Part shown: piece by piece, positions 1 through 64,000 of the stretch
How positions within the stretch are numbered: position 1 is the stretch's first letter
Layout: each line of letters starts with the position of its first letter
NCBI GenBank assembly: GCA_003022435.1
Contig: PXUA01000015.1
Coordinates: 186,001-250,000 of the forward strand
Direction: 5' to 3'
Length of the DNA stretch: 64,000 nucleotides
DNA from: Bacteroidetes bacterium SW_9_63_38
GTDB lineage: Bacteria; Bacteroidota; Rhodothermia; Rhodothermales; Salinibacteraceae
Notes under the pieces: model-generated
Seen by the model: the letters and a program-made list of their open reading frames with translations, nothing else
The model's database searches: none
Told to the model about the DNA's origin: nothing
Translations under genes and position numbers: made by a program

Positions 1-120
1 CACTAGCGACGCACTGGGCACGACCTCGTGGCCGCGCTCCGCGAAAAAGTCCAGGAAGTCTTGCCGGATCTCTTCGGACGTGCGGGCGGTGTCGACGGAC
101 GATTGCAAATGGGGCTCCAT
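1..120 (-). CDS. alaS: Alanyl-tRNA synthetase, N-terminal fragment (runs off window)
   Basis: The 40 codons read leftwards from an ATG at 120 and run off the window edge. They give a typical AlaRS N-terminus: a segment like SEEIRQDFLDFFAERGHEVV followed by PSASLV, which is the start of the class II catalytic core used to activate alanine. The first 14 or so residues are a variable leader, so a slightly later start is possible. The rest of the gene lies to the left of the window. It is a cytoplasmic housekeeping enzyme. The call rests only on this N-terminal block, which is highly characteristic. Confidence 0.85.
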   Translation of the reverse strand, partial: MEPHLQSSVDTARTSEEIRQDFLDFFAERGHEVVPSASLV

Positions 121-195
121 GAGGCGTTGGGGCGGTCGAATCAGTCAGTGCGTACAGTCAACGAGAATAACGATGCGCGGAGCCAAGCGCGGCGG

Positions 196-666
196 CTACG
201 CATCAAAAATCGCTGAGATCTCGACCTCAATGTCGGTCGCCGGGTCCTCCACGGTGCCCTCCGGCACGGTGTGCGGCTTTGCGTCCGGCGTGTATATGGT
301 CACCGTCTCCATGGCCGGCTGCACGAGCCAGCAGGACTCGACGCCCGCATCAAGCATGTCGTTGATTTTGTCGACCACGTCCTGGGTGCTCTGGGTCGGG
401 CTCACAATCTCGACGGCGAGGAGGGGCGGCTCCGTCATCCGCGTCACATCCCGCTGGTAGTCCACCTCCATTTTCGGATAGACGCACACATCTGGAGTAA
501 CATGACGATCTCCCAGCTCGATCGTCAGTTCACTCGCAATCGTGTACTTTTCCCGATACGAATGAAGGGCACCGGAGATGAGGAACTGAATCTGACCGTG
601 ATTGAGACTGGGCAAGGGCTTTCCGCGTTCTCGTTCGTAGTCCGAGCGCTCAGTGACAGTATCCAT
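196..666 (-). CDS. Uma2-family (DUF820) putative PD-(D/E)XK nuclease-fold protein
   Basis: This 156-residue protein matches the Uma2/DUF820 family. It has an N-terminal helical part (LNHGQIQFLISGAL), the core TPDVCVYP strand with the conserved Asp, then LLAVEIVSPTQST with the conserved Glu, and a following DVVDKINDML helix that may supply the Lys. The family has a restriction-endonuclease-like fold, but its biological role is not established. I chose the ATG at 666 because the longer frame back to 789 lacks family-like sequence. It lies alone, 75 bp from alaS on the same strand. Function beyond the fold is not claimed. Confidence 0.8.
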   Translation of the reverse strand: MDTVTERSDYERERGKPLPSLNHGQIQFLISGALHSYREKYTIASELTIELGDRHVTPDVCVYPKMEVDYQRDVTRMTEPPLLAVEIVSPTQSTQDVVDKINDMLDAGVESCWLVQPAMETVTIYTPDAKPHTVPEGTVEDPATDIEVEISAIFDA

Positions 667-915
667 AAAAATAGAGGGGTAAGTACGGAAGAACGACCCA
701 CTCTTGGGGATCGTACGGGACGATTGCATCATGCTCTCCGGAGCACACGAGAGAAGGAGGAAGAGCACGGCGTGACTGCTTCCATGCATCCATGCCTCCG
801 CTCATGTCGGGCAGTCGGGCTGATCAACGGCCAAATCGTCTCCTACGTCCTCGGACATCTGCCAACATAGAATCGCCCTGGTGTATCGTACGGACGAACG
901 CGCCGAGGATTCCCC

Positions 916-1545
916 TCACTGCGTCTGATCGCTCGGGGTGGCGGGCGACACGTAGGGATGCCCTTCAATGAAGAACCGCCACGGACGGTCGACGCCTCTG
1001 GAGAGCCCGATGCGGGACGACGTAGCGATGGTCTCATCCGCATCTATCTCGCCCTTGACGAGATACAGCGGGGACCCTGTCAGCATTTCGCCGTGGAACG
1101 CGTCGTCTACGTCGAACGCCTCGCTCAGCTTGCCCGGGCCGTTGGTCAGATTCACGTCTCGATGGCTCGCCCCCCGACGCGCCCGCATCGTCTCGGTTCC
1201 TTCGACCGGCGCCACGGCCCGCACAAGCACCGCGCCCCCCGTCCCCTCCGGCTCCGTCACGACATTGAGCAGCCAATGCATGCCGTAGATGAGATACACG
1301 TATCCCCGCCCCGACTCAGCAAAGAGATCGCCGGCCCGGCCCTCTCGGCGCACTGTACCGGTCTCCTCATCGTATAAATTCCACCCATGGAAGGCCGGAT
1401 CGTCCTGCGTGTACGCTTCCGTTTCAACGATGCGCCCCACGCGGCGAGGCGTGTTTTCCGGATCTCGCACAAGCCGGGCCCCCAGCAAAGCACGGGCCAC
1501 CGTAACGGTATCTCTCCGAAAAAACGACGGCGAACACGAATCCAT
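916..1545 (-). CDS. mpg: 3-methyladenine DNA glycosylase (AAG/MPG family)
   Basis: The 209-residue protein has the hallmarks of the alkyladenine glycosylase family, which excises alkylated purines from DNA and starts base-excision repair. RIVETEAY near residue 40 contains the catalytic Glu equivalent to human AAG Glu125, and GYVYLIYGMHWLLNVV near residue 80 forms the conserved core. NLTNGPGKLSEAF near residue 130 is the third family block. The length matches bacterial members. The gene is divergent from the beta-repeat protein at 1625, leaving about 80 bp for both promoters. Confidence 0.92.
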   Translation of the reverse strand: MDSCSPSFFRRDTVTVARALLGARLVRDPENTPRRVGRIVETEAYTQDDPAFHGWNLYDEETGTVRREGRAGDLFAESGRGYVYLIYGMHWLLNVVTEPEGTGGAVLVRAVAPVEGTETMRARRGASHRDVNLTNGPGKLSEAFDVDDAFHGEMLTGSPLYLVKGEIDADETIATSSRIGLSRGVDRPWRFFIEGHPYVSPATPSDQTQ

Positions 1546-1624
1546 TGTCAGAATCCTTGGGAATGAAGGTGCTGGCTGCTATATTGGCGATGGCCGTCTT
1601 CACTTCTATGTGTTACGCCCCAGC

Positions 1625-2566
1625 ATGTCCCGATCGGCACCATCGCAGGACGCAACGTCCGTCATTACACAGGAGTTTTTCGTCGATGCCCCGTGCCCGT
1701 TGTCCGTCAACGTGCCGGGCGCCGTCACTACTCTCCGACCGGGAACAGCCGCCAACCAGGCCGAGGTCGCACTTTCGGTGAGCGGTTGCTCCGCCGACGA
1801 GGCCGAGCGCCTGTTTGATCGTCTCGCTCTCGATATCCGTCAGGTGAAAGGCACGATCCAGATCACCAGTGACCTCCCCCGGGCCGACATGGAGTGGTGG
1901 CGCTGGATTCGCACGTTCGACGGGACGCTTCACCTGGACGTACAGTGCCCGCCTCGGGTCGAGGTCGACCTCACGATTCCGGGTGGCGAACTCGATATCG
2001 CGGACTTGACGGGCGACTTCAGTCTCTCAGTCATGGGGACGCCCTGTCGCCTCGCCAATTTAGAGGGGACCCTGACCCTCCGGGCCGAAAGCAGTGACGT
2101 AACGATTGATCAGTACGATGGCGACGATCTCACCGTCTCCGTGGCGGTCGGCCGCCTCACGCTCAATCAGATAACCGCCGACCCCCTCACGCTTCGATCA
2201 GTCACGGCCCCGGTATCCGTCACGGACTGCGGGGGACCGGCGACCATCACGACCCGTAGCGCCCCCGTGACTCTTTCGGACCACAGTGGTCCCTGTACGG
2301 TCAACAACCGCGGCGGCTCGCTCCGATACGAGGGCTGCCCGACCGACGAGACCGACCTCGAAGTCGTGGGAGGACCGCTCACCGCGCTCCTCCCGGTGGC
2401 CTGCAACGCCGACCTCACGATGACCGGCTCGACCATGTGCCTCGACGAGGCATTTTCGTTCGACGGAAAGCGCTCCGACGAGGCGATCATAGGCATGCTC
2501 AACGACGGCGGCCCGGCCCTCCGACTGGACGCCACCGGGGGATCCGTTGAGTGCCAGGCGGCCTGA
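1625..2566 (+). CDS. DUF4097-like beta-repeat protein
   Basis: This 313-residue protein consists of a long series of short beta repeats of the kind T-x-x-S-x-x-D/G-x-V-x-V (for example LTLRAESSDVTIDQ and TTRSAPVTLSDHSG). The pattern resembles putative auto-transporter adhesin/DUF4097 proteins predicted to fold as a beta-helix. No signal peptide or membrane anchor is visible with the ATG at 1625. The open frame continues upstream to 1289, but that part is antisense to mpg and not family-like. Function is unknown. It converges on the thiolase gene with a 56-bp gap. Confidence 0.75.
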   Translation: MSRSAPSQDATSVITQEFFVDAPCPLSVNVPGAVTTLRPGTAANQAEVALSVSGCSADEAERLFDRLALDIRQVKGTIQITSDLPRADMEWWRWIRTFDGTLHLDVQCPPRVEVDLTIPGGELDIADLTGDFSLSVMGTPCRLANLEGTLTLRAESSDVTIDQYDGDDLTVSVAVGRLTLNQITADPLTLRSVTAPVSVTDCGGPATITTRSAPVTLSDHSGPCTVNNRGGSLRYEGCPTDETDLEVVGGPLTALLPVACNADLTMTGSTMCLDEAFSFDGKRSDEAIIGMLNDGGPALRLDATGGSVECQAA

Positions 2567-2622
2567 TTCGCTGTCTTCCCGGCGCACAATCCGTCCGCCA
2601 AAAACGCGAGCCGGAATGGGCG

Positions 2623-3810
<1,188 letters not shown>

Positions 3811-3866
3811 AGGAAAGAAGGGGGACTGGGGAGATGAACGAAGTGCTTGAGAAGCCCCGTTCGTCC

Positions 3867-5984
3867 TCATTCAACGGAGGACACCTCGGGCTCCCCACTC
3901 AACTGGTCGTGTAGTTGCGCCGGATCGGCCGTCGGCGCCTCGCACTGGAAGTCGCGACACACGTACGCCTGCGCCGTGCCGTCGTCCGCCGGTGTCTGGG
4001 TCGCCGTAAAGGACGCCAGCTCGACAATCGGGGGATCGTCGCCCGACGGTCGGTGCAGCACTATCGAGAAAGGATCATAGACGGAACAAGTGGCCTCAAT
4101 CAAGGCCTGCGTGTCGTCTCTCTCTCCGTCCCCGGCAATGACGACTTCGCGGGTCTCGCCCAGGGCAAACTGCATCCCAGCAAGGAGGGCCGTGAACCCC
4201 GTGGGCCGAGACCGCGCCTGGCGACCCGCCCATCGGCTCAGGGCATCGGCCCGCTCCGCCAGTTCCGTCCGACCCGTCATGCGGGCAAGCCGAAGCAGGT
4301 TCGACAGCTGGACCGAATTCCCGGACGGCATTGCCCCGTCGCTCACTTCCTTGGGACGCACGATGAGATCCTCTTCGTCGCTCGCCGTCAAGAAGAACCC
4401 ACCGTCCTCGTCGTCCCAGAACCGATCCAGGGCTTCGTCGGTCAGGTCCAGCGCCGCCTCCAGCCACCGCGGCTCAAACGTCGTCTCGTAGAGCTCAATG
4501 AGTCCCCAGGTGAGGAACGCGTAGTCGTCGAGGTGCGCGGCAATCGCTGCTTCCCCGTCCCGATAGCGGTGCAGAAGCCACCCGTCTCCCCACATGGTAT
4601 CGAGAAGAAAGTCCGCCGCGTCGACGGCCGCGGCTTCGTAGTCCGAGTCGTCGAAGGTCCGCGCCGCCGTCGCAAGCGCCGCAACCATGAGGCCGTTCCA
4701 GTCCGTGAGGACCTTATCGTCCCGGCCCGGCCGCGGGCGTTCCTCCCTGCGTTCCAGAAGCGTCGTGCGAACGTCCTCCAGTGTCCGACGAAACTCCTCC
4801 GGATCGACCTCTCGCCGCTCGACCTCCGCCTCCAGCGACCGATCCAGGTGCAGCACATTCTTCCCCGTGCGCTGCCCCGTGCTTTCCTCCTGATAGTTTC
4901 CCTCCTCCTGCATGTTGAAGAGGTCAATCACGAGCGCCGCCGTCTCATCGTCAAACAGCGATTCAATCTCGTCGGTCGACCACACGTAGAACGCGCCTTC
5001 CTCCGACTCGCCGTCCTCGTTCAGACTGTCGGCATCCTCGGCGGAGTAGAAGCCCCCCTCCGGCGCCTGCAGGTCGCGCTGCACGTACGTCAGCACCTCG
5101 CGGGCCGTCTGCTCGTACCGGTCCGCGCCCGTCGCCTGATGGGCCTCCGTATAGGCCAGCACGTGCATCGCCTGGTCGTACAGCATCTTCTCGAAGTGCG
5201 GGAGCACCCACCGTTCATCGGTGGAGTACCGGTGAAAGCCGTAACCCACCTGGTCGAAGAGACCGCCGAGCCGCATCTGGTCGAGCGTCTCCGTGACCAC
5301 CTCCAGCGCCCGCTCCTCCCCCGTCCGCGCCCAGTGCCGAAGCAGGTACAACAGGTTGTGCGGCGACGGAAACTTCGGGGCCGACCCGAAACCGCCGTGC
5401 GTGTCGTCGAACTGCCGCGACAACTGCTCATAGGCCTCCCGGAGCGTTACCGCGTCGGGGGCCTCCGTGCCCCCGGCCTCGTCCACCGACCGCTGGAGCA
5501 GATTCGTCACTTCGTCCGCATCCTCCAGAAGCTGCTCCCGCTCGTTCTCCCACATCTTCTTGATCCGGGGCACCAGATCAACCATCCCCATCTGTTGAAA
5601 GCGTCCCTCCTTCGGCAGATAGGTGGCCGCGTAGAACGGCTTGCGGTCCGGCGTCAGAAGCACCGTCAGCGGCCATCCGCCCTGCCCACGCATCATTTGA
5701 CACACGTTCATGTAGATGGTGTCCACGTCGGGCCGCTCTTCCCGATCCACCTTGATCGACACGAAGGTGTCGTTCATCATTTTCGCCACCTCCTCGTCCT
5801 CAAAAGACTCCTCCTCCATCACGTGACACCAGTGGCAGGTAGAGTAGCCGATGGACAGAAAAATCGGCTTGTCCTCTTCCTCGGCCGTCCGAAAGGCCTC
5901 CTCTCCCCACGGATACCAGTCGACGGGATTGTCCTTGTGCTGGCGCAGATAGGGACTTTGCTCGTCGGCGAGGCGGTTGGGCAT
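3867..5984 (-). CDS. DUF255 thioredoxin-fold protein (YyaL/SPATA20 family)
   Basis: This 705-residue protein starts with the family signature ([21 protein letters not shown], and CHWCHVME near residue 50), a thioredoxin-like N-terminal domain with a CxxC pair. The remaining ~500 residues resemble the (alpha/alpha)6-barrel seen in N-acylglucosamine 2-epimerases and glycoside hydrolases ([38 protein letters not shown]). The length is normal for the family. Its function is unknown. It is probably cytoplasmic, as no signal peptide is seen. It reads leftwards and may be co-transcribed with the thiolase. Confidence 0.9.
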
Positions 5985-6421
5985 GAGCGACTGTTGGCAA
6001 ACGAATCCAGAGACGAGACTGAGGCCTACCCAACGACCGATCGCAGGTGCGGTTCACAGCATTGTCTTCAGAAATAATGGACGACCGATGTCCTTCGATC
6101 CGAAGGGCGGACGATACGCCTACCTCACGACTCTGTACCAGAAAATTTATTCGTGATATTATACGATATCGATATTAACACAAGTTGCGAGGTACAGATC
6201 GTTATGCCGAATCGACGACCGGGGCCAAGTCAACGAGGTCATACTTCACGTGCAGACCACAGGCCGCCTCAAGCGCTGTATGCAGCGGTCTGGGGCTGAG
6301 CGAAGCGAAGTCATATCCGTGGTGCAGTCTGTCGTCCGCCGTCGATTCGTATTGGAGCACGTCGGTCACAGCTTCGGTGATCACTATGCTGTACCTTCGC
6401 TGCCCCTCCGCTACGCCCTTA
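5985..6421. other. Non-coding interval, nothing recognised
   Basis: The interval lies between the start of the DUF255 gene and the end of the glycerate kinase gene, both leftward. It contains an AT-rich patch at about 6140-6182 with the palindrome ATATCGATAT, which would suit a promoter region for the DUF255 gene. A leftward open frame covers about 6202-6519 but overlaps the kinase C-terminus and shows no family-like sequence. I see no RNA gene or terminator. Confidence 0.5.
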
Positions 6422-7720
6422 CTACGGACAAACGAGTCCGATCTGCACGTCCATGACATTCGTGTGCGTCGGCCCCAGTCGAAGGAGCTGTCCAAGTTTA
6501 TCGAACAGCGAGTACGCATCGTTGGCCGCTAGATGAGCCTCCGGGTCGCATCCGGCCGCCCGCGCTCGCTCGGCCGTCAAGGGGGTCGCCCAGGCCCCCG
6601 CCGCGTCCGTCGGGCCGTCAATGCCGTCCGTGCCGCCGCTCAAAAGCACCGCGTCCGCAGACATCTCTTCCAATGCGAGCGCCGCCCCGAGGGCCACTTC
6701 CTGATTCCGGCCCCCGGTCCCCTTCCCGGTGACGGACACGGTCGTCTCCCCGCCCCAGAGCCAACAGGTCGGCGCGTCGACCGAGGCCGAACGCATCTTG
6801 TCGACGTGAGTCCGGCCTACCGCCCGCGCCTCTCCATCTACCCCGGTTTTGATCATTCGCACGTCGTATCCCCGTTCTTTGGCGGCCTTGCGGGCCGCGT
6901 CGAGCGCCGTCTCGTTGTGTCCAAGCACAGCCGTCTCGGTCCTTCGAAAGCAGGACGCATCCGGCCCAGGGGTTTCCGGCCTGCGCCCCCGTGCGCCGGC
7001 GGCGAGGTGATCCCGCACCGGTCCCGGCACGTCCTGCCAGAGGTCGTGCCGGTAGAGGACCTGCAGCGCCTGCGTGTAGGTGGACGGGTCCGGCACGGTG
7101 GGACCACTGGCAATGGTCGACAGATCGTTGCCGATGACGTCCGAGACCGCAAACGTCTCCACGCGCCCCGGGGATGCAGCCTGGGCCAGCTGGCCGCCCC
7201 CCACCTGCGTGAGATGCTTTCGAACCACGTTTGCGGGCTGAATCGGCACTCCCGCAGTCAACAATCGATGATAGGCAGCTTTCAAATCGGCGAGATCGAT
7301 GTCCGCCACCGGCAGCGACGAAAGCGCCGTTCCGCCGCCCGAGATGAGCACCACCAGGACATCGTCCGTTCCCACCGCGTCGGCCTGCTCAAGAATGCGG
7401 CGTCCCGCCCGTACGCTTCCTTGAGAGGGCAACGGGTGCCCCCCTTCCAGAACCCGAATCGTCGAGGGGCGCGGCAGGCGCTCCGGCAGCGTCTCCGGAT
7501 GTCCCTCTGGTACTACCGCGACCCCGTCGTCGACGTCGTCGGGACACCGGTCTTCCCACGTGCCCGCCATGGCCAAGGCGGCCTTTCCCATTCCCACCAC
7601 CCGGAGAGTCCCGGCGGCATTCGGAAACGAGTCGTCGGCCTCCGGCATCAGGCGGTCGGCCTGTACGCGCCGAACGGCCGCCTCGAAACAGGTCCGTGCA
7701 TCTGCTGACGGGGTGCTCAT
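6422..7720 (-). CDS. Glycerate 2-kinase (GckA/MOFRL family)
   Basis: This 432-residue protein matches the two-part DUF4147/MOFRL glycerate kinases, which phosphorylate D-glycerate to 2-phosphoglycerate. The N-terminal half has VVGMGKAALAMA near residue 45 and LVVLISGGGTALSSLP near residue 125. The C-terminal MOFRL part has CWLWGGETTVSVTGKGTGGRNQE near residue 330 and LLSGGTDGIDGPTDAAGA near residue 375. ATG at 7720 (MSTPSADART) is preferred over the upstream frame to 7852. It is divergent from thiE across 135 bp. Confidence 0.9.
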   Translation of the reverse strand: MSTPSADARTCFEAAVRRVQADRLMPEADDSFPNAAGTLRVVGMGKAALAMAGTWEDRCPDDVDDGVAVVPEGHPETLPERLPRPSTIRVLEGGHPLPSQGSVRAGRRILEQADAVGTDDVLVVLISGGGTALSSLPVADIDLADLKAAYHRLLTAGVPIQPANVVRKHLTQVGGGQLAQAASPGRVETFAVSDVIGNDLSTIASGPTVPDPSTYTQALQVLYRHDLWQDVPGPVRDHLAAGARGRRPETPGPDASCFRRTETAVLGHNETALDAARKAAKERGYDVRMIKTGVDGEARAVGRTHVDKMRSASVDAPTCWLWGGETTVSVTGKGTGGRNQEVALGAALALEEMSADAVLLSGGTDGIDGPTDAAGAWATPLTAERARAAGCDPEAHLAANDAYSLFDKLGQLLRLGPTHTNVMDVQIGLVCP

Positions 7721-7855
7721 AATCAACACGTCGGTCGTACGCGTAGGATGCAGTGCTTCTCTCCGTCTCGATGCCCCAACGATTTCTCCGTCGGAACTGC
7801 CCCGCTCGTCACCGGTGCAGGGGCGGAGCATCATTTGGTACCAATTTCTCATCTT

Positions 7856-8533
7856 ATGGAGGAGTCAACGACGAATGGAGAGCCCCCTGTGCGGGACCGG
7901 AATGTCGGACGCCTGCACGTCCTCTCCGACTTTCACCTGCAACAGCAACGCTCGCACGCCGAACTCGCACGTCTGGCCATCCGGGGCGGGGCCGACTCCA
8001 TCCAGTTTCGCCAGAAGCATGGCGGCATCCAAAACATTCTCGTGGAGGCCCGCCGCGTCGCGCAGGTCTGCACGGATGCCTCCATCCCCCTGATCGTTGA
8101 CGACTATTTGGACGTGGCACAGGCCGTCGGTGCGGCAGGCATTCACCTGGGACAGCAGGACTTCCCCCTCGAAGAGGCGCGATCTATTCTGGGATCTGAT
8201 TCCCTCATCGGGGCCACGGCTACGAACACCACGCAGGTCGTCGAGGCCTACGAGGCGGGTGCCGATTACGTTGGTTTCGGCCCCGTTTACCCAACGACTT
8301 CCAAGCGGAATCCCAAATCGGTGAAGGGCCCCGACGGGGTGCGCGCGGCGAGCGACGCGGTGCCAATCCCGGTTATCGCCATCGGCGGCATCACGCACGA
8401 CCGGGTTCGATCGACACTGGAGGCGGGCGCTCACGGCGTGGCCGTACTTTCAGCCGTTTGCACGGCCAGGAACCCGGAGCGCGCCACAGCTCGGTTCCGG
8501 GCGGCGATCGATGGGGCCCACACCGACGGCTAA
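7856..8533 (+). CDS. thiE: Thiamine-phosphate synthase
   Basis: The 225-residue TIM-barrel protein couples the thiazole and pyrimidine halves of thiamine. Visible family blocks are GGADSIQFRQK near residue 43, PLIVDDYLDVAQAVGAAGIHLGQQD near residue 80, and GADYVGFGPVYPTTSK near residue 137. PVIAIGGI near residue 175 is the phosphate-binding loop. ATG at 7856 leaves a ~15-residue leader before the core. No other thi gene is adjacent and I could not see TPP-riboswitch consensus pieces in the 135 bp upstream. It converges on hemD. Confidence 0.92.
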   Translation: MEESTTNGEPPVRDRNVGRLHVLSDFHLQQQRSHAELARLAIRGGADSIQFRQKHGGIQNILVEARRVAQVCTDASIPLIVDDYLDVAQAVGAAGIHLGQQDFPLEEARSILGSDSLIGATATNTTQVVEAYEAGADYVGFGPVYPTTSKRNPKSVKGPDGVRAASDAVPIPVIAIGGITHDRVRSTLEAGAHGVAVLSAVCTARNPERATARFRAAIDGAHTDG

Positions 8534-8606
8534 CTGCAGGTCCGCTCCAAGCGTCTGCCGACGCGGTACGATCAGCGTGCCCTCACTCCCCAAATCGGGG
8601 CGCTCT

Positions 8607-9350
8607 CTACACCGCCGAGCCGGCCGCTCCCACCACGGCGTCCACAACCCCCTCTGGCGACGGCACACTTGCGACGGCGTCCACCTCCAGGCCGGCATCG
8701 TGAAGTTCAGCGGCCGTCGTGGGCCCAATCGCTGCAATCAGATACTCGGACACGTTCGTGATCTCAGAGGCATAAAGGGCCTCCAGGCCCGACGGACTGT
8801 AAAAAACCAGCCAGGTCTCTCCGTCCGAGGGCGGCAGGGTCAGGTCCGCTCGCGGATGCGTCTCGTACACGATCTCCTCCTCAAACGAGATTCCCGCGTC
8901 TTGCAGGCCGTCCGGCAGCACCTCCCGACGGCGGTTCCCCGCTAAAAAGAGCAGGGACGAAGACGGCTCCGCATCAGTGAGCAGAGACAGTAGCTCCTCG
9001 GCGCTACCGGTGTCCGCCCCGTGCACGTCGAACCCCAGGTCGCGAAATCGATCGGCCGTCTTGGGCCCCGCGACGTACACCGGCATGCCCTCCCACTCGG
9101 CATGCAAGGTCCCACTGGTGTCGAACACGCGCCGGAGCGCCCAGGCGGCTCGCGGACTCGTCGCAATCACCCCCCCGTATTCAGCCGGGTGTTGCAGCCG
9201 ATCCAGGAGAATCTCGTCCGCCGGAAAATTGAAATCCAGCACGGGCTGGCACACCCCCCGAAATCCAACGTCGGCCAACGCATGAACGTAGGGATCGGGG
9301 TCTTCCGCCGAGCGGAGCAGAATAACGTCGGGAGGAGACACTTCCGTCAT
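8607..9350 (-). CDS. hemD: Uroporphyrinogen-III synthase
   Basis: This 247-residue protein has the weakly conserved HemD two-domain pattern. GGVIATSPRAAWALRRV near residue 60 and PVYVAGPKTADRFRDLGF near residue 90 belong to the first part. LLFLAGNRRREVLPDGL near residue 133, WLVFYSPSGLEAL near residue 180 and AAIGPTTAAELHDAGLEV near residue 207 belong to the second. It cyclises hydroxymethylbilane to uroporphyrinogen III. Position confirms the call: it follows hemC by 41 bp at the end of the leftward hemA-hemC-hemD run. Confidence 0.9.
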   Translation of the reverse strand: MTEVSPPDVILLRSAEDPDPYVHALADVGFRGVCQPVLDFNFPADEILLDRLQHPAEYGGVIATSPRAAWALRRVFDTSGTLHAEWEGMPVYVAGPKTADRFRDLGFDVHGADTGSAEELLSLLTDAEPSSSLLFLAGNRRREVLPDGLQDAGISFEEEIVYETHPRADLTLPPSDGETWLVFYSPSGLEALYASEITNVSEYLIAAIGPTTAAELHDAGLEVDAVASVPSPEGVVDAVVGAAGSAV

Positions 9351-9391
9351 CGCAGTAGCAACCTGGTGGACGTGAACGCGTGGAGAGGAAA

Positions 9392-10360
9392 TTACGGATC
9401 GAACGGAGCCATGCGCTCCGACCGGTCGCCGAGGATGCGATTGAGCACGGATTCTCCGCCCTCCTCGAGCAGGTCGTCCGCCAGGGCACGCCCTGTCTCT
9501 TTGGCCTCGGCGGGCGCACAGGTGCGTTGATCCCGATACTTTTCGGTGCCGTCAAGGGAAGCAATACAAGCGTCGAGCACGAGCCGATCCTCATCGTTCA
9601 ACCGAGCCCATGCCCCCAGGGGCACTTGACACCCGCCGCCGACGCGGCGAAGAAACGCCCGCTCGGCACGAGTGGCCACGGCCACGTCCTCGTCGTGCAG
9701 GAGCACATGGAGGCGCTCGGCCAGATCGGGGGTGTTGCCTGCACAGGCAATGCCGAGTGCCCCTTGCCCAACGGCCGGCACCATCACCTCGGGATCGAAC
9801 CGGTCGCGGATCCAGGATGAGAAGCCGAGCCGCAGAAGTCCGGCCATGGCCAGCACCATCCCATCCCAGTCGCTGTCCATGAGCTTCTGGAGCCGCGTTC
9901 CGACATTTCCGCGGACGGGGGCGACGTTCAGGCCGGGCCTCCACGTCCGGAGTTGCGCCTTCCGCCGAAGCGAGGCGGTTGCGACCGTCGCCTTCACGGG
10001 GAGATCGCTCAGTCCTCCCTCGAAAGAAGGATGCGCCACGAAGGCATCGAACGGATCTTCCCGGGGCCCGATAGCCGCCAGGGTCACGCCCGTCGGCACC
10101 GTTGTCGGAATGTCTTTCAACGAGTGTACGGCAAAATGCACCTCGCCATTCAGGAGGGCTCGATCCAGCGCCCGGGTAAACACCGCTTCGTCTCCGATCT
10201 CCGAAATTGGAACGTCGGTGGCCTCGTCTCCGCGCGTCGTCACCGTGCGGACCTCCACGCGGTGCCCATACGCCTCGAGGCGGTTCCGGATGCTGTTCGC
10301 CTGCCGAAGGGCAAGTTCACTCGCCCGGGTTCCCACGACGAGCGGACTGGGGATCGACAT
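9392..10360 (-). CDS. hemC: Porphobilinogen deaminase (hydroxymethylbilane synthase)
   Basis: The 322-residue protein starts with PLVVGTRASELALRQ, the canonical HemC N-terminus. It carries FAVHSLKDIPT near residue 79, ATASLRRKAQL near residue 127, and GGGCQVPLGAWA near residue 245, whose Cys binds the dipyrromethane cofactor. It polymerises four porphobilinogens into hydroxymethylbilane. Its length is normal. It sits between hemA (80 bp upstream) and hemD (41 bp downstream) and is presumably co-transcribed with them. Confidence 0.96.
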   Translation of the reverse strand: MSIPSPLVVGTRASELALRQANSIRNRLEAYGHRVEVRTVTTRGDEATDVPISEIGDEAVFTRALDRALLNGEVHFAVHSLKDIPTTVPTGVTLAAIGPREDPFDAFVAHPSFEGGLSDLPVKATVATASLRRKAQLRTWRPGLNVAPVRGNVGTRLQKLMDSDWDGMVLAMAGLLRLGFSSWIRDRFDPEVMVPAVGQGALGIACAGNTPDLAERLHVLLHDEDVAVATRAERAFLRRVGGGCQVPLGAWARLNDEDRLVLDACIASLDGTEKYRDQRTCAPAEAKETGRALADDLLEEGGESVLNRILGDRSERMAPFDP

Positions 10361-10440
10361 AGAGTGCTTCTGGATGAGTGACCGAAAGACCGGACGGAGG
10401 ACGCACGAGCGGCGACCGCATCGTATGCACGAGAGCCCCT

Positions 10441-11895
10441 CTACTCAACGTGCAAAGAAGCGGACTCGGGGTGATCAGAATCCTCCGTGTCCGTAGCGAC
10501 CTGTAAGACCTGTCGGAGGGCCTTTTCATTCTCCGTCCCTTCCTCGGAGCCATGCGTGAGGTAGGGACAGCGCGACGGCGCATCCGAGAGAGTGGGCTGC
10601 CCATCGGACGTGGCTTCCTGCAGGGACCGCCCCCCCGAATCATCCGACGGCGCAAAAAGAGCACGGAGCAATTCCACCCCCTGCACAAAATCGATACTAT
10701 CGGGATCCACGTTTTTCAGCCGTACGATCGGTACGGCGAGTAGCTTTTGCATGATCGACTTCGTGAGCCGATCCACCTCCTCCCGATCCATATCGGTGCG
10801 GTGGGCGTGCCGATCCACCTCTTGTTTGCGAATGTCGTTGAAGGTTTCGCGAATGGCCTGTATGGCGGGCTGAAGGGCCTGCTGATGGAACACCCAGGTC
10901 ACGAAATCCTGAAGAAGCCCCTCACAAATCTCTCTCGCCTTCGGCACCGCTGAACTGCGGCGCTCCCGTACCTGACGGGTCCAGGTCTGGAGGTCGTCCA
11001 GATCATAGACCGTATACCCGTCGTGCTCGTCGATCGCCGGATCAACATTCCGGGGCCGAGCAATGTCCACGATCAATGGCGTGGACGCCTGCTCCCCGGG
11101 CACTGGCATCGACGGGGCGCGCAAGATGGGCTCCGGCGCCCCGGTGGCCACAATCACAAAGTTCGCGTCGGTGAGCGCATCGTACCGTTCGTTCCAGGGA
11201 CGCACCTCTCCGCCGTGCGTCTCGGCAAGCGCCTCCGCTCGCTCTCGGGAGCGATTCGTGATCGTAACGGAGGCCGGCGCATCGCTCTGAAGCGACTTCA
11301 GCGCCAGGCGTCCCATCTTGCCCGCTCCCACCAGCAACACGCGGAGCTGAGCAAGCGACTGAGCGGCCTCCCGATGTTTAAAGTAGTGGCGCGCCATCTC
11401 TACCGAGGCGGTGGACACGGATGCCGCCCCGCTGGACAACTCCGTCTCCGTCGACACCCGCTTAGCGGCCCGGAAGGCCGTGTGCAGAAGCCGATGCATC
11501 AAAGAGTGAACTTGATCGGCGTCCACGGCCCGCTGATAAGCGTCCTTCACCTGGGCCAGGATCTGCTGATCGCCCAGCACCATGGACTTGAGGCCGGCCG
11601 TCACGTGAAGCAAGTGCCGAACGGCGGCTTCGTCAACGTACCGAAACGCCTCCTCGGACGGCCAAGTTTCCCCCGCCGCGTCGGCGAGAGCCGCCTCCAT
11701 CCGGCGCACGTCCAGGGCCCGGCCGTACAGGTACGCTTCGGTTCGGTTACAGGTCGACAGAACAACGACCTCAGCCTCTTCGCTCAAGATAAGATTGTCG
11801 TACAGCGCCCGTTGCTCGTCGGCGTCCAGGGCAAACGCATCCGTCTGCTCAACGGAACCGTGCTCATGATTTACACCCAGCGCGTGGAACTTCAT
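10441..11895 (-). CDS. hemA: Glutamyl-tRNA reductase
   Basis: The 484-residue protein catalyses the first committed step of C5-pathway tetrapyrrole synthesis, reducing glutamyl-tRNA to glutamate semialdehyde. VVLSTCNRTEAYLY near residue 48 holds the catalytic Cys, SMVLGDQQILAQVK near residue 105 is the second signature, and LLVGAGKMGRLALKSL near residue 190 is the NADPH-binding loop. A long C-terminal dimerisation helix follows (VDRHAHRTDMDREEVDRLT). The last ~60 acidic residues extend beyond the usual end. The gene heads the hemACD run; about 260 bp of AT-rich sequence upstream is shared with a divergent small gene. Confidence 0.96.
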   Translation of the reverse strand: MKFHALGVNHEHGSVEQTDAFALDADEQRALYDNLILSEEAEVVVLSTCNRTEAYLYGRALDVRRMEAALADAAGETWPSEEAFRYVDEAAVRHLLHVTAGLKSMVLGDQQILAQVKDAYQRAVDADQVHSLMHRLLHTAFRAAKRVSTETELSSGAASVSTASVEMARHYFKHREAAQSLAQLRVLLVGAGKMGRLALKSLQSDAPASVTITNRSRERAEALAETHGGEVRPWNERYDALTDANFVIVATGAPEPILRAPSMPVPGEQASTPLIVDIARPRNVDPAIDEHDGYTVYDLDDLQTWTRQVRERRSSAVPKAREICEGLLQDFVTWVFHQQALQPAIQAIRETFNDIRKQEVDRHAHRTDMDREEVDRLTKSIMQKLLAVPIVRLKNVDPDSIDFVQGVELLRALFAPSDDSGGRSLQEATSDGQPTLSDAPSRCPYLTHGSEEGTENEKALRQVLQVATDTEDSDHPESASLHVE

Positions 11896-12154
11896 GTAGG
11901 GCTGCTGGCCTGCAAAAACAAGTTCCGATATGATACACGCGCGCTCTTTCCCTGTTCATTCCACAGAATTGAATTAGAAATAAGTTCTTGAATAGATCAC
12001 TCTATGAATATGAAATTAATTTATTGATAAACGGATACCTGAGATCTGGATTGAAGAACTGGTTTTCATACGATGAGAAAGGATGAAGGTATCGCAACGC
12101 CTCAGTCTTCTGTTGTAGACCCTCGCTGACGGCCTCTCTAATTCCGCCACCGTA

Positions 12155-12466
12155 ATGCAACGCCTTTTTCAGATTCTCGCCGCCCTCGTCGGCACTTGGC
12201 TTTTTAGCAGTTTTGCCGGCGTGATGTTCGACCCCATTCGTGCTCAGATCTGGACGCAAAGTCTCATGTGGGCCCTCCTTGCGTCGGTGACGCTGGCCCC
12301 TGTGTTCCTGTTTGTGGGTACTGCGTCGGAGTCGTCTTCGTCAACGGCCTCCAGTCCTTCACAGGCCGATCCGTCCTTTGAGGCGGACGGCACCGTTGAG
12401 GTCCAGGAGTCCGAATCCACAAAGGAGCCCCCTGAGGAACAGGGATGGCCTCACACTTCCAAGTAG
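12155..12466 (+). CDS. Small membrane protein, unknown
   Basis: A 103-residue open frame starts at an ATG. Two hydrophobic segments (residues ~5-25, LFQILAALVGTWLFSSFAGVMF, and ~35-56, LMWALLASVTLAPVFLFVG) are followed by a Ser/Glu-rich, strongly acidic tail. The membrane-plus-acidic-tail layout suits a halophile protein. I do not recognise a family. It is divergent from hemA. It could still be a chance frame, but the clean hydrophobic/acidic partition argues for a real gene. Confidence 0.5.
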   Translation: MQRLFQILAALVGTWLFSSFAGVMFDPIRAQIWTQSLMWALLASVTLAPVFLFVGTASESSSSTASSPSQADPSFEADGTVEVQESESTKEPPEEQGWPHTSK

Positions 12467-12683
12467 TGGACCAACTAGTGGTGCAGACGGCCCGTGACCT
12501 TTCCGTAGACGCGGAAGCACACCACCCCCTGTTTCCCTCCCGGATCATCTTTCGAACTATGTGTCATACCCACGCAACAGGTTGCATCGACACCTGAACG
12601 TGCGTGTATGTGCCTACTGCGGCGTTAATCGTCTGTGTGCACGTTTTTGCGTGTTCCCCCGAATCCCTCATCTGGATTTGGGG

Positions 12684-13634
12684 TTACTCCGCAGCTTGCT
12701 GGGCTTCCGCGGCCTCGTCCTCACCTTCCGTGTCCGTCGGGATCGTGAGCACCGGGCAGGGTGCCACCCGCACGATGCGCTCCGTGTTGCTCCCGATCAG
12801 GAAACGGCTTACCCCGGTCAACCCACGGGTCGCCATCACGATGAGATCAATGCCGTGCGTCTCGGAAAAGTCCACGATGTCGCTGGACACGTCTCCCTCC
12901 CGTACGTGATACCGGCTTTCGACCTCGGGGCCGCCAACGTTCTCATTGAGCTGTTTGAGGGCTTTTTCGGCGTTGGCCACAATCTCCGGATCCATCTCCA
13001 CGACTCCGATCCCCGGAGTCCCTGTATCGCTAAACGTCGGCACAGTCCGCTTTTCCGCCACAAAGAGCAGATGCAGCCGGGCCGCGTAGGCACTCGAAAA
13101 CGTCTTCGACACCTTGAGGGCGGCCTGAGAGTGTTCGGAAAAGTCAACTGGGGTGAGCACGTCTTCGTAACTCACGTCCTCCTCGCCCGTCCACGGCACT
13201 TCCTCACGCACCGTCATGACCGGGCAGGGCAGGTGCCGGATGATCTTATGAGCCACGTTCCCCAACAGCAGGCGGTCGAGCCCTTGCCGGCCGTGCGTGC
13301 CCATCACAACGAGGTCAATGTCCCGTTCATCAACGTACTCGTAGATGGTGTCCGCCACATCGAAGCTGAGCTGGAGCGACACCGTGGTGTCGAGTTCACG
13401 GTCCGGCGCCAGCTCCTCCAACCGGTCGCGCGCCTCCTCGCGGATCTGGTCCCGCAGCTTCACTGCTCGCTCCTGAGCGTCGGAAATGCCGTACCAGTCC
13501 GGGTCCAGCTCGTTGACAACGTGCAGGATGTGGAGGCGGGCCCCAAACCGATCGGCCACCTCAAGGGCATGTGTTAACGCATGATCGGCACAGGCCGAAA
13601 AGTCGGTCGGGATAAGGACATTGTCGACGTTCAT
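12684..13634 (-). CDS. Universal stress protein, tandem two-domain
   Basis: This 316-residue protein is two UspA domains in tandem. Domain 1 (residues 1-148) opens with NVLIPTDFSACADHALTHA and ends with VVMGTHGRQGLDRLLLGNVAHKIIRHLPCPVMTV. Domain 2 (about 165-300) opens with DVLTPVDFSEHSQAALK and ends with IVMATRGLTGVSRFLIGSNTERIVRVAPCPVLTI. Both keep the G-x2-G-x9-G-(S/N) nucleotide-binding pattern, so ATP binding is likely. The role is general stress tolerance. A decayed relative lies 204 bp to the right on the same strand, suggesting old duplication. Confidence 0.92.
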   Translation of the reverse strand: MNVDNVLIPTDFSACADHALTHALEVADRFGARLHILHVVNELDPDWYGISDAQERAVKLRDQIREEARDRLEELAPDRELDTTVSLQLSFDVADTIYEYVDERDIDLVVMGTHGRQGLDRLLLGNVAHKIIRHLPCPVMTVREEVPWTGEEDVSYEDVLTPVDFSEHSQAALKVSKTFSSAYAARLHLLFVAEKRTVPTFSDTGTPGIGVVEMDPEIVANAEKALKQLNENVGGPEVESRYHVREGDVSSDIVDFSETHGIDLIVMATRGLTGVSRFLIGSNTERIVRVAPCPVLTIPTDTEGEDEAAEAQQAAE

Positions 13635-13838
13635 GGGTACGTGAGTCGTTGGAATTGAATGGCAAATCGCAGTAGGGTGCAGTTGGCACTAGTGGGGCGT
13701 CAAGTTTTCCATGTTGGGTAGAGCGCTGACCCGATGGCCGTATTCACGCCACTGGGAGCGATATTCAGAGTAGCGTTTCTACTTCGGTACGCGTCATCTT
13801 CAGCTTGATGACCACTAGCAGGAGTCGTTCCCACTCCT

Positions 13839-14541
13839 TCACGCCGTGGCCGGCGGAAGGAGCGACGTTCCGAATGATTTGACGATGAACACAGGAGCGG
13901 ACGCACGACGCACAACCCGCTCGGTCACACTCCCCAGAAGCAGCCGTTCAAGCCCCGACCGTCCGTGGGTCGACAGCACAATCAAATCCATGTCGTGCTC
14001 ATCCTGATAATCGAGAATCACGGACGGCGCATAGCCGACCTCTGCCTCCACCACCACGTTCTCGTAGCCGATCTCGTCGCGCGCCATTGAGGCCAGCGAT
14101 TCTTCCACGCGGTCGACGACCTCGGGCCCGGGCGCATCGGCCCTCTCCATCCCGTAGGCCGAGGGATAGATGACCTCTTCCACCGCGTGGAGGAGCGTGA
14201 TCTTCGCCCCGTAGGTCAGTGCAAGCTCTTTGGCGTGCCGGACGGCGGTATCCGCCTAGTCTGGAAAATCGACGGGCGCCAGAATGTTTTGGACGTTCCA
14301 GACCGATCGGCCCTCGTGGTCCCGCACCGTCAGCACGGGACACGGGGCACGTCGGAGCACCTCCTCCACCACACTTCCGATGAGTAATCGCCGGAGTCCC
14401 CGACGCCCGTGCGTCCCGCTCACCACCAGGTCGATGTCGTGATCGTCCACGTAGGAAACGATGGCGTCGGCGGGCGACGGCGCGACCGCCCCTCATCGTC
14501 ACGAAGCCGGTCGGCCAGAGAATCCGCTGAATCGAAAGCAT
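13839..14541 (-). pseudogene. Decayed tandem universal stress protein gene
   Basis: Reading leftwards, a Usp-like start (IQRILWPT from the ATG at 14541) is followed within about 90 bp, in another frame, by the end of a first Usp domain (DDHDIDLVVSGTHGRRGLRRLLIGS). The middle of domain 1 is therefore missing and the frame shifts. The linker NILAPVDFPD that opens domain 2 is cut by an in-frame TAG at 14256-14258. The same frame then continues through the rest of a good domain (ADTAVRHAKELALTYGAK to LIVLSTHGRSGLERLLLGS). Two independent lesions make a functional full-length product unlikely, although the C-terminal part could be expressed alone from 14183. Confidence 0.8.
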
Positions 14542-14813
14542 GAAACCGGAAGGCTGATCGTCTTTTCATCTGTCTTTACTATAACGATCATACCGGGGAA
14601 TGTGAACCCAACCTCGTGACTCTTTTTCCGGCAGAGCTCTCTCGGAACGCCCGTGGGCACGACGCATCCTCCCCCGAGAGATTTCAAAACGAGACGAGGA
14701 CGATACACGCCGTTCCACGTCGGCGCCCTATTTCTGAAACAACTCATTTCTGCGGGTCCCGGCTGCCGGGGATGCGCGATGTCTGCAATGGGGATCGCCC
14801 CCACACATCGAGG

Positions 14814-15896
14814 TCAATCCGCCGGCACGGAGCCGTTGCCAGTCCAGTCGCGCACGCCTCGTTTCAACTCGTACGCCCCAAACGCAAGGGCAGCCAGGAC
14901 CAGCGGCAGCAAATGAAAGATCCCCCGATAGGCCAACAGCCCGCCCAGGAGGGCCGGCGCCGGCACATCCGGGGTCAGCATAACCAGCATAATGCTTTCG
15001 AAGACCCCGAGGCCTCCAGGCACATGGCTCACCAGTCCGGCGAGCAATGCGATCAGATACGACACCAGTAGATACGGCAGAGACACCCCGACCTCCGGCG
15101 GCAACAGCACGAATACAACCGAGGACGCGAGTGCGAGGTCACAGGCCGCAAGTCCAATCTGCGCGGGCAACATCCAGGTCGGGGGCACGTCAAGTGACCA
15201 CCCCCAGAGCGTCAAGGGACGGCTGCGGACCCACGTGATCCCCGCGTACCCGACCACGGGGACAAGCGTCACAGCGCCCAGAACGTAGGCAGGAATCGGC
15301 AGATCAATCGCAGCCGTCAGGGTCGAGGACTGGATCACCAGGACCGTACCGCCGAGCGCGAAGAAACCCAACCAGAACGAGAGCCCGGCAAAGAGAATGC
15401 TTTTCGCCACTTCTGCGGGCGACAGGCCCCAGCTCGAGTAGAGGCGATATCGCACCGATCCCCCAGTCAGAATAGGATTCCCGATGGCCTGGCTGACTGC
15501 GTACCCGATAAAGGCCGAAAAGACAATGCGTCGCGTCGAGAGTTGGGCGTCAACGTACCGCAGGGCAAGGGCGTCGTAGCCGGTAAGTACCACGAAGGTA
15601 GATGCCGTGAGCCCTGCGGCAAGGAGAATATACGTGACGGTAAGCTGCTGCAGGTACGCCCATACCTCCGCGTATTCATACCCCCGGACTTCGTGCGCAA
15701 TCACCCACAACGAAACAAGAAAAACGGCACAGGCAGTCACTGTTGCCAGCAGGTGACCGGTGCTCCACCACCGCAGGCGCAGCCGGAGGAGGCGCCCCCA
15801 CGCCCGGAGGGTGTCCGTGCGCTTCCACCGATCAGTCGTCGCCCCCTCTTTCGTCGACGCGGTGGAATCCGATCCCGTCTCCGTTCGGGAAGGCAT
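14814..15896 (-). CDS. Lysylphosphatidylglycerol-synthase-type transmembrane protein (UPF0104 flippase-like)
   Basis: This 360-residue integral membrane protein has about eight hydrophobic segments after a polar ~45-residue N-terminus. It shows the UPF0104/LPG_synthase_TM signatures: YDALALRYVDAQLS, IGYAVSQAIGNPILTGGSVRYRLYS near residue 130, and HVPGGLGVFESIML near residue 300. This is the flippase half of MprF without the aminoacyltransferase domain. Such stand-alone proteins are usually annotated as lipid flippase-like and have no firm substrate. The gene stands alone, leftward. Confidence 0.87.
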   Translation of the reverse strand: MPSRTETGSDSTASTKEGATTDRWKRTDTLRAWGRLLRLRLRWWSTGHLLATVTACAVFLVSLWVIAHEVRGYEYAEVWAYLQQLTVTYILLAAGLTASTFVVLTGYDALALRYVDAQLSTRRIVFSAFIGYAVSQAIGNPILTGGSVRYRLYSSWGLSPAEVAKSILFAGLSFWLGFFALGGTVLVIQSSTLTAAIDLPIPAYVLGAVTLVPVVGYAGITWVRSRPLTLWGWSLDVPPTWMLPAQIGLAACDLALASSVVFVLLPPEVGVSLPYLLVSYLIALLAGLVSHVPGGLGVFESIMLVMLTPDVPAPALLGGLLAYRGIFHLLPLVLAALAFGAYELKRGVRDWTGNGSVPAD

Positions 15897-16176
15897 TCAA
15901 TGGACCGATGTTTACGAGGGTGTAGCAATGGAGGCGGTGTTTACGGGCGTGAATATTTCGCCCGAATAAGCAGATATTCGAACACGCCGGGGCACGGTGT
16001 GTGCCCGCCGCGCACACGTTTTTTCACACTCCAACATTTCACGCCCCGCCTCCCCACAGAACGGAACGAGCACTCAGCCGAGCAGAGGGAACTTTAAAGG
16101 ACGTAGCCTATATCGGAAAATTGTATGGTGCCAGTGCATCACCTTTTCAAGTGCAGGAACCAACCAACCGACCAAT

Positions 16177-16452
16177 ATGCGAGGAGTCAGCTTCAAGCCC
16201 CAGGACGCCGAAGATTTCTCGACGGGTGAGATCAAATCGTACGGCGGCATCTACGCAGCGACCGCTGAGGACTTCGCCGGTGCGTTCGAGATGGATCCGG
16301 ACACCTTCATCGAGATCGTCCAGTCGTCGGACCTGGAGCCGCTCACGGAAGTCGGGGACGACGATGAGCCGGGCAAGTACAGTCTGTCCTTTGAACGTGA
16401 GGAATTTGAAACACTGAAAGAGCTTCTCCTGGAAGAAAAAGAGGACTCGTAA
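16177..16452 (+). CDS. Small acidic protein, unknown
   Basis: This 91-residue, very acidic protein is rich in Asp and Glu, with no signal peptide or membrane segment. Its middle part (AATAEDFAGAFEMDPDTFIEIVQSS) looks like a compact alpha/beta fold. It starts at an ATG at 16177 and is followed 26 bp later by a rho-independent terminator, which supports a real transcription unit. I do not recognise a family. Confidence 0.68.
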   Translation: MRGVSFKPQDAEDFSTGEIKSYGGIYAATAEDFAGAFEMDPDTFIEIVQSSDLEPLTEVGDDDEPGKYSLSFEREEFETLKELLLEEKEDS

Positions 16453-16477
16453 GAGGTCCGGTTCCTCTTCTCCTCCC

Positions 16478-16518
16478 TCCCAGCTCGATCCGCCGTCGGT
16501 TCGGGCTGGGATTTTTTA
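16478..16518 (+). terminator. Rho-independent terminator after the small acidic gene
   Basis: A 7-bp stem, TCCCAGC at 16478-16484 paired with GCTGGGA at 16505-16511, encloses a ~20-base loop and runs directly into a T-tract (16512-16517). The T-tract is on the + side only, so it serves the rightward gene ending at 16452 and insulates it from the convergent MFS gene. Confidence 0.8.
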
Positions 16519-16548
16519 TTGCGCCGCACCGTCAGGGAGACCCGCTCC

Positions 16549-17805
16549 CTATTGCGCCTCATACACAGAAGGCGCCGGCACCTGCGTGTGCACCAGCACC
16601 ACCGCCCCGACTGCGAGAACGCCACCGATGGCGAACGGCACCGCAAAGCCATACCTCACGAATGTCCCGGCTGTAAGCTGTCCCGACGCGATGCCGAGTC
16701 CGAACGCCACGGTGAGGACGGACAACTGAGCCGCCGACGCTCCCTTCTTGGCATAGTCCCCGGCCAGAGCCAACGCCGGCGCGAAAATGAGAGCCCCGGC
16801 ACTGCCCTGCAGCATCCGCACCCCAATCATTTCCCACGGCGCCGTCACGACCCCCTGGAGTATCGTCGTCGGCACCAGAGCGACCAGTCCAGCCAGAATG
16901 AAGGGCCGTCGCCCTCGGCGGTCGCTGGCCCGTCCCACGAGCGGCTGGAGCGCCGCCAGCGCGGCAATGAGGGCCACGAACTCAGCGGCAAACCACACCG
17001 GTCCTTGCTGCAGTCGGCGATTCACCTCCGGCTCAATGGCGGAGAGCAACGCCATGCACGCCGCCATGACGAGAGTGGCCAGCCCCAGCGCGAAGATCGG
17101 GTCCAGTCGTCGCCGCGTACGGTCCCACACCCGCAGGGAGAGCCGTCTGGGCGCCTCAGCATGCTCGGCGGGGTCCCGGACGAGCCCAACCACCAGCCCG
17201 GTACTCAGCAGTGCCGTCCCCCCGGCGACGAGAAAGGTGGCGTCAAAGCCACTCAGGGTCCAGTTGCCGGGCAGATGAAACGGCCCGAGCTCAACAAGAA
17301 CGCTTGCGAGCAGGGGCCCAGCTCCGAAGCCCACGAGCCGAAACGAGTTGTACACGCCCATATTCCCCCCGCGCCGCCCCGGATCACTGCCCTCGTTGAC
17401 CAGGGCGAGGCTGGCGGTGATCGTGAAGGCGGCCGCCGTCCCCTGCACAGCGCGAAGCACAAAGAGCTCCCAGTATTGCGTCGCCACGCCGAAGGAGAGG
17501 TTGGCGACGGCAAACACAAGCAAACCGCCGACGACGAACGGCTTTCGGCGCCCCATCCGGTCGGAAAGGTGCCCTGCGAAGGGCTGCATAAGGCTGCTGG
17601 CAATGCCGAACAACGCCAAAACCACCCCTGCCACCACCGAGGTCGGAATGCCAAACAGGGCGCCCGAAACCGCATCGCTTGCCACGTATAGCGGCAGCAC
17701 GACGATCAAAAAAGAGTTTCCCATAGCGTCGGCCATGCGGGCAAGAGCAAGCGCAAGCACACTGTGATCGGTGCCAAACCAGAGGTCGGTGTCGGGCATC
17801 GACAT
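16549..17805 (-). CDS. Major facilitator superfamily transporter
   Basis: The ~418-residue protein has about 12 hydrophobic segments and the MFS loop motif GHLSDRMGRRKPF between TM2 and TM3, with a second copy, GRASDRRGRRPF, in the C-terminal half. It resembles drug/sugar efflux-type MFS permeases, but the substrate cannot be inferred. Two ATGs lie close together (17805 and 17799); the frame continues upstream to 17898 without membrane character. It is convergent with the small acidic gene. Confidence 0.88.
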   Translation of the reverse strand: MSMPDTDLWFGTDHSVLALALARMADAMGNSFLIVVLPLYVASDAVSGALFGIPTSVVAGVVLALFGIASSLMQPFAGHLSDRMGRRKPFVVGGLLVFAVANLSFGVATQYWELFVLRAVQGTAAAFTITASLALVNEGSDPGRRGGNMGVYNSFRLVGFGAGPLLASVLVELGPFHLPGNWTLSGFDATFLVAGGTALLSTGLVVGLVRDPAEHAEAPRRLSLRVWDRTRRRLDPIFALGLATLVMAACMALLSAIEPEVNRRLQQGPVWFAAEFVALIAALAALQPLVGRASDRRGRRPFILAGLVALVPTTILQGVVTAPWEMIGVRMLQGSAGALIFAPALALAGDYAKKGASAAQLSVLTVAFGLGIASGQLTAGTFVRYGFAVPFAIGGVLAVGAVVLVHTQVPAPSVYEAQ

Positions 17806-18211
17806 CGAAGGGACGTGTAAAACAGGCTCCCAAGAGTTTAAAAACTGCTTTGCAGCAATGGACCGGATGGAGACTGACAGACCAAGCGCCAGTTTCAACA
17901 GACGAGTTTGCGCTTTCTACTGATCCATGCACAGCCCGGTATGCCCCGTTCGCCGTTTGGAACGAACCGTGGTATCCGACCAGCCGAGGATCGTCTATGC
18001 CGAAATCTGATCGGCGTGATCCGAGATTGGTGGACACTGATTCACGTGTCAGCGCGGTCGCAAACGTTCTGGGGAAGCAGTCTTCTCCGCAACCGATCAG
18101 TCCGGAAAGTGGGGGGAGGTATCCCCCTCGAAACGGCGCGCTCCGACGAATCCGCGGCTTCGATATGCCGTAAAGCCCTGTCCATCTACCACACTGCTGT
18201 TTGTCGCCGCC
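17806..18211. other. Intergenic interval, no gene recognised
   Basis: This 406-bp divergent gap lies between the MFS gene and the sirtuin gene. It contains a short G/C hairpin (GGGGGGAGGTATCCCCCTC near 18112-18130) without a T-run. A 107-codon open frame on the + strand resembles no family and lacks the acidic bias of the neighbouring proteins. Promoters for both flanking genes must lie here. Confidence 0.45.
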
Positions 18212-19087
18212 ATGCCCCATCCCTCCCCCTGGATTGGCTTCGAGGATCTTGTGGATCTCTTTCGTACTGGCACCGTCGCCGTCCTCAGCGGCGCCGGCAT
18301 GAGCACGGAGTCGGGGATTCCGGACTACCGCGGCCCAGAAACCGACGAGAAGGACCATACCCCGATTCAGTACGACGAATTTATCGACGAGGCACGAACA
18401 CGTCGGCACTACTGGGCCCGGAGTGCCGTGGGATGGCCGTCGTTCGATGCGGCCGTTCCGAACGATGGCCATCGCGCCCTTGCCCACCTGGAAGCCGCCG
18501 GCTACGTCGAGGGCATCATTACCCAGAACGTGGACCGCCTTCACCAGGAAGCCGGAAGCCACCGGGTCGTCGAGCTCCACGGCGCTCTCGCGGAGGTCGA
18601 GTGCCTGGACTGTGGGCGCATCACCTCCCGTCGCCGCCTGCAGTCGCACCTCAACCGGCTCAACCCCGACTGGTCGGAGCGGGCCGCCGAGCACACCCCA
18701 GACGGGGACGCCAACCTCCCGCGCTCTGTCACGAAGACCTTTCGCGTGCCGGACTGTGCCGACTGCGGTGGGGTGCTGAAGCCCAACGTCGTGTTTTTCG
18801 GCGAAAATACGGCCCCCGAACCGGTGGCCGCCGCGTGGGCGCTCCTGCGGGAGGCGGATGTACTGCTGGTGGCCGGATCATCGCTGACGGTATACTCGGG
18901 GTTTCGCTTTGTTCGCGGCGCCGTCGAGGCAGATCAGCGCGTCGGCATCGTGAACCTGGGCACCACGCGCGGTACCCCCTTGGCCGACGTACATGTGGAC
19001 GGGCGGACCGGCCGTGTTCTTCCCCGCTTGGCGGACGTGCTGGAGGTCTCCCCCTTCCCGTCTCGTTCCCATCCGGCGTCTGGGTGA
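18212..19087 (+). CDS. NAD-dependent protein deacylase, Sir2 family
   Basis: This 291-residue sirtuin has the full set of family motifs: AVLSGAGMSTESGIPDYRG near residue 23, IITQNVDRLHQEAG near residue 101 and the catalytic His in VVELHGAL near residue 118. Two CxxC pairs (CLDC, CADC) bind structural zinc, and VVFFGE, LLVAGSSLTVYSG and GIVNLG complete the NAD pocket. The zinc site and single-domain layout point to an ordinary class II-like deacylase rather than a defence-type SIR2 domain. The UvrD-like helicase gene starts 79 bp downstream on the same strand. Confidence 0.95.
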   Translation: MPHPSPWIGFEDLVDLFRTGTVAVLSGAGMSTESGIPDYRGPETDEKDHTPIQYDEFIDEARTRRHYWARSAVGWPSFDAAVPNDGHRALAHLEAAGYVEGIITQNVDRLHQEAGSHRVVELHGALAEVECLDCGRITSRRRLQSHLNRLNPDWSERAAEHTPDGDANLPRSVTKTFRVPDCADCGGVLKPNVVFFGENTAPEPVAAAWALLREADVLLVAGSSLTVYSGFRFVRGAVEADQRVGIVNLGTTRGTPLADVHVDGRTGRVLPRLADVLEVSPFPSRSHPASG

Positions 19088-19166
19088 CGGATCCTGCCCA
19101 GCCTCCGCCCCCGAGCTTCGGTCGCTACCCGTGTGATCGCAGTCCTCCTCTCTCCCTACGCCTCCA

Positions 19167-21809
19167 ATGGTATCCGCTGACGCTCTCACTCCGGAGCAGC
19201 GTGCCGTAACCCAGCATGCGGACGGCCCCGCCGCCGTGCTCGCCGTGCCTGGGGCCGGGAAAACCACCGCCCTCGTCCACCGGATTCGGATGCTGGTTGA
19301 GGAGCGGGGCGTCGCCCCCGATCGGATTCTCGTCTGCTCCTTCAACCGGCAGACGGTCGACGACCTCACCGACGCCCTCCACGCGATCGGAGTTTCCGAC
19401 GTCCAGCCCCGCACACTCCACAGCCTGGGACACGCCCTCCGCCACGCCTCGATGGGACCCCTCTCCGACGACGCCCCCGACCCCTCGACCGCTGCCCACC
19501 GCCTGGCCCGACGTGTCCTCCGCGACGAGGCCGATCACAGTGACCTCGACGTTGCGGATCTGGAGGTCACCACCGCCGACCTCGTTGACCAGGTGGCCGC
19601 CTGGAAGCAACAGCTCGCGTACCCGGATCTGGACCGGGCCGACCTCCCTCCCACCGCCTACGACACGGCCTCCGCCGCCTCCGCCGACGACGATATCCTC
19701 CTCAATCTGTACTCGCGCTTCGAAGCGCACCGGCGAGACCGGGACTGGGTCACCTACGCCGATATGCTGCGCGACGGCTGGGAAGCGCTCGTACGCAACG
19801 ACGTCCTTCGAGAACGCACCCAACAGGCCTACGAACACGTCGTGGTCGACGAGTTTCAGGACGTAAGCCGGGCGCAGTACGAGATCCTGGACCTCCTGAC
19901 CGCCGATCATAGGAATTACATGGTCGTGGGCGACGACGACCAGAGCATTTACCGGTGGCGCGGGGCCCGGGCATCGTTCCTACTCGACTTCGCGGATACG
20001 TACGACGCCACGACGTACCGCATGATGGACTCCTTCCGCCTTCCCCTCGGCCCAACGGTCCTGGCCAATGCTGTCATCCAGAACAATGAGGATAGACACG
20101 ACAAGCGAATCCGGCTGACCCAAAGCGATGGCGGCCCGACGCGCCTCCTAGACGAGACGGACGCCCCGGCGCTCGCGAATGCGGTGGCCGAACAGATCGA
20201 CGGCCTTCTCTCCGAGTCTTACGCTCCCGCCGACCTCGCCGTCCTGGTACGCACCTACGGAGAGACGCCGCCGCTCGAAGTAGCGATGCTCGACCGCGGG
20301 CTCCCGTACACCGTGGACGGCCACGTCCCTTTTTACCGGCGTCGCCCCGTACAGACCCTGCTCCGCTACCTCTACTGGGCACTGCTGGAGCGACGCCGAC
20401 GCCGCACCGGGGGATTCGACCAGCCGGAGACGGCTCAGCAGTACCAGAACCGCTTCGCTCAGATCGTCAATCATCCGAATCGGTACGTGCCACGCGGCCG
20501 CATCGACCGCATCCTTCAAGAGGCTCGCCGAAAAGACATTTCACTTTTTGCAATAACGGAATCTCACCTTCCGGCCATGGATGCGGATCTCCGTGATCGC
20601 GTGTCCGCCTTCCTGGAGATGCTAGAGACACTGGTCGCCCGTCTCGACGCCTCCCCGGCGGTTCTCTTGGAGGATCTCACCGCTTCCCTCGGCTACGCGG
20701 CGTATCTCCGGGAGCAAAGCGTCCGGCCTGAGCAGGGTGAGGCCCGGGTCCGGACGATGAACGCCCTGCTCCGGTACGCGACGTCGTTCGATAGCGTCCC
20801 CGCCCTTATTGAAGGGGTGCGCTCGCTCGCCGCCGGACACGAGCGGGAGTCGGATCCGTCGGCCGTGACTGTACGGTCGATTCATCGGGCGAAGGGGGCG
20901 GAGTGGCCCGTCGTCTTCGTGCCGGGGGGAGTGGAGGGAACGCTGCCGCACACTCCGGCAGAGAAGTCGGACGCCGCGCTGGCGGAGGAACGACGGCTCT
21001 TCTACGTCGCGATCACCCGTGCGCAGGAGCACCTTTATCTCGGGACCCACGAGGACGGCGGCCGATCGCGCTTTTTGCAGGAAGCGAACGCGGAATCTCT
21101 GCTGGACCGCTGTGAAACGGTCCAGAGGATCCTCACAGCTCCCCCGCAAACAGTGACGGAGGAAGCGGTGGCCCGTTTCTGCAATGCCGTCGGCACCCTC
21201 CGGCTCGGGACCTTTTTCCAAGACTGGTGGACGCCCGCTCCGGATCGGGCCGAGACGCTGCGCTCACACCTGTCATCGCTTCCGTCTACCGTCGAGGCGG
21301 CGCACCGTCGGGTGGAAGCCGCCAAAGAGGCACAGCGCACGTACGAGACCGAGATCGCTCGCCTCCGCGACGAGGCATCGGCCCAGGTGGAGCAACTCCG
21401 TACTGCCCTCGGCACGGCCCCGATCAGCGCCACGCACACCGCAACGGAGACCTATTACCCAGACAGCGCCGCGTTTACCTTCGACTGGACCGAGGACGAG
21501 TCGGCGGTGATGATCCACTGGAATGATACGGTCGTCGGTCGCATCGATCCGCTCGGCGCCGGACGCCTCGACGCGGAAACCGTCTTTTCGATCCCGTGGT
21601 CGGGAATAGTGGCGCGGTTCGACAGCGTCAGCAACGGCCGCGCTCGCCTGCACCTGACAATCGACTGGGAAGAAACAAGTGGGCGATTGCTCGCCCAGAA
21701 GCGTGCGACCCTCTCTCCCCCGGCGTCTCCGGACGCCTTCACCCACCTGCTTACCAGCGAGGACTTCCGGACAGGCTACGAGCGTCTTCACGACCGATTG
21801 TCCGACTGA
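19167..21809 (+). CDS. UvrD/Rep-family SF1A DNA helicase with long C-terminal extension
   Basis: The 880-residue protein has SF1A motifs in order: Q-motif LTPEQRAV near residue 7, Walker A AVPGAGKTTAL near residue 28, and Walker B VVVDEFQDVSRAQY near residue 226. Motif III is VVGDDDQSIYRWRGA near residue 252, motif V VRSIHRAKGAEWPVVFV near residue 570, and motif VI RRLFYVAITRAQEHLYLG near residue 612. It should unwind DNA 3' to 5'. About 230 residues follow motif VI, including a predicted coiled coil (RRVEAAKEAQRTYETEIARLRDE) and a beta-rich end that I do not recognise in UvrD, Rep or PcrA. It lies 79 bp after the sirtuin gene; a functional link is possible but unproven. Confidence 0.93.
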   Translation: MVSADALTPEQRAVTQHADGPAAVLAVPGAGKTTALVHRIRMLVEERGVAPDRILVCSFNRQTVDDLTDALHAIGVSDVQPRTLHSLGHALRHASMGPLSDDAPDPSTAAHRLARRVLRDEADHSDLDVADLEVTTADLVDQVAAWKQQLAYPDLDRADLPPTAYDTASAASADDDILLNLYSRFEAHRRDRDWVTYADMLRDGWEALVRNDVLRERTQQAYEHVVVDEFQDVSRAQYEILDLLTADHRNYMVVGDDDQSIYRWRGARASFLLDFADTYDATTYRMMDSFRLPLGPTVLANAVIQNNEDRHDKRIRLTQSDGGPTRLLDETDAPALANAVAEQIDGLLSESYAPADLAVLVRTYGETPPLEVAMLDRGLPYTVDGHVPFYRRRPVQTLLRYLYWALLERRRRRTGGFDQPETAQQYQNRFAQIVNHPNRYVPRGRIDRILQEARRKDISLFAITESHLPAMDADLRDRVSAFLEMLETLVARLDASPAVLLEDLTASLGYAAYLREQSVRPEQGEARVRTMNALLRYATSFDSVPALIEGVRSLAAGHERESDPSAVTVRSIHRAKGAEWPVVFVPGGVEGTLPHTPAEKSDAALAEERRLFYVAITRAQEHLYLGTHEDGGRSRFLQEANAESLLDRCETVQRILTAPPQTVTEEAVARFCNAVGTLRLGTFFQDWWTPAPDRAETLRSHLSSLPSTVEAAHRRVEAAKEAQRTYETEIARLRDEASAQVEQLRTALGTAPISATHTATETYYPDSAAFTFDWTEDESAVMIHWNDTVVGRIDPLGAGRLDAETVFSIPWSGIVARFDSVSNGRARLHLTIDWEETSGRLLAQKRATLSPPASPDAFTHLLTSEDFRTGYERLHDRLSD

Positions 21810-21948
21810 TCCCCTTCCGGCTCGCGCTGACGCTCAGGAAGGCCTCAACGGACGGGCGGGCCGAGACGTTGGAGGCCCTGTGAACATTCTCGCGGCGCCG
21901 GAACTTGCCCCGCGATGTTGTTTTTATCACGATGCGAAATTGAGAGAC

Positions 21949-22022
21949 GGGCCGGTAGTTCAGCGGTTCAGAATGCTGCCCTGTCACGGCAGAGGTCGCG
22001 GGTTCAAATCCCGTCCGGCCCG
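21949..22022 (+). tRNA. tRNA-Asp (anticodon GTC)
   Basis: A 74-nt cloverleaf has acceptor stem GGGCCGG/CCGGCCC, a D arm, anticodon stem CTGCC/GGCAG around loop CTGTCAC, and T arm GCGGG-TTCAAAT-CCCGT. The anticodon GTC reads Asp codons, and the discriminator base at 22022 is G, as expected for tRNA-Asp. CCA is not encoded. Confidence 0.97.
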
Positions 22023-22025
22023 CCT

Positions 22026-22058
22026 CGCCGCCTGGCACTGTGCCGGGCGGCGTTTTTT
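22026..22058 (+). terminator. Rho-independent terminator of tRNA-Asp
   Basis: Stem CGCCGCC (22026-22032) pairs with GGCGGCG (22046-22052), with inner pairing TGGCA/TGCC, and is followed by six T residues from 22053. It begins 4 nt after the tRNA and clearly ends that transcript. Confidence 0.92.
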
Positions 22059-22160
22059 GTTTTCCCCCATCGGGACGGACGTTCGTCCAGTGGGCCTTTT
22101 GCCCGCCCCGAAGGCCCCTCTCCGATCATCTCCTCGTCAACACAGCCGTTCTCGAGGCGG

Positions 22161-22505
22161 CTACGCCGGATGCACGGCCTTCATCGCACTCGATTTCCCC
22201 TTCACCCGAAGTACGTAGCACGCCCCGGCCCGCTCCAGCGACGGCGCACGCCCCGGCAGTAGGTGCACCTCGTTTTCCCCGAGCAGGGTCACCTGAAGGG
22301 TTACGGCCACGCCGTCCTCCTCCAGGTCGCTAAATCGGTTTGAGAGAGTCTGGTCGGTAAAGCGCGCCTCCACCCGGGTCGTCCGCCGCCCGACGGAGAG
22401 CGTTCCCGTGGTGAACCCCCGCAGGGGCCGAGGCGACGCGTCGCTCTCGCGCTTGCGCCACTGAATATTGGAGAGCATGTACTCGCCGTTCGAAAGGGAA
22501 GACAT
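22161..22505 (-). CDS. Small conserved-looking protein, unknown
   Basis: This 114-residue frame starts at an ATG at 22505 ([20 protein letters not shown]). It looks like a small beta-rich protein ([41 protein letters not shown]) with a basic C-terminus. No signal peptide or known domain is visible. It is divergent from the ZIP transporter gene. A longer frame to 22775 exists, but its extra part is antisense-like. Codon content supports a gene, but confidence is moderate. Confidence 0.5.
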
Positions 22506-22773
22506 AGGATCGGAAGCGTATGTGCAAAATGGCGAATGTGCCCCGGCCCTCGGCCATAGCTGCAGTGGGTCTATTGATGACCACCGGAGAGGTTCGGGAC
22601 TGCCAGACGCCCTCATCGGCGTCTTCATTCGGTCCCCGCTTCTTCTCACCGCGGATCCAACAACCGTCCTTGCCCGGGACCAGGACTTGACGAGAAGCGA
22701 AACCGTCTTGCAGTTTTGGGACGACGTTCCGTGTCTTGAGACGACTTTCGCTCCCGAACTACCCCCGACGAGC

Positions 22774-23604
22774 ATGCCATTCCTCCCGTCCTGGTTTCAC
22801 TCGCTGTCCCCGCTCTACCAGTCCCTCCTGGCCGGATGCTTTACGTGGGGCATGACGGCCCTCGGGGCCGCGGTGGTGTTCGTGACGCGGTCCGTCAACC
22901 GGCGGCTCCTGGACAGCATGATGGGGTTTGCCGCCGGGGTGATGATCGCCGCGAGCTTCTGGTCGCTGCTCGTCCCGGCCATCGACCTGTCCGAGGCGCA
23001 GGGGATCCCCGGCTGGATTCCCGCCGCCGTCGGCTTCTTGCTCGGCGGCGTCTTCTTGCGGGTGGCCGACGGGGTGCTGCCGCACCTGCACCCCGGCGCC
23101 CGGATGGCGGAGGCGGAAGGCCCCTCCACCTCCTGGCGGCGGGCGACGCTCCTGGTGCTCGCCATCACGCTGCACAACATCCCGGAGGGGCTGGCGGTGG
23201 GGGTCACCTTCGGGGCCGCGGCGCTCCCGATTGAGGTGGCGACGGGGGCCGGCCTCGCGGCAGCGGTGACCCTGGCGGTAGGCATCGGCCTCCAGAACTT
23301 TCCGGAGGGGATTGCCGTCGCCATGCCCCTTCGCGGGGCGGGCATCTCGCGGGGCCGGAGCTTCTGGTACGGGCAGCTCTCGGGCATCGTCGAGCCCATT
23401 TCTGCCGCCCTGGGCGCCGCGGCCGTGCTCGGCATTCGGCCCCTTCTGCCATACGCCCTGGCGTTCGCGGCGGGCGCCATGATCTACGTGGTCGTGGAGG
23501 AACTCATCCCCGAGTCGCAGCGCCACGACAACACCGACCTCGCCACGCTCGGCGTGATGACAGGGTTCGCGGTGATGATGGTTATGGATGTTGCGCTTGG
23601 GTGA
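22774..23604 (+). CDS. ZIP-family divalent metal transporter
   Basis: The 276-residue protein has about eight membrane segments. TM4 contains HNIPEG and TM5 contains QNFPEG; these are the metal-binding positions of ZIP transporters, with Gln replacing His in TM5. A His-containing loop ([11 protein letters not shown]) lies between TM3 and TM4. It is of the GufA-like bacterial type and probably imports zinc or a related metal across the inner membrane. ATG at 22774 is chosen because the upstream frame to 22468 is antisense to the small gene. Its last 23 nt overlap the convergent sixA gene. Confidence 0.93.
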
Positions 23605-24100
23605 GTCCCTCTTCCCGCAACAGGGACGGCGGCACCATCCACCGCAGGACCCCACTCCCAAACCGGATGTCGTTCCATGCCTTCTTGGTGTCAACCCGCA
23701 CGCACGTACCGGGCGACAGCGACACGTTGGCCGAGCCGAGCAGGCTGCTCACGGTCGCGCTCCAGGCTGGCTCGTGGCCCACGAGCAGAATCGCCTGCAC
23801 GTTCGGGTCGACCGCCTGCATCTCGTCGAGGACGTCGGCCGGCTGAGCCTTGTAGAGCGCGTTTGCGGAGCGCAGCGGCAGGTCCCAGTCGCCCCCTTCC
23901 GCCACGAGATCGGTCGTCCGACGGGCCCGGACCGCAGTGGAGGTGATGCACTGTTCGGGGCACTGGTCCGTCGCCGCCAGAAAGCGCCCGAGCCGACGGG
24001 CCGCCCGTTCCCCCTCTGCGGTTAGGGAACGATCATGATCGTCATCGTACTGGGCGCGCCCCTCTGCGTCGGCGTGCCGGAGAATGTAGAGCGTATTCAT
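23582..24100 (-). CDS. sixA: Phosphohistidine phosphatase SixA
   Basis: This 172-residue histidine-phosphatase-superfamily protein begins [14 protein letters not shown], the RHG/RHA catalytic motif with the phospho-accepting His. It has [16 protein letters not shown] near residue 27, [10 protein letters not shown]-like [11 protein letters not shown] near residue 52 and the second catalytic His in LVGHEPAWS near residue 107. SixA dephosphorylates phosphohistidine in phosphorelay proteins in E. coli. The overlap of its 3' end with the ZIP gene is coding on both strands. Confidence 0.9.
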
Positions 24101-24390
24101 GCGTGTCGAAGGCGTGACGTCGTATCATCGAACATGTGGGACGGGTCGCGCACTCTGCCCCCCCTCCGCCACGCCCGCTGCATCGCGCTAAACGGACCTG
24201 CGGTGAAAACGGAGCGAAGTAGAAGCACGTGCCCGCCATGACGCATAAAGGGTATTGCGCGATCAAAAGTCCAATTCCGCCCCGGGTCACGCACGTTCTG
24301 AGGGCACTCGTACCCCTGGATATTCCCCCCACCCCAGCCCCAAGGTCGCCGACGCTCTTCACTCTTCGACGAGCCCGACAAGGTAGCCCC

Positions 24391-25317
24391 ATGCCCCGTC
24401 CTACGTTTCCGAACGGCGTTATCGTCGCCAGCATCACGCCCCTCGATGCGGAGGGTCGCCCCGACGGGGACGCCCTCGCCGAGCACCTCCACCACCTGTT
24501 TGAGCGCGGGTGCGACGGCGCCCTCCTCTTCGGGACGACCGGCGAGGGCTTGTCCTTTACCGTCGAGGAGCGCCGCGAAACCCTCGAAGCGGTGCTCGAC
24601 GCAGGCATCGACCCGGCGCGTCTGCTGGTGGGCACCGGTGCGCTTCCGCTCCCCGACATCATCGAGCTCTCGGTCCACGCGACGGATCAGGGCGTCGGCG
24701 GCGTGCTCCTGCTCCCTCCGTTTCACTTCAAGCACGTGACCGACGATGGCCTGCTGGCGGTTCATGAGGAAGTCTTGCAGGGAGTCGGTTCGTCGGACCT
24801 GCGGCTGTATTTTTACCACTACCCGTCGCTGTCGGGCGTCCCCATCCCCTTTCCCCTCATCGAGCGGCTCCACGAACAATACCCGGAGCAGGTGGCCGGC
24901 ATCAAGGATTCGAGCGACGAGTGGGACCATCTGGATGCGCTCTGCTCGTCCTTTCCGGACCTGCAAGTGTTCGCGGGCTCCGAACGCCACCTCACTCCCC
25001 TCCTGCGGGCCGGCGGCGTGGGTTGCATCTCGGCCACCGTCAACATCACGGCGCCGCTGGCCGAGCAGGCCGTGCACGACTGGGAGAACAACGCGCAGGT
25101 CGCGTCGGCCCAGTCCACGCTCACGGAGGTGCGGACGCGGCTGTCCCAGTTTCCAACCATCCCAGCCCTTAAACAGCTCCTCGCGTGGCGGTACGATCGT
25201 CCGACCTGGAGTCAGGTGCGCCCGCCCCTCGCCCCGCTCGACGACGACGAAGAGGCGCGGCTCGACTCGCTGCACAACTCCCTCTGGACGGAGGTCGACG
25301 GAGTGCTCGACGACTAA
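24391..25317 (+). CDS. Dihydrodipicolinate synthase-superfamily aldolase, not a typical DapA
   Basis: The 308-residue TIM-barrel protein keeps the superfamily residues: GTTGEG near residue 49, the Tyr in LYFYHYPSLSG near residue 138 and the Schiff-base Lys in AGIKDSS near residue 170. The segment after the Tyr reads YPSLSG instead of the P-S-R-T-G of true DapA, so the Arg that binds the substrate carboxylate is absent. A 2-keto-3-deoxy-sugar-acid aldolase or N-acetylneuraminate lyase-type reaction is therefore more likely than lysine synthesis. No pathway neighbours help. It starts at the ATG at 24391. Confidence 0.85.
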   Translation: MPRPTFPNGVIVASITPLDAEGRPDGDALAEHLHHLFERGCDGALLFGTTGEGLSFTVEERRETLEAVLDAGIDPARLLVGTGALPLPDIIELSVHATDQGVGGVLLLPPFHFKHVTDDGLLAVHEEVLQGVGSSDLRLYFYHYPSLSGVPIPFPLIERLHEQYPEQVAGIKDSSDEWDHLDALCSSFPDLQVFAGSERHLTPLLRAGGVGCISATVNITAPLAEQAVHDWENNAQVASAQSTLTEVRTRLSQFPTIPALKQLLAWRYDRPTWSQVRPPLAPLDDDEEARLDSLHNSLWTEVDGVLDD

Positions 25318-25601
25318 TTCGATCGAGACTCCGGAACGATGTCGCCGTCCGGCGTCAGACGCTCGCCCGCGTTCGGCGGACGCGTTGGGAACTGCCCAAT
25401 AGGCACGTTCTCGTTGCGGTCTTTGGGAACGTAATGCACGTGGTCGCCGTGCGGCACTTCCTCGTATGGTTGGTTGCGGTAGGGATTGATGACCGTCCAC
25501 ATCACACTTCCAAACAGAACCAGCAGGACCGCCCCGACGATCCAGCGTCGGTACGACCGGCGACCGTTCGCGGAAGCAGACGGGGACGACTCAGAATTCA
25601 T
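25314..25601 (-). CDS. Small single-pass membrane protein, unknown
   Basis: This 95-residue protein has one membrane segment (residues ~20-39, WIVGAVLLVLFGSVMWTVI) after a Ser-rich N-terminus, then a Pro/His-containing periplasmic-type tail (PHGDHVHYVPKD, GQFPTRPPNAGERLTPDG). The pattern suggests an inner-membrane-anchored extracytoplasmic domain. Its stop codon overlaps the stop of the convergent aldolase gene by four bases. The downstream dcd gene ends 72 bp beyond its start. No family is recognised. Confidence 0.65.
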   Translation of the reverse strand: MNSESSPSASANGRRSYRRWIVGAVLLVLFGSVMWTVINPYRNQPYEEVPHGDHVHYVPKDRNENVPIGQFPTRPPNAGERLTPDGDIVPESRSN

Positions 25602-25672
25602 GGAGGGGCGGGGCGGAGTCGATTTGGAAATGCACCGTTGTACGCCGCGGGAGCGAGGGAGATTCTCGCCGA

Positions 25673-26227
25673 CTACAGCCGCGGGAGCGTGATGCCTTCC
25701 TGACGCTGATACTTGCCTTCTTTGTCGGCGTACGAGATGTCCGGCGCCTCCCCGTGCAGAAAGACAACCTGCGCGATGCCCTCGTTGGCGTAGACCTTGG
25801 CGGGCAGCGGCGTCGCGTTGCTGATCTCGATCGTCACGTGCCCGGCCCATCCCGGTTCGAGCGGCGTCACGTTGACGATAATGCCGGACCGCGCGTAGGT
25901 GGACTTCCCGAGCACGAGCGCCAGCACGTCCGACGGCATCTCGAAGTACTCGATGGAGCGCCCCAGCACGTAGGAGTTGGGCGGAATGAGGATGTGATCG
26001 TCCACCTCGTACTCCACCATCGCCCGATCATCGATATTCTTCGGGTCCACGACGCTGTTGTGGATGTTGGGCGTAAAGACCCGAAACTCCCCGGCGACCC
26101 GCATGTCGTACCCAAACGAACTGAGGCCGTAGCTGACGACGTCCTCCCGCACCTGCTGATCCACGAAGGGATCAATCATGTCCTGCTCCGTGGCGAGGTC
26201 TCGAATCTTGTGGTCGGGGAGAATCAT
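25673..26227 (-). CDS. dcd: dCTP deaminase
   Basis: The 184-residue protein matches Dcd, which deaminates dCTP to dUTP (or dUMP in bifunctional forms) for thymidylate synthesis. Landmarks are the N-terminal [24 protein letters not shown] near residue 36, [21 protein letters not shown] near residue 94 (the SxxAR catalytic block), and [16 protein letters not shown] near residue 125 with the catalytic Glu. ATG at 26227 is chosen over a TTG six codons upstream because it fits the family N-terminus. Confidence 0.95.
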
Positions 26228-26341
26228 AGATACCGGTTCAGTCAACGCAGGGCCGCACAGAAACTCTGTCAGAAGCTAGGCAGAAGCCGAACGCAAGGTC
26301 AAGCCGCTCCCCGACGAAAAGGCCGCGAACTGAAGCTCTCG

Positions 26342-27025
26342 TCACGAGGTGTTCGCCGTTCGGACCCCGCCCGCCAGAATACGGACGGCCTCCCGCCCGT
26401 AGTTGAAAGCGAGATCCAGGGCTGTCATCCCCGGCTCGAAGCCCTCAAAATTCTGGCGATACGTCGGATGGTCGTACGCAAACGACTGGACCTCTACTCG
26501 GGAACGGTCTACATCGGATCCGTCCACCGTCCCCTCTTCCGGCACTACGAGCACATCTCCCTCCACCGCCGCCGCAATGCCAGCGTACGTGTTCGGCGCC
26601 CCGTCCAGCATCGAGGCTCTTGACAGCGCAGTGCTCAGCCCAAAGAGCTCCGCCTGCAGCTCCACCGACCGACACGTACAATTCGCCAGTTCCGTCCATT
26701 CCTGAGCGTAGAAGGTTCGGAAGCGCTCCGCGAAGTACTCGAAGTACATCGTGGACCGGTAGTCGTACTTGAACGAGCGCCAATGCTTTTCCCGCCAGCG
26801 GCCGCCCGTTTCGATGTCGACCGTGTGAATCGGTGCCCCCTCCGGCCGGCCGAAGACAGGAATCCGAATCCAATGTCCCCCCGGCGCGTTGCGGAGTTTG
26901 CTACGGTTCTGGAACGTTTTCCGACGATAGGGGAACGTGTCGGCGAGAATAAAGTGCTCCACGTGTTGCAACAGCGCGGTGTGGGCCAGGGACGGAAAGT
27001 ACGCCGGGGGCTGAATCGCGATCAT
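26342..27025 (-). CDS. WbqC-like family protein
   Basis: This 227-residue protein begins MIAIQPPAYFPSLAHTALLQHVEHFILAD, matching WbqC-like proteins (IxQPxYxPWxGxF type), with FQNRSKLRNAPGGHWIRIPV near residue 37. The family is found in surface-glycan clusters and is suspected to act in sugar modification, but the reaction is not established. The ATG at 27025 is the natural start; the upstream frame is non-homologous. It is divergent from cruF. Confidence 0.82.
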   Translation of the reverse strand: MIAIQPPAYFPSLAHTALLQHVEHFILADTFPYRRKTFQNRSKLRNAPGGHWIRIPVFGRPEGAPIHTVDIETGGRWREKHWRSFKYDYRSTMYFEYFAERFRTFYAQEWTELANCTCRSVELQAELFGLSTALSRASMLDGAPNTYAGIAAAVEGDVLVVPEEGTVDGSDVDRSRVEVQSFAYDHPTYRQNFEGFEPGMTALDLAFNYGREAVRILAGGVRTANTS

Positions 27026-27359
27026 TTTGTAGAAGCGTGCGTGGGAAGAGCCTGCGGCGGCAGTGTCGTGCACCGACACGGATACACCGATACGGATGTA
27101 TTGACGCCCGTCGCTCACGATCCCGAGGCCGATAGCACCGACGGTTCTTGCCGATTCTTCTTGCCCCAACCATTGGGCTTTGAACCATCGGGCTCTGATC
27201 CCTGCTCTCGACGGCTGAGTCTGTCAGGGTGTCGGACCTCCCTCGGTCAACTACTGCCCTGCTTCAGTCCCACGACTCCCCCCAGTGCGAACCATCCGCA
27301 CCGCCGCCCACCTACACATGTTCGTCTTCGCGTCTCTGCTCACCACGACCTGACGGCCA
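27026..27359. other. Divergent intergenic region between wbqC-like gene and cruF
   Basis: This 334-bp gap must hold the promoters of both divergent genes. I see no RNA gene, repeat or riboswitch. Frames crossing it are extensions of neighbouring frames without family-like sequence. No confident promoter elements can be assigned by eye. Confidence 0.45.
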
Positions 27360-28232
27360 ATGGCTTCGTCCGCCGGATCCGACTCGGACCTCCAGGAAAA
27401 TATTGACCTTCTTTTTCAGTTCTCCTTCTGGCTTTTCGTCGGGTCCATCTGCTTCAGCGTCGCCGGGATGCTGCTCTTGAAGCTCTTCCCGACAGCGATG
27501 GAACTGTTCGGGCCGGTCTATACGAAGCTTGTGAAGACCCCAACCTGGACGTTCATGACGATGCTCGCTATTTTGCCGATCCTCATGTACGGTCCCACGC
27601 TGGGGTGGCGACGCCTGGCGGGCTTTATCGTCTGGGGGTGTGCGATCGGAGCGGCCGGAGAGCTCATCGGCACGACGGGACTTCTAAGCGTGGGCGGCGT
27701 GGTCCTACCGTTCGGCGGGTATCACTACACCGAATGGCTTGGGCCGAAAATTGCCGGACACGTCCCTTACTTCATTCCCCCCTCCTGGTTTGCCATGTCG
27801 ATCGTTTCCCTGGACCTGGCCCGTCGGGTGGTCTCGTCCCGCTGGGGATCTCTACTCCTCGGAACGATCTTTATGGTGCTCTGGGACGTGTCTCTGGACC
27901 CGGCCATGAACAACGCATTCCCGTACTGGAACTACGCCGTCAACGGCTTCTTTTTCGGAATGCCGTTTTCGAACTGGTGCGGCTGGTTTGGGGTAACGCT
28001 CATCATCATGCTCGGGTATGAGGGGCTTCGTGGAGATCACGAGATCCAGAACGACTGGGCACCGGTCGTATACGCCCTCAATTGCCTATTTCCGCTTTCG
28101 ATCTCGCTGCTTCGGGATCTGTACCTGGCGTCGCTGGTCGGCGCGGTCGCCATGGCTGTTCCATTGGTTCTGCTGTGGCTCGCCGATCCGGCCATCGTCC
28201 ACCGATCAATTGCTGTCGCACGCTCCTCGTGA
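27360..28232 (+). CDS. cruF: Carotenoid 1',2'-hydratase CruF-like membrane protein
   Basis: This 290-residue protein has seven or more membrane segments and the DUF422/CruF signatures: GAAGELIGTTGLLSVGGV near residue 97, PFGGYHYTEWLGPKIAGHVPYFIPPSWFAM near residue 118, LWDVSLDPAMN near residue 179 and YWNYAVNGFFFGMPFSNWCGW near residue 194. CruF hydrates the psi end of gamma-carotene-type carotenoids, giving a 1'-hydroxyl. The cluster with crtB, an acyltransferase and a GT2 glycosyltransferase fits acylated carotenoid glycosides such as salinixanthin. The related bisanhydrobacterioruberin hydratase is an alternative substrate class. Confidence 0.88.
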   Translation: MASSAGSDSDLQENIDLLFQFSFWLFVGSICFSVAGMLLLKLFPTAMELFGPVYTKLVKTPTWTFMTMLAILPILMYGPTLGWRRLAGFIVWGCAIGAAGELIGTTGLLSVGGVVLPFGGYHYTEWLGPKIAGHVPYFIPPSWFAMSIVSLDLARRVVSSRWGSLLLGTIFMVLWDVSLDPAMNNAFPYWNYAVNGFFFGMPFSNWCGWFGVTLIIMLGYEGLRGDHEIQNDWAPVVYALNCLFPLSISLLRDLYLASLVGAVAMAVPLVLLWLADPAIVHRSIAVARSS

Positions 28233-28636
28233 GCATGCACAATTGAACCGGCAAATATCATCGATTACAGAACACGGTCGATTCCATTCTCTCCGGCGAC
28301 GATTTTCTCGTCCTCATCCACAAACGGCAGACCCATGCCGGCCCCCCAAACACCTCGGCGCTCTCCGCGCTCATCAGAATAGTTGTGCGCGATCACGAAA
28401 GTCGAAGATACTGGACGCCGAATTGAGAGCGACGCTTCGAACGATCCCTTCAGCGCCCTGACGGCCCTCCAGCACCCAGTGCTCTGCTTGGCATGAAAAC
28501 TTGACGCGCCCCTACCCGTGCCCGTAGAACGACTTTCCTCGAACGCCTTGGAGGCCGTCCCTTCAGACAAGCACACCGCTTCCCGGGACGGCTCCTCACT
28601 CACTCGCGCCTCTCACGCAGCTTCTCACGGATCGGT
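28233..28636. other. Intergenic interval upstream of crtB, no gene recognised
   Basis: The 404-bp gap separates cruF from crtB on the same strand. A leftward 112-codon open frame (28265-28603) ends in a coding-like stretch (GLPFVDEDEKIVAGENG), but matches no family I know and lacks a convincing start. It might be a gene remnant. The length suggests crtB has its own promoter rather than reading through from cruF. Confidence 0.4.
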
Positions 28637-29545
28637 ATGTCCACGGCCACCCTCGACACCCGCGCCGACGAGGACGAGTGGATCTGGGAGTCCTTTCGGT
28701 ATCACTCCCGCACCTTTTCTCTGGCGGCGAAGTTTCTGCCCCGGTCGGTGCAGATGCCCATTGCTACGCTCTATCTGTTTTGCCGACGGGTGGATTCGAT
28801 CGCCGACCAGCGTGTTCTGGAGGTCGGCCCGGAGCAGGCCCTCGACGAGGTGCGGACGGTCCAGCGCCGCCTCGATGCGACGCTGGCCGGCCGTCCCCCC
28901 ACCGACGAGGTACTCTGGCGCCGTCTCGGAGAAGTCCATGAGCGTTACGACCTAGACCGGGATTCGCTCGAGGAATTGATTAAGGGAGCCGTCTGGGACC
29001 TTGAGGACCGCCCCATCGAGACGCAGCAGGACCTCATCGACTACTCGAACCTCGTGGGCGGGAGCGTGGGGGCCATGATGCTGCCATTTCTGAGCGCCGA
29101 GGACCATCACGACTCGCTGGAAGCGGCCGCTCGGGAGCTCGGGATCGCGATGCAGATCACGAACATCGTGCGCGATGTGGGGGAAGACATCGAAGAACTC
29201 GACCGCGTCTACCTACCGTCCGGCTGGATGCGGGAGTACGGTGTGGCGCGGTCGGCCCTAGAGGAGGGACGTTGCTTGGACGGCTACCCGGCCCTTCTGG
29301 AACAGGCCATGGCCCTGGCGGAAGATCGGTACCGGAGCAGTGCCTCGGGCATCGCGGCACTTCCCTTCCGCACCCGGGTCGGGATTCGGGCTGCCGCCCG
29401 AATGTATCGGGAAATCCTGAACGAGGTGCGCGCCAACAGGTACGACAACCTAAACCGACGTGCGTACGTCTCGATGGGCCGGAAACTGGTGCTCGTGGCG
29501 TACGACAGCTACGACGGGCGTCGAGCGCGGCTCCGGGCAGGATAA
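28637..29545 (+). CDS. crtB: Phytoene/squalene synthase family, likely phytoene synthase
   Basis: The 302-residue protein has the trans-isoprenyl-diphosphate synthase motifs of head-to-head condensing enzymes. YHSRTFSLAAKFLP near residue 22, LYLFCRRVDSIADQ near residue 46 (first Asp-rich region, here RRVDSIAD), and QITNIVRDVGEDIEELDRVYLP near residue 174 (second Asp-rich region) are visible. It joins two geranylgeranyl diphosphates to phytoene, the entry step to C40 carotenoids. Squalene synthase is the alternative, but the carotenoid context favours CrtB. It heads a tight rightward run of four genes ending at 32151. Confidence 0.9.
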   Translation: MSTATLDTRADEDEWIWESFRYHSRTFSLAAKFLPRSVQMPIATLYLFCRRVDSIADQRVLEVGPEQALDEVRTVQRRLDATLAGRPPTDEVLWRRLGEVHERYDLDRDSLEELIKGAVWDLEDRPIETQQDLIDYSNLVGGSVGAMMLPFLSAEDHHDSLEAAARELGIAMQITNIVRDVGEDIEELDRVYLPSGWMREYGVARSALEEGRCLDGYPALLEQAMALAEDRYRSSASGIAALPFRTRVGIRAAARMYREILNEVRANRYDNLNRRAYVSMGRKLVLVAYDSYDGRRARLRAG

Positions 29546-29635
29546 TCTGTGGGGAGTTTCTCCGCGCCGTCTCTCCGCCGGAACGCCGCCCGGCGCACCC
29601 CACACGCTCCCGTTTCACTCTCCCCCTACGCCCCC

Positions 29636-30313
29636 ATGGACCCCGTTCCGTGGCTCGTGGAAAGGCTCTTGCGATTCGACCTGCGCGGCGCCTTCCGGCG
29701 CGTGTGCTGGATCGGGGATTGGCCGCCCGACCTGCCCGACGCCCCCGTCATTGCGTACGCCAACCATCACCACTACTTCGACGGCCATCTCGGGTGGCTC
29801 CTCTTCACCGAGGTCCTGGATCGCTCGTCGACCCTCTGGATGGCCGACTGGGACCGGTTTCCGTTTTTCGGCGCCATCGGGGCCCAACCGTTTCCCCCCG
29901 ACGCTCCGGACCGGCGCGCCGCCACGCTCCGTCGCACCGCCCGCCGGTTCCGGGCCACCCCCGACACCGTGCTCATCTACTATCCGGAAGGGGAACTCCG
30001 CACCCCGGACGGCGGCATCGAGCCATTCGATCCCGACGCCTTGCAGCGCCTCGCGCGCCTTTACCCGAACGCCCACTGGTGGCCCTTCGCCCTGCACGTC
30101 ACCTGGGAGGGCCACGCGCGCCCCACGGCGCTCCTCACCGGCGGCCCGCCCCATGCCCTCGACGGCTCCGAACACGATCGTCTGACTGATTTGTGGTCGT
30201 TCCTCCGCGCACCGGCCCCGTCCCCGGAACGGGTACTCCTCCAAGGCCGACGGAGCGCCGCGGAAACGTGGAGCTTTTCGTTTGCGGCTCCGTTCTTCAA
30301 GCGGTACTTGTAA
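29636..30313 (+). CDS. PlsC-like (LPLAT) acyltransferase in carotenoid cluster
   Basis: This 225-residue protein shows the glycerolipid-acyltransferase motifs: HX4D in YANHHHYFDGHLG near residue 42, and a block III-like YYPEGELRTPDGG near residue 120. There is no obvious membrane span. It lies 90 bp after crtB and 31 bp before the next gene, inside the carotenoid run. In green sulfur bacteria the LPLAT-like enzyme CruD acylates carotenoid glucosides, so the likely role here is fatty acylation of the carotenoid glycoside (salinixanthin carries a branched fatty acyl group on its sugar). Phospholipid acylation remains an alternative. ATG at 29636 is used; the frame upstream to 29549 is non-homologous. 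Confidence 0.85.
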   Translation: MDPVPWLVERLLRFDLRGAFRRVCWIGDWPPDLPDAPVIAYANHHHYFDGHLGWLLFTEVLDRSSTLWMADWDRFPFFGAIGAQPFPPDAPDRRAATLRRTARRFRATPDTVLIYYPEGELRTPDGGIEPFDPDALQRLARLYPNAHWWPFALHVTWEGHARPTALLTGGPPHALDGSEHDRLTDLWSFLRAPAPSPERVLLQGRRSAAETWSFSFAAPFFKRYL

Positions 30314-30344
30314 GATTTCCCGTACGGACCTTCCCTTCGCCGGC

Positions 30345-30971
30345 ATGCTGTACCTGCTGGTCCTCCTCATGTCGCTCCATGCCTCCTTCGCCGACCGCGT
30401 GCAGGACGCATACGCCCGCGAGGACGCCGACGCGCTCCGCACGCTCCTGCAAGACGCGGACACCCGCACCGACTCGCTGCTGGTGCGCTACCGACTGTAC
30501 CCACTTACGGAAAATGCCGATCTGGTCAACGATCTTCCCGAGACCCTCGACGATGGCACGGCCCGGGAGTGGGCACTGCTATCGGGACTGTGGTCGTACC
30601 GGGCCGGGGAGGCGTCCCTCTTCAATGCCGTGACGTATGGCCGCCGTTCCGCCAACCTGTTGGAAACGGCCCAGTCGATCGATCCGGACGATCCGTACGT
30701 GCTCCTCATCGGCGGGCAATCCCTCCTGTTCCGTCCCGCCGTCGCCGGGAAGGACTCGGATGCCGCCGCCCAGCAATTCGACCAACTGGCCGAATTGGCC
30801 GAACAGAACAAGACCGACGGCATTCCGCCGGTGGAAGCATACCTCTGGAAGTGGCTCGCGCTGAAAGAAGCCGATCGTCCCGACGATGCCCAGGCGCTTC
30901 ACAAACAGTTGGGAAGTCGGACCTTGGCCCCGCTGTACCAGCAGTTCATCGACGATCCGCCGGACGTATAG
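30345..30971 (+). CDS. Exported helical (TPR-like) protein in carotenoid operon
   Basis: This 208-residue protein has a short hydrophobic N-terminus (LYLLVLLMSLHASFA) resembling a signal peptide with cleavage after the Ala at about residue 16. The rest is helical with TPR-like spacing (LLETAQSIDPDDPYVLLIGGQSLLF, DAAAQQFDQLAELAEQN, YLWKWLALKEADRPDDAQAL). It lies 31 bp after the acyltransferase and 49 bp before the glycosyltransferase, so co-transcription is very likely. No function is known. An accessory role in assembling or transporting the glycolipid carotenoid is only an inference from position. Confidence 0.75.
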   Translation: MLYLLVLLMSLHASFADRVQDAYAREDADALRTLLQDADTRTDSLLVRYRLYPLTENADLVNDLPETLDDGTAREWALLSGLWSYRAGEASLFNAVTYGRRSANLLETAQSIDPDDPYVLLIGGQSLLFRPAVAGKDSDAAAQQFDQLAELAEQNKTDGIPPVEAYLWKWLALKEADRPDDAQALHKQLGSRTLAPLYQQFIDDPPDV

Positions 30972-31020
30972 ATCGACGCTCACGTGCGCACCGATATTCT
31001 TCGTTCTTCCTCCTCTTGCC

Positions 31021-32151
31021 ATGCTTGAGGGTCCCCTTTGGATCTGGCTTACGGGCCTCGCGGTGCTCCTGCACGTTGGATTGTGGGGCGTGTTGCTGTC
31101 CAACCTCGTGTACCTATGGGCCCGCTCGGCACCGTCCGTGGGGACCTCCCCTGCCGTGTCCATCTGCATTCCGGCCCGGAACGAAGCGGAGAACCTGCGC
31201 CGTCTGCTGCCGAGCCTGCTCGACCAGAACTACCCCGATCTGGAGATCATCGTCTGGGACGACGGGTCCGAGGACGAGACGTGGGAGGTGCTGCAGTCGT
31301 TCGACGCGCCGTCGCTAACCGTCGCGCAGGGGGACGGCCCGCCTGAGGGCTGGATCGGGAAGGTGCACGCCCTCTATCAGTGCACACGTCGCGCCTCGGG
31401 CGACCGTTACCTGTTTCTGGACGCCGACACCGCTCTGACTCGTTCCGACGCCCTCCGCCGGCTGGTGGAACAGCATGAAGCCGCCGAGTCGTGTGTCAGC
31501 ACCGGCCTCCCCCGCCTCCGCGGCGGCGCCCAACTGCTGGTCAGCCTCGTCCCATACGCACTCCTCACCGGACTCCCGTGGCCCCTGGTGCCCCGCACGT
31601 CTCTGCCCGGTCTGAGCGCCCTCAACGGCCAGTGCTGGTGCGTCGACGCGAGCCTCTACCACACCTACGAGCCGCATGCGACTCTCAAAAACGCAGTCCT
31701 CGAAGATGTCGGCATCGGGCGATACCTCAAAGCACAGGGGCACCCGCCCGTCCTGCTTGCCATCACTGATCTCGTGTCCGTTCATATGTACGAGGATCTC
31801 CGCGATGCCTGGCAGGGATTTCGGAAAAACGCGTACCTGCTCCTCGGAGGAGCACCGCTTCCATTCCTTGTTACCTACGGGTACTTTCTCTTGACGTGGC
31901 TGGTTGCCCCGCTCCTCTCTCTCTGGCTTCTCGCGTCGCTCTACGGACTGAAGGCCCTCACCGATCGCGTGAACGGCATTCCGGCCGCCGTCGCACTTTT
32001 CGCTCCGCTGTCATTTGCCCTGGGCCTAATCTTGCAGTTCGACTCCGCTGTGCACCACTGGACCGACCGCGTGACCTGGAAGGGGCGACCGGTGCCGTCC
32101 TCCCAACACGCGTCTCCACCGTCCGTAGACGCCTCCACGGAACAAGCGTGA
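31021..32151 (+). CDS. Membrane GT2 glycosyltransferase, carotenoid glycosylation (CruG/CruC-like)
   Basis: The 376-residue protein has an N-terminal membrane helix (residues ~6-30), a GT2 catalytic domain with VSICIPARNEAENLRRLLPSLL near residue 45, IIVWDDGSEDETWE near residue 77 and the DxD-type FLDADTALT near residue 137, then two or three C-terminal membrane helices. This layout matches the carotenoid glycosyltransferases CruG and CruC. Its place in the crtB/acyltransferase run and near cruF supports transfer of a sugar to the hydroxylated carotenoid end. Whether the 1' or 2' hydroxyl is used cannot be read from sequence. Confidence 0.85.
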   Translation: MLEGPLWIWLTGLAVLLHVGLWGVLLSNLVYLWARSAPSVGTSPAVSICIPARNEAENLRRLLPSLLDQNYPDLEIIVWDDGSEDETWEVLQSFDAPSLTVAQGDGPPEGWIGKVHALYQCTRRASGDRYLFLDADTALTRSDALRRLVEQHEAAESCVSTGLPRLRGGAQLLVSLVPYALLTGLPWPLVPRTSLPGLSALNGQCWCVDASLYHTYEPHATLKNAVLEDVGIGRYLKAQGHPPVLLAITDLVSVHMYEDLRDAWQGFRKNAYLLLGGAPLPFLVTYGYFLLTWLVAPLLSLWLLASLYGLKALTDRVNGIPAAVALFAPLSFALGLILQFDSAVHHWTDRVTWKGRPVPSSQHASPPSVDASTEQA

Positions 32152-32210
32152 CAACCTCGCTCGTCTTGTAGATTTTTCCACTGCTTTCCCCTGGTTGCCG
32201 TCGAGCTCCC

Positions 32211-32528
32211 ATGCGCTTCGGTCTTATCTTTTCCCTGCTGCTTGCCATTCTGGCGGTGATTTTTGCGCTGCAGAATCCGCAATCAATGGATGTTAATCTC
32301 TTGTTCTTTCAGACACGGGGCTCAACCGCACTGATCTTGATTCTGACGTTTGGATTCGGGGTGCTCGTGGGTCTTCTGAGCTCCGTCCCGGGCCGTCTGC
32401 GGACGCGGCGAAAGTTGAAGGAACTTCAAAAAAAGCAGTCGGACGCCGGCGCGTCGTCAACCGCGTCCTCTTCGTCCTCGGGAACGTCCAAAAAGAACCG
32501 AGGCTCTCGGTCGTCGACCGCGTCGTGA
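32211..32528 (+). CDS. LapA-domain (DUF1049) small membrane protein
   Basis: This 105-residue protein has two membrane helices (residues ~3-20 and ~40-60) separated by the family segment FALQNPQSMDVNLLFFQ, and a cytoplasmic tail RRKLKELQKKQ that ends in a Ser-rich stretch. This is the LapA/YciS-type domain associated with envelope assembly in some proteobacteria; the role here is unknown. It starts 59 bp after the glycosyltransferase gene and may be part of the same transcript. Confidence 0.82.
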   Translation: MRFGLIFSLLLAILAVIFALQNPQSMDVNLLFFQTRGSTALILILTFGFGVLVGLLSSVPGRLRTRRKLKELQKKQSDAGASSTASSSSSGTSKKNRGSRSSTAS

Positions 32529-32565
32529 GTGTCCGATCCTTTTCTCTCTTCTTCCAAAGTGCTTC

Positions 32566-33501
32566 GTGAACCGCCCTCCGCCCCTTTGCCCAGGGGATGC
32601 CGTGGCCGTTGTGGCCCCGGCCAGCCCCCCCCGTTCCCTGGCAAATTACCGAAACGGCCTCGACCGACTCCGGGCCCTCTATGACGTGCGGTCGGCGTGG
32701 ACCCCCGGCCGCGAACGCGGCTACCTCGCCGCGCCCGACGCCGAACGCGTTGAGTGCCTGGAGGCGGCCATCGCAGATCCGGGGGTTCGCGGCATCATCT
32801 GCGTGCGCGGCGGCTACGGTTGTCTCCGCCTGTTGCCGCACCTCGACTGGTCCCTCGCCGCGGCCCACCCGACGCTCCTGGTCGGCTACAGCGACATCAC
32901 GGCTCTGCACCTCGCCTACTACGCCCGCGCAGACTGGAGCGGCCTCTCCGGCCCCGTCGCCACCGAATGGGACAAACTCGACGAGGACTCGCTTCACTCG
33001 TACCGCGCCCTCGCGGAGGGGAACACCCCCTCACTGGACGCGCCGTCGTTGTCCCCACTTCGTTCCGGCACCGCCACCGGCCCCCTCCTCGGCGGCAACC
33101 TATCGGTGCTCGTCCACTTACTTGGCACTCCATTTGCTCCAGAGTGGGACGGCGCTATTCTTGTGCTCGAAGATATTGCCGAGGCTCCCTACCGCGTTGA
33201 CCGTATGCTCGGACATCTGGATCAGGCCGGGGTCCTCACCGCCGTGGGCGGCGTCGTTCTCGGGGACTTCGGCAGCGCCCCCGACCCTTCGGACGCTCCG
33301 TCCCTCGCCCTTGAAACCGTGTTCGACAATTACTTCGGAAACCGATCCTACCCCGTGGCCACCCAACTTCCGTACGGCCACCGATTGCCGCGCTGTACTC
33401 TCCCGATTGGAAGCGTGGTACAACTGTCAACCGGAACCGACGACGCAGACCTGACGGTCCGCCGCCCGGCGGTGGCCACGCCTGAGGATGCCTCCCCCTA
33501 A
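32566..33501 (+). CDS. LD-carboxypeptidase (peptidase family S66)
   Basis: The 311-residue protein matches cytoplasmic muramoyl-tetrapeptide LD-carboxypeptidases, which trim recycled peptidoglycan peptides. GDAVAVVAPASPP near residue 8, IICVRGGYGCLRLLPHLDW near residue 75, and LLVGYSDITALHL near residue 105 with the nucleophile Ser are present. ILVLEDIAEAPYRVDRMLGHL near residue 205 holds the catalytic Glu, and LPYGH near residue 270 the His. Translation appears to start at a GTG at 32566, since no in-frame ATG gives the family N-terminus. Confidence 0.92.
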   Translation: MNRPPPLCPGDAVAVVAPASPPRSLANYRNGLDRLRALYDVRSAWTPGRERGYLAAPDAERVECLEAAIADPGVRGIICVRGGYGCLRLLPHLDWSLAAAHPTLLVGYSDITALHLAYYARADWSGLSGPVATEWDKLDEDSLHSYRALAEGNTPSLDAPSLSPLRSGTATGPLLGGNLSVLVHLLGTPFAPEWDGAILVLEDIAEAPYRVDRMLGHLDQAGVLTAVGGVVLGDFGSAPDPSDAPSLALETVFDNYFGNRSYPVATQLPYGHRLPRCTLPIGSVVQLSTGTDDADLTVRRPAVATPEDASP

Positions 33502-33645
33502 GCGGTTTGCCCTGTCGGCGACCCTCCACACTGGATCGGACTTCCTGCGGGCAGCCTCTCAGCTCGGGACGCCCCCCGCATCGTCGTCGCACTGAGCGCG
33601 GCACCGCTGCGAATCATCATCTTTCAAACCACCTTCTTGCCTCCC

Positions 33646-36600
33646 ATGGGCTCGTGGGGACTCCTCTTACAAACCGGCCTCACCGATCCCTGGGCGTTTG
33701 AGGACGACACCGCCTTCCGGGATCACCTGGAGACGACGATGCACACGACCCTCACCTGGTTCAGTGCCATCGGCGCCGGGCTTACGCTCCTGTACCTGCT
33801 CGTCCTCCTCATCGTCCACCTCGCGGCCGGCGAGGGGCCCCTCCTGTCGCCATCCCTCAACATTACCCTGCAGCTGGGATACGGACTCCTCGCCCTCACG
33901 CTGAGCACAGTGGGCCTCGTGGCCGCCAAGGCCCGGTGCACAGTTCCGGAAGGGCGCCTGTTCGTCACGGCGGTCGTCCTGGCCTTGGGCCTCGGCGGTC
34001 TGCCGTACGACCTGTTGGACGGCTCTCTCCAGACGGCCCGGCTCATGGTGATTTACTTTGCCGTCGTCTTCGCGGTGCCCCTGCAGGCCTGGCAGACCCT
34101 CGGGCTGGGCCTGCTGCTTCTTGGCGTTGTGTTCGCCGGAGGCACGTACGGCCCCGCCCTGCTGCTTACCTCGACCGCTCCCCTTCCGATAGGCAACCCC
34201 CTTTCGGAGGTCGGCGCCCTCACCGTCCTGCTGACCGGATTTTCGGCGGTAGCGCTTACGTATCGATATGACCAGTTCAAGACCCGCCGTAGCACCCGGC
34301 AGGCCCTCCAGACGAGCCGCTCGCTCCTGCATCGCACCGAAGAGATGGCCAAGGTGGGCGGCTGGGAGCTGGACGTGAACTCCGGCACCATGTCCTGGAC
34401 CCAGGAGCTGTATCATCTGCTGGCCGTCCCGCCCCGTTTCGAGCCGGACTTGGACTCCACTCTCGATTTTTACGCCCCCGAGGCCCAGCCGGTCATCCAG
34501 TCTGCCCTCGACCGGTGCATCGACGAGGGGCAGTCGTTCGAACTGGAGCTGCCTCTCATCAACGGACACGGGACGCGTCGCTGGGTTCGCACGCGCGGGG
34601 AAGCCCATGTGGGGAATGGGACCACCATCCGCGTCACGGGCATGGTGCACGACATCACCGACCGGAAAGAGATGGAGCGGAAGATCCAGGAGAGCGAAAA
34701 GCGACTGCGCCGGGCCCAGCGCATTGCCCACCTCGGCAACTGGGAGCGGGATCTCCAGACCGACACGCTCCTCTGCTCTAACGAGCTCAATCGCATCTTC
34801 GGCTGGGACGAAAACGCCGACATCACCTACGATCGCTTTCTCCGCTCCATCCACCCCGACGACCGCTCGAAGGTGCGCGAGGCCCGGTCCCAGGCCATCC
34901 ATGAAGAAGCGTCCCTGAACGTCGAGTACCGGGTTCAGCGGGACGACGGCGGCCAACGGATCGTGTTGGAGCGCGGGGAGGTGCACCGGGAAAACGACCA
35001 TCCGGTTCGCATCTCCGGCACGGTGCTCGACATCACCGAGCGTAAGGAAATGGAACAGGAGGTGCGGGAGAGTCGCATGGCGCTGTCCGAGGCGCAGAAA
35101 ATCGCTGAGACGGGCCGCCTGACCATCGACCTCGTGAACAATACCGTGGACCTCTCGTCGGAGGCGAGCCGTCTGCTGGGCCTCGACGCCGCCACCACAC
35201 ACCAGGTCGACGACCTCATCCGGCTCATTCACCACGAGGATCGCGACGAAGTTCGTCACGCGTTTGCCCGGATGCACCACGAACCGGTGCACCAGCTGGA
35301 ATACCGGATTCGCACCGACGATTCAATCCACTGGATGCAGGAACGGGGCCGACCCATCAAAGACGAGAGTGGGCAAACCGAACGGATCTTCGGGGTCCTG
35401 ACGGACGTGACCGAGTTGAAGCGGCGGGCCAAAGAGCGGCAGGAGCGGGAGAGCAAAATCGAAGCCCTGTACGCCGCTACGAGTCGTCTTCTGCAGGCGT
35501 CGAGTCGGAGCGAGGTGGCGGCGCTCATCGAAGAGCTGACGCTCAACACCTTCGGCTACCCGATTACAAGTGTCCAGTTGCTGGATCAAGACCACCTGCT
35601 CCCCGTCCGCGTGTCGCCGCAGATGCGAGAGCTGCTCCCGGAACCGCCGTCCCAGCACGTCGACACCGACAGCGTCGTGAGCGCGGCGTATCAGTCGGGT
35701 GAAACGGTAGTAAGAGACCAGCCCCAGGACGCCGACCTGGACGTCGACTACGGTCCCATTCAATCCTGGGTGAGCATTCCGCTCGGGGGTCGCGGCGTGC
35801 TGTCCATCGGCGCCTTGGACCCCGACGGCATCGACCCGTTCGACATTCGCGTGCTCGAAATCCTCTCCACCAACGCCACAGTGGTCCTGGACCGCATCGA
35901 GCGCGAGCAGGAGTTGGTGAAGGCGAAGGAAACGGCCGAGCGCGCCAACGAGCTCAAGTCGGCCTTCCTGGCAAACATGAGTCACGAAATCCGCACGCCC
36001 CTCACGTCCATCATCGGGTTCGCGGAGGCCATCGGCGATTGCATTCCCGACGAAGACGTGTCGGCCGAGAACGAAAACATCCTCGACTTCGCCTCCCTGA
36101 TCGAACGGAGCGGGCAACGCCTCCTGGACACCCTGAACTCCGTGCTGGACTTTTCGCAACTGGAGGCCGGATCGCTTCAGCTCAACCGCCAGTACATCAA
36201 CGTCCGCGACGAGATTGAGGACACGATCGGCCTTTACCGTCCCCACGCCTCTGAATCCAACATCGACCTGTCAACCGACCTCTCAAGCACGCTTCCGGAC
36301 GCTTATGCCGACCCGGAAGCCTTTCGGCGCGTGCTCCGAAACCTGCTCAGCAACGCCGTGAAGTTTACGGACGAGGGGGGCTCCATCCTCGTCCGGGCCT
36401 ATGAGCACGAAGACGCCCTCGCCATTGAGGTGCGGGACACCGGCATCGGCATCGACCCCGACTTCATGCCGCACCTCTTCGACGCCTTCGAGCAGGAATC
36501 GTCCGGCAACAAGCGCACTTACGAGGGCAGCGGGTTGGGGCTGGCCGTCGCCAAACGGCTGGTCAATCTCATGCAGGGGAGCATCGACGTACGCACGGAA

Positions 36601-36666
36601 AAAGGCGAGGGCACCTGCTTTACGATCCGGCTTCCGCAAGAGGCCCCCGCGACCGTCGAGGCTTAA
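33646..36666 (+). CDS. Membrane sensor histidine kinase with three PAS domains and GAF
   Basis: This 1006-residue kinase has about six N-terminal membrane helices (residues ~40-205), three PAS/PAC units (about 225-342, 352-470 and 478-592), each closed by a D-I/V-T-x-R/L-K linker, a GAF-like domain (about 605-760), HisKA with phospho-acceptor His780 in FLANMSHEIRTPLTS, and HATPase_c with N (NLLSNAVKFTDEG), G1 (VRDTGIGID) and G2 (GSGLGLAVAKRLV) boxes. No receiver domain is attached and no response regulator is adjacent, so it is an orphan hybrid-style kinase without its regulator. The signal is unknown. ATG at 33646 is three codons inside a TTG-started frame. Confidence 0.92.
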   Translation: MGSWGLLLQTGLTDPWAFEDDTAFRDHLETTMHTTLTWFSAIGAGLTLLYLLVLLIVHLAAGEGPLLSPSLNITLQLGYGLLALTLSTVGLVAAKARCTVPEGRLFVTAVVLALGLGGLPYDLLDGSLQTARLMVIYFAVVFAVPLQAWQTLGLGLLLLGVVFAGGTYGPALLLTSTAPLPIGNPLSEVGALTVLLTGFSAVALTYRYDQFKTRRSTRQALQTSRSLLHRTEEMAKVGGWELDVNSGTMSWTQELYHLLAVPPRFEPDLDSTLDFYAPEAQPVIQSALDRCIDEGQSFELELPLINGHGTRRWVRTRGEAHVGNGTTIRVTGMVHDITDRKEMERKIQESEKRLRRAQRIAHLGNWERDLQTDTLLCSNELNRIFGWDENADITYDRFLRSIHPDDRSKVREARSQAIHEEASLNVEYRVQRDDGGQRIVLERGEVHRENDHPVRISGTVLDITERKEMEQEVRESRMALSEAQKIAETGRLTIDLVNNTVDLSSEASRLLGLDAATTHQVDDLIRLIHHEDRDEVRHAFARMHHEPVHQLEYRIRTDDSIHWMQERGRPIKDESGQTERIFGVLTDVTELKRRAKERQERESKIEALYAATSRLLQASSRSEVAALIEELTLNTFGYPITSVQLLDQDHLLPVRVSPQMRELLPEPPSQHVDTDSVVSAAYQSGETVVRDQPQDADLDVDYGPIQSWVSIPLGGRGVLSIGALDPDGIDPFDIRVLEILSTNATVVLDRIEREQELVKAKETAERANELKSAFLANMSHEIRTPLTSIIGFAEAIGDCIPDEDVSAENENILDFASLIERSGQRLLDTLNSVLDFSQLEAGSLQLNRQYINVRDEIEDTIGLYRPHASESNIDLSTDLSSTLPDAYADPEAFRRVLRNLLSNAVKFTDEGGSILVRAYEHEDALAIEVRDTGIGIDPDFMPHLFDAFEQESSGNKRTYEGSGLGLAVAKRLVNLMQGSIDVRTEKGEGTCFTIRLPQEAPATVEA

Positions 36667-36686
36667 CACGTCTTTCCCTGCGGCGA

Positions 36687-37070
36687 TCAGCCGTTGACGT
36701 GCTCCATCGCAGCGGTCGTAAGCACCGAGCCGCGGGTGCCCGTGAGATCCATGTCGAAATTTTGATCCGCTCCATCCACAGGCACGCCGGGCAGTCCACG
36801 TCGCGCCTCCGTGGCGTCGATGCCGTGATTCATCTTCAGCAGCATCGCCGCGGTGGACGCGTCGTCGACCTCCGACGCCTCGACAAGCGCCATGAAGCGC
36901 CGCTGTGCGTCTCGCCACTCTTCCAGTGCCGCCCCAACGGCCTCCAGGTGCTCCTCCGCGGGGTCGCCCTCCTCTTCGGCGGTCGCAAGGGCGGATTCCA
37001 GGCGGCCCCGAGCCTCCTCGCAGGTCGACACCGCGGCCTCTAGATCGGCAACGTCTTCGTCGGTCAACAT
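36687..37070 (-). CDS. Small acidic helical protein, unknown
   Basis: This 127-residue protein is acidic and strongly helical in its first 75 residues (DVADLEAAVSTCEEARGRLE, EEHLEAVGAALEEWRDAQRRF), suggesting a coiled coil. A C-terminal part has VDGADQNFDMDLTG. No signal peptide or known domain is visible. It converges on the three-PAS kinase gene with a 20-bp gap and starts at an ATG at 37070. Confidence 0.62.
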   Translation of the reverse strand: MLTDEDVADLEAAVSTCEEARGRLESALATAEEEGDPAEEHLEAVGAALEEWRDAQRRFMALVEASEVDDASTAAMLLKMNHGIDATEARRGLPGVPVDGADQNFDMDLTGTRGSVLTTAAMEHVNG

Positions 37071-37343
37071 ACAATCCGTTTGTGGTGAGAAGTTGTGCAC
37101 ATAAACTCGGCGTTCCAACGAACGCGCTGCGGGACGGATTCTCCCCTCCGAGGACGGCGCGCCGACGAACTGCAAAGAAGAAAACACCTGGGGCCGCTCC
37201 CGCGTAGCGGGGGCCTCCACAGGCGTTTCAACAGAGAATACAGACGGACGCCCCGGGGGCAAGACGCCTTGTTTTACAGTGCGTGTTGACCTTTTCCCTG
37301 GCATCCCGCGATACCACCTCTCCAGCTTGAGCCGCTTCTCGAT

Positions 37344-37725
37344 CTAGTCAGCCTTGCGCCGGGCCGGGCCGAGATTCTCGTCATTGCGGGTGATGACAGT
37401 ACAGATAAAAATGTCTTCATGTCGCTCGCACGTGCGGATGAGGTGATACTGCGTTTCCGAAGAGATGAGCAGGTCCCCAATCCGTTCGTCGACCCCAAGA
37501 TGGTGAATGAATGATTTTCTTCGAACGGGCGACCTCCGTGCTAGCAGCGCCGGCCCGGTCCAGGTCCCGTCCCCCATCGGATCCGAGCGTTATTCCGAAC
37601 TCGTAATCCACGATGGCGGACCCAATCGCCCCCTCGATATCGAGCAGTTCCTAAAGCGCCTCTCTGATGGTGAGGTCGCTGCTACCGTATGAGCTCCGAC
37701 TCGTCGTTCCACTACTGGTTGTCAT
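37344..37725 (-). pseudogene. Broken Roadblock/LC7-domain gene
   Basis: Read leftwards from an ATG at 37725, codon 25 is an in-frame TAG (37651-37653) inside an otherwise good helix (REAL*ELLDIEGAIG). The frame then continues as AIVDYEFGITLGSDGG, a typical Roadblock/LC7 strand. Near 37490-37505 the frame shifts, and the rest of the domain follows in another frame (HHLGVDERIGDLLISSETQYHLIR, then NDENLGPARRKAD to the stop at 37344). Intact relatives are ~120-residue proteins that often partner small GTPases (MglB-like). With one nonsense and one frameshift lesion it is almost surely dead. Confidence 0.78.
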
Positions 37726-37994
37726 GAGGCTTCGACCTTGTCAGTCCAATGCATTGAAATATGCTGTCGTCGAAAAGCGGACGGACTGCTTCGAGTGCCC
37801 AGCACCTTTGCTCTGACCAACAATCACGCCTCATTCGTTATTGGGCGACGGCGAGGAGAAGGGAATCTCAGAATGGAACGACGAATAGAAACGTACCCCC
37901 TGACGTTGAATTTCACTGGTGTCTCTGCAGTTGCTCTGCCCGCTTTCTGGGACGCTGCGGGATCCGCACTCTTTCTACTGACTGTTTTCTACTG

Positions 37995-38372
37995 ATGTCC
38001 CGTTCGTCCCTCCCAACCTGGCTGCATCCGGCAAGCGGCCTTCTCATTCTAGCGCTGGACTGGCTTTTGTTTTCCGGCGGGATCCTTACGCTGGGCCTCT
38101 CGACGCCTCTTTTGCTTACAGGAGCAGCGCTGGGAACGGCCGGGGGCGTCTTCGGCCTCCAGCGTCGATACGCCGAGGACGGCCGGGGCGCAGGTCTGCT
38201 GAAGGGCATGGTGGGCGGCCTTGCCGTCGGACTGCCCCTCCCTGTTGCGGGTACGGGCGTGGGCGGCCTTGTGCTGACCCTCAGCGGCCTGAATCGCCTC
38301 CGCGAACGCGGGTCGCAACCGGACGACCTGCCGTCTTCCTCCCCGGAAAACGACAACTCCCCGTCCCGGTAG
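37995..38372 (+). CDS. Small membrane protein, unknown
   Basis: This 125-residue protein has two or three hydrophobic, glycine-rich segments (SGLLILALDWLLFSGGILTLGL near residue 14, LLLTGAALGTAGGVFGL near residue 38, VGGLAVGLPLPVAGTGVGGLVLTL near residue 75) and a polar Ser/Pro-rich C-terminus. It converges on the hydrolase gene with a 2-bp gap between stops. No family is recognised. Confidence 0.6.
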   Translation: MSRSSLPTWLHPASGLLILALDWLLFSGGILTLGLSTPLLLTGAALGTAGGVFGLQRRYAEDGRGAGLLKGMVGGLAVGLPLPVAGTGVGGLVLTLSGLNRLRERGSQPDDLPSSSPENDNSPSR

Positions 38373-38374
38373 CG

Positions 38375-39238
38375 CTATCGCCCTTCGACTCGTGCCGCCG
38401 TCGAGTCAGGATCCGCGGCAATCCGGGTGACGAGGTCGGCATAGGCCGCCTGCACGTCTTCGTGCTCATACAACTCGTTGTGCCCCCCGTCCGGCACCGT
38501 CACCAGTGTCTTTTGCGCGCTGCCCGCCTCCTGATGGAGCCGCTTCGCCATGGCGGGATCCGTGACGTTGTCCTCTTCCCCGGCCACGACCACCAGCGGC
38601 GCCTCGAGCGATTGGACCCGGGCCACGTTGTCCGCCGTTCTGAGAGCAGGCGCCACGTCCACGCCCAGGAAGAGCCGCACGTACCAGGGAATCAGGTGAT
38701 CGACCCACCCGTCCACGTTGGTCGCCGGATTTTCGAGAACCACACCTGCCACCGACCGCTCCTGGGCCACGTGCGTGGCGAGGAAGCTGCCGAGGGAATG
38801 CCCCCACACCACCAATCGCTGCGGGTCGACGCCCTCCTCCTCGACCAGATGGTCGTACAGCTCGAGCGCGTCGTGCCGGAAGGCCTCCACCCCGGGCTCG
38901 CCCTCGCTCCGCCCGTATCCGCGATAGTCCCACAACACCGCGTTGGCCGGGGGGCGCGTCAGTGTGTGCAGGTAGCCCCGCGACTGCACAAGATAAAACC
39001 CGTTGCCGCCGAAGAACAGCACCGTCGCCTCGGCCTCCGGCTGGGTGAGGTGCCAGGCATTCACCTCAACGCTATCGGTCACCGGGAGAAATTGGTTGCG
39101 AAGCGTCACGCCCTCCCCATCAAACGTTTCCGGCGTCACGGACGACTTCGGGTAAAACACCTCCTCTTCCCCGATCGTGATGGACGAGCACCCCACGAGG
39201 ACGAGACTGATCGAAAACAGCAGGGGAAATGAACGCAT
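38375..39238 (-). CDS. Alpha/beta hydrolase, predicted lipoprotein
   Basis: The 287-residue protein has a lipoprotein signal peptide (SFPLLFSISLVLVGC, lipobox LVGC with the lipidated Cys at residue 17). The alpha/beta-hydrolase core shows an oxyanion-hole strand ATVLFFGGNGFYL near residue 72, the nucleophile elbow VVWGHSLGSFLA near residue 145 (Ser in GHSLG), the Asp in VAGEEDNVTDP near residue 220 and the His in VPDGGHNELY near residue 250. It resembles the BEM46/YqiA-like serine hydrolases. The substrate is unknown; it is expected on the periplasmic side of a membrane. Confidence 0.87.
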   Translation of the reverse strand: MRSFPLLFSISLVLVGCSSITIGEEEVFYPKSSVTPETFDGEGVTLRNQFLPVTDSVEVNAWHLTQPEAEATVLFFGGNGFYLVQSRGYLHTLTRPPANAVLWDYRGYGRSEGEPGVEAFRHDALELYDHLVEEEGVDPQRLVVWGHSLGSFLATHVAQERSVAGVVLENPATNVDGWVDHLIPWYVRLFLGVDVAPALRTADNVARVQSLEAPLVVVAGEEDNVTDPAMAKRLHQEAGSAQKTLVTVPDGGHNELYEHEDVQAAYADLVTRIAADPDSTAARVEGR

Positions 39239-39369
39239 AGCGACGGAACCGAAAGAAAGTGTGTATGCCTCTTCTGCGACGCAAAGTCCCTCGTGGTGTT
39301 ACTCCACGGGTGCAATTCCTCTGTAATGTTGACCGCCTCGGGCCTGGCCCCCTTGTCGGTTTCATTTGC

Positions 39370-39876
39370 TCATCGACGACGGTGGCTTCCGGGGTTCTCT
39401 GTGGGATCGTACCACGGGTTTTGATTAGGCGTCTCCCTGCCGTCGTGGACGGCACTGTACCGGAGGTAGTTGTCGGCGCCCTCCTTGACCGACTCCACCT
39501 CCTCGTCCGTCAGTTCCCGCACCACCTCGGCCGGCTGTCCCAGCACCAGCGAGCGCGGGGGGATCTTCATGTCCTTCGTCACCAGCGCCTGCGCCCCGAT
39601 GAGGCTGTGGGAGCCGATGTGCGCGTGATCCATCACCGTAGCCCCCATACCCACCAGCACCTCGTCCTCAATGGTGCAGCCGTGAATCAACGCGCTGTGT
39701 CCGATGGTGACGCGCGCGCCGATGTCGGTGGGCGCCGTGCCGTGCGTGACGTGGACGACAGTATTGTCCTGCACGTTCGTCTCCGGACCGATCCGGATCC
39801 AGTGTACGTCGCCCCGCAGGGTGCAGTTGTGCCAGATGCTGGCGTGGCTTCCAAGCGTGACGTCGCCCACAAGCAC
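39370..39876 (-). CDS. Gamma carbonic anhydrase-family protein, 5' end disrupted
   Basis: At least 168 residues form a left-handed beta-helix of hexapeptide repeats (LVGDVTLGSHASIWHN, RIGPETNVQDNTVVHV, GHSALIHGCTIEDEVLVGMG) with the metal-binding His pattern of gamma-class carbonic anhydrases. The frame is family-like for another ~14 codons upstream (GKHPQFDDSNYIAETAV), ending at about 39922, where it joins a transposon end. The native ATG and the first few residues (usually ending in a Y-x-G-K motif) are therefore lost. A GTG at 39876 or an upstream non-ATG codon would have to serve. The product may be shortened but nearly complete, or the gene may be silent. Confidence 0.8.
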   Translation of the reverse strand: MLVGDVTLGSHASIWHNCTLRGDVHWIRIGPETNVQDNTVVHVTHGTAPTDIGARVTIGHSALIHGCTIEDEVLVGMGATVMDHAHIGSHSLIGAQALVTKDMKIPPRSLVLGQPAEVVRELTDEEVESVKEGADNYLRYSAVHDGRETPNQNPWYDPTENPGSHRRR

Positions 39877-39926
39877 GGCGGTCTCGGCAATGTAGTTGCT
39901 GTCGTCGAACTGGGGATGCTTGCCCA

Positions 39927-40024
39927 GTGCAGCTTCAAACGATCTTTTGGGGAAAGCAGTTTGCTATTGCTCCAAGCTCCAGCTTGAGGTATGGACGGAC
40001 GAGGTCCGTCCAAAGCTCGATTGC
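39927..40024 (-). repeat. Partial transposon/MITE end, relative of the element at 55880-56001
   Basis: These 98 bp match the 3' part of the 55880-56001 element at about 97% by eye (three substitutions noticed). They end with the terminal sequence TTGAAGCTGCAC on the - strand. Both copies can encode the same short C-terminal tail (AIEL..DL.RPYLKLELGAIA) stopping inside the terminal repeat, which suggests descent from the end of a transposase-type gene. The open frame continues to about 40168, but no second terminal repeat was found. The outer boundary abuts the carbonic anhydrase gene directly. Confidence 0.75.
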
Positions 40025-40335
40025 TCGATCATGAGAGTACTGATACGTGAACGGGTTTCTAAACACGATCTCTGCTGATAGCACAATACGGTCTTCCCTA
40101 CACGGAGAAAGTTGTTTACCTACCTGTGTACGGATCAGCAAGAGGGTTGGAAAACAATTCTTCGACACCGGAATGCGTGAATCGGCCGGGAGATCCTTTC
40201 TCGTTCTTGCCCCCGCTCCCGAAACGTCGCAGAACTCCGACGTGCCTGGAACCCCTGCGGAGTGTCGGCAATACGAGCGCTCCTATCGGGTTCATACGTT
40301 GGTGCTCTCATTCTGCCCCGTTCTTCTTTTCCGTT

Positions 40336-40692
40336 ATGATAGAGGTTTTGATTCTCGACGCCCAGGAACTTGCCCAGCGCCAGATGGGCGCTCAAGCCAT
40401 GCAGGCCGGGGCCATGGGCGGCACCAACATCGAAACGGCCGTCCGCAACCAGATGAAGGACCAGCTCCGAAAGGGCCTGGCCGGCCGCGGCATCGAGACG
40501 ACGATCGCGTCGAAAGGGTCGCAGGGGCTGGAGATCACCATCGACGACCCGGCCAAGGCCGCCTGGAATCAGGGCATGATGGCGTGGCTGGTGGCGAAGG
40601 TGATGCCGAGTTCCATCGAGTACAGCATTGCGCCGTCCATCCGGGAGACGTTGGAGGAAAGCGGGATTGAGGGGGAGGTGGAGGTGACGTAG
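40336..40692 (+). CDS. Small protein, unknown
   Basis: This 118-residue protein starts at an ATG at 40336 (MIEVLILDAQELAQRQMGAQ). It has a Met/Gln/Gly-rich N-terminal helix, a basic middle (RNQMKDQLRKGLAGRGIETT) and an alternating strand/helix C-terminus (GLEITIDDPAKAAWNQGMMAWLVAKVM). No known domain or signal is seen. It lies between the transposon end and the glycan island. Coding bias suggests a real gene. Confidence 0.6.
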   Translation: MIEVLILDAQELAQRQMGAQAMQAGAMGGTNIETAVRNQMKDQLRKGLAGRGIETTIASKGSQGLEITIDDPAKAAWNQGMMAWLVAKVMPSSIEYSIAPSIRETLEESGIEGEVEVT

Positions 40693-40762
40693 CCTTCAGT
40701 CGCTACGAACCTCTTCTAAAATTAGTGACGCTTGCTATAAGCCCGTGCTCCAGGGTTCTATA

Positions 40763-41599
40763 TCAATACGACCACCACTCCTTGACCCCGAGTAACTCAT
40801 AAAGCTTCCGATTGTGGGGTTCAAAGAAATCCTCCAGCTCTTTCCGCATCGGCACTTCCTTTTTATAGTTTCCCCTCCCATACTTCTGAGTAATTTGTAG
40901 ATCCCTTTGCTCAATCCCCAACCACTCAAAGATTGAGTTCACAAACCCGTTTGGATCCGAAAATAAGTCCTCACTCCTGAGTACAAGCAATTGATCACCG
41001 TACACTTTCTTAAAACGTCGTATCTGAGGTGCGTAAATGCCCCGCCTCACGTAAGAGTGAAAAATGTCCTCATACTCGCTCCGCCCGATTACTCGATTCT
41101 CGCGTGCAAATCGGATATCAGCCTGCACAGCCTCCTCAAAAGAACGAGGATCGGCCCCCCAGTTGCCCATTCCTCGCTGCACATGGTTGTACTGTGAATA
41201 CGCCCGTGAAACAGGGTCCCGAAGCACAGCGATCAGCTTCGCTTCCGGAATCAAACGAGACATCCGCCAAAGCGTGTTCTCGTCAAAAATGTAGTCGGGC
41301 GTGGCCTCAAGTGAAATTCTGTTTCCTTGCAGGTCAAAATTGCTTCGGTACCAAAGACGGTGCTTTTTATACTCAAGGTTAAAATAGTGTAGCTCTTTGG
41401 AGAGGGCTCCTCCAATCCGCGGATGCTGACAAAGATAGTGATACAAAGAAGTAGTTCCTCCCTTTTGGGTCCCAATGATAACCACGTTGGGAAGCTCCCG
41501 TAACGGAGAGGTTGCTAAACGCCATGTCTTCTCTGCTCTTTCCAATAACCGCTTTCCCATGAGTGCAAAGTCTTCTGCTATCTTTCGAAACGTACTCAT
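40763..41599 (-). CDS. PAPS-dependent sulfotransferase (island copy 1)
   Basis: The 278-residue protein has the 5'-phosphosulfate loop VVIIGTQKGGTTSLYHYL near residue 38, with the Lys that contacts PAPS. The 3'-phosphate-binding segment IAVLRDPVSRAYSQYNH is near residue 123, and a KELHYF segment near residue 68 is typical of carbohydrate (heparan-type) sulfotransferases. It should transfer sulfate from PAPS to a sugar hydroxyl or amine. The gene has visibly lower G+C and more Lys/Ile/Asn codons than its surroundings, consistent with recent transfer. It follows the GT2 gene on the same strand. Confidence 0.88.
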   Translation of the reverse strand: MSTFRKIAEDFALMGKRLLERAEKTWRLATSPLRELPNVVIIGTQKGGTTSLYHYLCQHPRIGGALSKELHYFNLEYKKHRLWYRSNFDLQGNRISLEATPDYIFDENTLWRMSRLIPEAKLIAVLRDPVSRAYSQYNHVQRGMGNWGADPRSFEEAVQADIRFARENRVIGRSEYEDIFHSYVRRGIYAPQIRRFKKVYGDQLLVLRSEDLFSDPNGFVNSIFEWLGIEQRDLQITQKYGRGNYKKEVPMRKELEDFFEPHNRKLYELLGVKEWWSY

Positions 41600-41839
41600 G
41601 GTCGTTGTGCTGACTTCGAGTCAGGACATTTCAACTCAGCAAACGGGACAGGTCTAAGAATCCTATAGTTGAGTCGTTCTCTTTTCTCAAGGCGAGGAGA
41701 AAAACTCAATCCTTATACGGAATCCGACTCGTGATGTCGGGGACACGGAGGCTGCAATCAGCCCCGAATGGAGCGAACCGCCGTTTTTCAAGACAGAGCA
41801 TCCGCCATCGCCCATCGGATTTAGTATTAGAGCCTTGCC

Positions 41840-42829
41840 TCAGAACGAATCTCGGGACGAATCGCTGCGGGTGAAGGACCAAAAAAACGACCGTAGTTTT
41901 CCCAAACTCCGAAGCACAACACGCGGGAAAAAGGATGCCGCGCCGAATAGCCAGGCCCGCCAGTAGGTAGGATGATGTCGAATCGCTGTACAAAACATTT
42001 TGAGGGCTTGAAGCCGCCTCTCCCGATCCAGCCACTTCCGACCTAGATTGGTGTATAGATTGGCGAAGACGGAAGACTTTAATTCCGAAAGCCGCTCGGG
42101 ATGGTTGCGAAATGCCTTCTCAATAGTGGCACGACGCCCCCGAAGGGCTAAGTCCAAGTCCATTGTACTCGTGGATTTGCTAGCGTGCTGGTAACGCCGA
42201 ACCAAGGGACGATCGATGTAGCCCACCGAATACTGAGCCGCAACCCGAAGTGAAAACTCCCAGTCCTCCGCAACTCCGATGTGATAAATTTCTGCCTCAT
42301 CGTGCATGCCCACTTTCTCGAAGACATCTTTGTGAAATAACTCCGTGGAAGGAGGAATGAAAAGCCGTCCAATTAAGGGACGAAGAACGTCTCCGTCTTG
42401 ATTGTCCATTACTTGATCGGCCCGGCAAATTGTCTTCCCGGTGGACTGGTCGACCTGGAGCCAGTTGGTATAGCTCCACATGAGTTCGGGATTGGACTGG
42501 TGAAGAACAACCTGTTGTTCTAATTTTTCGGGAACCCACTCATCGTCGGCATCGAGCAAACCGATATAGGTCCCGCGCGCTTCCCGAATCCCCACGTTCC
42601 GCGCTGAAGCTGCCCCCCCATTTTCTTTCTGGAGATAGCGAACAGGGTCGTCGTACGGCTCCATCACCTGAGGGGTCTCGTCGGTAGACCCGTCGTCGAT
42701 TACGATCACTTCGACGTTGGAATACGTCTGGTCAAGCACGCTCTCGACGGCCCGCGGAAGGAATGCTGCCGCGTTATAAGCCGGAATAATAACACTGACG
42801 AGGGGATCCTCAGCGGTGCTACTAGACAT
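41840..42829 (-). CDS. GT2-family glycosyltransferase
   Basis: The 329-residue protein has a GT-A fold: VSVIIPAYNAAAFLPRAVESVL near residue 11, VIVIDDGSTDETPQV near residue 40, ENGGAASARNVGIREARG near residue 69, and the metal-binding LLDADDEW near residue 91. The second half includes the acceptor-side AEDWEFSLR near residue 186. There is no membrane segment, so it acts at the cytoplasmic face. It probably adds one sugar to a surface glycan. It is divergent from the second sulfotransferase gene. Confidence 0.92.
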   Translation of the reverse strand: MSSSTAEDPLVSVIIPAYNAAAFLPRAVESVLDQTYSNVEVIVIDDGSTDETPQVMEPYDDPVRYLQKENGGAASARNVGIREARGTYIGLLDADDEWVPEKLEQQVVLHQSNPELMWSYTNWLQVDQSTGKTICRADQVMDNQDGDVLRPLIGRLFIPPSTELFHKDVFEKVGMHDEAEIYHIGVAEDWEFSLRVAAQYSVGYIDRPLVRRYQHASKSTSTMDLDLALRGRRATIEKAFRNHPERLSELKSSVFANLYTNLGRKWLDRERRLQALKMFCTAIRHHPTYWRAWLFGAASFFPRVVLRSLGKLRSFFWSFTRSDSSRDSF

Positions 42830-42960
42830 GGGTACACGGCTTATGTGTGGTACAGGCTTTCAACCCAATGAACAGAGTCATGAACCTCATTCTCTCTTCC
42901 ATGTTCGGTGAGGCCTCTCCCTTACGTTTTGATTTTCAGCGTTCTCCCCCCCTCTCTTTC

Positions 42961-43794
42961 ATGTCGGCGCTTCGCGAAAAACTTGTTGACGCAATTCGTC
43001 CCCTTCTCGTAGCGGGAGCACGCTGGGGAACGCCCCGCCTCAACCTTCGCGACATCGATCCTGTTTTGGTCCTCGGCAATCAGAAAACTGGGTCGACGGC
43101 CATTGCCGAATTACTCGCCCAGTACGGGGACCTCTGGGCAACGACCGACCTACACCCACTCCAGTCTTCCGCCCCCCAAATCGAAAACGACCCAGCATTT
43201 GTTGCGCGCCTCATTCAACGACTCCGCTATTACCTCCGAGGGGACCTAATCAAGGAAAACGAACTCACGGTCGCGACCGATGCCCTACTTGAAGCTCTTC
43301 CCCGCGCACGTCCCGTGTTTGTCGTTCGCCATCCTGTTCAAAACGTCCGAAGTATCCTCGACCGGTTGAGCTTACCGGGACAACCTCTTCCATTCGAGCG
43401 CCTCGGCCTTTCAGGAAATGGCTGGGAGCGCATTGTGCGGGGTCATGACTATGGTATCGAGGCTGAAAACCACATTACATCTCTTGCTGTACGATGGTGC
43501 CGCACAGCAAAAATATACCTACGTCATTCGGAACGACTACATTTGGTGCGCTACGAGGATTTCGTGAGTGACAAGCTCGGGACTATCAGCAGCCTTGCCA
43601 ATCAACTTGGCATCCAGCAAAAAAAAGACATCAGGCCGTTTCTGGACGTACCGTTCCAGCCACGGGGCGACAATCGAGCGACACCGCCGCAGACTTTCTT
43701 CTCGGAGCAGGCCCTCGACATCATTCACAACCGGTGTCGCAGAGAAATGGACGCTCTCGACTATGAACCAATTCTAGACTCGTCGGCTGAATGA
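42961..43794 (+). CDS. Sulfotransferase-like protein (island copy 2)
   Basis: The 277-residue protein has a PAPS loop VLVLGNQKTGSTAIAELL near residue 35 and a 3'-phosphate-binding segment FVVRHPVQNVRSILDRL near residue 120, then VRYEDFVSD near residue 198. These identify the sulfotransferase superfamily, although the rest is divergent from copies 1 and 3. The start is uncertain: ATGs at 42868 and 42961 are possible, and 42961 fits the usual spacing to the PAPS loop. Its stop overlaps the deacetylase start (ATGA), so the two are translationally coupled. Confidence 0.82.
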   Translation: MSALREKLVDAIRPLLVAGARWGTPRLNLRDIDPVLVLGNQKTGSTAIAELLAQYGDLWATTDLHPLQSSAPQIENDPAFVARLIQRLRYYLRGDLIKENELTVATDALLEALPRARPVFVVRHPVQNVRSILDRLSLPGQPLPFERLGLSGNGWERIVRGHDYGIEAENHITSLAVRWCRTAKIYLRHSERLHLVRYEDFVSDKLGTISSLANQLGIQQKKDIRPFLDVPFQPRGDNRATPPQTFFSEQALDIIHNRCRREMDALDYEPILDSSAE

Positions 43795-44891
43795 TTGCCT
43801 CTCTCCGTCCCATTCTACTTCGCACCGCCCGAGCAGCCGGCCTGTTTTCGGCGATGCGCTTCCAGCATCGCCACCAGTTGCTCGTTCTCACCTACCACAG
43901 TGTAGTGCAGAACATCCAGGAAGAACGCAGTCGCTACCCGCTCGTGTACCGGAACGCGGTCTCTGCCAATCACTTCGAGCAGCAGATGCAATACCTGCGA
44001 CGGTACTACACCGTGCTTGACGGTGACGAACTCCGCACCGGCCTCGCCCACGGCTCCTTCCCCGCCCGCGCGGTGATTGTAACCTTCGACGACGGTCTCC
44101 TCAACAATGCAACCGTGGCCCTGCCGATTCTGCGACGGCTCAACATTCCCGCGCTGTTCTTTCTTCCAACTGGCTTCGTGGATGCGGCTTCTGAAAACAC
44201 CCTACGCCGACACTGGACGGAGGATCTCATCGCTCGTCTCAGTTACCGACGCTTGGACGATGCATTCGAGAGCCGCGCCCTGACCACGCATCTTCCGAAA
44301 CTGACCGTCGAATTGGACAACCTTTCGCTGGCCTCAATTCGTGTGGTCGTGGAGCACTTAAAAAGACTGCCCCGTCAGACGCGCCTCAGCCGTCTCTCAG
44401 CTCTTACGGATGTGCTCGGAGATCTGCCCCCTGCCACTGCCTTCCCGGCCGACCGGGATGGACACTCGGTCCTGGCGACCATGACCTGGGACCACGCCCG
44501 GCGGGCTGCGAATCAAGGCATCACGCTCGGCGGGCACACGGTTAACCACGAAAATCTGGCCCGGCTTCCCGACGACGAGGCTGCCACTGAAATCACCGAG
44601 TCCTTGCAGTCCCTCACCGAGAACACTGAACAATCTGCTGACTTCTTTTCCTATCCCTACGGTCGTCCCCGTGACTTCACGACCGTGCATCAAAAGGTTC
44701 TCGCCGATACGAAATGCCGGGGAGCCTTCACGCAAGTCGTTGGGTTTAACGATGCCTCCACCGACCCGCTTGCTCTCCGTCGAATTGACGTCTCGCCTGG
44801 CTATTCGATTGATATGTTTGCTTACGTCGCCAGTGGTAGCAAACACATGGTTGACCGTGCGATTCGAGATCAATCATCCGCGTCGACGTAG
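43791..44891 (+). CDS. Polysaccharide deacetylase (NodB homology, CE4)
   Basis: The 366-residue protein has the NodB-type core: LLVLTYHSVV near residue 30, the catalytic Asp-Asp in AVIVTFDDGLLNN near residue 94, the zinc His pair in GGHTVNHENLA near residue 247, and FFSYPYGRPRD near residue 285. It removes acetyl groups from N-acetylated sugars in a glycan. No clear signal peptide is seen. The four-base overlap with the upstream sulfotransferase suggests de-N-acetylation and sulfation act on the same polymer. The last 18 nt overlap the convergent glycosyltransferase gene. Confidence 0.9.
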   Translation: MIASLRPILLRTARAAGLFSAMRFQHRHQLLVLTYHSVVQNIQEERSRYPLVYRNAVSANHFEQQMQYLRRYYTVLDGDELRTGLAHGSFPARAVIVTFDDGLLNNATVALPILRRLNIPALFFLPTGFVDAASENTLRRHWTEDLIARLSYRRLDDAFESRALTTHLPKLTVELDNLSLASIRVVVEHLKRLPRQTRLSRLSALTDVLGDLPPATAFPADRDGHSVLATMTWDHARRAANQGITLGGHTVNHENLARLPDDEAATEITESLQSLTENTEQSADFFSYPYGRPRDFTTVHQKVLADTKCRGAFTQVVGFNDASTDPLALRRIDVSPGYSIDMFAYVASGSKHMVDRAIRDQSSAST

Positions 44892-45956
44892 CTCATTTAA
44901 GAGGCGGACAAGCCGCGTCTCCCGCTGGTCCATCGAGAACTGTTCAACAATCCGAGCCCGGGACGCTCGTCTTCGCTCACCGTTGCCACCCAGCTCTTCG
45001 CGAATTGTCTCTGCAATCCGCTCTGGATCTGGTCGCTGCACAACGCCTCCGGTATCTCCCACCAGGTCCGGGGGCTGCCCCACAGCACTGACGACTGGAA
45101 TGCACCCAGAAAGCATCGCCTCTCCCACGACGAGCCCGAATGCTTCGACGCGAGAAAGCTGAGCGTAGACGGAGGCATTCTGGTATACAGTAGAGAGATG
45201 ATCGCGTGGTCGAGGCGGAGACAGAGTCACATTGTTAGGGATCGTTTCCTTGCTCCGAAGCTCAGCGGCAAAGTTCCCCGAGACACCCACGACCCGAAAG
45301 TCGACATCCGGCATGCGACGTGCAGCCGCCAGAAAAAGATCGATGCCCTTCACCTTGTACGTACGCCAGGAATCAAGAAATGCCACCGTAACCACCCTGG
45401 AAGCTCGCTCCACCGGACCCATCGGCCAGTCGCCCGGCCGAAAGCCCAGTGGGACAACCGGGTGTGGCGTCTGCAAGTCGGGTACGTGAATCCGAATGCC
45501 GTTCCTTCGTCGCTCCGGCCAATTCGAAAACTGCTCTTCGGCCTCGATGAGGGTCGGAGAAACAGTAGGTAAGGAATCGGCCCGTCTCACAATCCACCGG
45601 ACGAGTGGAGCCCGCCACCGGCTGTCCCAAACGCCGTAGTCATACTCCGGGAGCCAGTTGCAGTCCATGCCGCCGAGCATCACAGCGACTGGCACGTCGA
45701 ACCAACGGGCGAGCAGGGTCGGAAGAGCAACGTGATGGTCCGCAAACCAGCCAAACACGAGATCCGCGTCCGGAAGCTCTTCCAGCAGCCATTCTCCCTG
45801 CCGTATCCAGAGTCGTATCAGTCCCCTTGCCGAGGCCGCCTTCTCCGCGTCGAAGTGAAACGCCCGAACGTCAAAATGGCGCCGTAGGAGGGCCAATTCA
45901 TCCTCCACAAAAGAGGTGAACCCCATGTGGCTGAAGAGAAGACTGGGACGCGCCAT
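44874..45956 (-). CDS. GT4-type (GT-B) glycosyltransferase
   Basis: The 360-residue protein shows a GT-B layout. The C-terminal nucleotide-sugar domain has VVTVAFLDSWRTYKVKGIDLFLAAARR near residue 187 and the E-x7-E pattern in RVEAFGLVVGEAMLSGCIPVVSA near residue 274. The N-terminal domain is variable (VFGWFADHHVALP near residue 67). It probably extends a surface glycan from a nucleotide sugar in the cytoplasm. The next gene on the same strand upstream is the ABC exporter, whose stop lies 23 bp before this start. Confidence 0.88.
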   Translation of the reverse strand: MARPSLLFSHMGFTSFVEDELALLRRHFDVRAFHFDAEKAASARGLIRLWIRQGEWLLEELPDADLVFGWFADHHVALPTLLARWFDVPVAVMLGGMDCNWLPEYDYGVWDSRWRAPLVRWIVRRADSLPTVSPTLIEAEEQFSNWPERRRNGIRIHVPDLQTPHPVVPLGFRPGDWPMGPVERASRVVTVAFLDSWRTYKVKGIDLFLAAARRMPDVDFRVVGVSGNFAAELRSKETIPNNVTLSPPRPRDHLSTVYQNASVYAQLSRVEAFGLVVGEAMLSGCIPVVSAVGQPPDLVGDTGGVVQRPDPERIAETIREELGGNGERRRASRARIVEQFSMDQRETRLVRLLNELRRRG

Positions 45957-45979
45957 AGAGCAGTAACCTCGCCAAGCAT

Positions 45980-47782
45980 TTAAGAAAGTGCCATAGAACG
46001 AAACTTGGAATGCTCCTCCATGAGGTTATCGTAGCTTCCTTCGCCCACCTTCTCCCCCCTTTCCAGCATAAAGATTTTATCGGCTCGCTTTACGGTGCTC
46101 AACCGGTGCGCAATTACGAGAATAGTGTGATCCTCCTCCAGATCATAAATCGCCTCCATCACATCGGCTTCCGTCGACTGGTCGAGGGCACTCGTGGCCT
46201 CGTCGAAGACGAGCACAGACGGGCCGTGGAATAAGGCCCGGGCGATGCCGATACGCTGGCGCTGTCCCCCAGAGAGCCGAACGCCCCGCTCTCCGACGAC
46301 CGTGTCCCATTTCTCCGGAAGCTCATTTTCAATAAACGATCGGATGTGAGCCCGGCGGGCTGCCTCTCGAACCGCCGCCATGTCGATCTCGCCCGGCGGC
46401 ACTCCGAATGCGATATTGCGGGCGACGCTGTCGTCGGATAGGTAAATGTCCTGGGGCACGTACCCGATGCTTCGCTGCCAGCGTCGTATGTTGTCTTCCC
46501 GAAGAGGCACCCCGTCAACCGAAACTGTCCCGCTCTGCGGACGAAGCAAACCAAGAATGAGATCAACCGCTGTCGTCTTTCCAGATCCAGTCTGCCCCAC
46601 GAACCCGGTGGTTGTTTGAGCTGGGATCTTTAGTGATAGATCTCTAATCGCTGGCTGTTCGGCTTCTGGATAAGTGTAGCTCACATTCTGCAGAACAAGT
46701 GCCTCTTTTAAAGGAAGAGGACTCCTATCATCAGCCCGATGCCAGTCCGCATCACGGTTCTCTGCATCAAACTGATCTTTCAGATCTTGGTGCAGCCGAT
46801 CCAACGCCGCCACGTTGAAACGCGCACTGGCTAATCCATGAAAGGCTTCTTGCAAAGCTGGAAGCAAGCGGTACCCTGCGAATGCATACAACCCCAAAAT
46901 GGGCAGCACCTTCTGGATGCTCTCCTGAACTGCGATAAGGTAGACAGCAATGAGAATAATCCCTCCAAATGCTACGGCCTCGATGATATACCGGGGCGCC
47001 TTCCTGAGTACACGGTAGAGTGACTGACTCTTCGCATACTGCTTCGACGGGTCATCATACTGATCGAGAAATGCCTCCTCCTTACCGAGAACTTTCACTT
47101 CCTTAATGCCCCCGAATGCCTCCCCAACATACTGGTACCGCTGTGAATTGGAGGATACTCGAATCTCACCCTTCCGATCAAGCTGGTCGCGGACAACGGC
47201 ATAAACGATCGCATACGCCACTCCCAACACCGTCGCCACCATTAACGCAACGATCGGATCGAAATACACCAGAAAGCTAATCATGAAGAATGCCACGACT
47301 GCCTTCGCAATGCCCCTGAGGGCAGGCTTCAGCATATTACTCGTGACCTCCTTCACTTCCTCCAAAATGGTCTTCCCCAGCTCCGCACTGTTCTGTGTGA
47401 GAAAATACTCGTAGGGACGATAGAGATAACTGCGAAGCAGACGACGCGAGAGACTATGGTTACGCCCCCAGGCGTAGCGCTCCATCACCCACCTCGTGAG
47501 GATGATGAACGCATTACTCAGAACCAGAATTACAAACGCCACCATCCCCAACGCAATCAGAAATGATCGGGTATCGGCAAACCCAAACGTCTCATAAGAC
47601 CAACTCAGGTAGGCATTCTCCTGAATGATTGACGGATTGGATGCAACCTGCAGAAACGGCATAATGGAAGCTACACTGGCCACTTGTAGTCCGGCCATTA
47701 TGAGAACAGCAACAAACACAATGGCGAGATTGCGCCGCTCCCGCCGCGTCAAAAGGGCGTAGAGCTTCCGAAGGGTGTCCAT
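45980..47782 (-). CDS. MsbA-like ABC exporter (fused TMD-NBD)
   Basis: The 600-residue half-transporter has six membrane helices (residues ~15-330) and a C-terminal ATPase with Walker A GFVGQTGSGKTTAVDLILG near residue 388, signature LSGGQRQRIGIARAL near residue 500, Walker B SVLVFDEATSALDQ near residue 521 and the switch His in LVIAHRLSTV near residue 553. It should work as a homodimer and export a lipid-linked glycan or lipid. Its place among glycosyltransferases supports flipping of a surface-glycan precursor. ATG at 47782 (MDTLRKLYALLTRRERRN) is the family-like start. Confidence 0.93.
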   Translation of the reverse strand: MDTLRKLYALLTRRERRNLAIVFVAVLIMAGLQVASVASIMPFLQVASNPSIIQENAYLSWSYETFGFADTRSFLIALGMVAFVILVLSNAFIILTRWVMERYAWGRNHSLSRRLLRSYLYRPYEYFLTQNSAELGKTILEEVKEVTSNMLKPALRGIAKAVVAFFMISFLVYFDPIVALMVATVLGVAYAIVYAVVRDQLDRKGEIRVSSNSQRYQYVGEAFGGIKEVKVLGKEEAFLDQYDDPSKQYAKSQSLYRVLRKAPRYIIEAVAFGGIILIAVYLIAVQESIQKVLPILGLYAFAGYRLLPALQEAFHGLASARFNVAALDRLHQDLKDQFDAENRDADWHRADDRSPLPLKEALVLQNVSYTYPEAEQPAIRDLSLKIPAQTTTGFVGQTGSGKTTAVDLILGLLRPQSGTVSVDGVPLREDNIRRWQRSIGYVPQDIYLSDDSVARNIAFGVPPGEIDMAAVREAARRAHIRSFIENELPEKWDTVVGERGVRLSGGQRQRIGIARALFHGPSVLVFDEATSALDQSTEADVMEAIYDLEEDHTILVIAHRLSTVKRADKIFMLERGEKVGEGSYDNLMEEHSKFRSMALS

Positions 47783-47917
47783 ACTAGGCTCGGTTGGCCG
47801 ACCTCGGCTGTATGGTGGAGAAGGGTGTGTTGGATGATGCCGTTTCACGAGTTGAACGCCCAAAAGCGTTCCGACGTTCACAAATTATCCCTGCTTTGCT
47901 CCTCCGACCACAAACTG

Positions 47918-49228
47918 TCAGACGACCGTTTCCAAAATTGACGTCAAATCTTCGGTCTGTGAACGCCGGCGGTAGAGACGCACCTGCTTGGCGGAAGCGC
48001 CCGAAAGTGCTTCCCCATCGGTCCAGGACTCATGGTGCTGACGAACAAATGCAAGACACCCATCCACATCTTGCCAACCAAAAAGCCGTCCCCCCTCCGT
48101 TTCCCGAAGCAATTCCGCTGCATCCCCGTCGGGATTTCCCACTCCCAAGATGGGTCGGCCTGCCGCAAGGTACTCATAGATCTTCCCCGTCAGCATTCCT
48201 TCAGACGCCGGAAACTCTTCAATCGAAAGTAGCAGTAGGCCGGCCTGCCGCATGTAATCCACCGCTGTGGCGTGCGGCACGTACGACACTGTAGTGGTAA
48301 TGTCCGTAAGTCCAAAGCGGCGGAGTGAGGCGGTCACGTTCGGGGCCACGCTCCCCACCAATCGGAGTCGCAACTTGGGGACGGCATTCTGCTCGCGTAG
48401 GCGTCTCAGCGCCGCCCAAAGTCCGTCTGGATTCCGAGATGCATAAAGAGAACCTACGTGCGTTACCTCAAAAGTGTCCGTTGCGGGCTCGGTCTGTCCC
48501 GGCGAGATATCTTCCTCATCGAAGCCATTCTGGACCACAGCGACCGCCTCTCCATCATTCTGACCCCGCTTTTCTAAGAGTAAATCCCGCCACGTTGGGC
48601 TCACCGTCGTTACCGTCTGTGCTCGCCGGAGCACCATCCGTTCCAGTGCCGTATCAAGACAACGGGCTGGCCTCGTGTGGGGAAGCTCGTGGTAGTAGTT
48701 GATGTCAGTCCACGGATCGCGAAAATCCGCCACCCAGGGCGTACCGGTGAGATACTGCAGAAGAGCACCGGCCAGATGAGTTGAGTGCGGAGGCCCAGTA
48801 GTAAGGATGGCGTCGTAGTCCCCGTCTGCTAGCAATTGGCGCCCGCTCCACGTCGCAAATGGGACCCAACCCACCCGTGCATCCGGCAAAAAGACATTCG
48901 CGCGTACCCAGCGGGCAAGCGACTCTTTCCAGGTGGACTCCTGTCCCTCCATCGACCCCTGTACGACCGCATCGTCGTCAGACTGCCCCGTGAAACGAGC
49001 ATACAACTGGTACGGGTCCCACGATGCGGTGCGGTGCACGGGCACCTCCGACGGCACATCGTCGCCGAGCGACGGGTCTCGTTCCGGATATGCTCCGTCC
49101 TGCACCGTGAGTACCGACGGCATCCAGCCGAAGTCGGGCAGGTACTTCACAAATTTCAGCATCCGCTGCACACCCGGTCCCCCAGACGGAGGAAAGTAGT
49201 ACGTCAATACCAAAACGCGACGGTCCAT
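47918..49228 (-). CDS. GT4-like glycosyltransferase
   Basis: The 436-residue protein begins with VLVLTYYFPPSGGPGVQRMLKF, the typical N-terminus of GT4 enzymes with a glycine-rich acceptor loop. WVADFRDPWTD near residue 165 and, in the C-terminal domain, FEVTHVGSLYASRNPDGL near residue 258 and GKIYEYLAAGRPILGVGNPDGDAAELL near residue 357 are also characteristic. It transfers a sugar from a nucleotide donor, probably during surface-glycan assembly. It lies 135 bp upstream of the ABC exporter on the same strand. Confidence 0.9.
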   Translation of the reverse strand: MDRRVLVLTYYFPPSGGPGVQRMLKFVKYLPDFGWMPSVLTVQDGAYPERDPSLGDDVPSEVPVHRTASWDPYQLYARFTGQSDDDAVVQGSMEGQESTWKESLARWVRANVFLPDARVGWVPFATWSGRQLLADGDYDAILTTGPPHSTHLAGALLQYLTGTPWVADFRDPWTDINYYHELPHTRPARCLDTALERMVLRRAQTVTTVSPTWRDLLLEKRGQNDGEAVAVVQNGFDEEDISPGQTEPATDTFEVTHVGSLYASRNPDGLWAALRRLREQNAVPKLRLRLVGSVAPNVTASLRRFGLTDITTTVSYVPHATAVDYMRQAGLLLLSIEEFPASEGMLTGKIYEYLAAGRPILGVGNPDGDAAELLRETEGGRLFGWQDVDGCLAFVRQHHESWTDGEALSGASAKQVRLYRRRSQTEDLTSILETVV

Positions 49229-49279
49229 AAGCCTGTCATTCCTCCAAACACCAGCGGTCCCCGATTCCTTTTCCGTTGT

Positions 49280-51814
49280 TTATGTGCGCTCGTCAGTCGT
49301 CTCGTCGTCTCCGTGGTCCCCTCTTCGCCGACGCCGATACGTCCACCCCCCAATTCCTAGAATGCCTCCGTAAACGAGTGCGGTTGCGATCCCCGAAATC
49401 CAGGTGCCGTAGCGATCGGCCTTCGGCTCAAAGCGCATAACCAGCGTATGCTCGCCCTCCGGCACGTGTACGCCCCGCAGGAGGTAGTCGACCCGATGAA
49501 TCGGCACCTGCTTCCCATCGAGATAGGCGTGCCAGCCGCGCGGATAGTACACCTCACTTGCCACAAAAAGGCGAGGAGCATCCGTTTGGATCGTCCAACG
49601 AATCTCTTCGGCCGAGAACGATTCCATAGTCACCTCGGCCGTACTGCTACTGTCGATGGGTCTCACAGGAGCATCCAGCGGCTCAGAAAGCAGCACCGTC
49701 GACCGGGGCTCAAACTCAGGACTCCGCAGACGCTTCCAGAGTCGCTGCTTATCAGAAACCACCTCCGTACTTCCGACGAGAAACCCACGGGGCACCGCGT
49801 CCGGATTCTCCAACACGAGCATTCCCGTCCGACTGTCCTTGAAGGAAACTGTCGTCCCCGGCAACTTCTGCTTCGCCACAACATACCGGGTGTTCATCAA
49901 GTCAAGACCGTTCTCGGTTGGTCCCTGCTTGGACGACAACTGGAGAATATGGTCGAGGTACTCCTGATAAATGCCCAACTTGGCCGCGTGATACCCGCCG
50001 ATCGACTGATAGTGATACGACGGAATCGCATTGCTCGTCGGGTTCGATCCCTGAGGCGTTTTTAGTGGAAGAACCCGGAAGTGTCCCGGTCCGTCCGCCT
50101 CCTGGACCTTTTCCTTAACGAAGCGATCGTGCGGGTACATCGGAATGGACTTCTGCTGAGCAGTCTTCGGTTCGAATTGCTCCTCTCCCAGGTATCGTCG
50201 ATCGACGCCCCAAAGGTCAATGAGCACAACGAGGACAATCACCCCCCCCGCAACCCACCCAGTAAGAGTCCGCCGGCGATACAACCAGAGCAACAGAAAT
50301 ACGGCTGTAACGGCGAACAGCGTCCGCATCGCATCGGCTTGAAAGGCAGCCCGACGCGTTTCTTTTCGCCGTTCCAGCCGCTGGTAAAAGGAACGAATCT
50401 TTGGATTGGATCGCGTGAGATTCGGCCGCTGTTCAATTTGTTTTACGACCCGCGTTTCACGGGGACTTTCAAAGTCAAAAAATACGCCCCGGCCGACCAG
50501 CAAAAGCAGAACTGCGCCAGCCACCGTTCCAAAGGCGTAGACAATCGCCCGGGTCTTCCCATTCTCGCTTTCGTCGTCCCATCGAAGCACATAATCAAGA
50601 CCAATCCCCGCGAGGACGGCTACGCCCAGCACCGTTGCAACGAGCCATGTTTCCGGAGCCCGGAAGGCACTAAAGAACGGAAAAACCTCAAACATCGGCC
50701 AGTTAATCCACGACGCATACTTGCCCAAAGCAAACAGCATCGTAGCGGCGGTTCCCGCCGCCACGCCCCAGGTCAGCCAACTACGCACCCGGCAGACGGC
50801 CAGACCTGCAAGTGCGGTTGCAACCCCCCCGATGTAGTGCGGCCCTTCCGTAAAGGCCTTCGGTCCCCAGTAGGTACGTCCTCCGCCCCCAAATGCCTCC
50901 GCAATCACAAGGGTGAGTAGCTCCTTCGGTCCCTGACTCCACTGCATCGCTTTCGTCCACGCCATGCCCCCGCCGCCCCCACCGCCGCTTCCGCCTCCCC
51001 CCCGAACGGAGTATTGCTTGTACTCGTAGATGCCGAGGTACGGCTGTGCCACCATTAGCAGGGCCAGTCCCGTCCCCATCGCAAGCCAACCCGTCCCCTT
51101 TGCGAAGGGAACGAGATCATCCGTCCGCCACGCACGGACGAATTCCGTCATCCACCACACCAGGAGAAAGGTGAGCACATAGTACGTGATCTGTGGATGT
51201 TTGGCCCGTAAATCCAGCGACAGGATGCCGGCAAAAAGCAGTCCCCCGAGTACCGAAGGATTCCGAAGCGTATAAACAAACGCCAGTAGCACAAACGGAG
51301 CGTACGCGAGCGCTCGAAACTTGGTGTTGTGCCCGACAGCCAGGATGATCGGAACGTACGTCGTCATCCCAAAGGCCACCGCCGACAAAAGTCCCGAAAC
51401 GTGATTGCGAGTCAGGTAGTAGAGAAGGCAGTAAACCCCGGAAAAGAGCAGGAAAAGATGAGACGCCGGCCACGCAACGGGCTTGATCAGATTAATGACA
51501 GTGTCAAGCTGAGGAACAGCCGGCGAATACCCAATGAGATACGTGGGCATCCCACCAAAAATATGCGGCGCCCACAGGGGCCATTCTCCAAGCGATTTCT
51601 CGTAGGCCTTCAAGGTTTCACTATTGGCCTGCCAGCTCATCGAGTCCGGCCCCTGCAGTCCTTTCCCTCCGAACAGCATAGGGGCAAAAAAGGATACAGC
51701 CACCACGAGCAGGAACAACAGACACACTCCGTGCCGGGCTGAAGGGGACAACCGTTCCCAAAACGTATTGTCCTCAAGACCTTGGGGGGACGAGCGTCGC
51801 GGATGGGAAGTCAT
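49280..51814 (-). CDS. YfhO-family polytopic membrane protein
   Basis: The 844-residue protein has about 12 membrane helices and a large C-terminal extracytoplasmic beta domain (about residues 570-810). It resembles YfhO proteins, which are GT-C-like and linked to glycosylation of lipoteichoic acid in Bacillus, with GKGLQGPDSMSWQ near residue 50 and FRVLPLKTPQGSNPTSNAIPSYHYQSIGGYHAAKLG near residue 590. A run of Gly residues with one Ser (GGGGSGGGGGGG, near residue 275) sits in an outside loop. It likely adds a sugar to an envelope polymer from a lipid-linked donor. It is the first leftward gene of the GT/ABC group. Confidence 0.85.
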   Translation of the reverse strand: MTSHPRRSSPQGLEDNTFWERLSPSARHGVCLLFLLVVAVSFFAPMLFGGKGLQGPDSMSWQANSETLKAYEKSLGEWPLWAPHIFGGMPTYLIGYSPAVPQLDTVINLIKPVAWPASHLFLLFSGVYCLLYYLTRNHVSGLLSAVAFGMTTYVPIILAVGHNTKFRALAYAPFVLLAFVYTLRNPSVLGGLLFAGILSLDLRAKHPQITYYVLTFLLVWWMTEFVRAWRTDDLVPFAKGTGWLAMGTGLALLMVAQPYLGIYEYKQYSVRGGGGSGGGGGGGMAWTKAMQWSQGPKELLTLVIAEAFGGGGRTYWGPKAFTEGPHYIGGVATALAGLAVCRVRSWLTWGVAAGTAATMLFALGKYASWINWPMFEVFPFFSAFRAPETWLVATVLGVAVLAGIGLDYVLRWDDESENGKTRAIVYAFGTVAGAVLLLLVGRGVFFDFESPRETRVVKQIEQRPNLTRSNPKIRSFYQRLERRKETRRAAFQADAMRTLFAVTAVFLLLWLYRRRTLTGWVAGGVIVLVVLIDLWGVDRRYLGEEQFEPKTAQQKSIPMYPHDRFVKEKVQEADGPGHFRVLPLKTPQGSNPTSNAIPSYHYQSIGGYHAAKLGIYQEYLDHILQLSSKQGPTENGLDLMNTRYVVAKQKLPGTTVSFKDSRTGMLVLENPDAVPRGFLVGSTEVVSDKQRLWKRLRSPEFEPRSTVLLSEPLDAPVRPIDSSSTAEVTMESFSAEEIRWTIQTDAPRLFVASEVYYPRGWHAYLDGKQVPIHRVDYLLRGVHVPEGEHTLVMRFEPKADRYGTWISGIATALVYGGILGIGGWTYRRRRRGDHGDDETTDERT

Positions 51815-51991
51815 GAACTGAAGGCGTTATTGCGACCGAATTGATGAAACGTGAACCCACCTCTGAGGGCGTATCTCATCAGCCTCCTCCATCGATAAGG
51901 ATCTTCTGCCAGTCATCGAACAATCGCACATAGATCTTCAAGTCCTTCGGGGAAATGGCTGACACACGATCACACAGATCAACATTGCCCC

Positions 51992-52196
51992 CACAGTACA
52001 CGACAAAAGTCAGACGACCCTTCACATTACCGTTTAAACGATTTTGACGGGGGTTCAAGAGAGAGTGCTTTCTCCCCGCGCAGTCAACAATCTGCAGCAC
52101 ACCCGGCTTCAGCGGCGTTTGAGGCAGACTCGAAGAGCTTGCTCGTTCAGTTTCTGAGGAATGTGAAGGCTGGTGATTTTTTTGTCGTGTACCATG
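51992..52196. mobile_element. MITE-like element, copy 1 (205 bp, 9-bp target duplication)
   Basis: Imperfect ~40-bp terminal inverted repeats begin CACAGTACACGACAAAA and end TTTTGTCGTGTACCATG. The element is flanked by the perfect 9-bp direct repeat CATTGCCCC at 51983-51991 and 52197-52205. A GTTTAAAC palindrome lies inside. It has no transposase gene, so it must move with an enzyme encoded elsewhere; 9-bp duplications fit several IS families, including IS4-type. It ends 38 bp before the third sulfotransferase gene, so that gene's promoter region must lie in or beyond it. Confidence 0.92.
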
Positions 52197-52233
52197 CATT
52201 GCCCCTCACTTTCAAAAATACTTCCTTACTCCC

Positions 52234-53070
52234 ATGAACCGGGTTAATCTTTTCATTATCGGCATCAATAAAGCCGGGACAAACTGGCTCAATAATTTCC
52301 TCGCCCAGCATCCCGACGTGTTCATGTCGGATGTCAAGGAGTTCAACTTCTTCAACAACCGCGAATCCGGAACTGAAACGCTGGACGAATACCACCGCTA
52401 CTTCCCATTCTCCGATGGATATGACTACTACGGAGAAGCATCGGCCCATTATTACGAAGACGAGGCCGTGGCCTCAAGAATTCACGCGTACAACCCCTCC
52501 GCCAAGCTTTTAGCCGTCGTCCGCGACCCCATTGATCGGCTTCGTTCACAGTATCGATACCACAAGCAACTCGGGGTGATCGACGAAGATACCACGCTGG
52601 AAGAAGCCCTGACTGAAAAAGATCCCGCCCTACTACGTGACAGTCACTATGAACGCACGCTTCCTGTATTCGCTGATCGATTCGGCCCCGATCAGTTTCA
52701 AGTTGTCAGTCTTGAGCGAGGCCTTCGAAATCCTGAGGCTGAATGGAAACGTCTTCTCGACTACCTTTCCCTTTCTCGCGCACCCTGCCCCGATGAGGAT
52801 TCACTCCCCAAAAATCCCACTGGGAGCGCAAGCTTTCGACAACTCTACCGAATGACGATTCGTCCCATCCGCCGTCACACCCCCAGCCTGTACCGCTGGA
52901 TGCTTCAAAGCTTGATTGTACAGCAGGCGAAATCAGGACTGCTTCGGCTGCTTGGAACGGCGAAGAAGACTTCAATCTCCTCCTCACTCCGAGCCGAGCT
53001 CTGTGCCGAATTCGCGCCAACTTACGAGTACCTCTACGATTTGGGGTTCGACGTGTACGAATCGGAGTGA
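52234..53070 (+). CDS. PAPS-dependent sulfotransferase (island copy 3)
   Basis: The 278-residue protein has the PAPS loop LFIIGINKAGTNWLNNFLAQ near residue 5 and the 3'-phosphate site LLAVVRDPIDRLRSQYRYHK near residue 89, with KEFNFFNNR near residue 37 in the place of the KELHYF segment of copy 1. It belongs to the carbohydrate-sulfotransferase type. The ATG at 52234 is only 38 bp from the mobile element, and the PAPS loop begins at residue 5, leaving no room for a membrane anchor. It converges on gatC. Substrate is presumably the island's surface glycan. Confidence 0.88.
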   Translation: MNRVNLFIIGINKAGTNWLNNFLAQHPDVFMSDVKEFNFFNNRESGTETLDEYHRYFPFSDGYDYYGEASAHYYEDEAVASRIHAYNPSAKLLAVVRDPIDRLRSQYRYHKQLGVIDEDTTLEEALTEKDPALLRDSHYERTLPVFADRFGPDQFQVVSLERGLRNPEAEWKRLLDYLSLSRAPCPDEDSLPKNPTGSASFRQLYRMTIRPIRRHTPSLYRWMLQSLIVQQAKSGLLRLLGTAKKTSISSSLRAELCAEFAPTYEYLYDLGFDVYESE

Positions 53071-53084
53071 AGAGAAATTCCCTT

Positions 53085-53372
53085 CTACCCCACCACCTTC
53101 GGCACCTGAAAATGCTCGCCGTCCGTCTCCGGCGCCGGCTCCAGCGCCTGCTCCTGATCGATCCGCGACTCGATCGTATCGTCCCGAAAGACGTTGGTCA
53201 CGTCCAGCACGTGCGACATCGGCGGCACCCCGGACGTGTCCAGTTCGTTCAGCTTATCGACGTGGTTGAGAATCTGGCTCATCTCCTCCGCCATCCGTTC
53301 TTCCTCGTCGTCGGAAAACGAAAGACGAGCGAGCTGGGCGACATGCTGAACTTCTTCGCGCGAAATGGCCAT
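53085..53372 (-). CDS. gatC: Asp/Glu-tRNA amidotransferase subunit C
   Basis: This 95-residue protein matches GatC: ISREEVQHVAQLARLSFSDDE at the N-terminus, EEMSQILNHVDKLNELDTSGVPPMSHVLD in the middle, and an FRDD segment near residue 62. It stabilises GatA in the GatCAB complex that amidates Glu-tRNA(Gln) or Asp-tRNA(Asn). gatA and gatB are not in this window, so it is an isolated gene, which is common. It converges on the third sulfotransferase gene with a 14-bp gap. Confidence 0.93.
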   Translation of the reverse strand: MAISREEVQHVAQLARLSFSDDEEERMAEEMSQILNHVDKLNELDTSGVPPMSHVLDVTNVFRDDTIESRIDQEQALEPAPETDGEHFQVPKVVG

Positions 53373-53478
53373 AGTCCAGTGCTTGCAATAGGTACGTCAA
53401 GTAACGGACGAGCGTGTCGACAGCAACGGTCACTTTGGGACCGGGTTTCGGAGCAAGGCCCGAACACGGACCGACCAG

Positions 53479-54279
53479 TTACGTCTCGGCTCGTGCCCGG
53501 ATGTCGCGCAGCATGCGGATGAGGGTCGTCGCGGATCGCAGTCCCTCCTCCGGTCGCGGCTCCACGTACACTTCCATGCTGATGGGACCCTGAAAGCCAC
53601 GGGCGTGCAGCAGTTCGAACTGCTCGCGCCACCCGACGGCCCCCTCCCCGAGCGTCGTGTCCTCCCAGTAGCCATCCTCCGTCACGTAGCCGTCGCTGCA
53701 TCGTACGAGCGTCACCAGCCCGGCGAGCGCCGTGAGCCCATCAATGGGATGCTCGCCCGCCCGAAGCGCCCCCGCCGGATTCCAGGCCGCCCGCACATGG
53801 GGATGCCCCACGGCGGTCAGCACATCGGCCAGGGCCACCCCCGTCGGGCACGCCGTCTCCGGCCCATTGCGCACCGCTACGAGAATGCCGTGCGCCTCCG
53901 CCTTCGCCCCCGCCCGCCGAAGCGCATCCACAATCTCGTCCGTCGGTGGATCCTCCGTGCCCGCAAACGGCGAAATCGTAACCCGCGGGCACTCGATCCG
54001 CTCACAGAGCTTGAGGGTGTTCTCAAACTCGATCAAATCGTTCATCCAAGCGGCCCGGTCGCCCACCGGCCCCTCAAACATGCTCGGCACAGCGCTCCCC
54101 AGCAGCAGATCCGTCCCCTCCATCTGCTCTCGAATCTGGCGCTCATTGACGTGCGGCACGCGATCGTCGGGGCCGCCGACCGTGCGCAGCTCCATGCCGT
54201 GCAATCCCCACAGCTGTGTGTAGTGCAGGGCACGGTTGAGGTCACTGGTCACGGTGTCGGTCAGCCAGACCGGAATCAT
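53479..54279 (-). CDS. TIM-barrel sugar isomerase/epimerase family protein
   Basis: The 266-residue protein matches the xylose isomerase-like AP-endonuclease-2 superfamily. ALHYTQLWGLHGMELRTVGG near residue 17, CPRVTISPFAGTEDP near residue 95, GILVAVRNGPETACPTG near residue 133, VRAAWNPAGAL near residue 162 and PISMEVYVEPRPEEGL near residue 232 trace the barrel and metal-binding positions. It probably isomerises or epimerises a small sugar-like substrate, but the precise reaction is unknown. It sits between the two copies of the 205-bp mobile element. Confidence 0.85.
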   Translation of the reverse strand: MIPVWLTDTVTSDLNRALHYTQLWGLHGMELRTVGGPDDRVPHVNERQIREQMEGTDLLLGSAVPSMFEGPVGDRAAWMNDLIEFENTLKLCERIECPRVTISPFAGTEDPPTDEIVDALRRAGAKAEAHGILVAVRNGPETACPTGVALADVLTAVGHPHVRAAWNPAGALRAGEHPIDGLTALAGLVTLVRCSDGYVTEDGYWEDTTLGEGAVGWREQFELLHARGFQGPISMEVYVEPRPEEGLRSATTLIRMLRDIRARAET

Positions 54280-54429
54280 GAGCGAAGGCTCGTTTTTTGG
54301 AATCTATTTTGAAGACGTACCGTCTACACGCGAGAACGATGCACCGAAGACGTGCAAATTCTTGCAAACGTCCCCCAATTCGTATCCTGCACTTTCTACG
54401 GAATATTTTTTGCGCTACATGATATTTGC

Positions 54430-54633
54430 CACGGTACACGACAAAAAATCACCAGCCTTCACATTCCTCAGAGACTGAACGAGCAAGCTCTTCGAGTCTG
54501 CCTCAAACGCCGCTGAAGCCGGGTGTGCTGCAGATTGCTGACTGCGCGGGGAGAAAGCACTCTCTCTTGAACCCCCGTCAAAATCGTTTAAACGGTAATG
54601 TGAAGGGTCGTCTGACTTTTGTCGTGTACTGTG
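54430..54633. mobile_element. MITE-like element, copy 2 (204 bp, inverted relative to copy 1)
   Basis: This element is the reverse complement of the one at 51992-52196, with three substitutions and one A-run indel counted by eye (about 98% identity). Its ends are CACGGTACACGACAAAA and TTTTGTCGTGTACTGTG. It is flanked by its own perfect 9-bp repeat GATATTTGC at 54421-54429 and 54634-54642, so it inserted independently of copy 1. It lies between the divergent TIM-barrel gene (150 bp away) and the PAS kinase gene (144 bp away), and may alter their promoters. It encodes no transposase. Confidence 0.93.
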
Positions 54634-54777
54634 GATATTTGCATAACATACGTGGTGAGCGATGTCTTTAGCTTTCCAGCGGACAGGAAAGTCTCTTCCG
54701 ACGATTTGGGGATCTTTCCTTCATCTCCCGCCGGGCATGCCCGACGGTCACAATTGTATCATCTTCCCACCAGTGCC

Positions 54778-55827
54778 ATGCACTCACTCTCCCAAGAACC
54801 CGCTCCGCTTCTCCAATCGGCCGTCAATCAGACGAAAGAGGCCGTCATGATCACCGAGGGTGAACCGTTGGACAAGCCGGGCCCTCGCATTACCTACGTC
54901 AACCCTGCCTTCACCGAAATCACGGGGTACGAAGCGGATGACGTGATCGGGAAAACCCCGCGCATTCTGCAGGGGCCGAAGACCGAACCGTGGGTGCTCC
55001 AGCGGCTCCGTCGCCGGCTGGAACAAGGAAAACGCTTCGAGGGCGAAGTCATCAACTACAAGAAGGACAGCACTCTGTACGTCAACCAGTGGAGCATCGC
55101 GCCGGTGAAAGATGACGACGGTCGGATTACCCACTGGGTCTCCGTCCAGCGCGACATTACCGACAAGCGGCGCATGAACGCACGGCTGCTCAGTGCCCAG
55201 GAGAAAGAGCGACACCAGATGGCGCAGCGCATGCACGACGAGATCGGGGGCATGCTCACAACGCTGCAAATGACGGTCAGCCGTGCCCGGGGACACGTGC
55301 AAGAGGCCACCGAGGAGGACGTATCTCCCCTGTGCGACGAGGTCGAATCTCAGATCCAAGAGATTTCGACCGTGGTTCGACTGCTCACCGGCCAGGCGTC
55401 CCCCCGTCTTCTGGACGATTACGGGCTTTTGGAAGCGGTTGCAGAACTCGTGGACACATTCGAGAACACCAAAAACCTCACCGTCGAACTCCACAACGAA
55501 ATCGATCCCGGAGAACGCTTTCCCTCCCTCCTCGAAAAAGTCGTGTACCGCGTCCTGCGGGAAGCCCTCATGAACATCGCCCAGCACGCCGACACGGACC
55601 GAGCCCAGGTCGTGCTCAATGAGACGGAGCAACGGTTGCGCCTCCACATCATCGACTACGGAAAAGGATTCACTCCGTCCTCCTCCCTCGACGACACCGA
55701 AAACCTCGGCCTGGCAGGCATCGAAGAACGCGTCCAACGTCTAAACGGCACCTTCTCATTGAACTCGGACGCCGGGACGGGCACGCGCATCACGATTACC
55801 CTTCCGCTGACTCTTCTTCCAGAGTAA
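54778..55827 (+). CDS. PAS sensor histidine kinase (NarL/HisKA_3 type)
   Basis: The 349-residue soluble kinase has one PAS domain (residues ~12-132) closed by DITDKR, a HisKA_3-like dimerisation domain with phospho-acceptor His153 in EKERHQMAQRMHDEIGG, and a HATPase_c domain (about 250-345) with REALMNIAQHA and GLAGIEERVQRLNG. The PAS is LOV-like in shape (ITGYEADDVIGKTPRILQG), but the flavin-bonding Cys of the NCRFLQ motif is Arg here, so LOV photochemistry is unlikely. The LuxR-type regulator at 56128 is its probable partner. ATG at 54778 follows mobile element copy 2. Confidence 0.9.
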   Translation: MHSLSQEPAPLLQSAVNQTKEAVMITEGEPLDKPGPRITYVNPAFTEITGYEADDVIGKTPRILQGPKTEPWVLQRLRRRLEQGKRFEGEVINYKKDSTLYVNQWSIAPVKDDDGRITHWVSVQRDITDKRRMNARLLSAQEKERHQMAQRMHDEIGGMLTTLQMTVSRARGHVQEATEEDVSPLCDEVESQIQEISTVVRLLTGQASPRLLDDYGLLEAVAELVDTFENTKNLTVELHNEIDPGERFPSLLEKVVYRVLREALMNIAQHADTDRAQVVLNETEQRLRLHIIDYGKGFTPSSSLDDTENLGLAGIEERVQRLNGTFSLNSDAGTGTRITITLPLTLLPE

Positions 55828-55879
55828 CCGCGACCGCATTCCGCCAACTGGTAGGAGGCAGAACCGCCTCCGTCGCCTA

Positions 55880-56001
55880 GTACAGCTTCAACTGGTCCGT
55901 TTTGCAATCGAGCTTCGGACGGACCTCGCCCGTCCATACCTCAAGCTGGAACTTGGAGCAATAGCAAACTGCTTTCCCCAAAAGATCGTTTGAAGCTGCA
56001 C
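55880..56001. mobile_element. Small MITE-like element inserted at CTAG (122 bp)
   Basis: The ends GTACAGCTTCAA and TTGAAGCTGCAC form a 12-bp inverted repeat with one mismatch. They are flanked by CTAG on both sides (55877-55880 and 56001-56004), consistent with a TA target duplication as made by IS630/Tc1-type transposases. Internally it keeps the coding-like tail shared with 39927-40024. It lies between the PAS kinase gene and the response regulator gene and may separate their transcription. It has no transposase. Confidence 0.8.
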
Positions 56002-56127
56002 TAGTCGATGATTCGGGCCAGTCGTCGTGACCGCGACTCATAAGTCAACTCGACTTGGCACTTTATTTGTGGCAATACGCTACAGACGTCCCACTACCCC
56101 CTCTCCTACTCCCCGGTCCGCGGCCTT

Positions 56128-56772
56128 ATGCTTATCTCCACCCTCATCGTCGAAGACCACGACGTTACACGTCAGGGACTCGAGCATCTTCTCGAAAATG
56201 AACTCGACGCACGCGTCATCGGTACCACCGGCGATGGCCTCGAAGCCATTTCAGTGCTAGAGGAGCGCGAGCCGGACCTCCTCGTCCTTGATCTCGGCCT
56301 TCCCGGCCTCAACGGCCTCGACATTCTGCGCCGCATCCGTTCGCTCGGCCTCCCCACAAAGGTCGTCGTGCTGTCGATGCATGGCGAGGATTCGTACGTG
56401 ACCGAGGCATTCGAGCTAGGCGCTCGTGGGTACGTGTTGAAGGGCTCGCCGCTCAGCGAACTGACCGACGCCATCAAGCACATCATTCGGGGCGAGAAAT
56501 ACGTGAGCAGCGACCTGTCGGAGGACTTGATCACCTCGGACCCCGTCGAAGCGGACGTGGAAGACCGATTCAACACCCTGACTGATCGGGAGCGGGAGGT
56601 GCTACAGCTCACCGCCGAGGGAAACACCAGTCGCGAAATCGGAGACCGGCTCGGGATCAGCCACCGCACCGTCGAAAAGCACCGCGAGAACATCCAGGCC
56701 AAGTTGGAGCTTCGCAACATCGTCGAGATGGCAGCCTATGCCCATCAGCGCGGCCTGCTGGAAGGGGTGTAG
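56128..56772 (+). CDS. NarL/FixJ-family response regulator (LuxR HTH)
   Basis: The 214-residue regulator has a receiver domain with acidic pocket VEDHD near residue 9, phospho-accepting Asp55 in LLVLDLGLPGLNG, the Thr/Ser switch VVVLSMHGED near residue 84 and Lys in YVLKGSP near residue 110. The C-terminal LuxR helix-turn-helix (about 148-212) has LTDREREVLQLTAEGNTSREIG and ISHRTVEKHRENI. It should bind DNA when phosphorylated, most likely by the PAS kinase 300 bp upstream on the same strand. The insertion between them is the mobile element at 55880-56001. Confidence 0.95.
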   Translation: MLISTLIVEDHDVTRQGLEHLLENELDARVIGTTGDGLEAISVLEEREPDLLVLDLGLPGLNGLDILRRIRSLGLPTKVVVLSMHGEDSYVTEAFELGARGYVLKGSPLSELTDAIKHIIRGEKYVSSDLSEDLITSDPVEADVEDRFNTLTDREREVLQLTAEGNTSREIGDRLGISHRTVEKHRENIQAKLELRNIVEMAAYAHQRGLLEGV

Positions 56773-56799
56773 CCGTCTCGACGACTCCGGTCCAAGTCG

Positions 56800-59010
56800 T
56801 TACCGCTCGGCGCGCAGGGCCAGCAGCCGGTTGGGCCGCAGCGTCAGGACCCCGCCCGGCTCGAAGGGGCTTTCTTCTTTCTTGTCCTCCGCCAGCTCCG
56901 GCACCGCGTGCCACGCCGTGCAGCTCACATCCTCCAGCTCATTGGTGTGCTCCGGAAGCTCAAAGGGGACGATCTCACTCCCCTGGTTCATGAGTACCAA
57001 AAATGAGTCGTCCCGCCGGGGCTGTCCTTGCGGGTCCGGCTCCAAGTCCTTGCCCCGCAACAGGTAGCCAAATGCCCGCAGGCCCTGGTCGTGCCAGTCG
57101 TCCTCCGCCATCTCACGGCCGTCCGGGTGCCACCACAGCACGTCTCCCGTGCCGTCCTCCTGATCGGCAGGCGCGAGGAAGTGCCGGCGCCGAAAGCTAG
57201 GATGCTCCTTCCGGAACGTCGTCAGGTTCTGCACGAACTCCAGGAACTTCTCCTCCCGCTCGTCGAGGTCCCAGTTGTACCAGGTGATCTCATTGTCCTG
57301 GCAGTACGGGTTGTTGTTCCCCCGCCGGGTGTGAGACAACTCGTCGCCCCCAAGAATCATGGGGACGCCCTGTGACAACAAGAGCGTCGCCATGAAGCTC
57401 CGCTTGCGACGCTCGCGGCACTCGATCACCTGCTTGTTATTGGTCGGCCCCTCTACTCCACAGTTTACGGAGTAGTTGTGATCATGCCCGTCCCGGTTGC
57501 CCTCCTTGTTGGCCTCGTTGTGCTTGTGATGGTAACTGACCTGGTCCTCCAGGGTAAATCCGTCGTGGGCCGTCACGAAGTTGATCGAGGCGAAGGGACG
57601 GCGGCCGCTGCGTTCGTAGAGATCGCTGGACCCGGCGATGCGGGTTGCCACCTCGCCCGTGAGGCCGCGGTCGCCCCGCCAGAAACGGCGGATGGCGTCG
57701 CGGTACCGGCCGTTCCACTCGGCCCACTGCCACGGAAACGACCCCACCTGATACCCTCCCGGTCCGACATCCCACGGTTCGGCAATAAGCTTGACCTGGC
57801 TCAGCACCGGATCCTGCTGCACCACCTTGAAAAACGACCCGAGCATGTTTACGTCGTACAGCTCGCGGGCCAGCGCCGAGGCGAGGTCGAACCGGAAGCC
57901 GTCCACGTGCATCTCGTTCACCCAGTACCGCAGGCTGTCCATGATCATCTGGAGGACGTACGAGTCGCCGGGGTCGAGCGTGTTGCCGGTCCCCGTGTAG
58001 TCCATGTAGTACCGGTTGTCGTCGGGGTTGAGCTTGTAATACGTGCGGTTGTCGATGCCGCGCAGCGAGAGCGTCGGGCCCATGTGGTTGCCCTCGCAGG
58101 TGTGGTTGTACACCACGTCGATGATGACCTCCAGTCCGGCCTCGTGCAGGGCACGCACCATCATTTTGAATTCCCGGACCGCCGAGACCGACCCATTGGA
58201 AGAATATTCCGGCTCCGGGGCAAAGTACGCGAGGGTGTTGTATCCCCAGTAGTTGCGGAGTCCCTTTTCGAGCAGGTGCCGATCCTGAAGTTTGGCGTGC
58301 ACCGGCAGGAGCTGCACGGTCGTCACCCCGAGCTTCTTCAGGTGATCGATGACTGGCTCGGAGGCCATGCCCAGGTAGGTCCCCTGCAGCGGCTCCGGCA
58401 CCTCCGGATGCTTCTTGGTCATCCCCTTCACGTGGGTCTCGTAGATGATGGTGTCCTCCCACGGAATCTCCGGCGACTGGTCGTTTTCCCACGCAAACGT
58501 TTCCTCCACGACGGCCCCGAGGGGCGCGTACGGCGCACTGTCGGTGGCGTTAAAGGAGAGGTCGTCCTTCTCGTCGTCCTGCACGTCGTAGCCAAAGAGG
58601 CTGTCGTCCCACCGCAGCGGGCGCCCGATGGCCTTCGCGTAGGGATCGAGCAGCACCTTGTTTGGGTTGAACCGGTGGCCATTCTCCGGGTCGTACGGCC
58701 CGTACACGCGGTAGCCGTACAATCGGCCCGGCTGTAGATTCACGACGTAGCCGTGCCAGATCGGTCCCGTGTGCTCGGGAAGCGTGAACGTGACGGCGGG
58801 CTCTCGGTCGTCCGCGTCGTCGAAGAGCAACAGCTCCACCTTGTCGGCGTGGGCACTGTGAAGGGCAAAGTTGACCCCAATGCCGTCCCAGGTCGCCCCG
58901 CGCGGATAGGGCTTCCCCGGCCGGATGTGGACCCCTTTCTGGGTCTGGCGCGAATTCGACTGAAGCTCCGTCGTCAACGGGGACTCGGATACATCCATGG
59001 ACAGCAACAT
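56800..59010 (-). CDS. glgX: Glycogen debranching enzyme GlgX (isoamylase type, GH13_11)
   Basis: The ~736-residue enzyme has an N-terminal CBM48 domain ([21 protein letters not shown] near residue 30). The GH13 barrel has [12 protein letters not shown] near residue 300, nucleophile Asp in [11 protein letters not shown] near residue 375, acid Glu in [11 protein letters not shown] near residue 415 and [11 protein letters not shown] near residue 485. It hydrolyses alpha-1,6 branches of glycogen-type glucan. Two ATGs (59010 and 58998) are equally plausible starts. It is divergent from glgE, whose product makes the glucan. Confidence 0.93.
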
Positions 59011-59356
59011 GGGCGTTTGAGCAAAAAGTCTACAGTGTAAGAAAACCGGAAGGCCCCGGCATCGCAATCAAACAACGAAAGTTTCGTAAACGGAGGAGGG
59101 TGCCCCCGCCCTTCGTCTGCAACCATCGGAAATCAGCGGTTTTCTCTCCGATCCCGCGTCCAATTCCAGGATCGGGACGGAAAACATGCCGCCGGCGGGC
59201 CATTCCGCCTTCCCACTCGCTCTCACTCCGCAGAGAAGAAATAGCGCGGCTCTTTGGGATTTTTCCCGTCTAGTGCATAGCGTGTACACACCTGTTCACA
59301 GGGCGTCCGACGGTGCTCGTCGTGTTCTCTCTTCCACTCTTCCGATCTTGTTCTGC
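59011..59356. other. Divergent promoter region glgX/glgE
   Basis: This 346-bp gap between two divergent alpha-glucan genes contains no recognised gene or RNA. Promoters for both directions must lie here, and shared control of synthesis and debranching would be easy from this spot. I could not assign promoter boxes with confidence. Confidence 0.45.
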
Positions 59357-61405
59357 ATGAGTCCCTCTTCCTCCTCCACCTCCGCCCGGAACGCATCCGC
59401 CCAAGATGCGGGCATGCCGAAGTCCTGGTCCCGCGTTGTCATCACGTCCGTCCATCCGACCATCGACGACGGTCGGTGGCCCATCAAGCGGGCCGTCGGA
59501 GAACGTGTTGAAATCACGGCGGGCGTCATCGTGGACAGCCACGAAGCCCTCGCCGTTGAACTGGTCCACCGGCACGAAGACGACGACACCGAGCACATCT
59601 CGCGCATGCCCTTCACGGGCAACGATGAATTTGTGGGCGCCTTCGACGTGACGGAGATCGGGCGCTACCTGTACCGCATCCGCGCCTGGATCAACCGATT
59701 CGCCACCTGGCAGGACCAGTTTCGGCGCCGAGTGGAGGGGGGCGAGTCCCAGTCTGAGATCGAAAGTGAGCTGAAAGCCGGGGCGGCCCTCCTTCGGAAG
59801 GCCGCCGAAAATGCCCCCGAGGACGACGAAGAACTGATCCAGGCCCACGTCGATGCCTTCGAAAACGGCAACGAGCAGGCCGCCCTCGGGGATGAGATCG
59901 CAGAACTGGTGCGTCGTCACGCGCCCCATGAGCAACAGACCACTAGTGCCACGTACGAGGCCGTCGCCGATCCCGAACTGGCCCGATCGGCCGCCTGGTA
60001 CGAGTTTTTTCCCCGCTCTGCCAGCGACACGAAGGAGCACGCCACCTTCGACGAGGCGGCCGAGCGCCTGCCGCGGATCAAGGAAATGGGGTTCGACATC
60101 GTCTACCTTCCCCCCATCCACCCCATCGGGGAAACAAACCGGAAAGGCAAGGACAACGCCCCGGAGGCCGCCCCCGGCGACCCCGGCAGCCCGTGGGCCA
60201 TCGGCGGGCCCCTCGAGGACGGCACCAAGGGCGGGCACAAAAGCGTTCATCCGGACCTCGGCGGCATTGACGCCTTCGACCGGTTCGTGGAGCGCGCCAA
60301 CGAGTTGGACCTGGAGGTTGCCCTCGACATCGCTTTCCAAACCTCGCCCGACCATCCCTACATCGAGGACCATCCGGAGTGGTTCTACCACCGGCCCGAC
60401 GGCACCATCCGCTACGCCGAGAACCCGCCGAAGAAGTACCAGGACGTCCACCCCATCAACTTCGAAACAGAGGACTGGCCGGCCCTTTGGACGGAACTGA
60501 AGAGCATCTTCGAGTTCTGGATCGAGCACGACGTGACCACCTTCCGTGTCGACAACCCCCACACCAAGCCCTTTGCCTTCTGGCAGTGGTGCCTGTCCGA
60601 GCTACGGAAGGACACCCCCGAACTCATCGTCCTCTCCGAGGCCTTTACGCGGCCCAAGACGATGTACAGCCTCGCCAAGCTCGGCTTCAACAACTCGTAC
60701 ACCTACTTCGCCTGGCGCAATTCGAAGCGCGAGCTAGAGGACTACGGCAAGGAGCTTTTTCATTCGGAGATTGCGGAATACTTCCGCCCCAACTTCTGGC
60801 CGAACACGCCGGACATTCTCCACGAGGAACTCGTTCACGGCGGGCGTCCGGCTCACAAGATCCGCTTTGTGCTGGCAGCCACCATGTCCAGCACCTACGG
60901 CGTCTACGGACCGCCCTTCGAGCACGTAGACAACCACCAGCGCCACGGCAGGGAGGAGTACGCCCAGAACGAGAAGTACGAAATTCGAAACTGGGACTGG
61001 GACGATCCTACCTCCCTGCAGCCGTTCATCTCCCGGGTCAACTGGATCCGGAACGAAAACCCGGCCCTCCAGCAAATGCGCAACATCCGGTTCCACGACA
61101 CCCAGAACCCCGATGTCATCGCGTATAGCAAAGTCAAGGGCAGCAATCTGGTGGTGGTCGTCGTGAGCCTCGATCCCCACCATCCGCAGAAAGGACAACT
61201 ACAACTGCCGGGCGATGAACTGGGCATTGCCTCCCGTCCCTCCTTCCCCGTGCACGACCTTCTTCAAGATGCCCGGTACACCTGGCGCGGCGACCAACAC
61301 TTCCTGCGGCTCACCCCCGACGCTCCGGCACACATATTCCGCATCGAGCGGGACAGTTCCGGAGAGACGGCCCATCCAGTCTACGACCGCCTCGTGCACG
61401 CTTAA
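59357..61405 (+). CDS. glgE: Alpha-1,4-glucan:maltose-1-phosphate maltosyltransferase
   Basis: The 682-residue GH13_3 enzyme extends alpha-1,4-glucan with maltose units from maltose-1-phosphate. An N-terminal beta domain (residues ~20-120) is followed by a helical insert, then the barrel with FDIVYLPPIHPIGETNRKGK near residue 250, the nucleophile Asp in FRVDNPHTKPFAFW near residue 396 and acid Glu in LIVLSEAFTRPKTMY near residue 424. NWDWDDPTSL near residue 549 is also typical. ATG at 59357 is used; 59414 is an alternative. treS follows 80 bp downstream, so both are likely on one transcript. Confidence 0.95.
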   Translation: MSPSSSSTSARNASAQDAGMPKSWSRVVITSVHPTIDDGRWPIKRAVGERVEITAGVIVDSHEALAVELVHRHEDDDTEHISRMPFTGNDEFVGAFDVTEIGRYLYRIRAWINRFATWQDQFRRRVEGGESQSEIESELKAGAALLRKAAENAPEDDEELIQAHVDAFENGNEQAALGDEIAELVRRHAPHEQQTTSATYEAVADPELARSAAWYEFFPRSASDTKEHATFDEAAERLPRIKEMGFDIVYLPPIHPIGETNRKGKDNAPEAAPGDPGSPWAIGGPLEDGTKGGHKSVHPDLGGIDAFDRFVERANELDLEVALDIAFQTSPDHPYIEDHPEWFYHRPDGTIRYAENPPKKYQDVHPINFETEDWPALWTELKSIFEFWIEHDVTTFRVDNPHTKPFAFWQWCLSELRKDTPELIVLSEAFTRPKTMYSLAKLGFNNSYTYFAWRNSKRELEDYGKELFHSEIAEYFRPNFWPNTPDILHEELVHGGRPAHKIRFVLAATMSSTYGVYGPPFEHVDNHQRHGREEYAQNEKYEIRNWDWDDPTSLQPFISRVNWIRNENPALQQMRNIRFHDTQNPDVIAYSKVKGSNLVVVVVSLDPHHPQKGQLQLPGDELGIASRPSFPVHDLLQDARYTWRGDQHFLRLTPDAPAHIFRIERDSSGETAHPVYDRLVHA

Positions 61406-61485
61406 ATCGTCCGATCGTTGACTCCGGCCCTCCGGCCGTCTCGTCAACGCTCCGACGTTCACCGCTTTGATCCTCAGCCCCCCAC

Positions 61486-64000
61486 ATGCCCGACGATTTC
61501 TTGACGGATCCACTCTGGTACAAAGATGCCGTCATTTACGAACTTCACGTCCGTTCATTCTACGACTCGAATGACGACGGTTACGGCGACTTCCAGGGGC
61601 TCCGTGGGAAGCTGCCGTACCTCCACTCTCTCGGCGTCAACACGCTCTGGCTCCTCCCCTTTCTGAAGAGCCCCCTGAAGGACGACGGCTACGATACCGC
61701 CGATTACTTCGAGGTCTTGCCCGTCCACGGCGACCTCGACGACTTCAAGGCCTTCCTGGACGAGGCCCACGCCCGCGGCATGCGGGTGATCACCGAACTC
61801 GTGCTCAACCACACCTCTGACCAACATCCCTGGTTTCAGGAGGCCCGCAACCCGGCGTCCGACAAGCACGACTGGTACGTCTGGAGCGAGACCGACGAGA
61901 AGTACGAGGACGTCCGGATCATCTTCACCGACGCCGAAGACTCGAACTGGGCCTGGGACCAAAAGGCGCAGAAGTACTACTGGCACCGCTTCTTCTCCCA
62001 TCAGCCCGACCTCAACTACGACAATCCCGAGGTCCGGGAGAAGATGAAGGAGGTGATGTTCTTTTGGCTCGACATGGGCGTGGACGGACTTCGCCTCGAC
62101 GCGGTTCCGTATCTCTACGAGCGGGAAGGCACCAACAGCGAAAACCTCCCCGAAACGATTGCCTACGTGAAAGAGCTTCGGGCCGCTGTGGAGGACCGGT
62201 ACGGGCCGGGCAAGGTTCTCCTGGCCGAGGCCAATCAGTGGCCGGAGGATACGCTCCCCTACTTCGGCGAGGACGCGGAGAGCAAAAGCACCGGCGTGCA
62301 GATGGCATACAACTTTCCCATCATGCCGCGGATGTACATGGCCCTCCGGCGTGAAAACCGCCGCCCGTTGAAGGAGATGATCGACCTCACGAACGACATC
62401 CCCGACGACGCGCAGTGGGTCCTCTTCCTTCGCAACCACGACGAGCTCACGCTTGAGATGGTGACCGACGAGGAGCGGGACTACATGTACCACGAGTACG
62501 CGGCCGACGATCGTTTTCGCATCAACGCGGGCATTCGGCGGCGGCTGGCTCCCCTCCTCGGCGGCGAACGGCGGCGCATCAAGCTGATGACCGCTCTCCT
62601 CTTCAGCCTCAAGGGCAGCCCCGTTCTCTACTACGGCGACGAGATCGGAATGGGCGACGACCCCTTCCTCGGGGACCGGAACGGCGTGCGCACCCCCATG
62701 CAGTGGAGTCCCGACAAGAACGGCGGCTTTTCACGGGCCCCCCACCACAAGCTGTTTATGCCCCCCATCAACCGCGGGCAGTACAGCCACGAGTTCGTGA
62801 ACGTTGAGAACGCGGAGGAGAACCCCCACTCCCTCCTCCACTTCATGCGGCGCCTCATCGCCCTGCGCCAGCAGCACAAGAAGATTTTCGGGCGAGGCAG
62901 CTTCGAACTTCTGCCCGTAGAGAATCAGTCCATCCTCGCCTTTCTCCGCGAGTACGAGGGCGAGAAGATTCTCGTGGTCGTCAACCTGTCGCGGTTTGTA
63001 CAGTCGGTCCACATTGAGCCCACGTCCGACCTCACCGGCCTTGCCCCTGTCGAGCTGTTCGGACAGTCGGCCTTCCCGCCCATCGAGGAGGACGAGGACT
63101 ACCACATGACGATCGGCCCGCACCACTTCTACTGGTTCAAGCTGGTGCCGGACGCGGAGGTGCAGGAGGCCGACGAGTCGGAGCGCGATCTGCGCGTGGC
63201 GGACACCGGCCCGGACAGCCCCCGGCTTCCGGTACTCCCGGTCGCCGAAGGCCTCCAAAACCTGCTGGTGCCCACAATGGCCCGCGACCGCGGCCCCGAG
63301 CAGCTCGAATCGCTACTGCCCGAGTATATCGCCGACCAGCGCTGGTTCGGCGGCACGGGCGAGGCCCTCGAAACCGTCGCGGTGGAGGACGCAGTGCGCC
63401 TGGAGACCGATCCCGTCGTCTACATCTCGGTCCTCCACGTCGTGCAGAACGGCGAGGAGGCCTTCTACACGCTTCCCCTGATGGCCGCCGCGGAGGCCGA
63501 CGCGGATGCGATTCTGGAGGCGTTCCCGAAGGCCGCTTTGGCCTGGTTGGAAGTCGACGACACCAACGCGAGAAAGTTGGTGTACGACGCCACCGTCTCT
63601 CCGACATTCTGGGAAACGCTGTTCCGGTGGTGGCAGCGCGGCAGCAAGGGCCGCTCGCTGAAGGGCGTCTACAAGGCCGAGCCGTCCGACGAGGCGAAGG
63701 GGGTAGAGCCGGAGTCGATTCAGCTCTTCTCCGGCGAGCAAAGCAATACCTCCGCCGTCGTCAACGACGAGTACTTCGTCAAAATCTACCGTCGCCTCGA
63801 ACAAGGAACAAATCCCGAAGAAGAGCTCCTTACTCACCTGACAGAAGTAGACTTTCCATTCTGTCCCTGCCTGCACGGCACCATCAACTTCAGCCGGTCG
63901 CAGCGTCACTACACGCTCGGCATCCTACAGGAGGCCCTCCCGATCGAAACCAACGGCTGGACCTACGCCCTCTCGGCCACCAACAAGTTTTTCGATCGCG
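61486..64000 (+). CDS. treS: Trehalose synthase-maltokinase fusion (cut by window end)
   Basis: The first 838 codons of a rightward gene are present, and the 3' end lies outside the window. Residues ~1-550 are a GH13_16 trehalose synthase: LWYKDAVIYELHVRSFYDSN, ITELVLNHTSDQHPWF near residue 105, nucleophile Asp in DGLRLDAVPYLYE near residue 203, acid Glu in VLLAEANQWPED near residue 244 and LRNHDELTLEM near residue 312. From about residue 605 a maltokinase N-terminal cap begins (LLPEYIADQRWFGGTGEAL) and continues to the edge. The fused protein would convert trehalose to maltose and phosphorylate it for GlgE. Confidence 0.94.
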   Translation, partial: MPDDFLTDPLWYKDAVIYELHVRSFYDSNDDGYGDFQGLRGKLPYLHSLGVNTLWLLPFLKSPLKDDGYDTADYFEVLPVHGDLDDFKAFLDEAHARGMRVITELVLNHTSDQHPWFQEARNPASDKHDWYVWSETDEKYEDVRIIFTDAEDSNWAWDQKAQKYYWHRFFSHQPDLNYDNPEVREKMKEVMFFWLDMGVDGLRLDAVPYLYEREGTNSENLPETIAYVKELRAAVEDRYGPGKVLLAEANQWPEDTLPYFGEDAESKSTGVQMAYNFPIMPRMYMALRRENRRPLKEMIDLTNDIPDDAQWVLFLRNHDELTLEMVTDEERDYMYHEYAADDRFRINAGIRRRLAPLLGGERRRIKLMTALLFSLKGSPVLYYGDEIGMGDDPFLGDRNGVRTPMQWSPDKNGGFSRAPHHKLFMPPINRGQYSHEFVNVENAEENPHSLLHFMRRLIALRQQHKKIFGRGSFELLPVENQSILAFLREYEGEKILVVVNLSRFVQSVHIEPTSDLTGLAPVELFGQSAFPPIEEDEDYHMTIGPHHFYWFKLVPDAEVQEADESERDLRVADTGPDSPRLPVLPVAEGLQNLLVPTMARDRGPEQLESLLPEYIADQRWFGGTGEALETVAVEDAVRLETDPVVYISVLHVVQNGEEAFYTLPLMAAAEADADAILEAFPKAALAWLEVDDTNARKLVYDATVSPTFWETLFRWWQRGSKGRSLKGVYKAEPSDEAKGVEPESIQLFSGEQSNTSAVVNDEYFVKIYRRLEQGTNPEEELLTHLTEVDFPFCPCLHGTINFSRSQRHYTLGILQEALPIETNGWTYALSATNKFFDR

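Follow-up and report, generated by a model that had tools for sequence, protein, structure and literature searches.

A conserved carotenoid operon of Rhodothermales with a predicted CruD-type acyltransferase and an accompanying exported helical protein

The window analyzed here, a stretch of 64,000 nucleotides from Bacteroidetes bacterium SW_9_63_38 (contig PXUA01000015.1; assembly G000, 2.84 Mb, 84% complete), carries five genes on a single strand, cruF, crtB, a predicted acyltransferase gene (AT), a gene for a small helical protein (SP), and a glycosyltransferase gene (GT2) (Table 1). Intergenic gaps in this order are 404, 90, 31, and 49 bp, and the positions and the 31–90-bp spacing from crtB to GT2 reported in a first-pass annotation were confirmed. 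CruF matched NCBIfam TIGR03460 at 264 bits, above the equivalog cut-off of 154.7, and PF04240 at 127.8 bits. CrtB matched PF00494 (SQS_PSY) at 223.6 bits, and is 67–80% identical to most same-genus homologues.

Table 1. Positions of genes and motifs at the carotenoid locus, numbered from the first letter of the window.
Feature	Position	Strand	Description	Basis
cruF	27360-28232	+	carotenoid 1',2'-hydratase, multi-pass membrane protein	PF04240, TIGR03460
crtB	28637-29545	+	phytoene synthase	PF00494 (SQS_PSY) match, same-genus homologues
AT	29636-30313	+	predicted CruD-type carotenoid-glucoside acyltransferase, PlsC/GPAT fold, 225 aa	structure, tree, profile
AT motif NHHHYFDG (HX4D)	29762-29785	+	residues 43-50	DG form common to CruD
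AT motif EGEL	29987-29998	+	residues 118-121, block III position	alignment
SP	30345-30971	+	signal-bearing all-helical HusA/TPR-like protein, 208 aa	AlphaFold, Foldseek, profile
GT2	31021-32151	+	membrane glycosyltransferase, CruC-like, predicted sugar addition	PF00535, DAD + QCW

The order cruF-crtB-AT-SP-GT2 on a single strand was recovered in 30 other retrieved genomes with seven family codes, so the arrangement in the window is not a product of chance. Within the conserved five-gene operons, median gaps were 26–39 bp and 4-bp stop/start overlaps were frequent. The cruF-crtB gap, 404 bp in the window, was −4 to 74 bp in most relatives and 309 bp in one; a repeat or insertion occurring elsewhere was rejected as its origin, with no match in any retrieved locus. 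The genome G147, which we take to be Salinibacter ruber DSM 13855, has the identical five-gene order and an AT 66% identical to that of the window. AT lies directly beside crtB in 43 of the 49 genomes having a close AT (exceptions: G096, G283, G294, G295, G309, and G337), and broken operons keep pairings, namely SP-GT2 (G013, G034, G131), AT-SP-GT2 (G294), and cruF-AT-GT2 (G337). For family f34 (16 genomes), crtB was matched in about half at the threshold used and both retrieved loci carry cruF and crtB, with AT and GT2 found in none of the 16 at the thresholds used. A contig search with a single AT protein returned only an Armatimonadota metagenome-assembled genome (MAG), where a 41% identical AT is 16 bp from crtB. 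The crtB-AT linkage, proposed in the first-pass annotation as a check on its reading, is therefore kept across the Rhodothermales and also outside that order, and AT has the carotenoid linkage looked for in a CruD-type acyltransferase, being linked to the hydratase, phytoene synthase, and GT2.

AT matched PF01553 at 17.9 bits, below the cut-off of 23. In a Foldseek search with its AlphaFold model (pLDDT 92.6), GPAT1 (8e4y) came first and was the only PDB entry to fall below E 0.001; LpxM ranked fourth, surrounded by unrelated P-loop folds. A sequence-profile search of the PDB gave one meaningful match, PlsC (5kym, E 7e-4). In the alignment, N43, H44, and D49 are invariant in 36 homologues, and the form NHxxxxDG occurs in nearly all AT and CruD sequences, versus NHxxxxD[IPM] (DI/DP/DM) in PlsC. 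Block III is variable (PEG, PAG, PGG, PSG, PEA), and S. ruber has PAGT where the window has EGEL; of the earlier label "HX4D/EGEL-type", the HX4D part was upheld by the invariant H and D, and the EGEL part was not. PlsC has FPEGTRS at this position, and AT shows neither that block III nor a PF01553 score above the cut-off. A separate PlsC is present in the window's own genome (L001), and PF01553 matches in S. ruber comprised PlsC and AT only, in a search confined to that acyltransferase family.

CruC and CruD of Chlorobaculum tepidum are the chlorobactene glucosyl- and lauroyltransferase, likewise a GT2 and a PlsC-fold acyltransferase that modify a 1'-OH carotenoid. For comparison with AT, a gene at about 911 kb in G106, which we take to be C. 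tepidum TLS (its FMO protein has PDB 3eni and 3bsd as joint best matches), was used as the probable CruD; interpolation from fmoA (presumably CT1499) places it at about CT973, near CT0967, which we take to be CruD. The probable CruC and CruD genes of C. tepidum are far apart, unlike the operon in the window, and its hydratase is presumably CrtC, not CruF.

In a 73-sequence tree (root placed for drawing only), a branch with 100/99 support separates AT, Rhodothermus AT, Balneola AT, and probable CruD from PlsC and other PF01553 paralogues. Profile-profile comparison of AT gave E 4e-12 over 209 columns with CruD, including a C-terminal GxxS region, which both share along with the NHxxxxDG motif, and E 2e-7 over 144 columns with PlsC. 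With an AT profile built without Rhodothermus, E was 3e-13 for R. marinus AT and 2e-12 for the probable CruD of C. tepidum, but only about 2e-4 for housekeeping PlsC; direct identity between S. ruber AT and probable CruD is 24% over 156 aa. By these sequence comparisons AT groups with probable CruD, and the identification of AT as a housekeeping PlsC, which the first-pass annotation had named as the outcome that would undo its proposal, was ruled out by the tree split, the profile comparison, and the motif forms. R. marinus AT is on a different tree branch from Salinibacter AT: an exclusive clade of the two was rejected (AU p 0.004), and a clade also including family f5 and Armatimonadota was acceptable (AU p 0.38). 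With the crtB linkage and the grouping with CruD in tree and profiles taken together, no other function is nearly as likely for AT as that of a carotenoid-glucoside acyltransferase.

The acylation role suggested for AT in the first-pass annotation is thus supported by synteny and by the grouping with CruD, but as a proposal it is not original. The passages on carotenoid genes in the 2009 genome paper on Thermomicrobium roseum list cruF and cruD in S. ruber, and describe trd_1162, a single protein consisting of CruF with a C-terminal acyltransferase, as corresponding to these two S. ruber enzymes (PMC2615216); it likewise provides a hydratase and an acyltransferase for carotenoid glycosides, which are separate genes in the window. 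The corresponding passages of a 2017 R. marinus paper identify, within the crtB-crtI operon, a homologue of CruD (PMC5822342). With cruD and its R. marinus homologue already named, the assignment of AT is sound and not new. In those passages of the two papers the names cruF, cruD, and cruC in S. ruber are given by homology only, and SP and the order-wide operon structure go unmentioned (PMC2615216, PMC5822342). A literature search found no biochemical evidence or experimental test for the Salinibacter or Rhodothermus AT. The gene for salinixanthin acylation has thus been named only by inference since 2009; given the tree and the conservation across the order, the assignment is now solid enough for a single deletion to test it.

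In Rhodothermus genomes, among them G008, which is presumably R. marinus DSM 4252, CruF and CrtB are encoded in the same frame of a single ORF of 583–586 aa. In G003, the genome covered by the Pfam scan, this ORF matched PF04240 at 152.6 bits and PF00494 at 216 bits; the fusion in G008 was read from separate analyses. The operon order is CruF-CrtB, SP-like, AT, and crtI, with an adjoining MerR/B12-type regulator, and GT2 of R. marinus is far from the crt cluster. This crtB-crtI operon (PMC5822342) of a salinixanthin producer resembles the window in keeping CrtB, an SP-like protein, and AT together, and differs from it in the fusion of CruF and in the location of GT2. The 2017 paper reports R. 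marinus to be without CruF or CrtC (PMC5822342). Since CruF and CrtB are found in a single ORF, the supposedly missing hydratase is very probably present, hidden by its fusion to CrtB. The recognition that a CruF reported as absent is encoded as a predicted fusion with CrtB is new; it fills in a step missing from the published pathway of R. marinus, and is of consequence for engineering the metabolism of this thermophile.

GT2 matched Pfam Glycos_transf_2 (PF00535) at 78 bits, and among NCBIfam models HpnB was best (110 bits), followed by CruG (65 bits), both below their own cut-offs. Its DAD and QCW motifs are conserved in 26 homologues, and its best C. tepidum match, the putative CruC, has E 5e-59, with the next at 2e-11. 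Between S. ruber and R. marinus, GT2 identity is 57% across 335 columns. A CruC distant from the R. marinus crt operon is described as 57% identical to S. ruber CruC over 90% in the relevant passage of PMC5822342; since the figures agree, the two GT2 proteins are very probably that CruC pair.

Alongside the observed gene content, conserved order, catalytic residues and fold of AT, and its separation from PlsC with CruD on its own side, we consider it very likely that these genes build the psi-end of a carotenoid glucoside ester of the salinixanthin type, with CruF supplying the 1'-OH, GT2 the sugar, and AT the acyl chain. CrtB would convert two GGPP to phytoene, and desaturation and cyclization would be carried out by genes located elsewhere. 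CruF would then add water across the 1',2' double bond, creating the 1'-OH, to which the CruC-like GT2 would add a hexose on the membrane's inner face. AT, as a peripheral PlsC-fold enzyme, would attach a fatty acyl chain to the sugar as an ester, using the His-Asp (HX4D) mechanism typical of its family. From salinixanthin chemistry (Lutnaes et al. 2002, as cited in the consulted passages of PMC5822342) and the CruC/CruD precedent we infer the substrates and products, including for AT the acceptor (a carotenoid glucoside), the donor (acyl-ACP or acyl-CoA), the acylated position, and the product. Points against the pathway are the sub-cut-off Pfam score of AT, a block III without conserved EG, the 24% identity to CruD, and the identification of C. 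tepidum CruD itself, which rests on gene position and on CT0967 being its locus tag.

The PlsC fold and weak Pfam acyltransferase match of AT would also suit an enzyme that acylates some other lipid, such as a lysophospholipid, a sulfonolipid, or another glycolipid, and shares the operon through co-regulation of membrane lipids and pigment. We regard this as improbable, as AT is conserved together with crtB, cruF, and GT2 across families and in a second phylum, groups with CruD rather than PlsC, and is missing together with GT2 in f34, whose retrieved loci keep cruF and crtB; the T. roseum acyltransferase fused to CruF, as described in the cited passage of PMC2615216, argues in the same direction. 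Still less probable is a degenerate or structural AT, with acylation of the sugar falling to PlsC or an unrelated acyltransferase. A block III in which EG is not conserved (PEG, PAG, PGG, PSG) would fit such a protein, but HX4D is invariant in 36 sequences, the acyltransferase fold is confidently predicted, and PlsC is the sole other PF01553 protein in S. ruber.

For GT2, a role as a general lipid glycosyltransferase of HpnB type, rather than a dedicated carotenoid glucosyltransferase, is unlikely, though it has more to recommend it than its best NCBIfam match, HpnB: orthologues occur in G050, G345, and G348, where no close crtB was found, and the R. marinus gene is remote from the crt cluster. 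Against this, GT2 adjoins SP or AT even when apart from crtB (G013, G034, G131, G294), is missing in f34 genomes that have cruF-crtB and are without AT, and has one strong C. tepidum homologue, with the next match far weaker. Since the Rhodothermus-type genome G050 keeps GT2 without crtB and without AT, a role confined to carotenoids is less certain for GT2 than for AT, and GT2 may do something else in that genome.

Salinixanthin is the red antenna pigment of xanthorhodopsin. About 64 kb upstream of the window, its contig encodes a rhodopsin with xanthorhodopsin (3ddl) as the best PDB match (E 8e-111), a lycopene-cyclase-like ORF (domain read by eye), and a CrtO-type ketolase 59% identical to the copy in a Rhodothermus genome; four rhodopsin genes are present in S. 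ruber. Given these three genes on its contig, the organism plausibly makes a 4-keto monocyclic, salinixanthin-type carotenoid and has a protein that uses it.

SP gave no family match in a Pfam/NCBIfam scan. Its N-terminus is short and hydrophobic, without positive charges, and its AlphaFold model is all helix (pLDDT 94.9). Foldseek returned TPR proteins, the HusA haemophore (6bqs, E 0.04), and the BstC sterol transporter (7t1s), all at E > 0.001, which have a similar helical TPR-like fold, and a Pfam TAtT match was seen in three SP members (best E 0.011). An SP profile that included the R. marinus sequence matched HusA at E 3e-6 over 49 residues, the single sequence at E 0.19, and the HusA motif YGxxSxxxLxxA..QSLLxxPAxfG is present in SP. 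A Salinibacter-type profile without the R. marinus sequence found a general TPR paralogue at 8e-17; the general TPR paralogue of S. ruber (288 aa) matches HusA at E 4e-11, better than SP does, and an SP-specific similarity to HusA was rejected for this reason.

Clusters of Rhodothermus type have a different small helical protein after CrtB. Clear homology between it and Salinibacter SP was not established, as earlier profile matches had needed the included R. marinus sequence; the SP profile without that sequence gave no match to the Rhodothermus protein, and profile-profile comparison gave E 0.0013 at a probability of 18%. The two are best described as positional counterparts whose homology is marginal by sequence. 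In clusters of this type the small protein is fused behind CrtB in G030, G273, G281, and G283, with a hydrophobic stretch above threshold between the parts in three of the four and none in G273. SP is thus a conserved, previously undescribed accessory protein of the operon, and the presence of an exported helical protein with crtB in both cluster types is new.

The TPR-like fold of HusA has a hydrophobic groove that binds porphyrin (PMC6173696), and the ligands of BstC are sterols (PMC10942540); the modeled HusA/TPR-like fold of SP suggests binding of a hydrophobic ligand. Our guess, from the fold and the fusions, is that SP most likely acts outside the inner membrane and may hold the very hydrophobic product. 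As an unrecognized operon member it could explain how hydrophobic pigment is handled after synthesis. Rather doubtful, and offered as speculation, is that SP would be a dedicated periplasmic or membrane-anchored "carotenophore" that passes the acylated carotenoid glucoside to xanthorhodopsin or the outer membrane and couples synthesis to export. In some Rhodothermales the counterpart domain is physically fused to CruF-CrtB.

WbqC and an ORF resembling LD-carboxypeptidase lie on either side of the membrane glycosyltransferase gene (GT2) both in the window and in a Rhodothermus-type genome (locus L121), and in the latter the block of cruF, crtB, acyltransferase and small signal-bearing protein genes is absent, which suggests that this block was inserted or lost next to GT2. 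The 404-bp cruF-crtB gap of the window was without match among the loci of other genomes, the spacing in most relatives being -4 to 74 bp.

CruF and CrtB are fused in a single ORF in Rhodothermus genomes (loci L099, L100 and L101); the R. marinus carotenoid paper (PMC5822342) states that CruF is missing. At four further loci, CruF, CrtB and a small helical protein form one chain of 810–853 aa. In family f34 (locus L107), CrtB is fused to a polyprenyl synthase domain (PF00348), with cruF immediately upstream and crtI downstream, and no acyltransferase, small signal-bearing protein or GT2 gene was found near this fusion.

On the window's contig, xanthorhodopsin, a lycopene-cyclase-like ORF and a CrtO-type ketolase adjoin one another. 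GC content falls to 0.53–0.58 at window 40001-56000, against ~0.63 elsewhere, and this stretch is possibly a surface polysaccharide island.

Coordinates of fusions, flanking genes and other features (L, fetched loci; G000:C15, the window's contig)
Feature	Position	Strand	Remark
PF00348-CrtB fusion	L107:8522-10405	+	family f34
CruF-CrtB fusion ORF	L099:9414-11174	-	Rhodothermus genome
CruF-CrtB-small helical protein	L106:2758-5241		triple fusion
CruF-CrtB-small helical protein	L137:16302-18845		triple fusion
CruF-CrtB-small helical protein	L138:9837-12398		triple fusion
CruF-CrtB-small helical protein	L140:9977-12409		triple fusion
WbqC	window 26342-27169	-	
LD-carboxypeptidase-like ORF	window 32566-33501	+	
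cruF-crtB gap	window 28233-28636		404 bp
Xanthorhodopsin / lycopene-cyclase-like ORF / CrtO-type ketolase	L211:6628-10230 (G000:C15)	-	~64 kb upstream of window
Further GT2-like ORF	window 41840-42829	-	inside low-GC stretch
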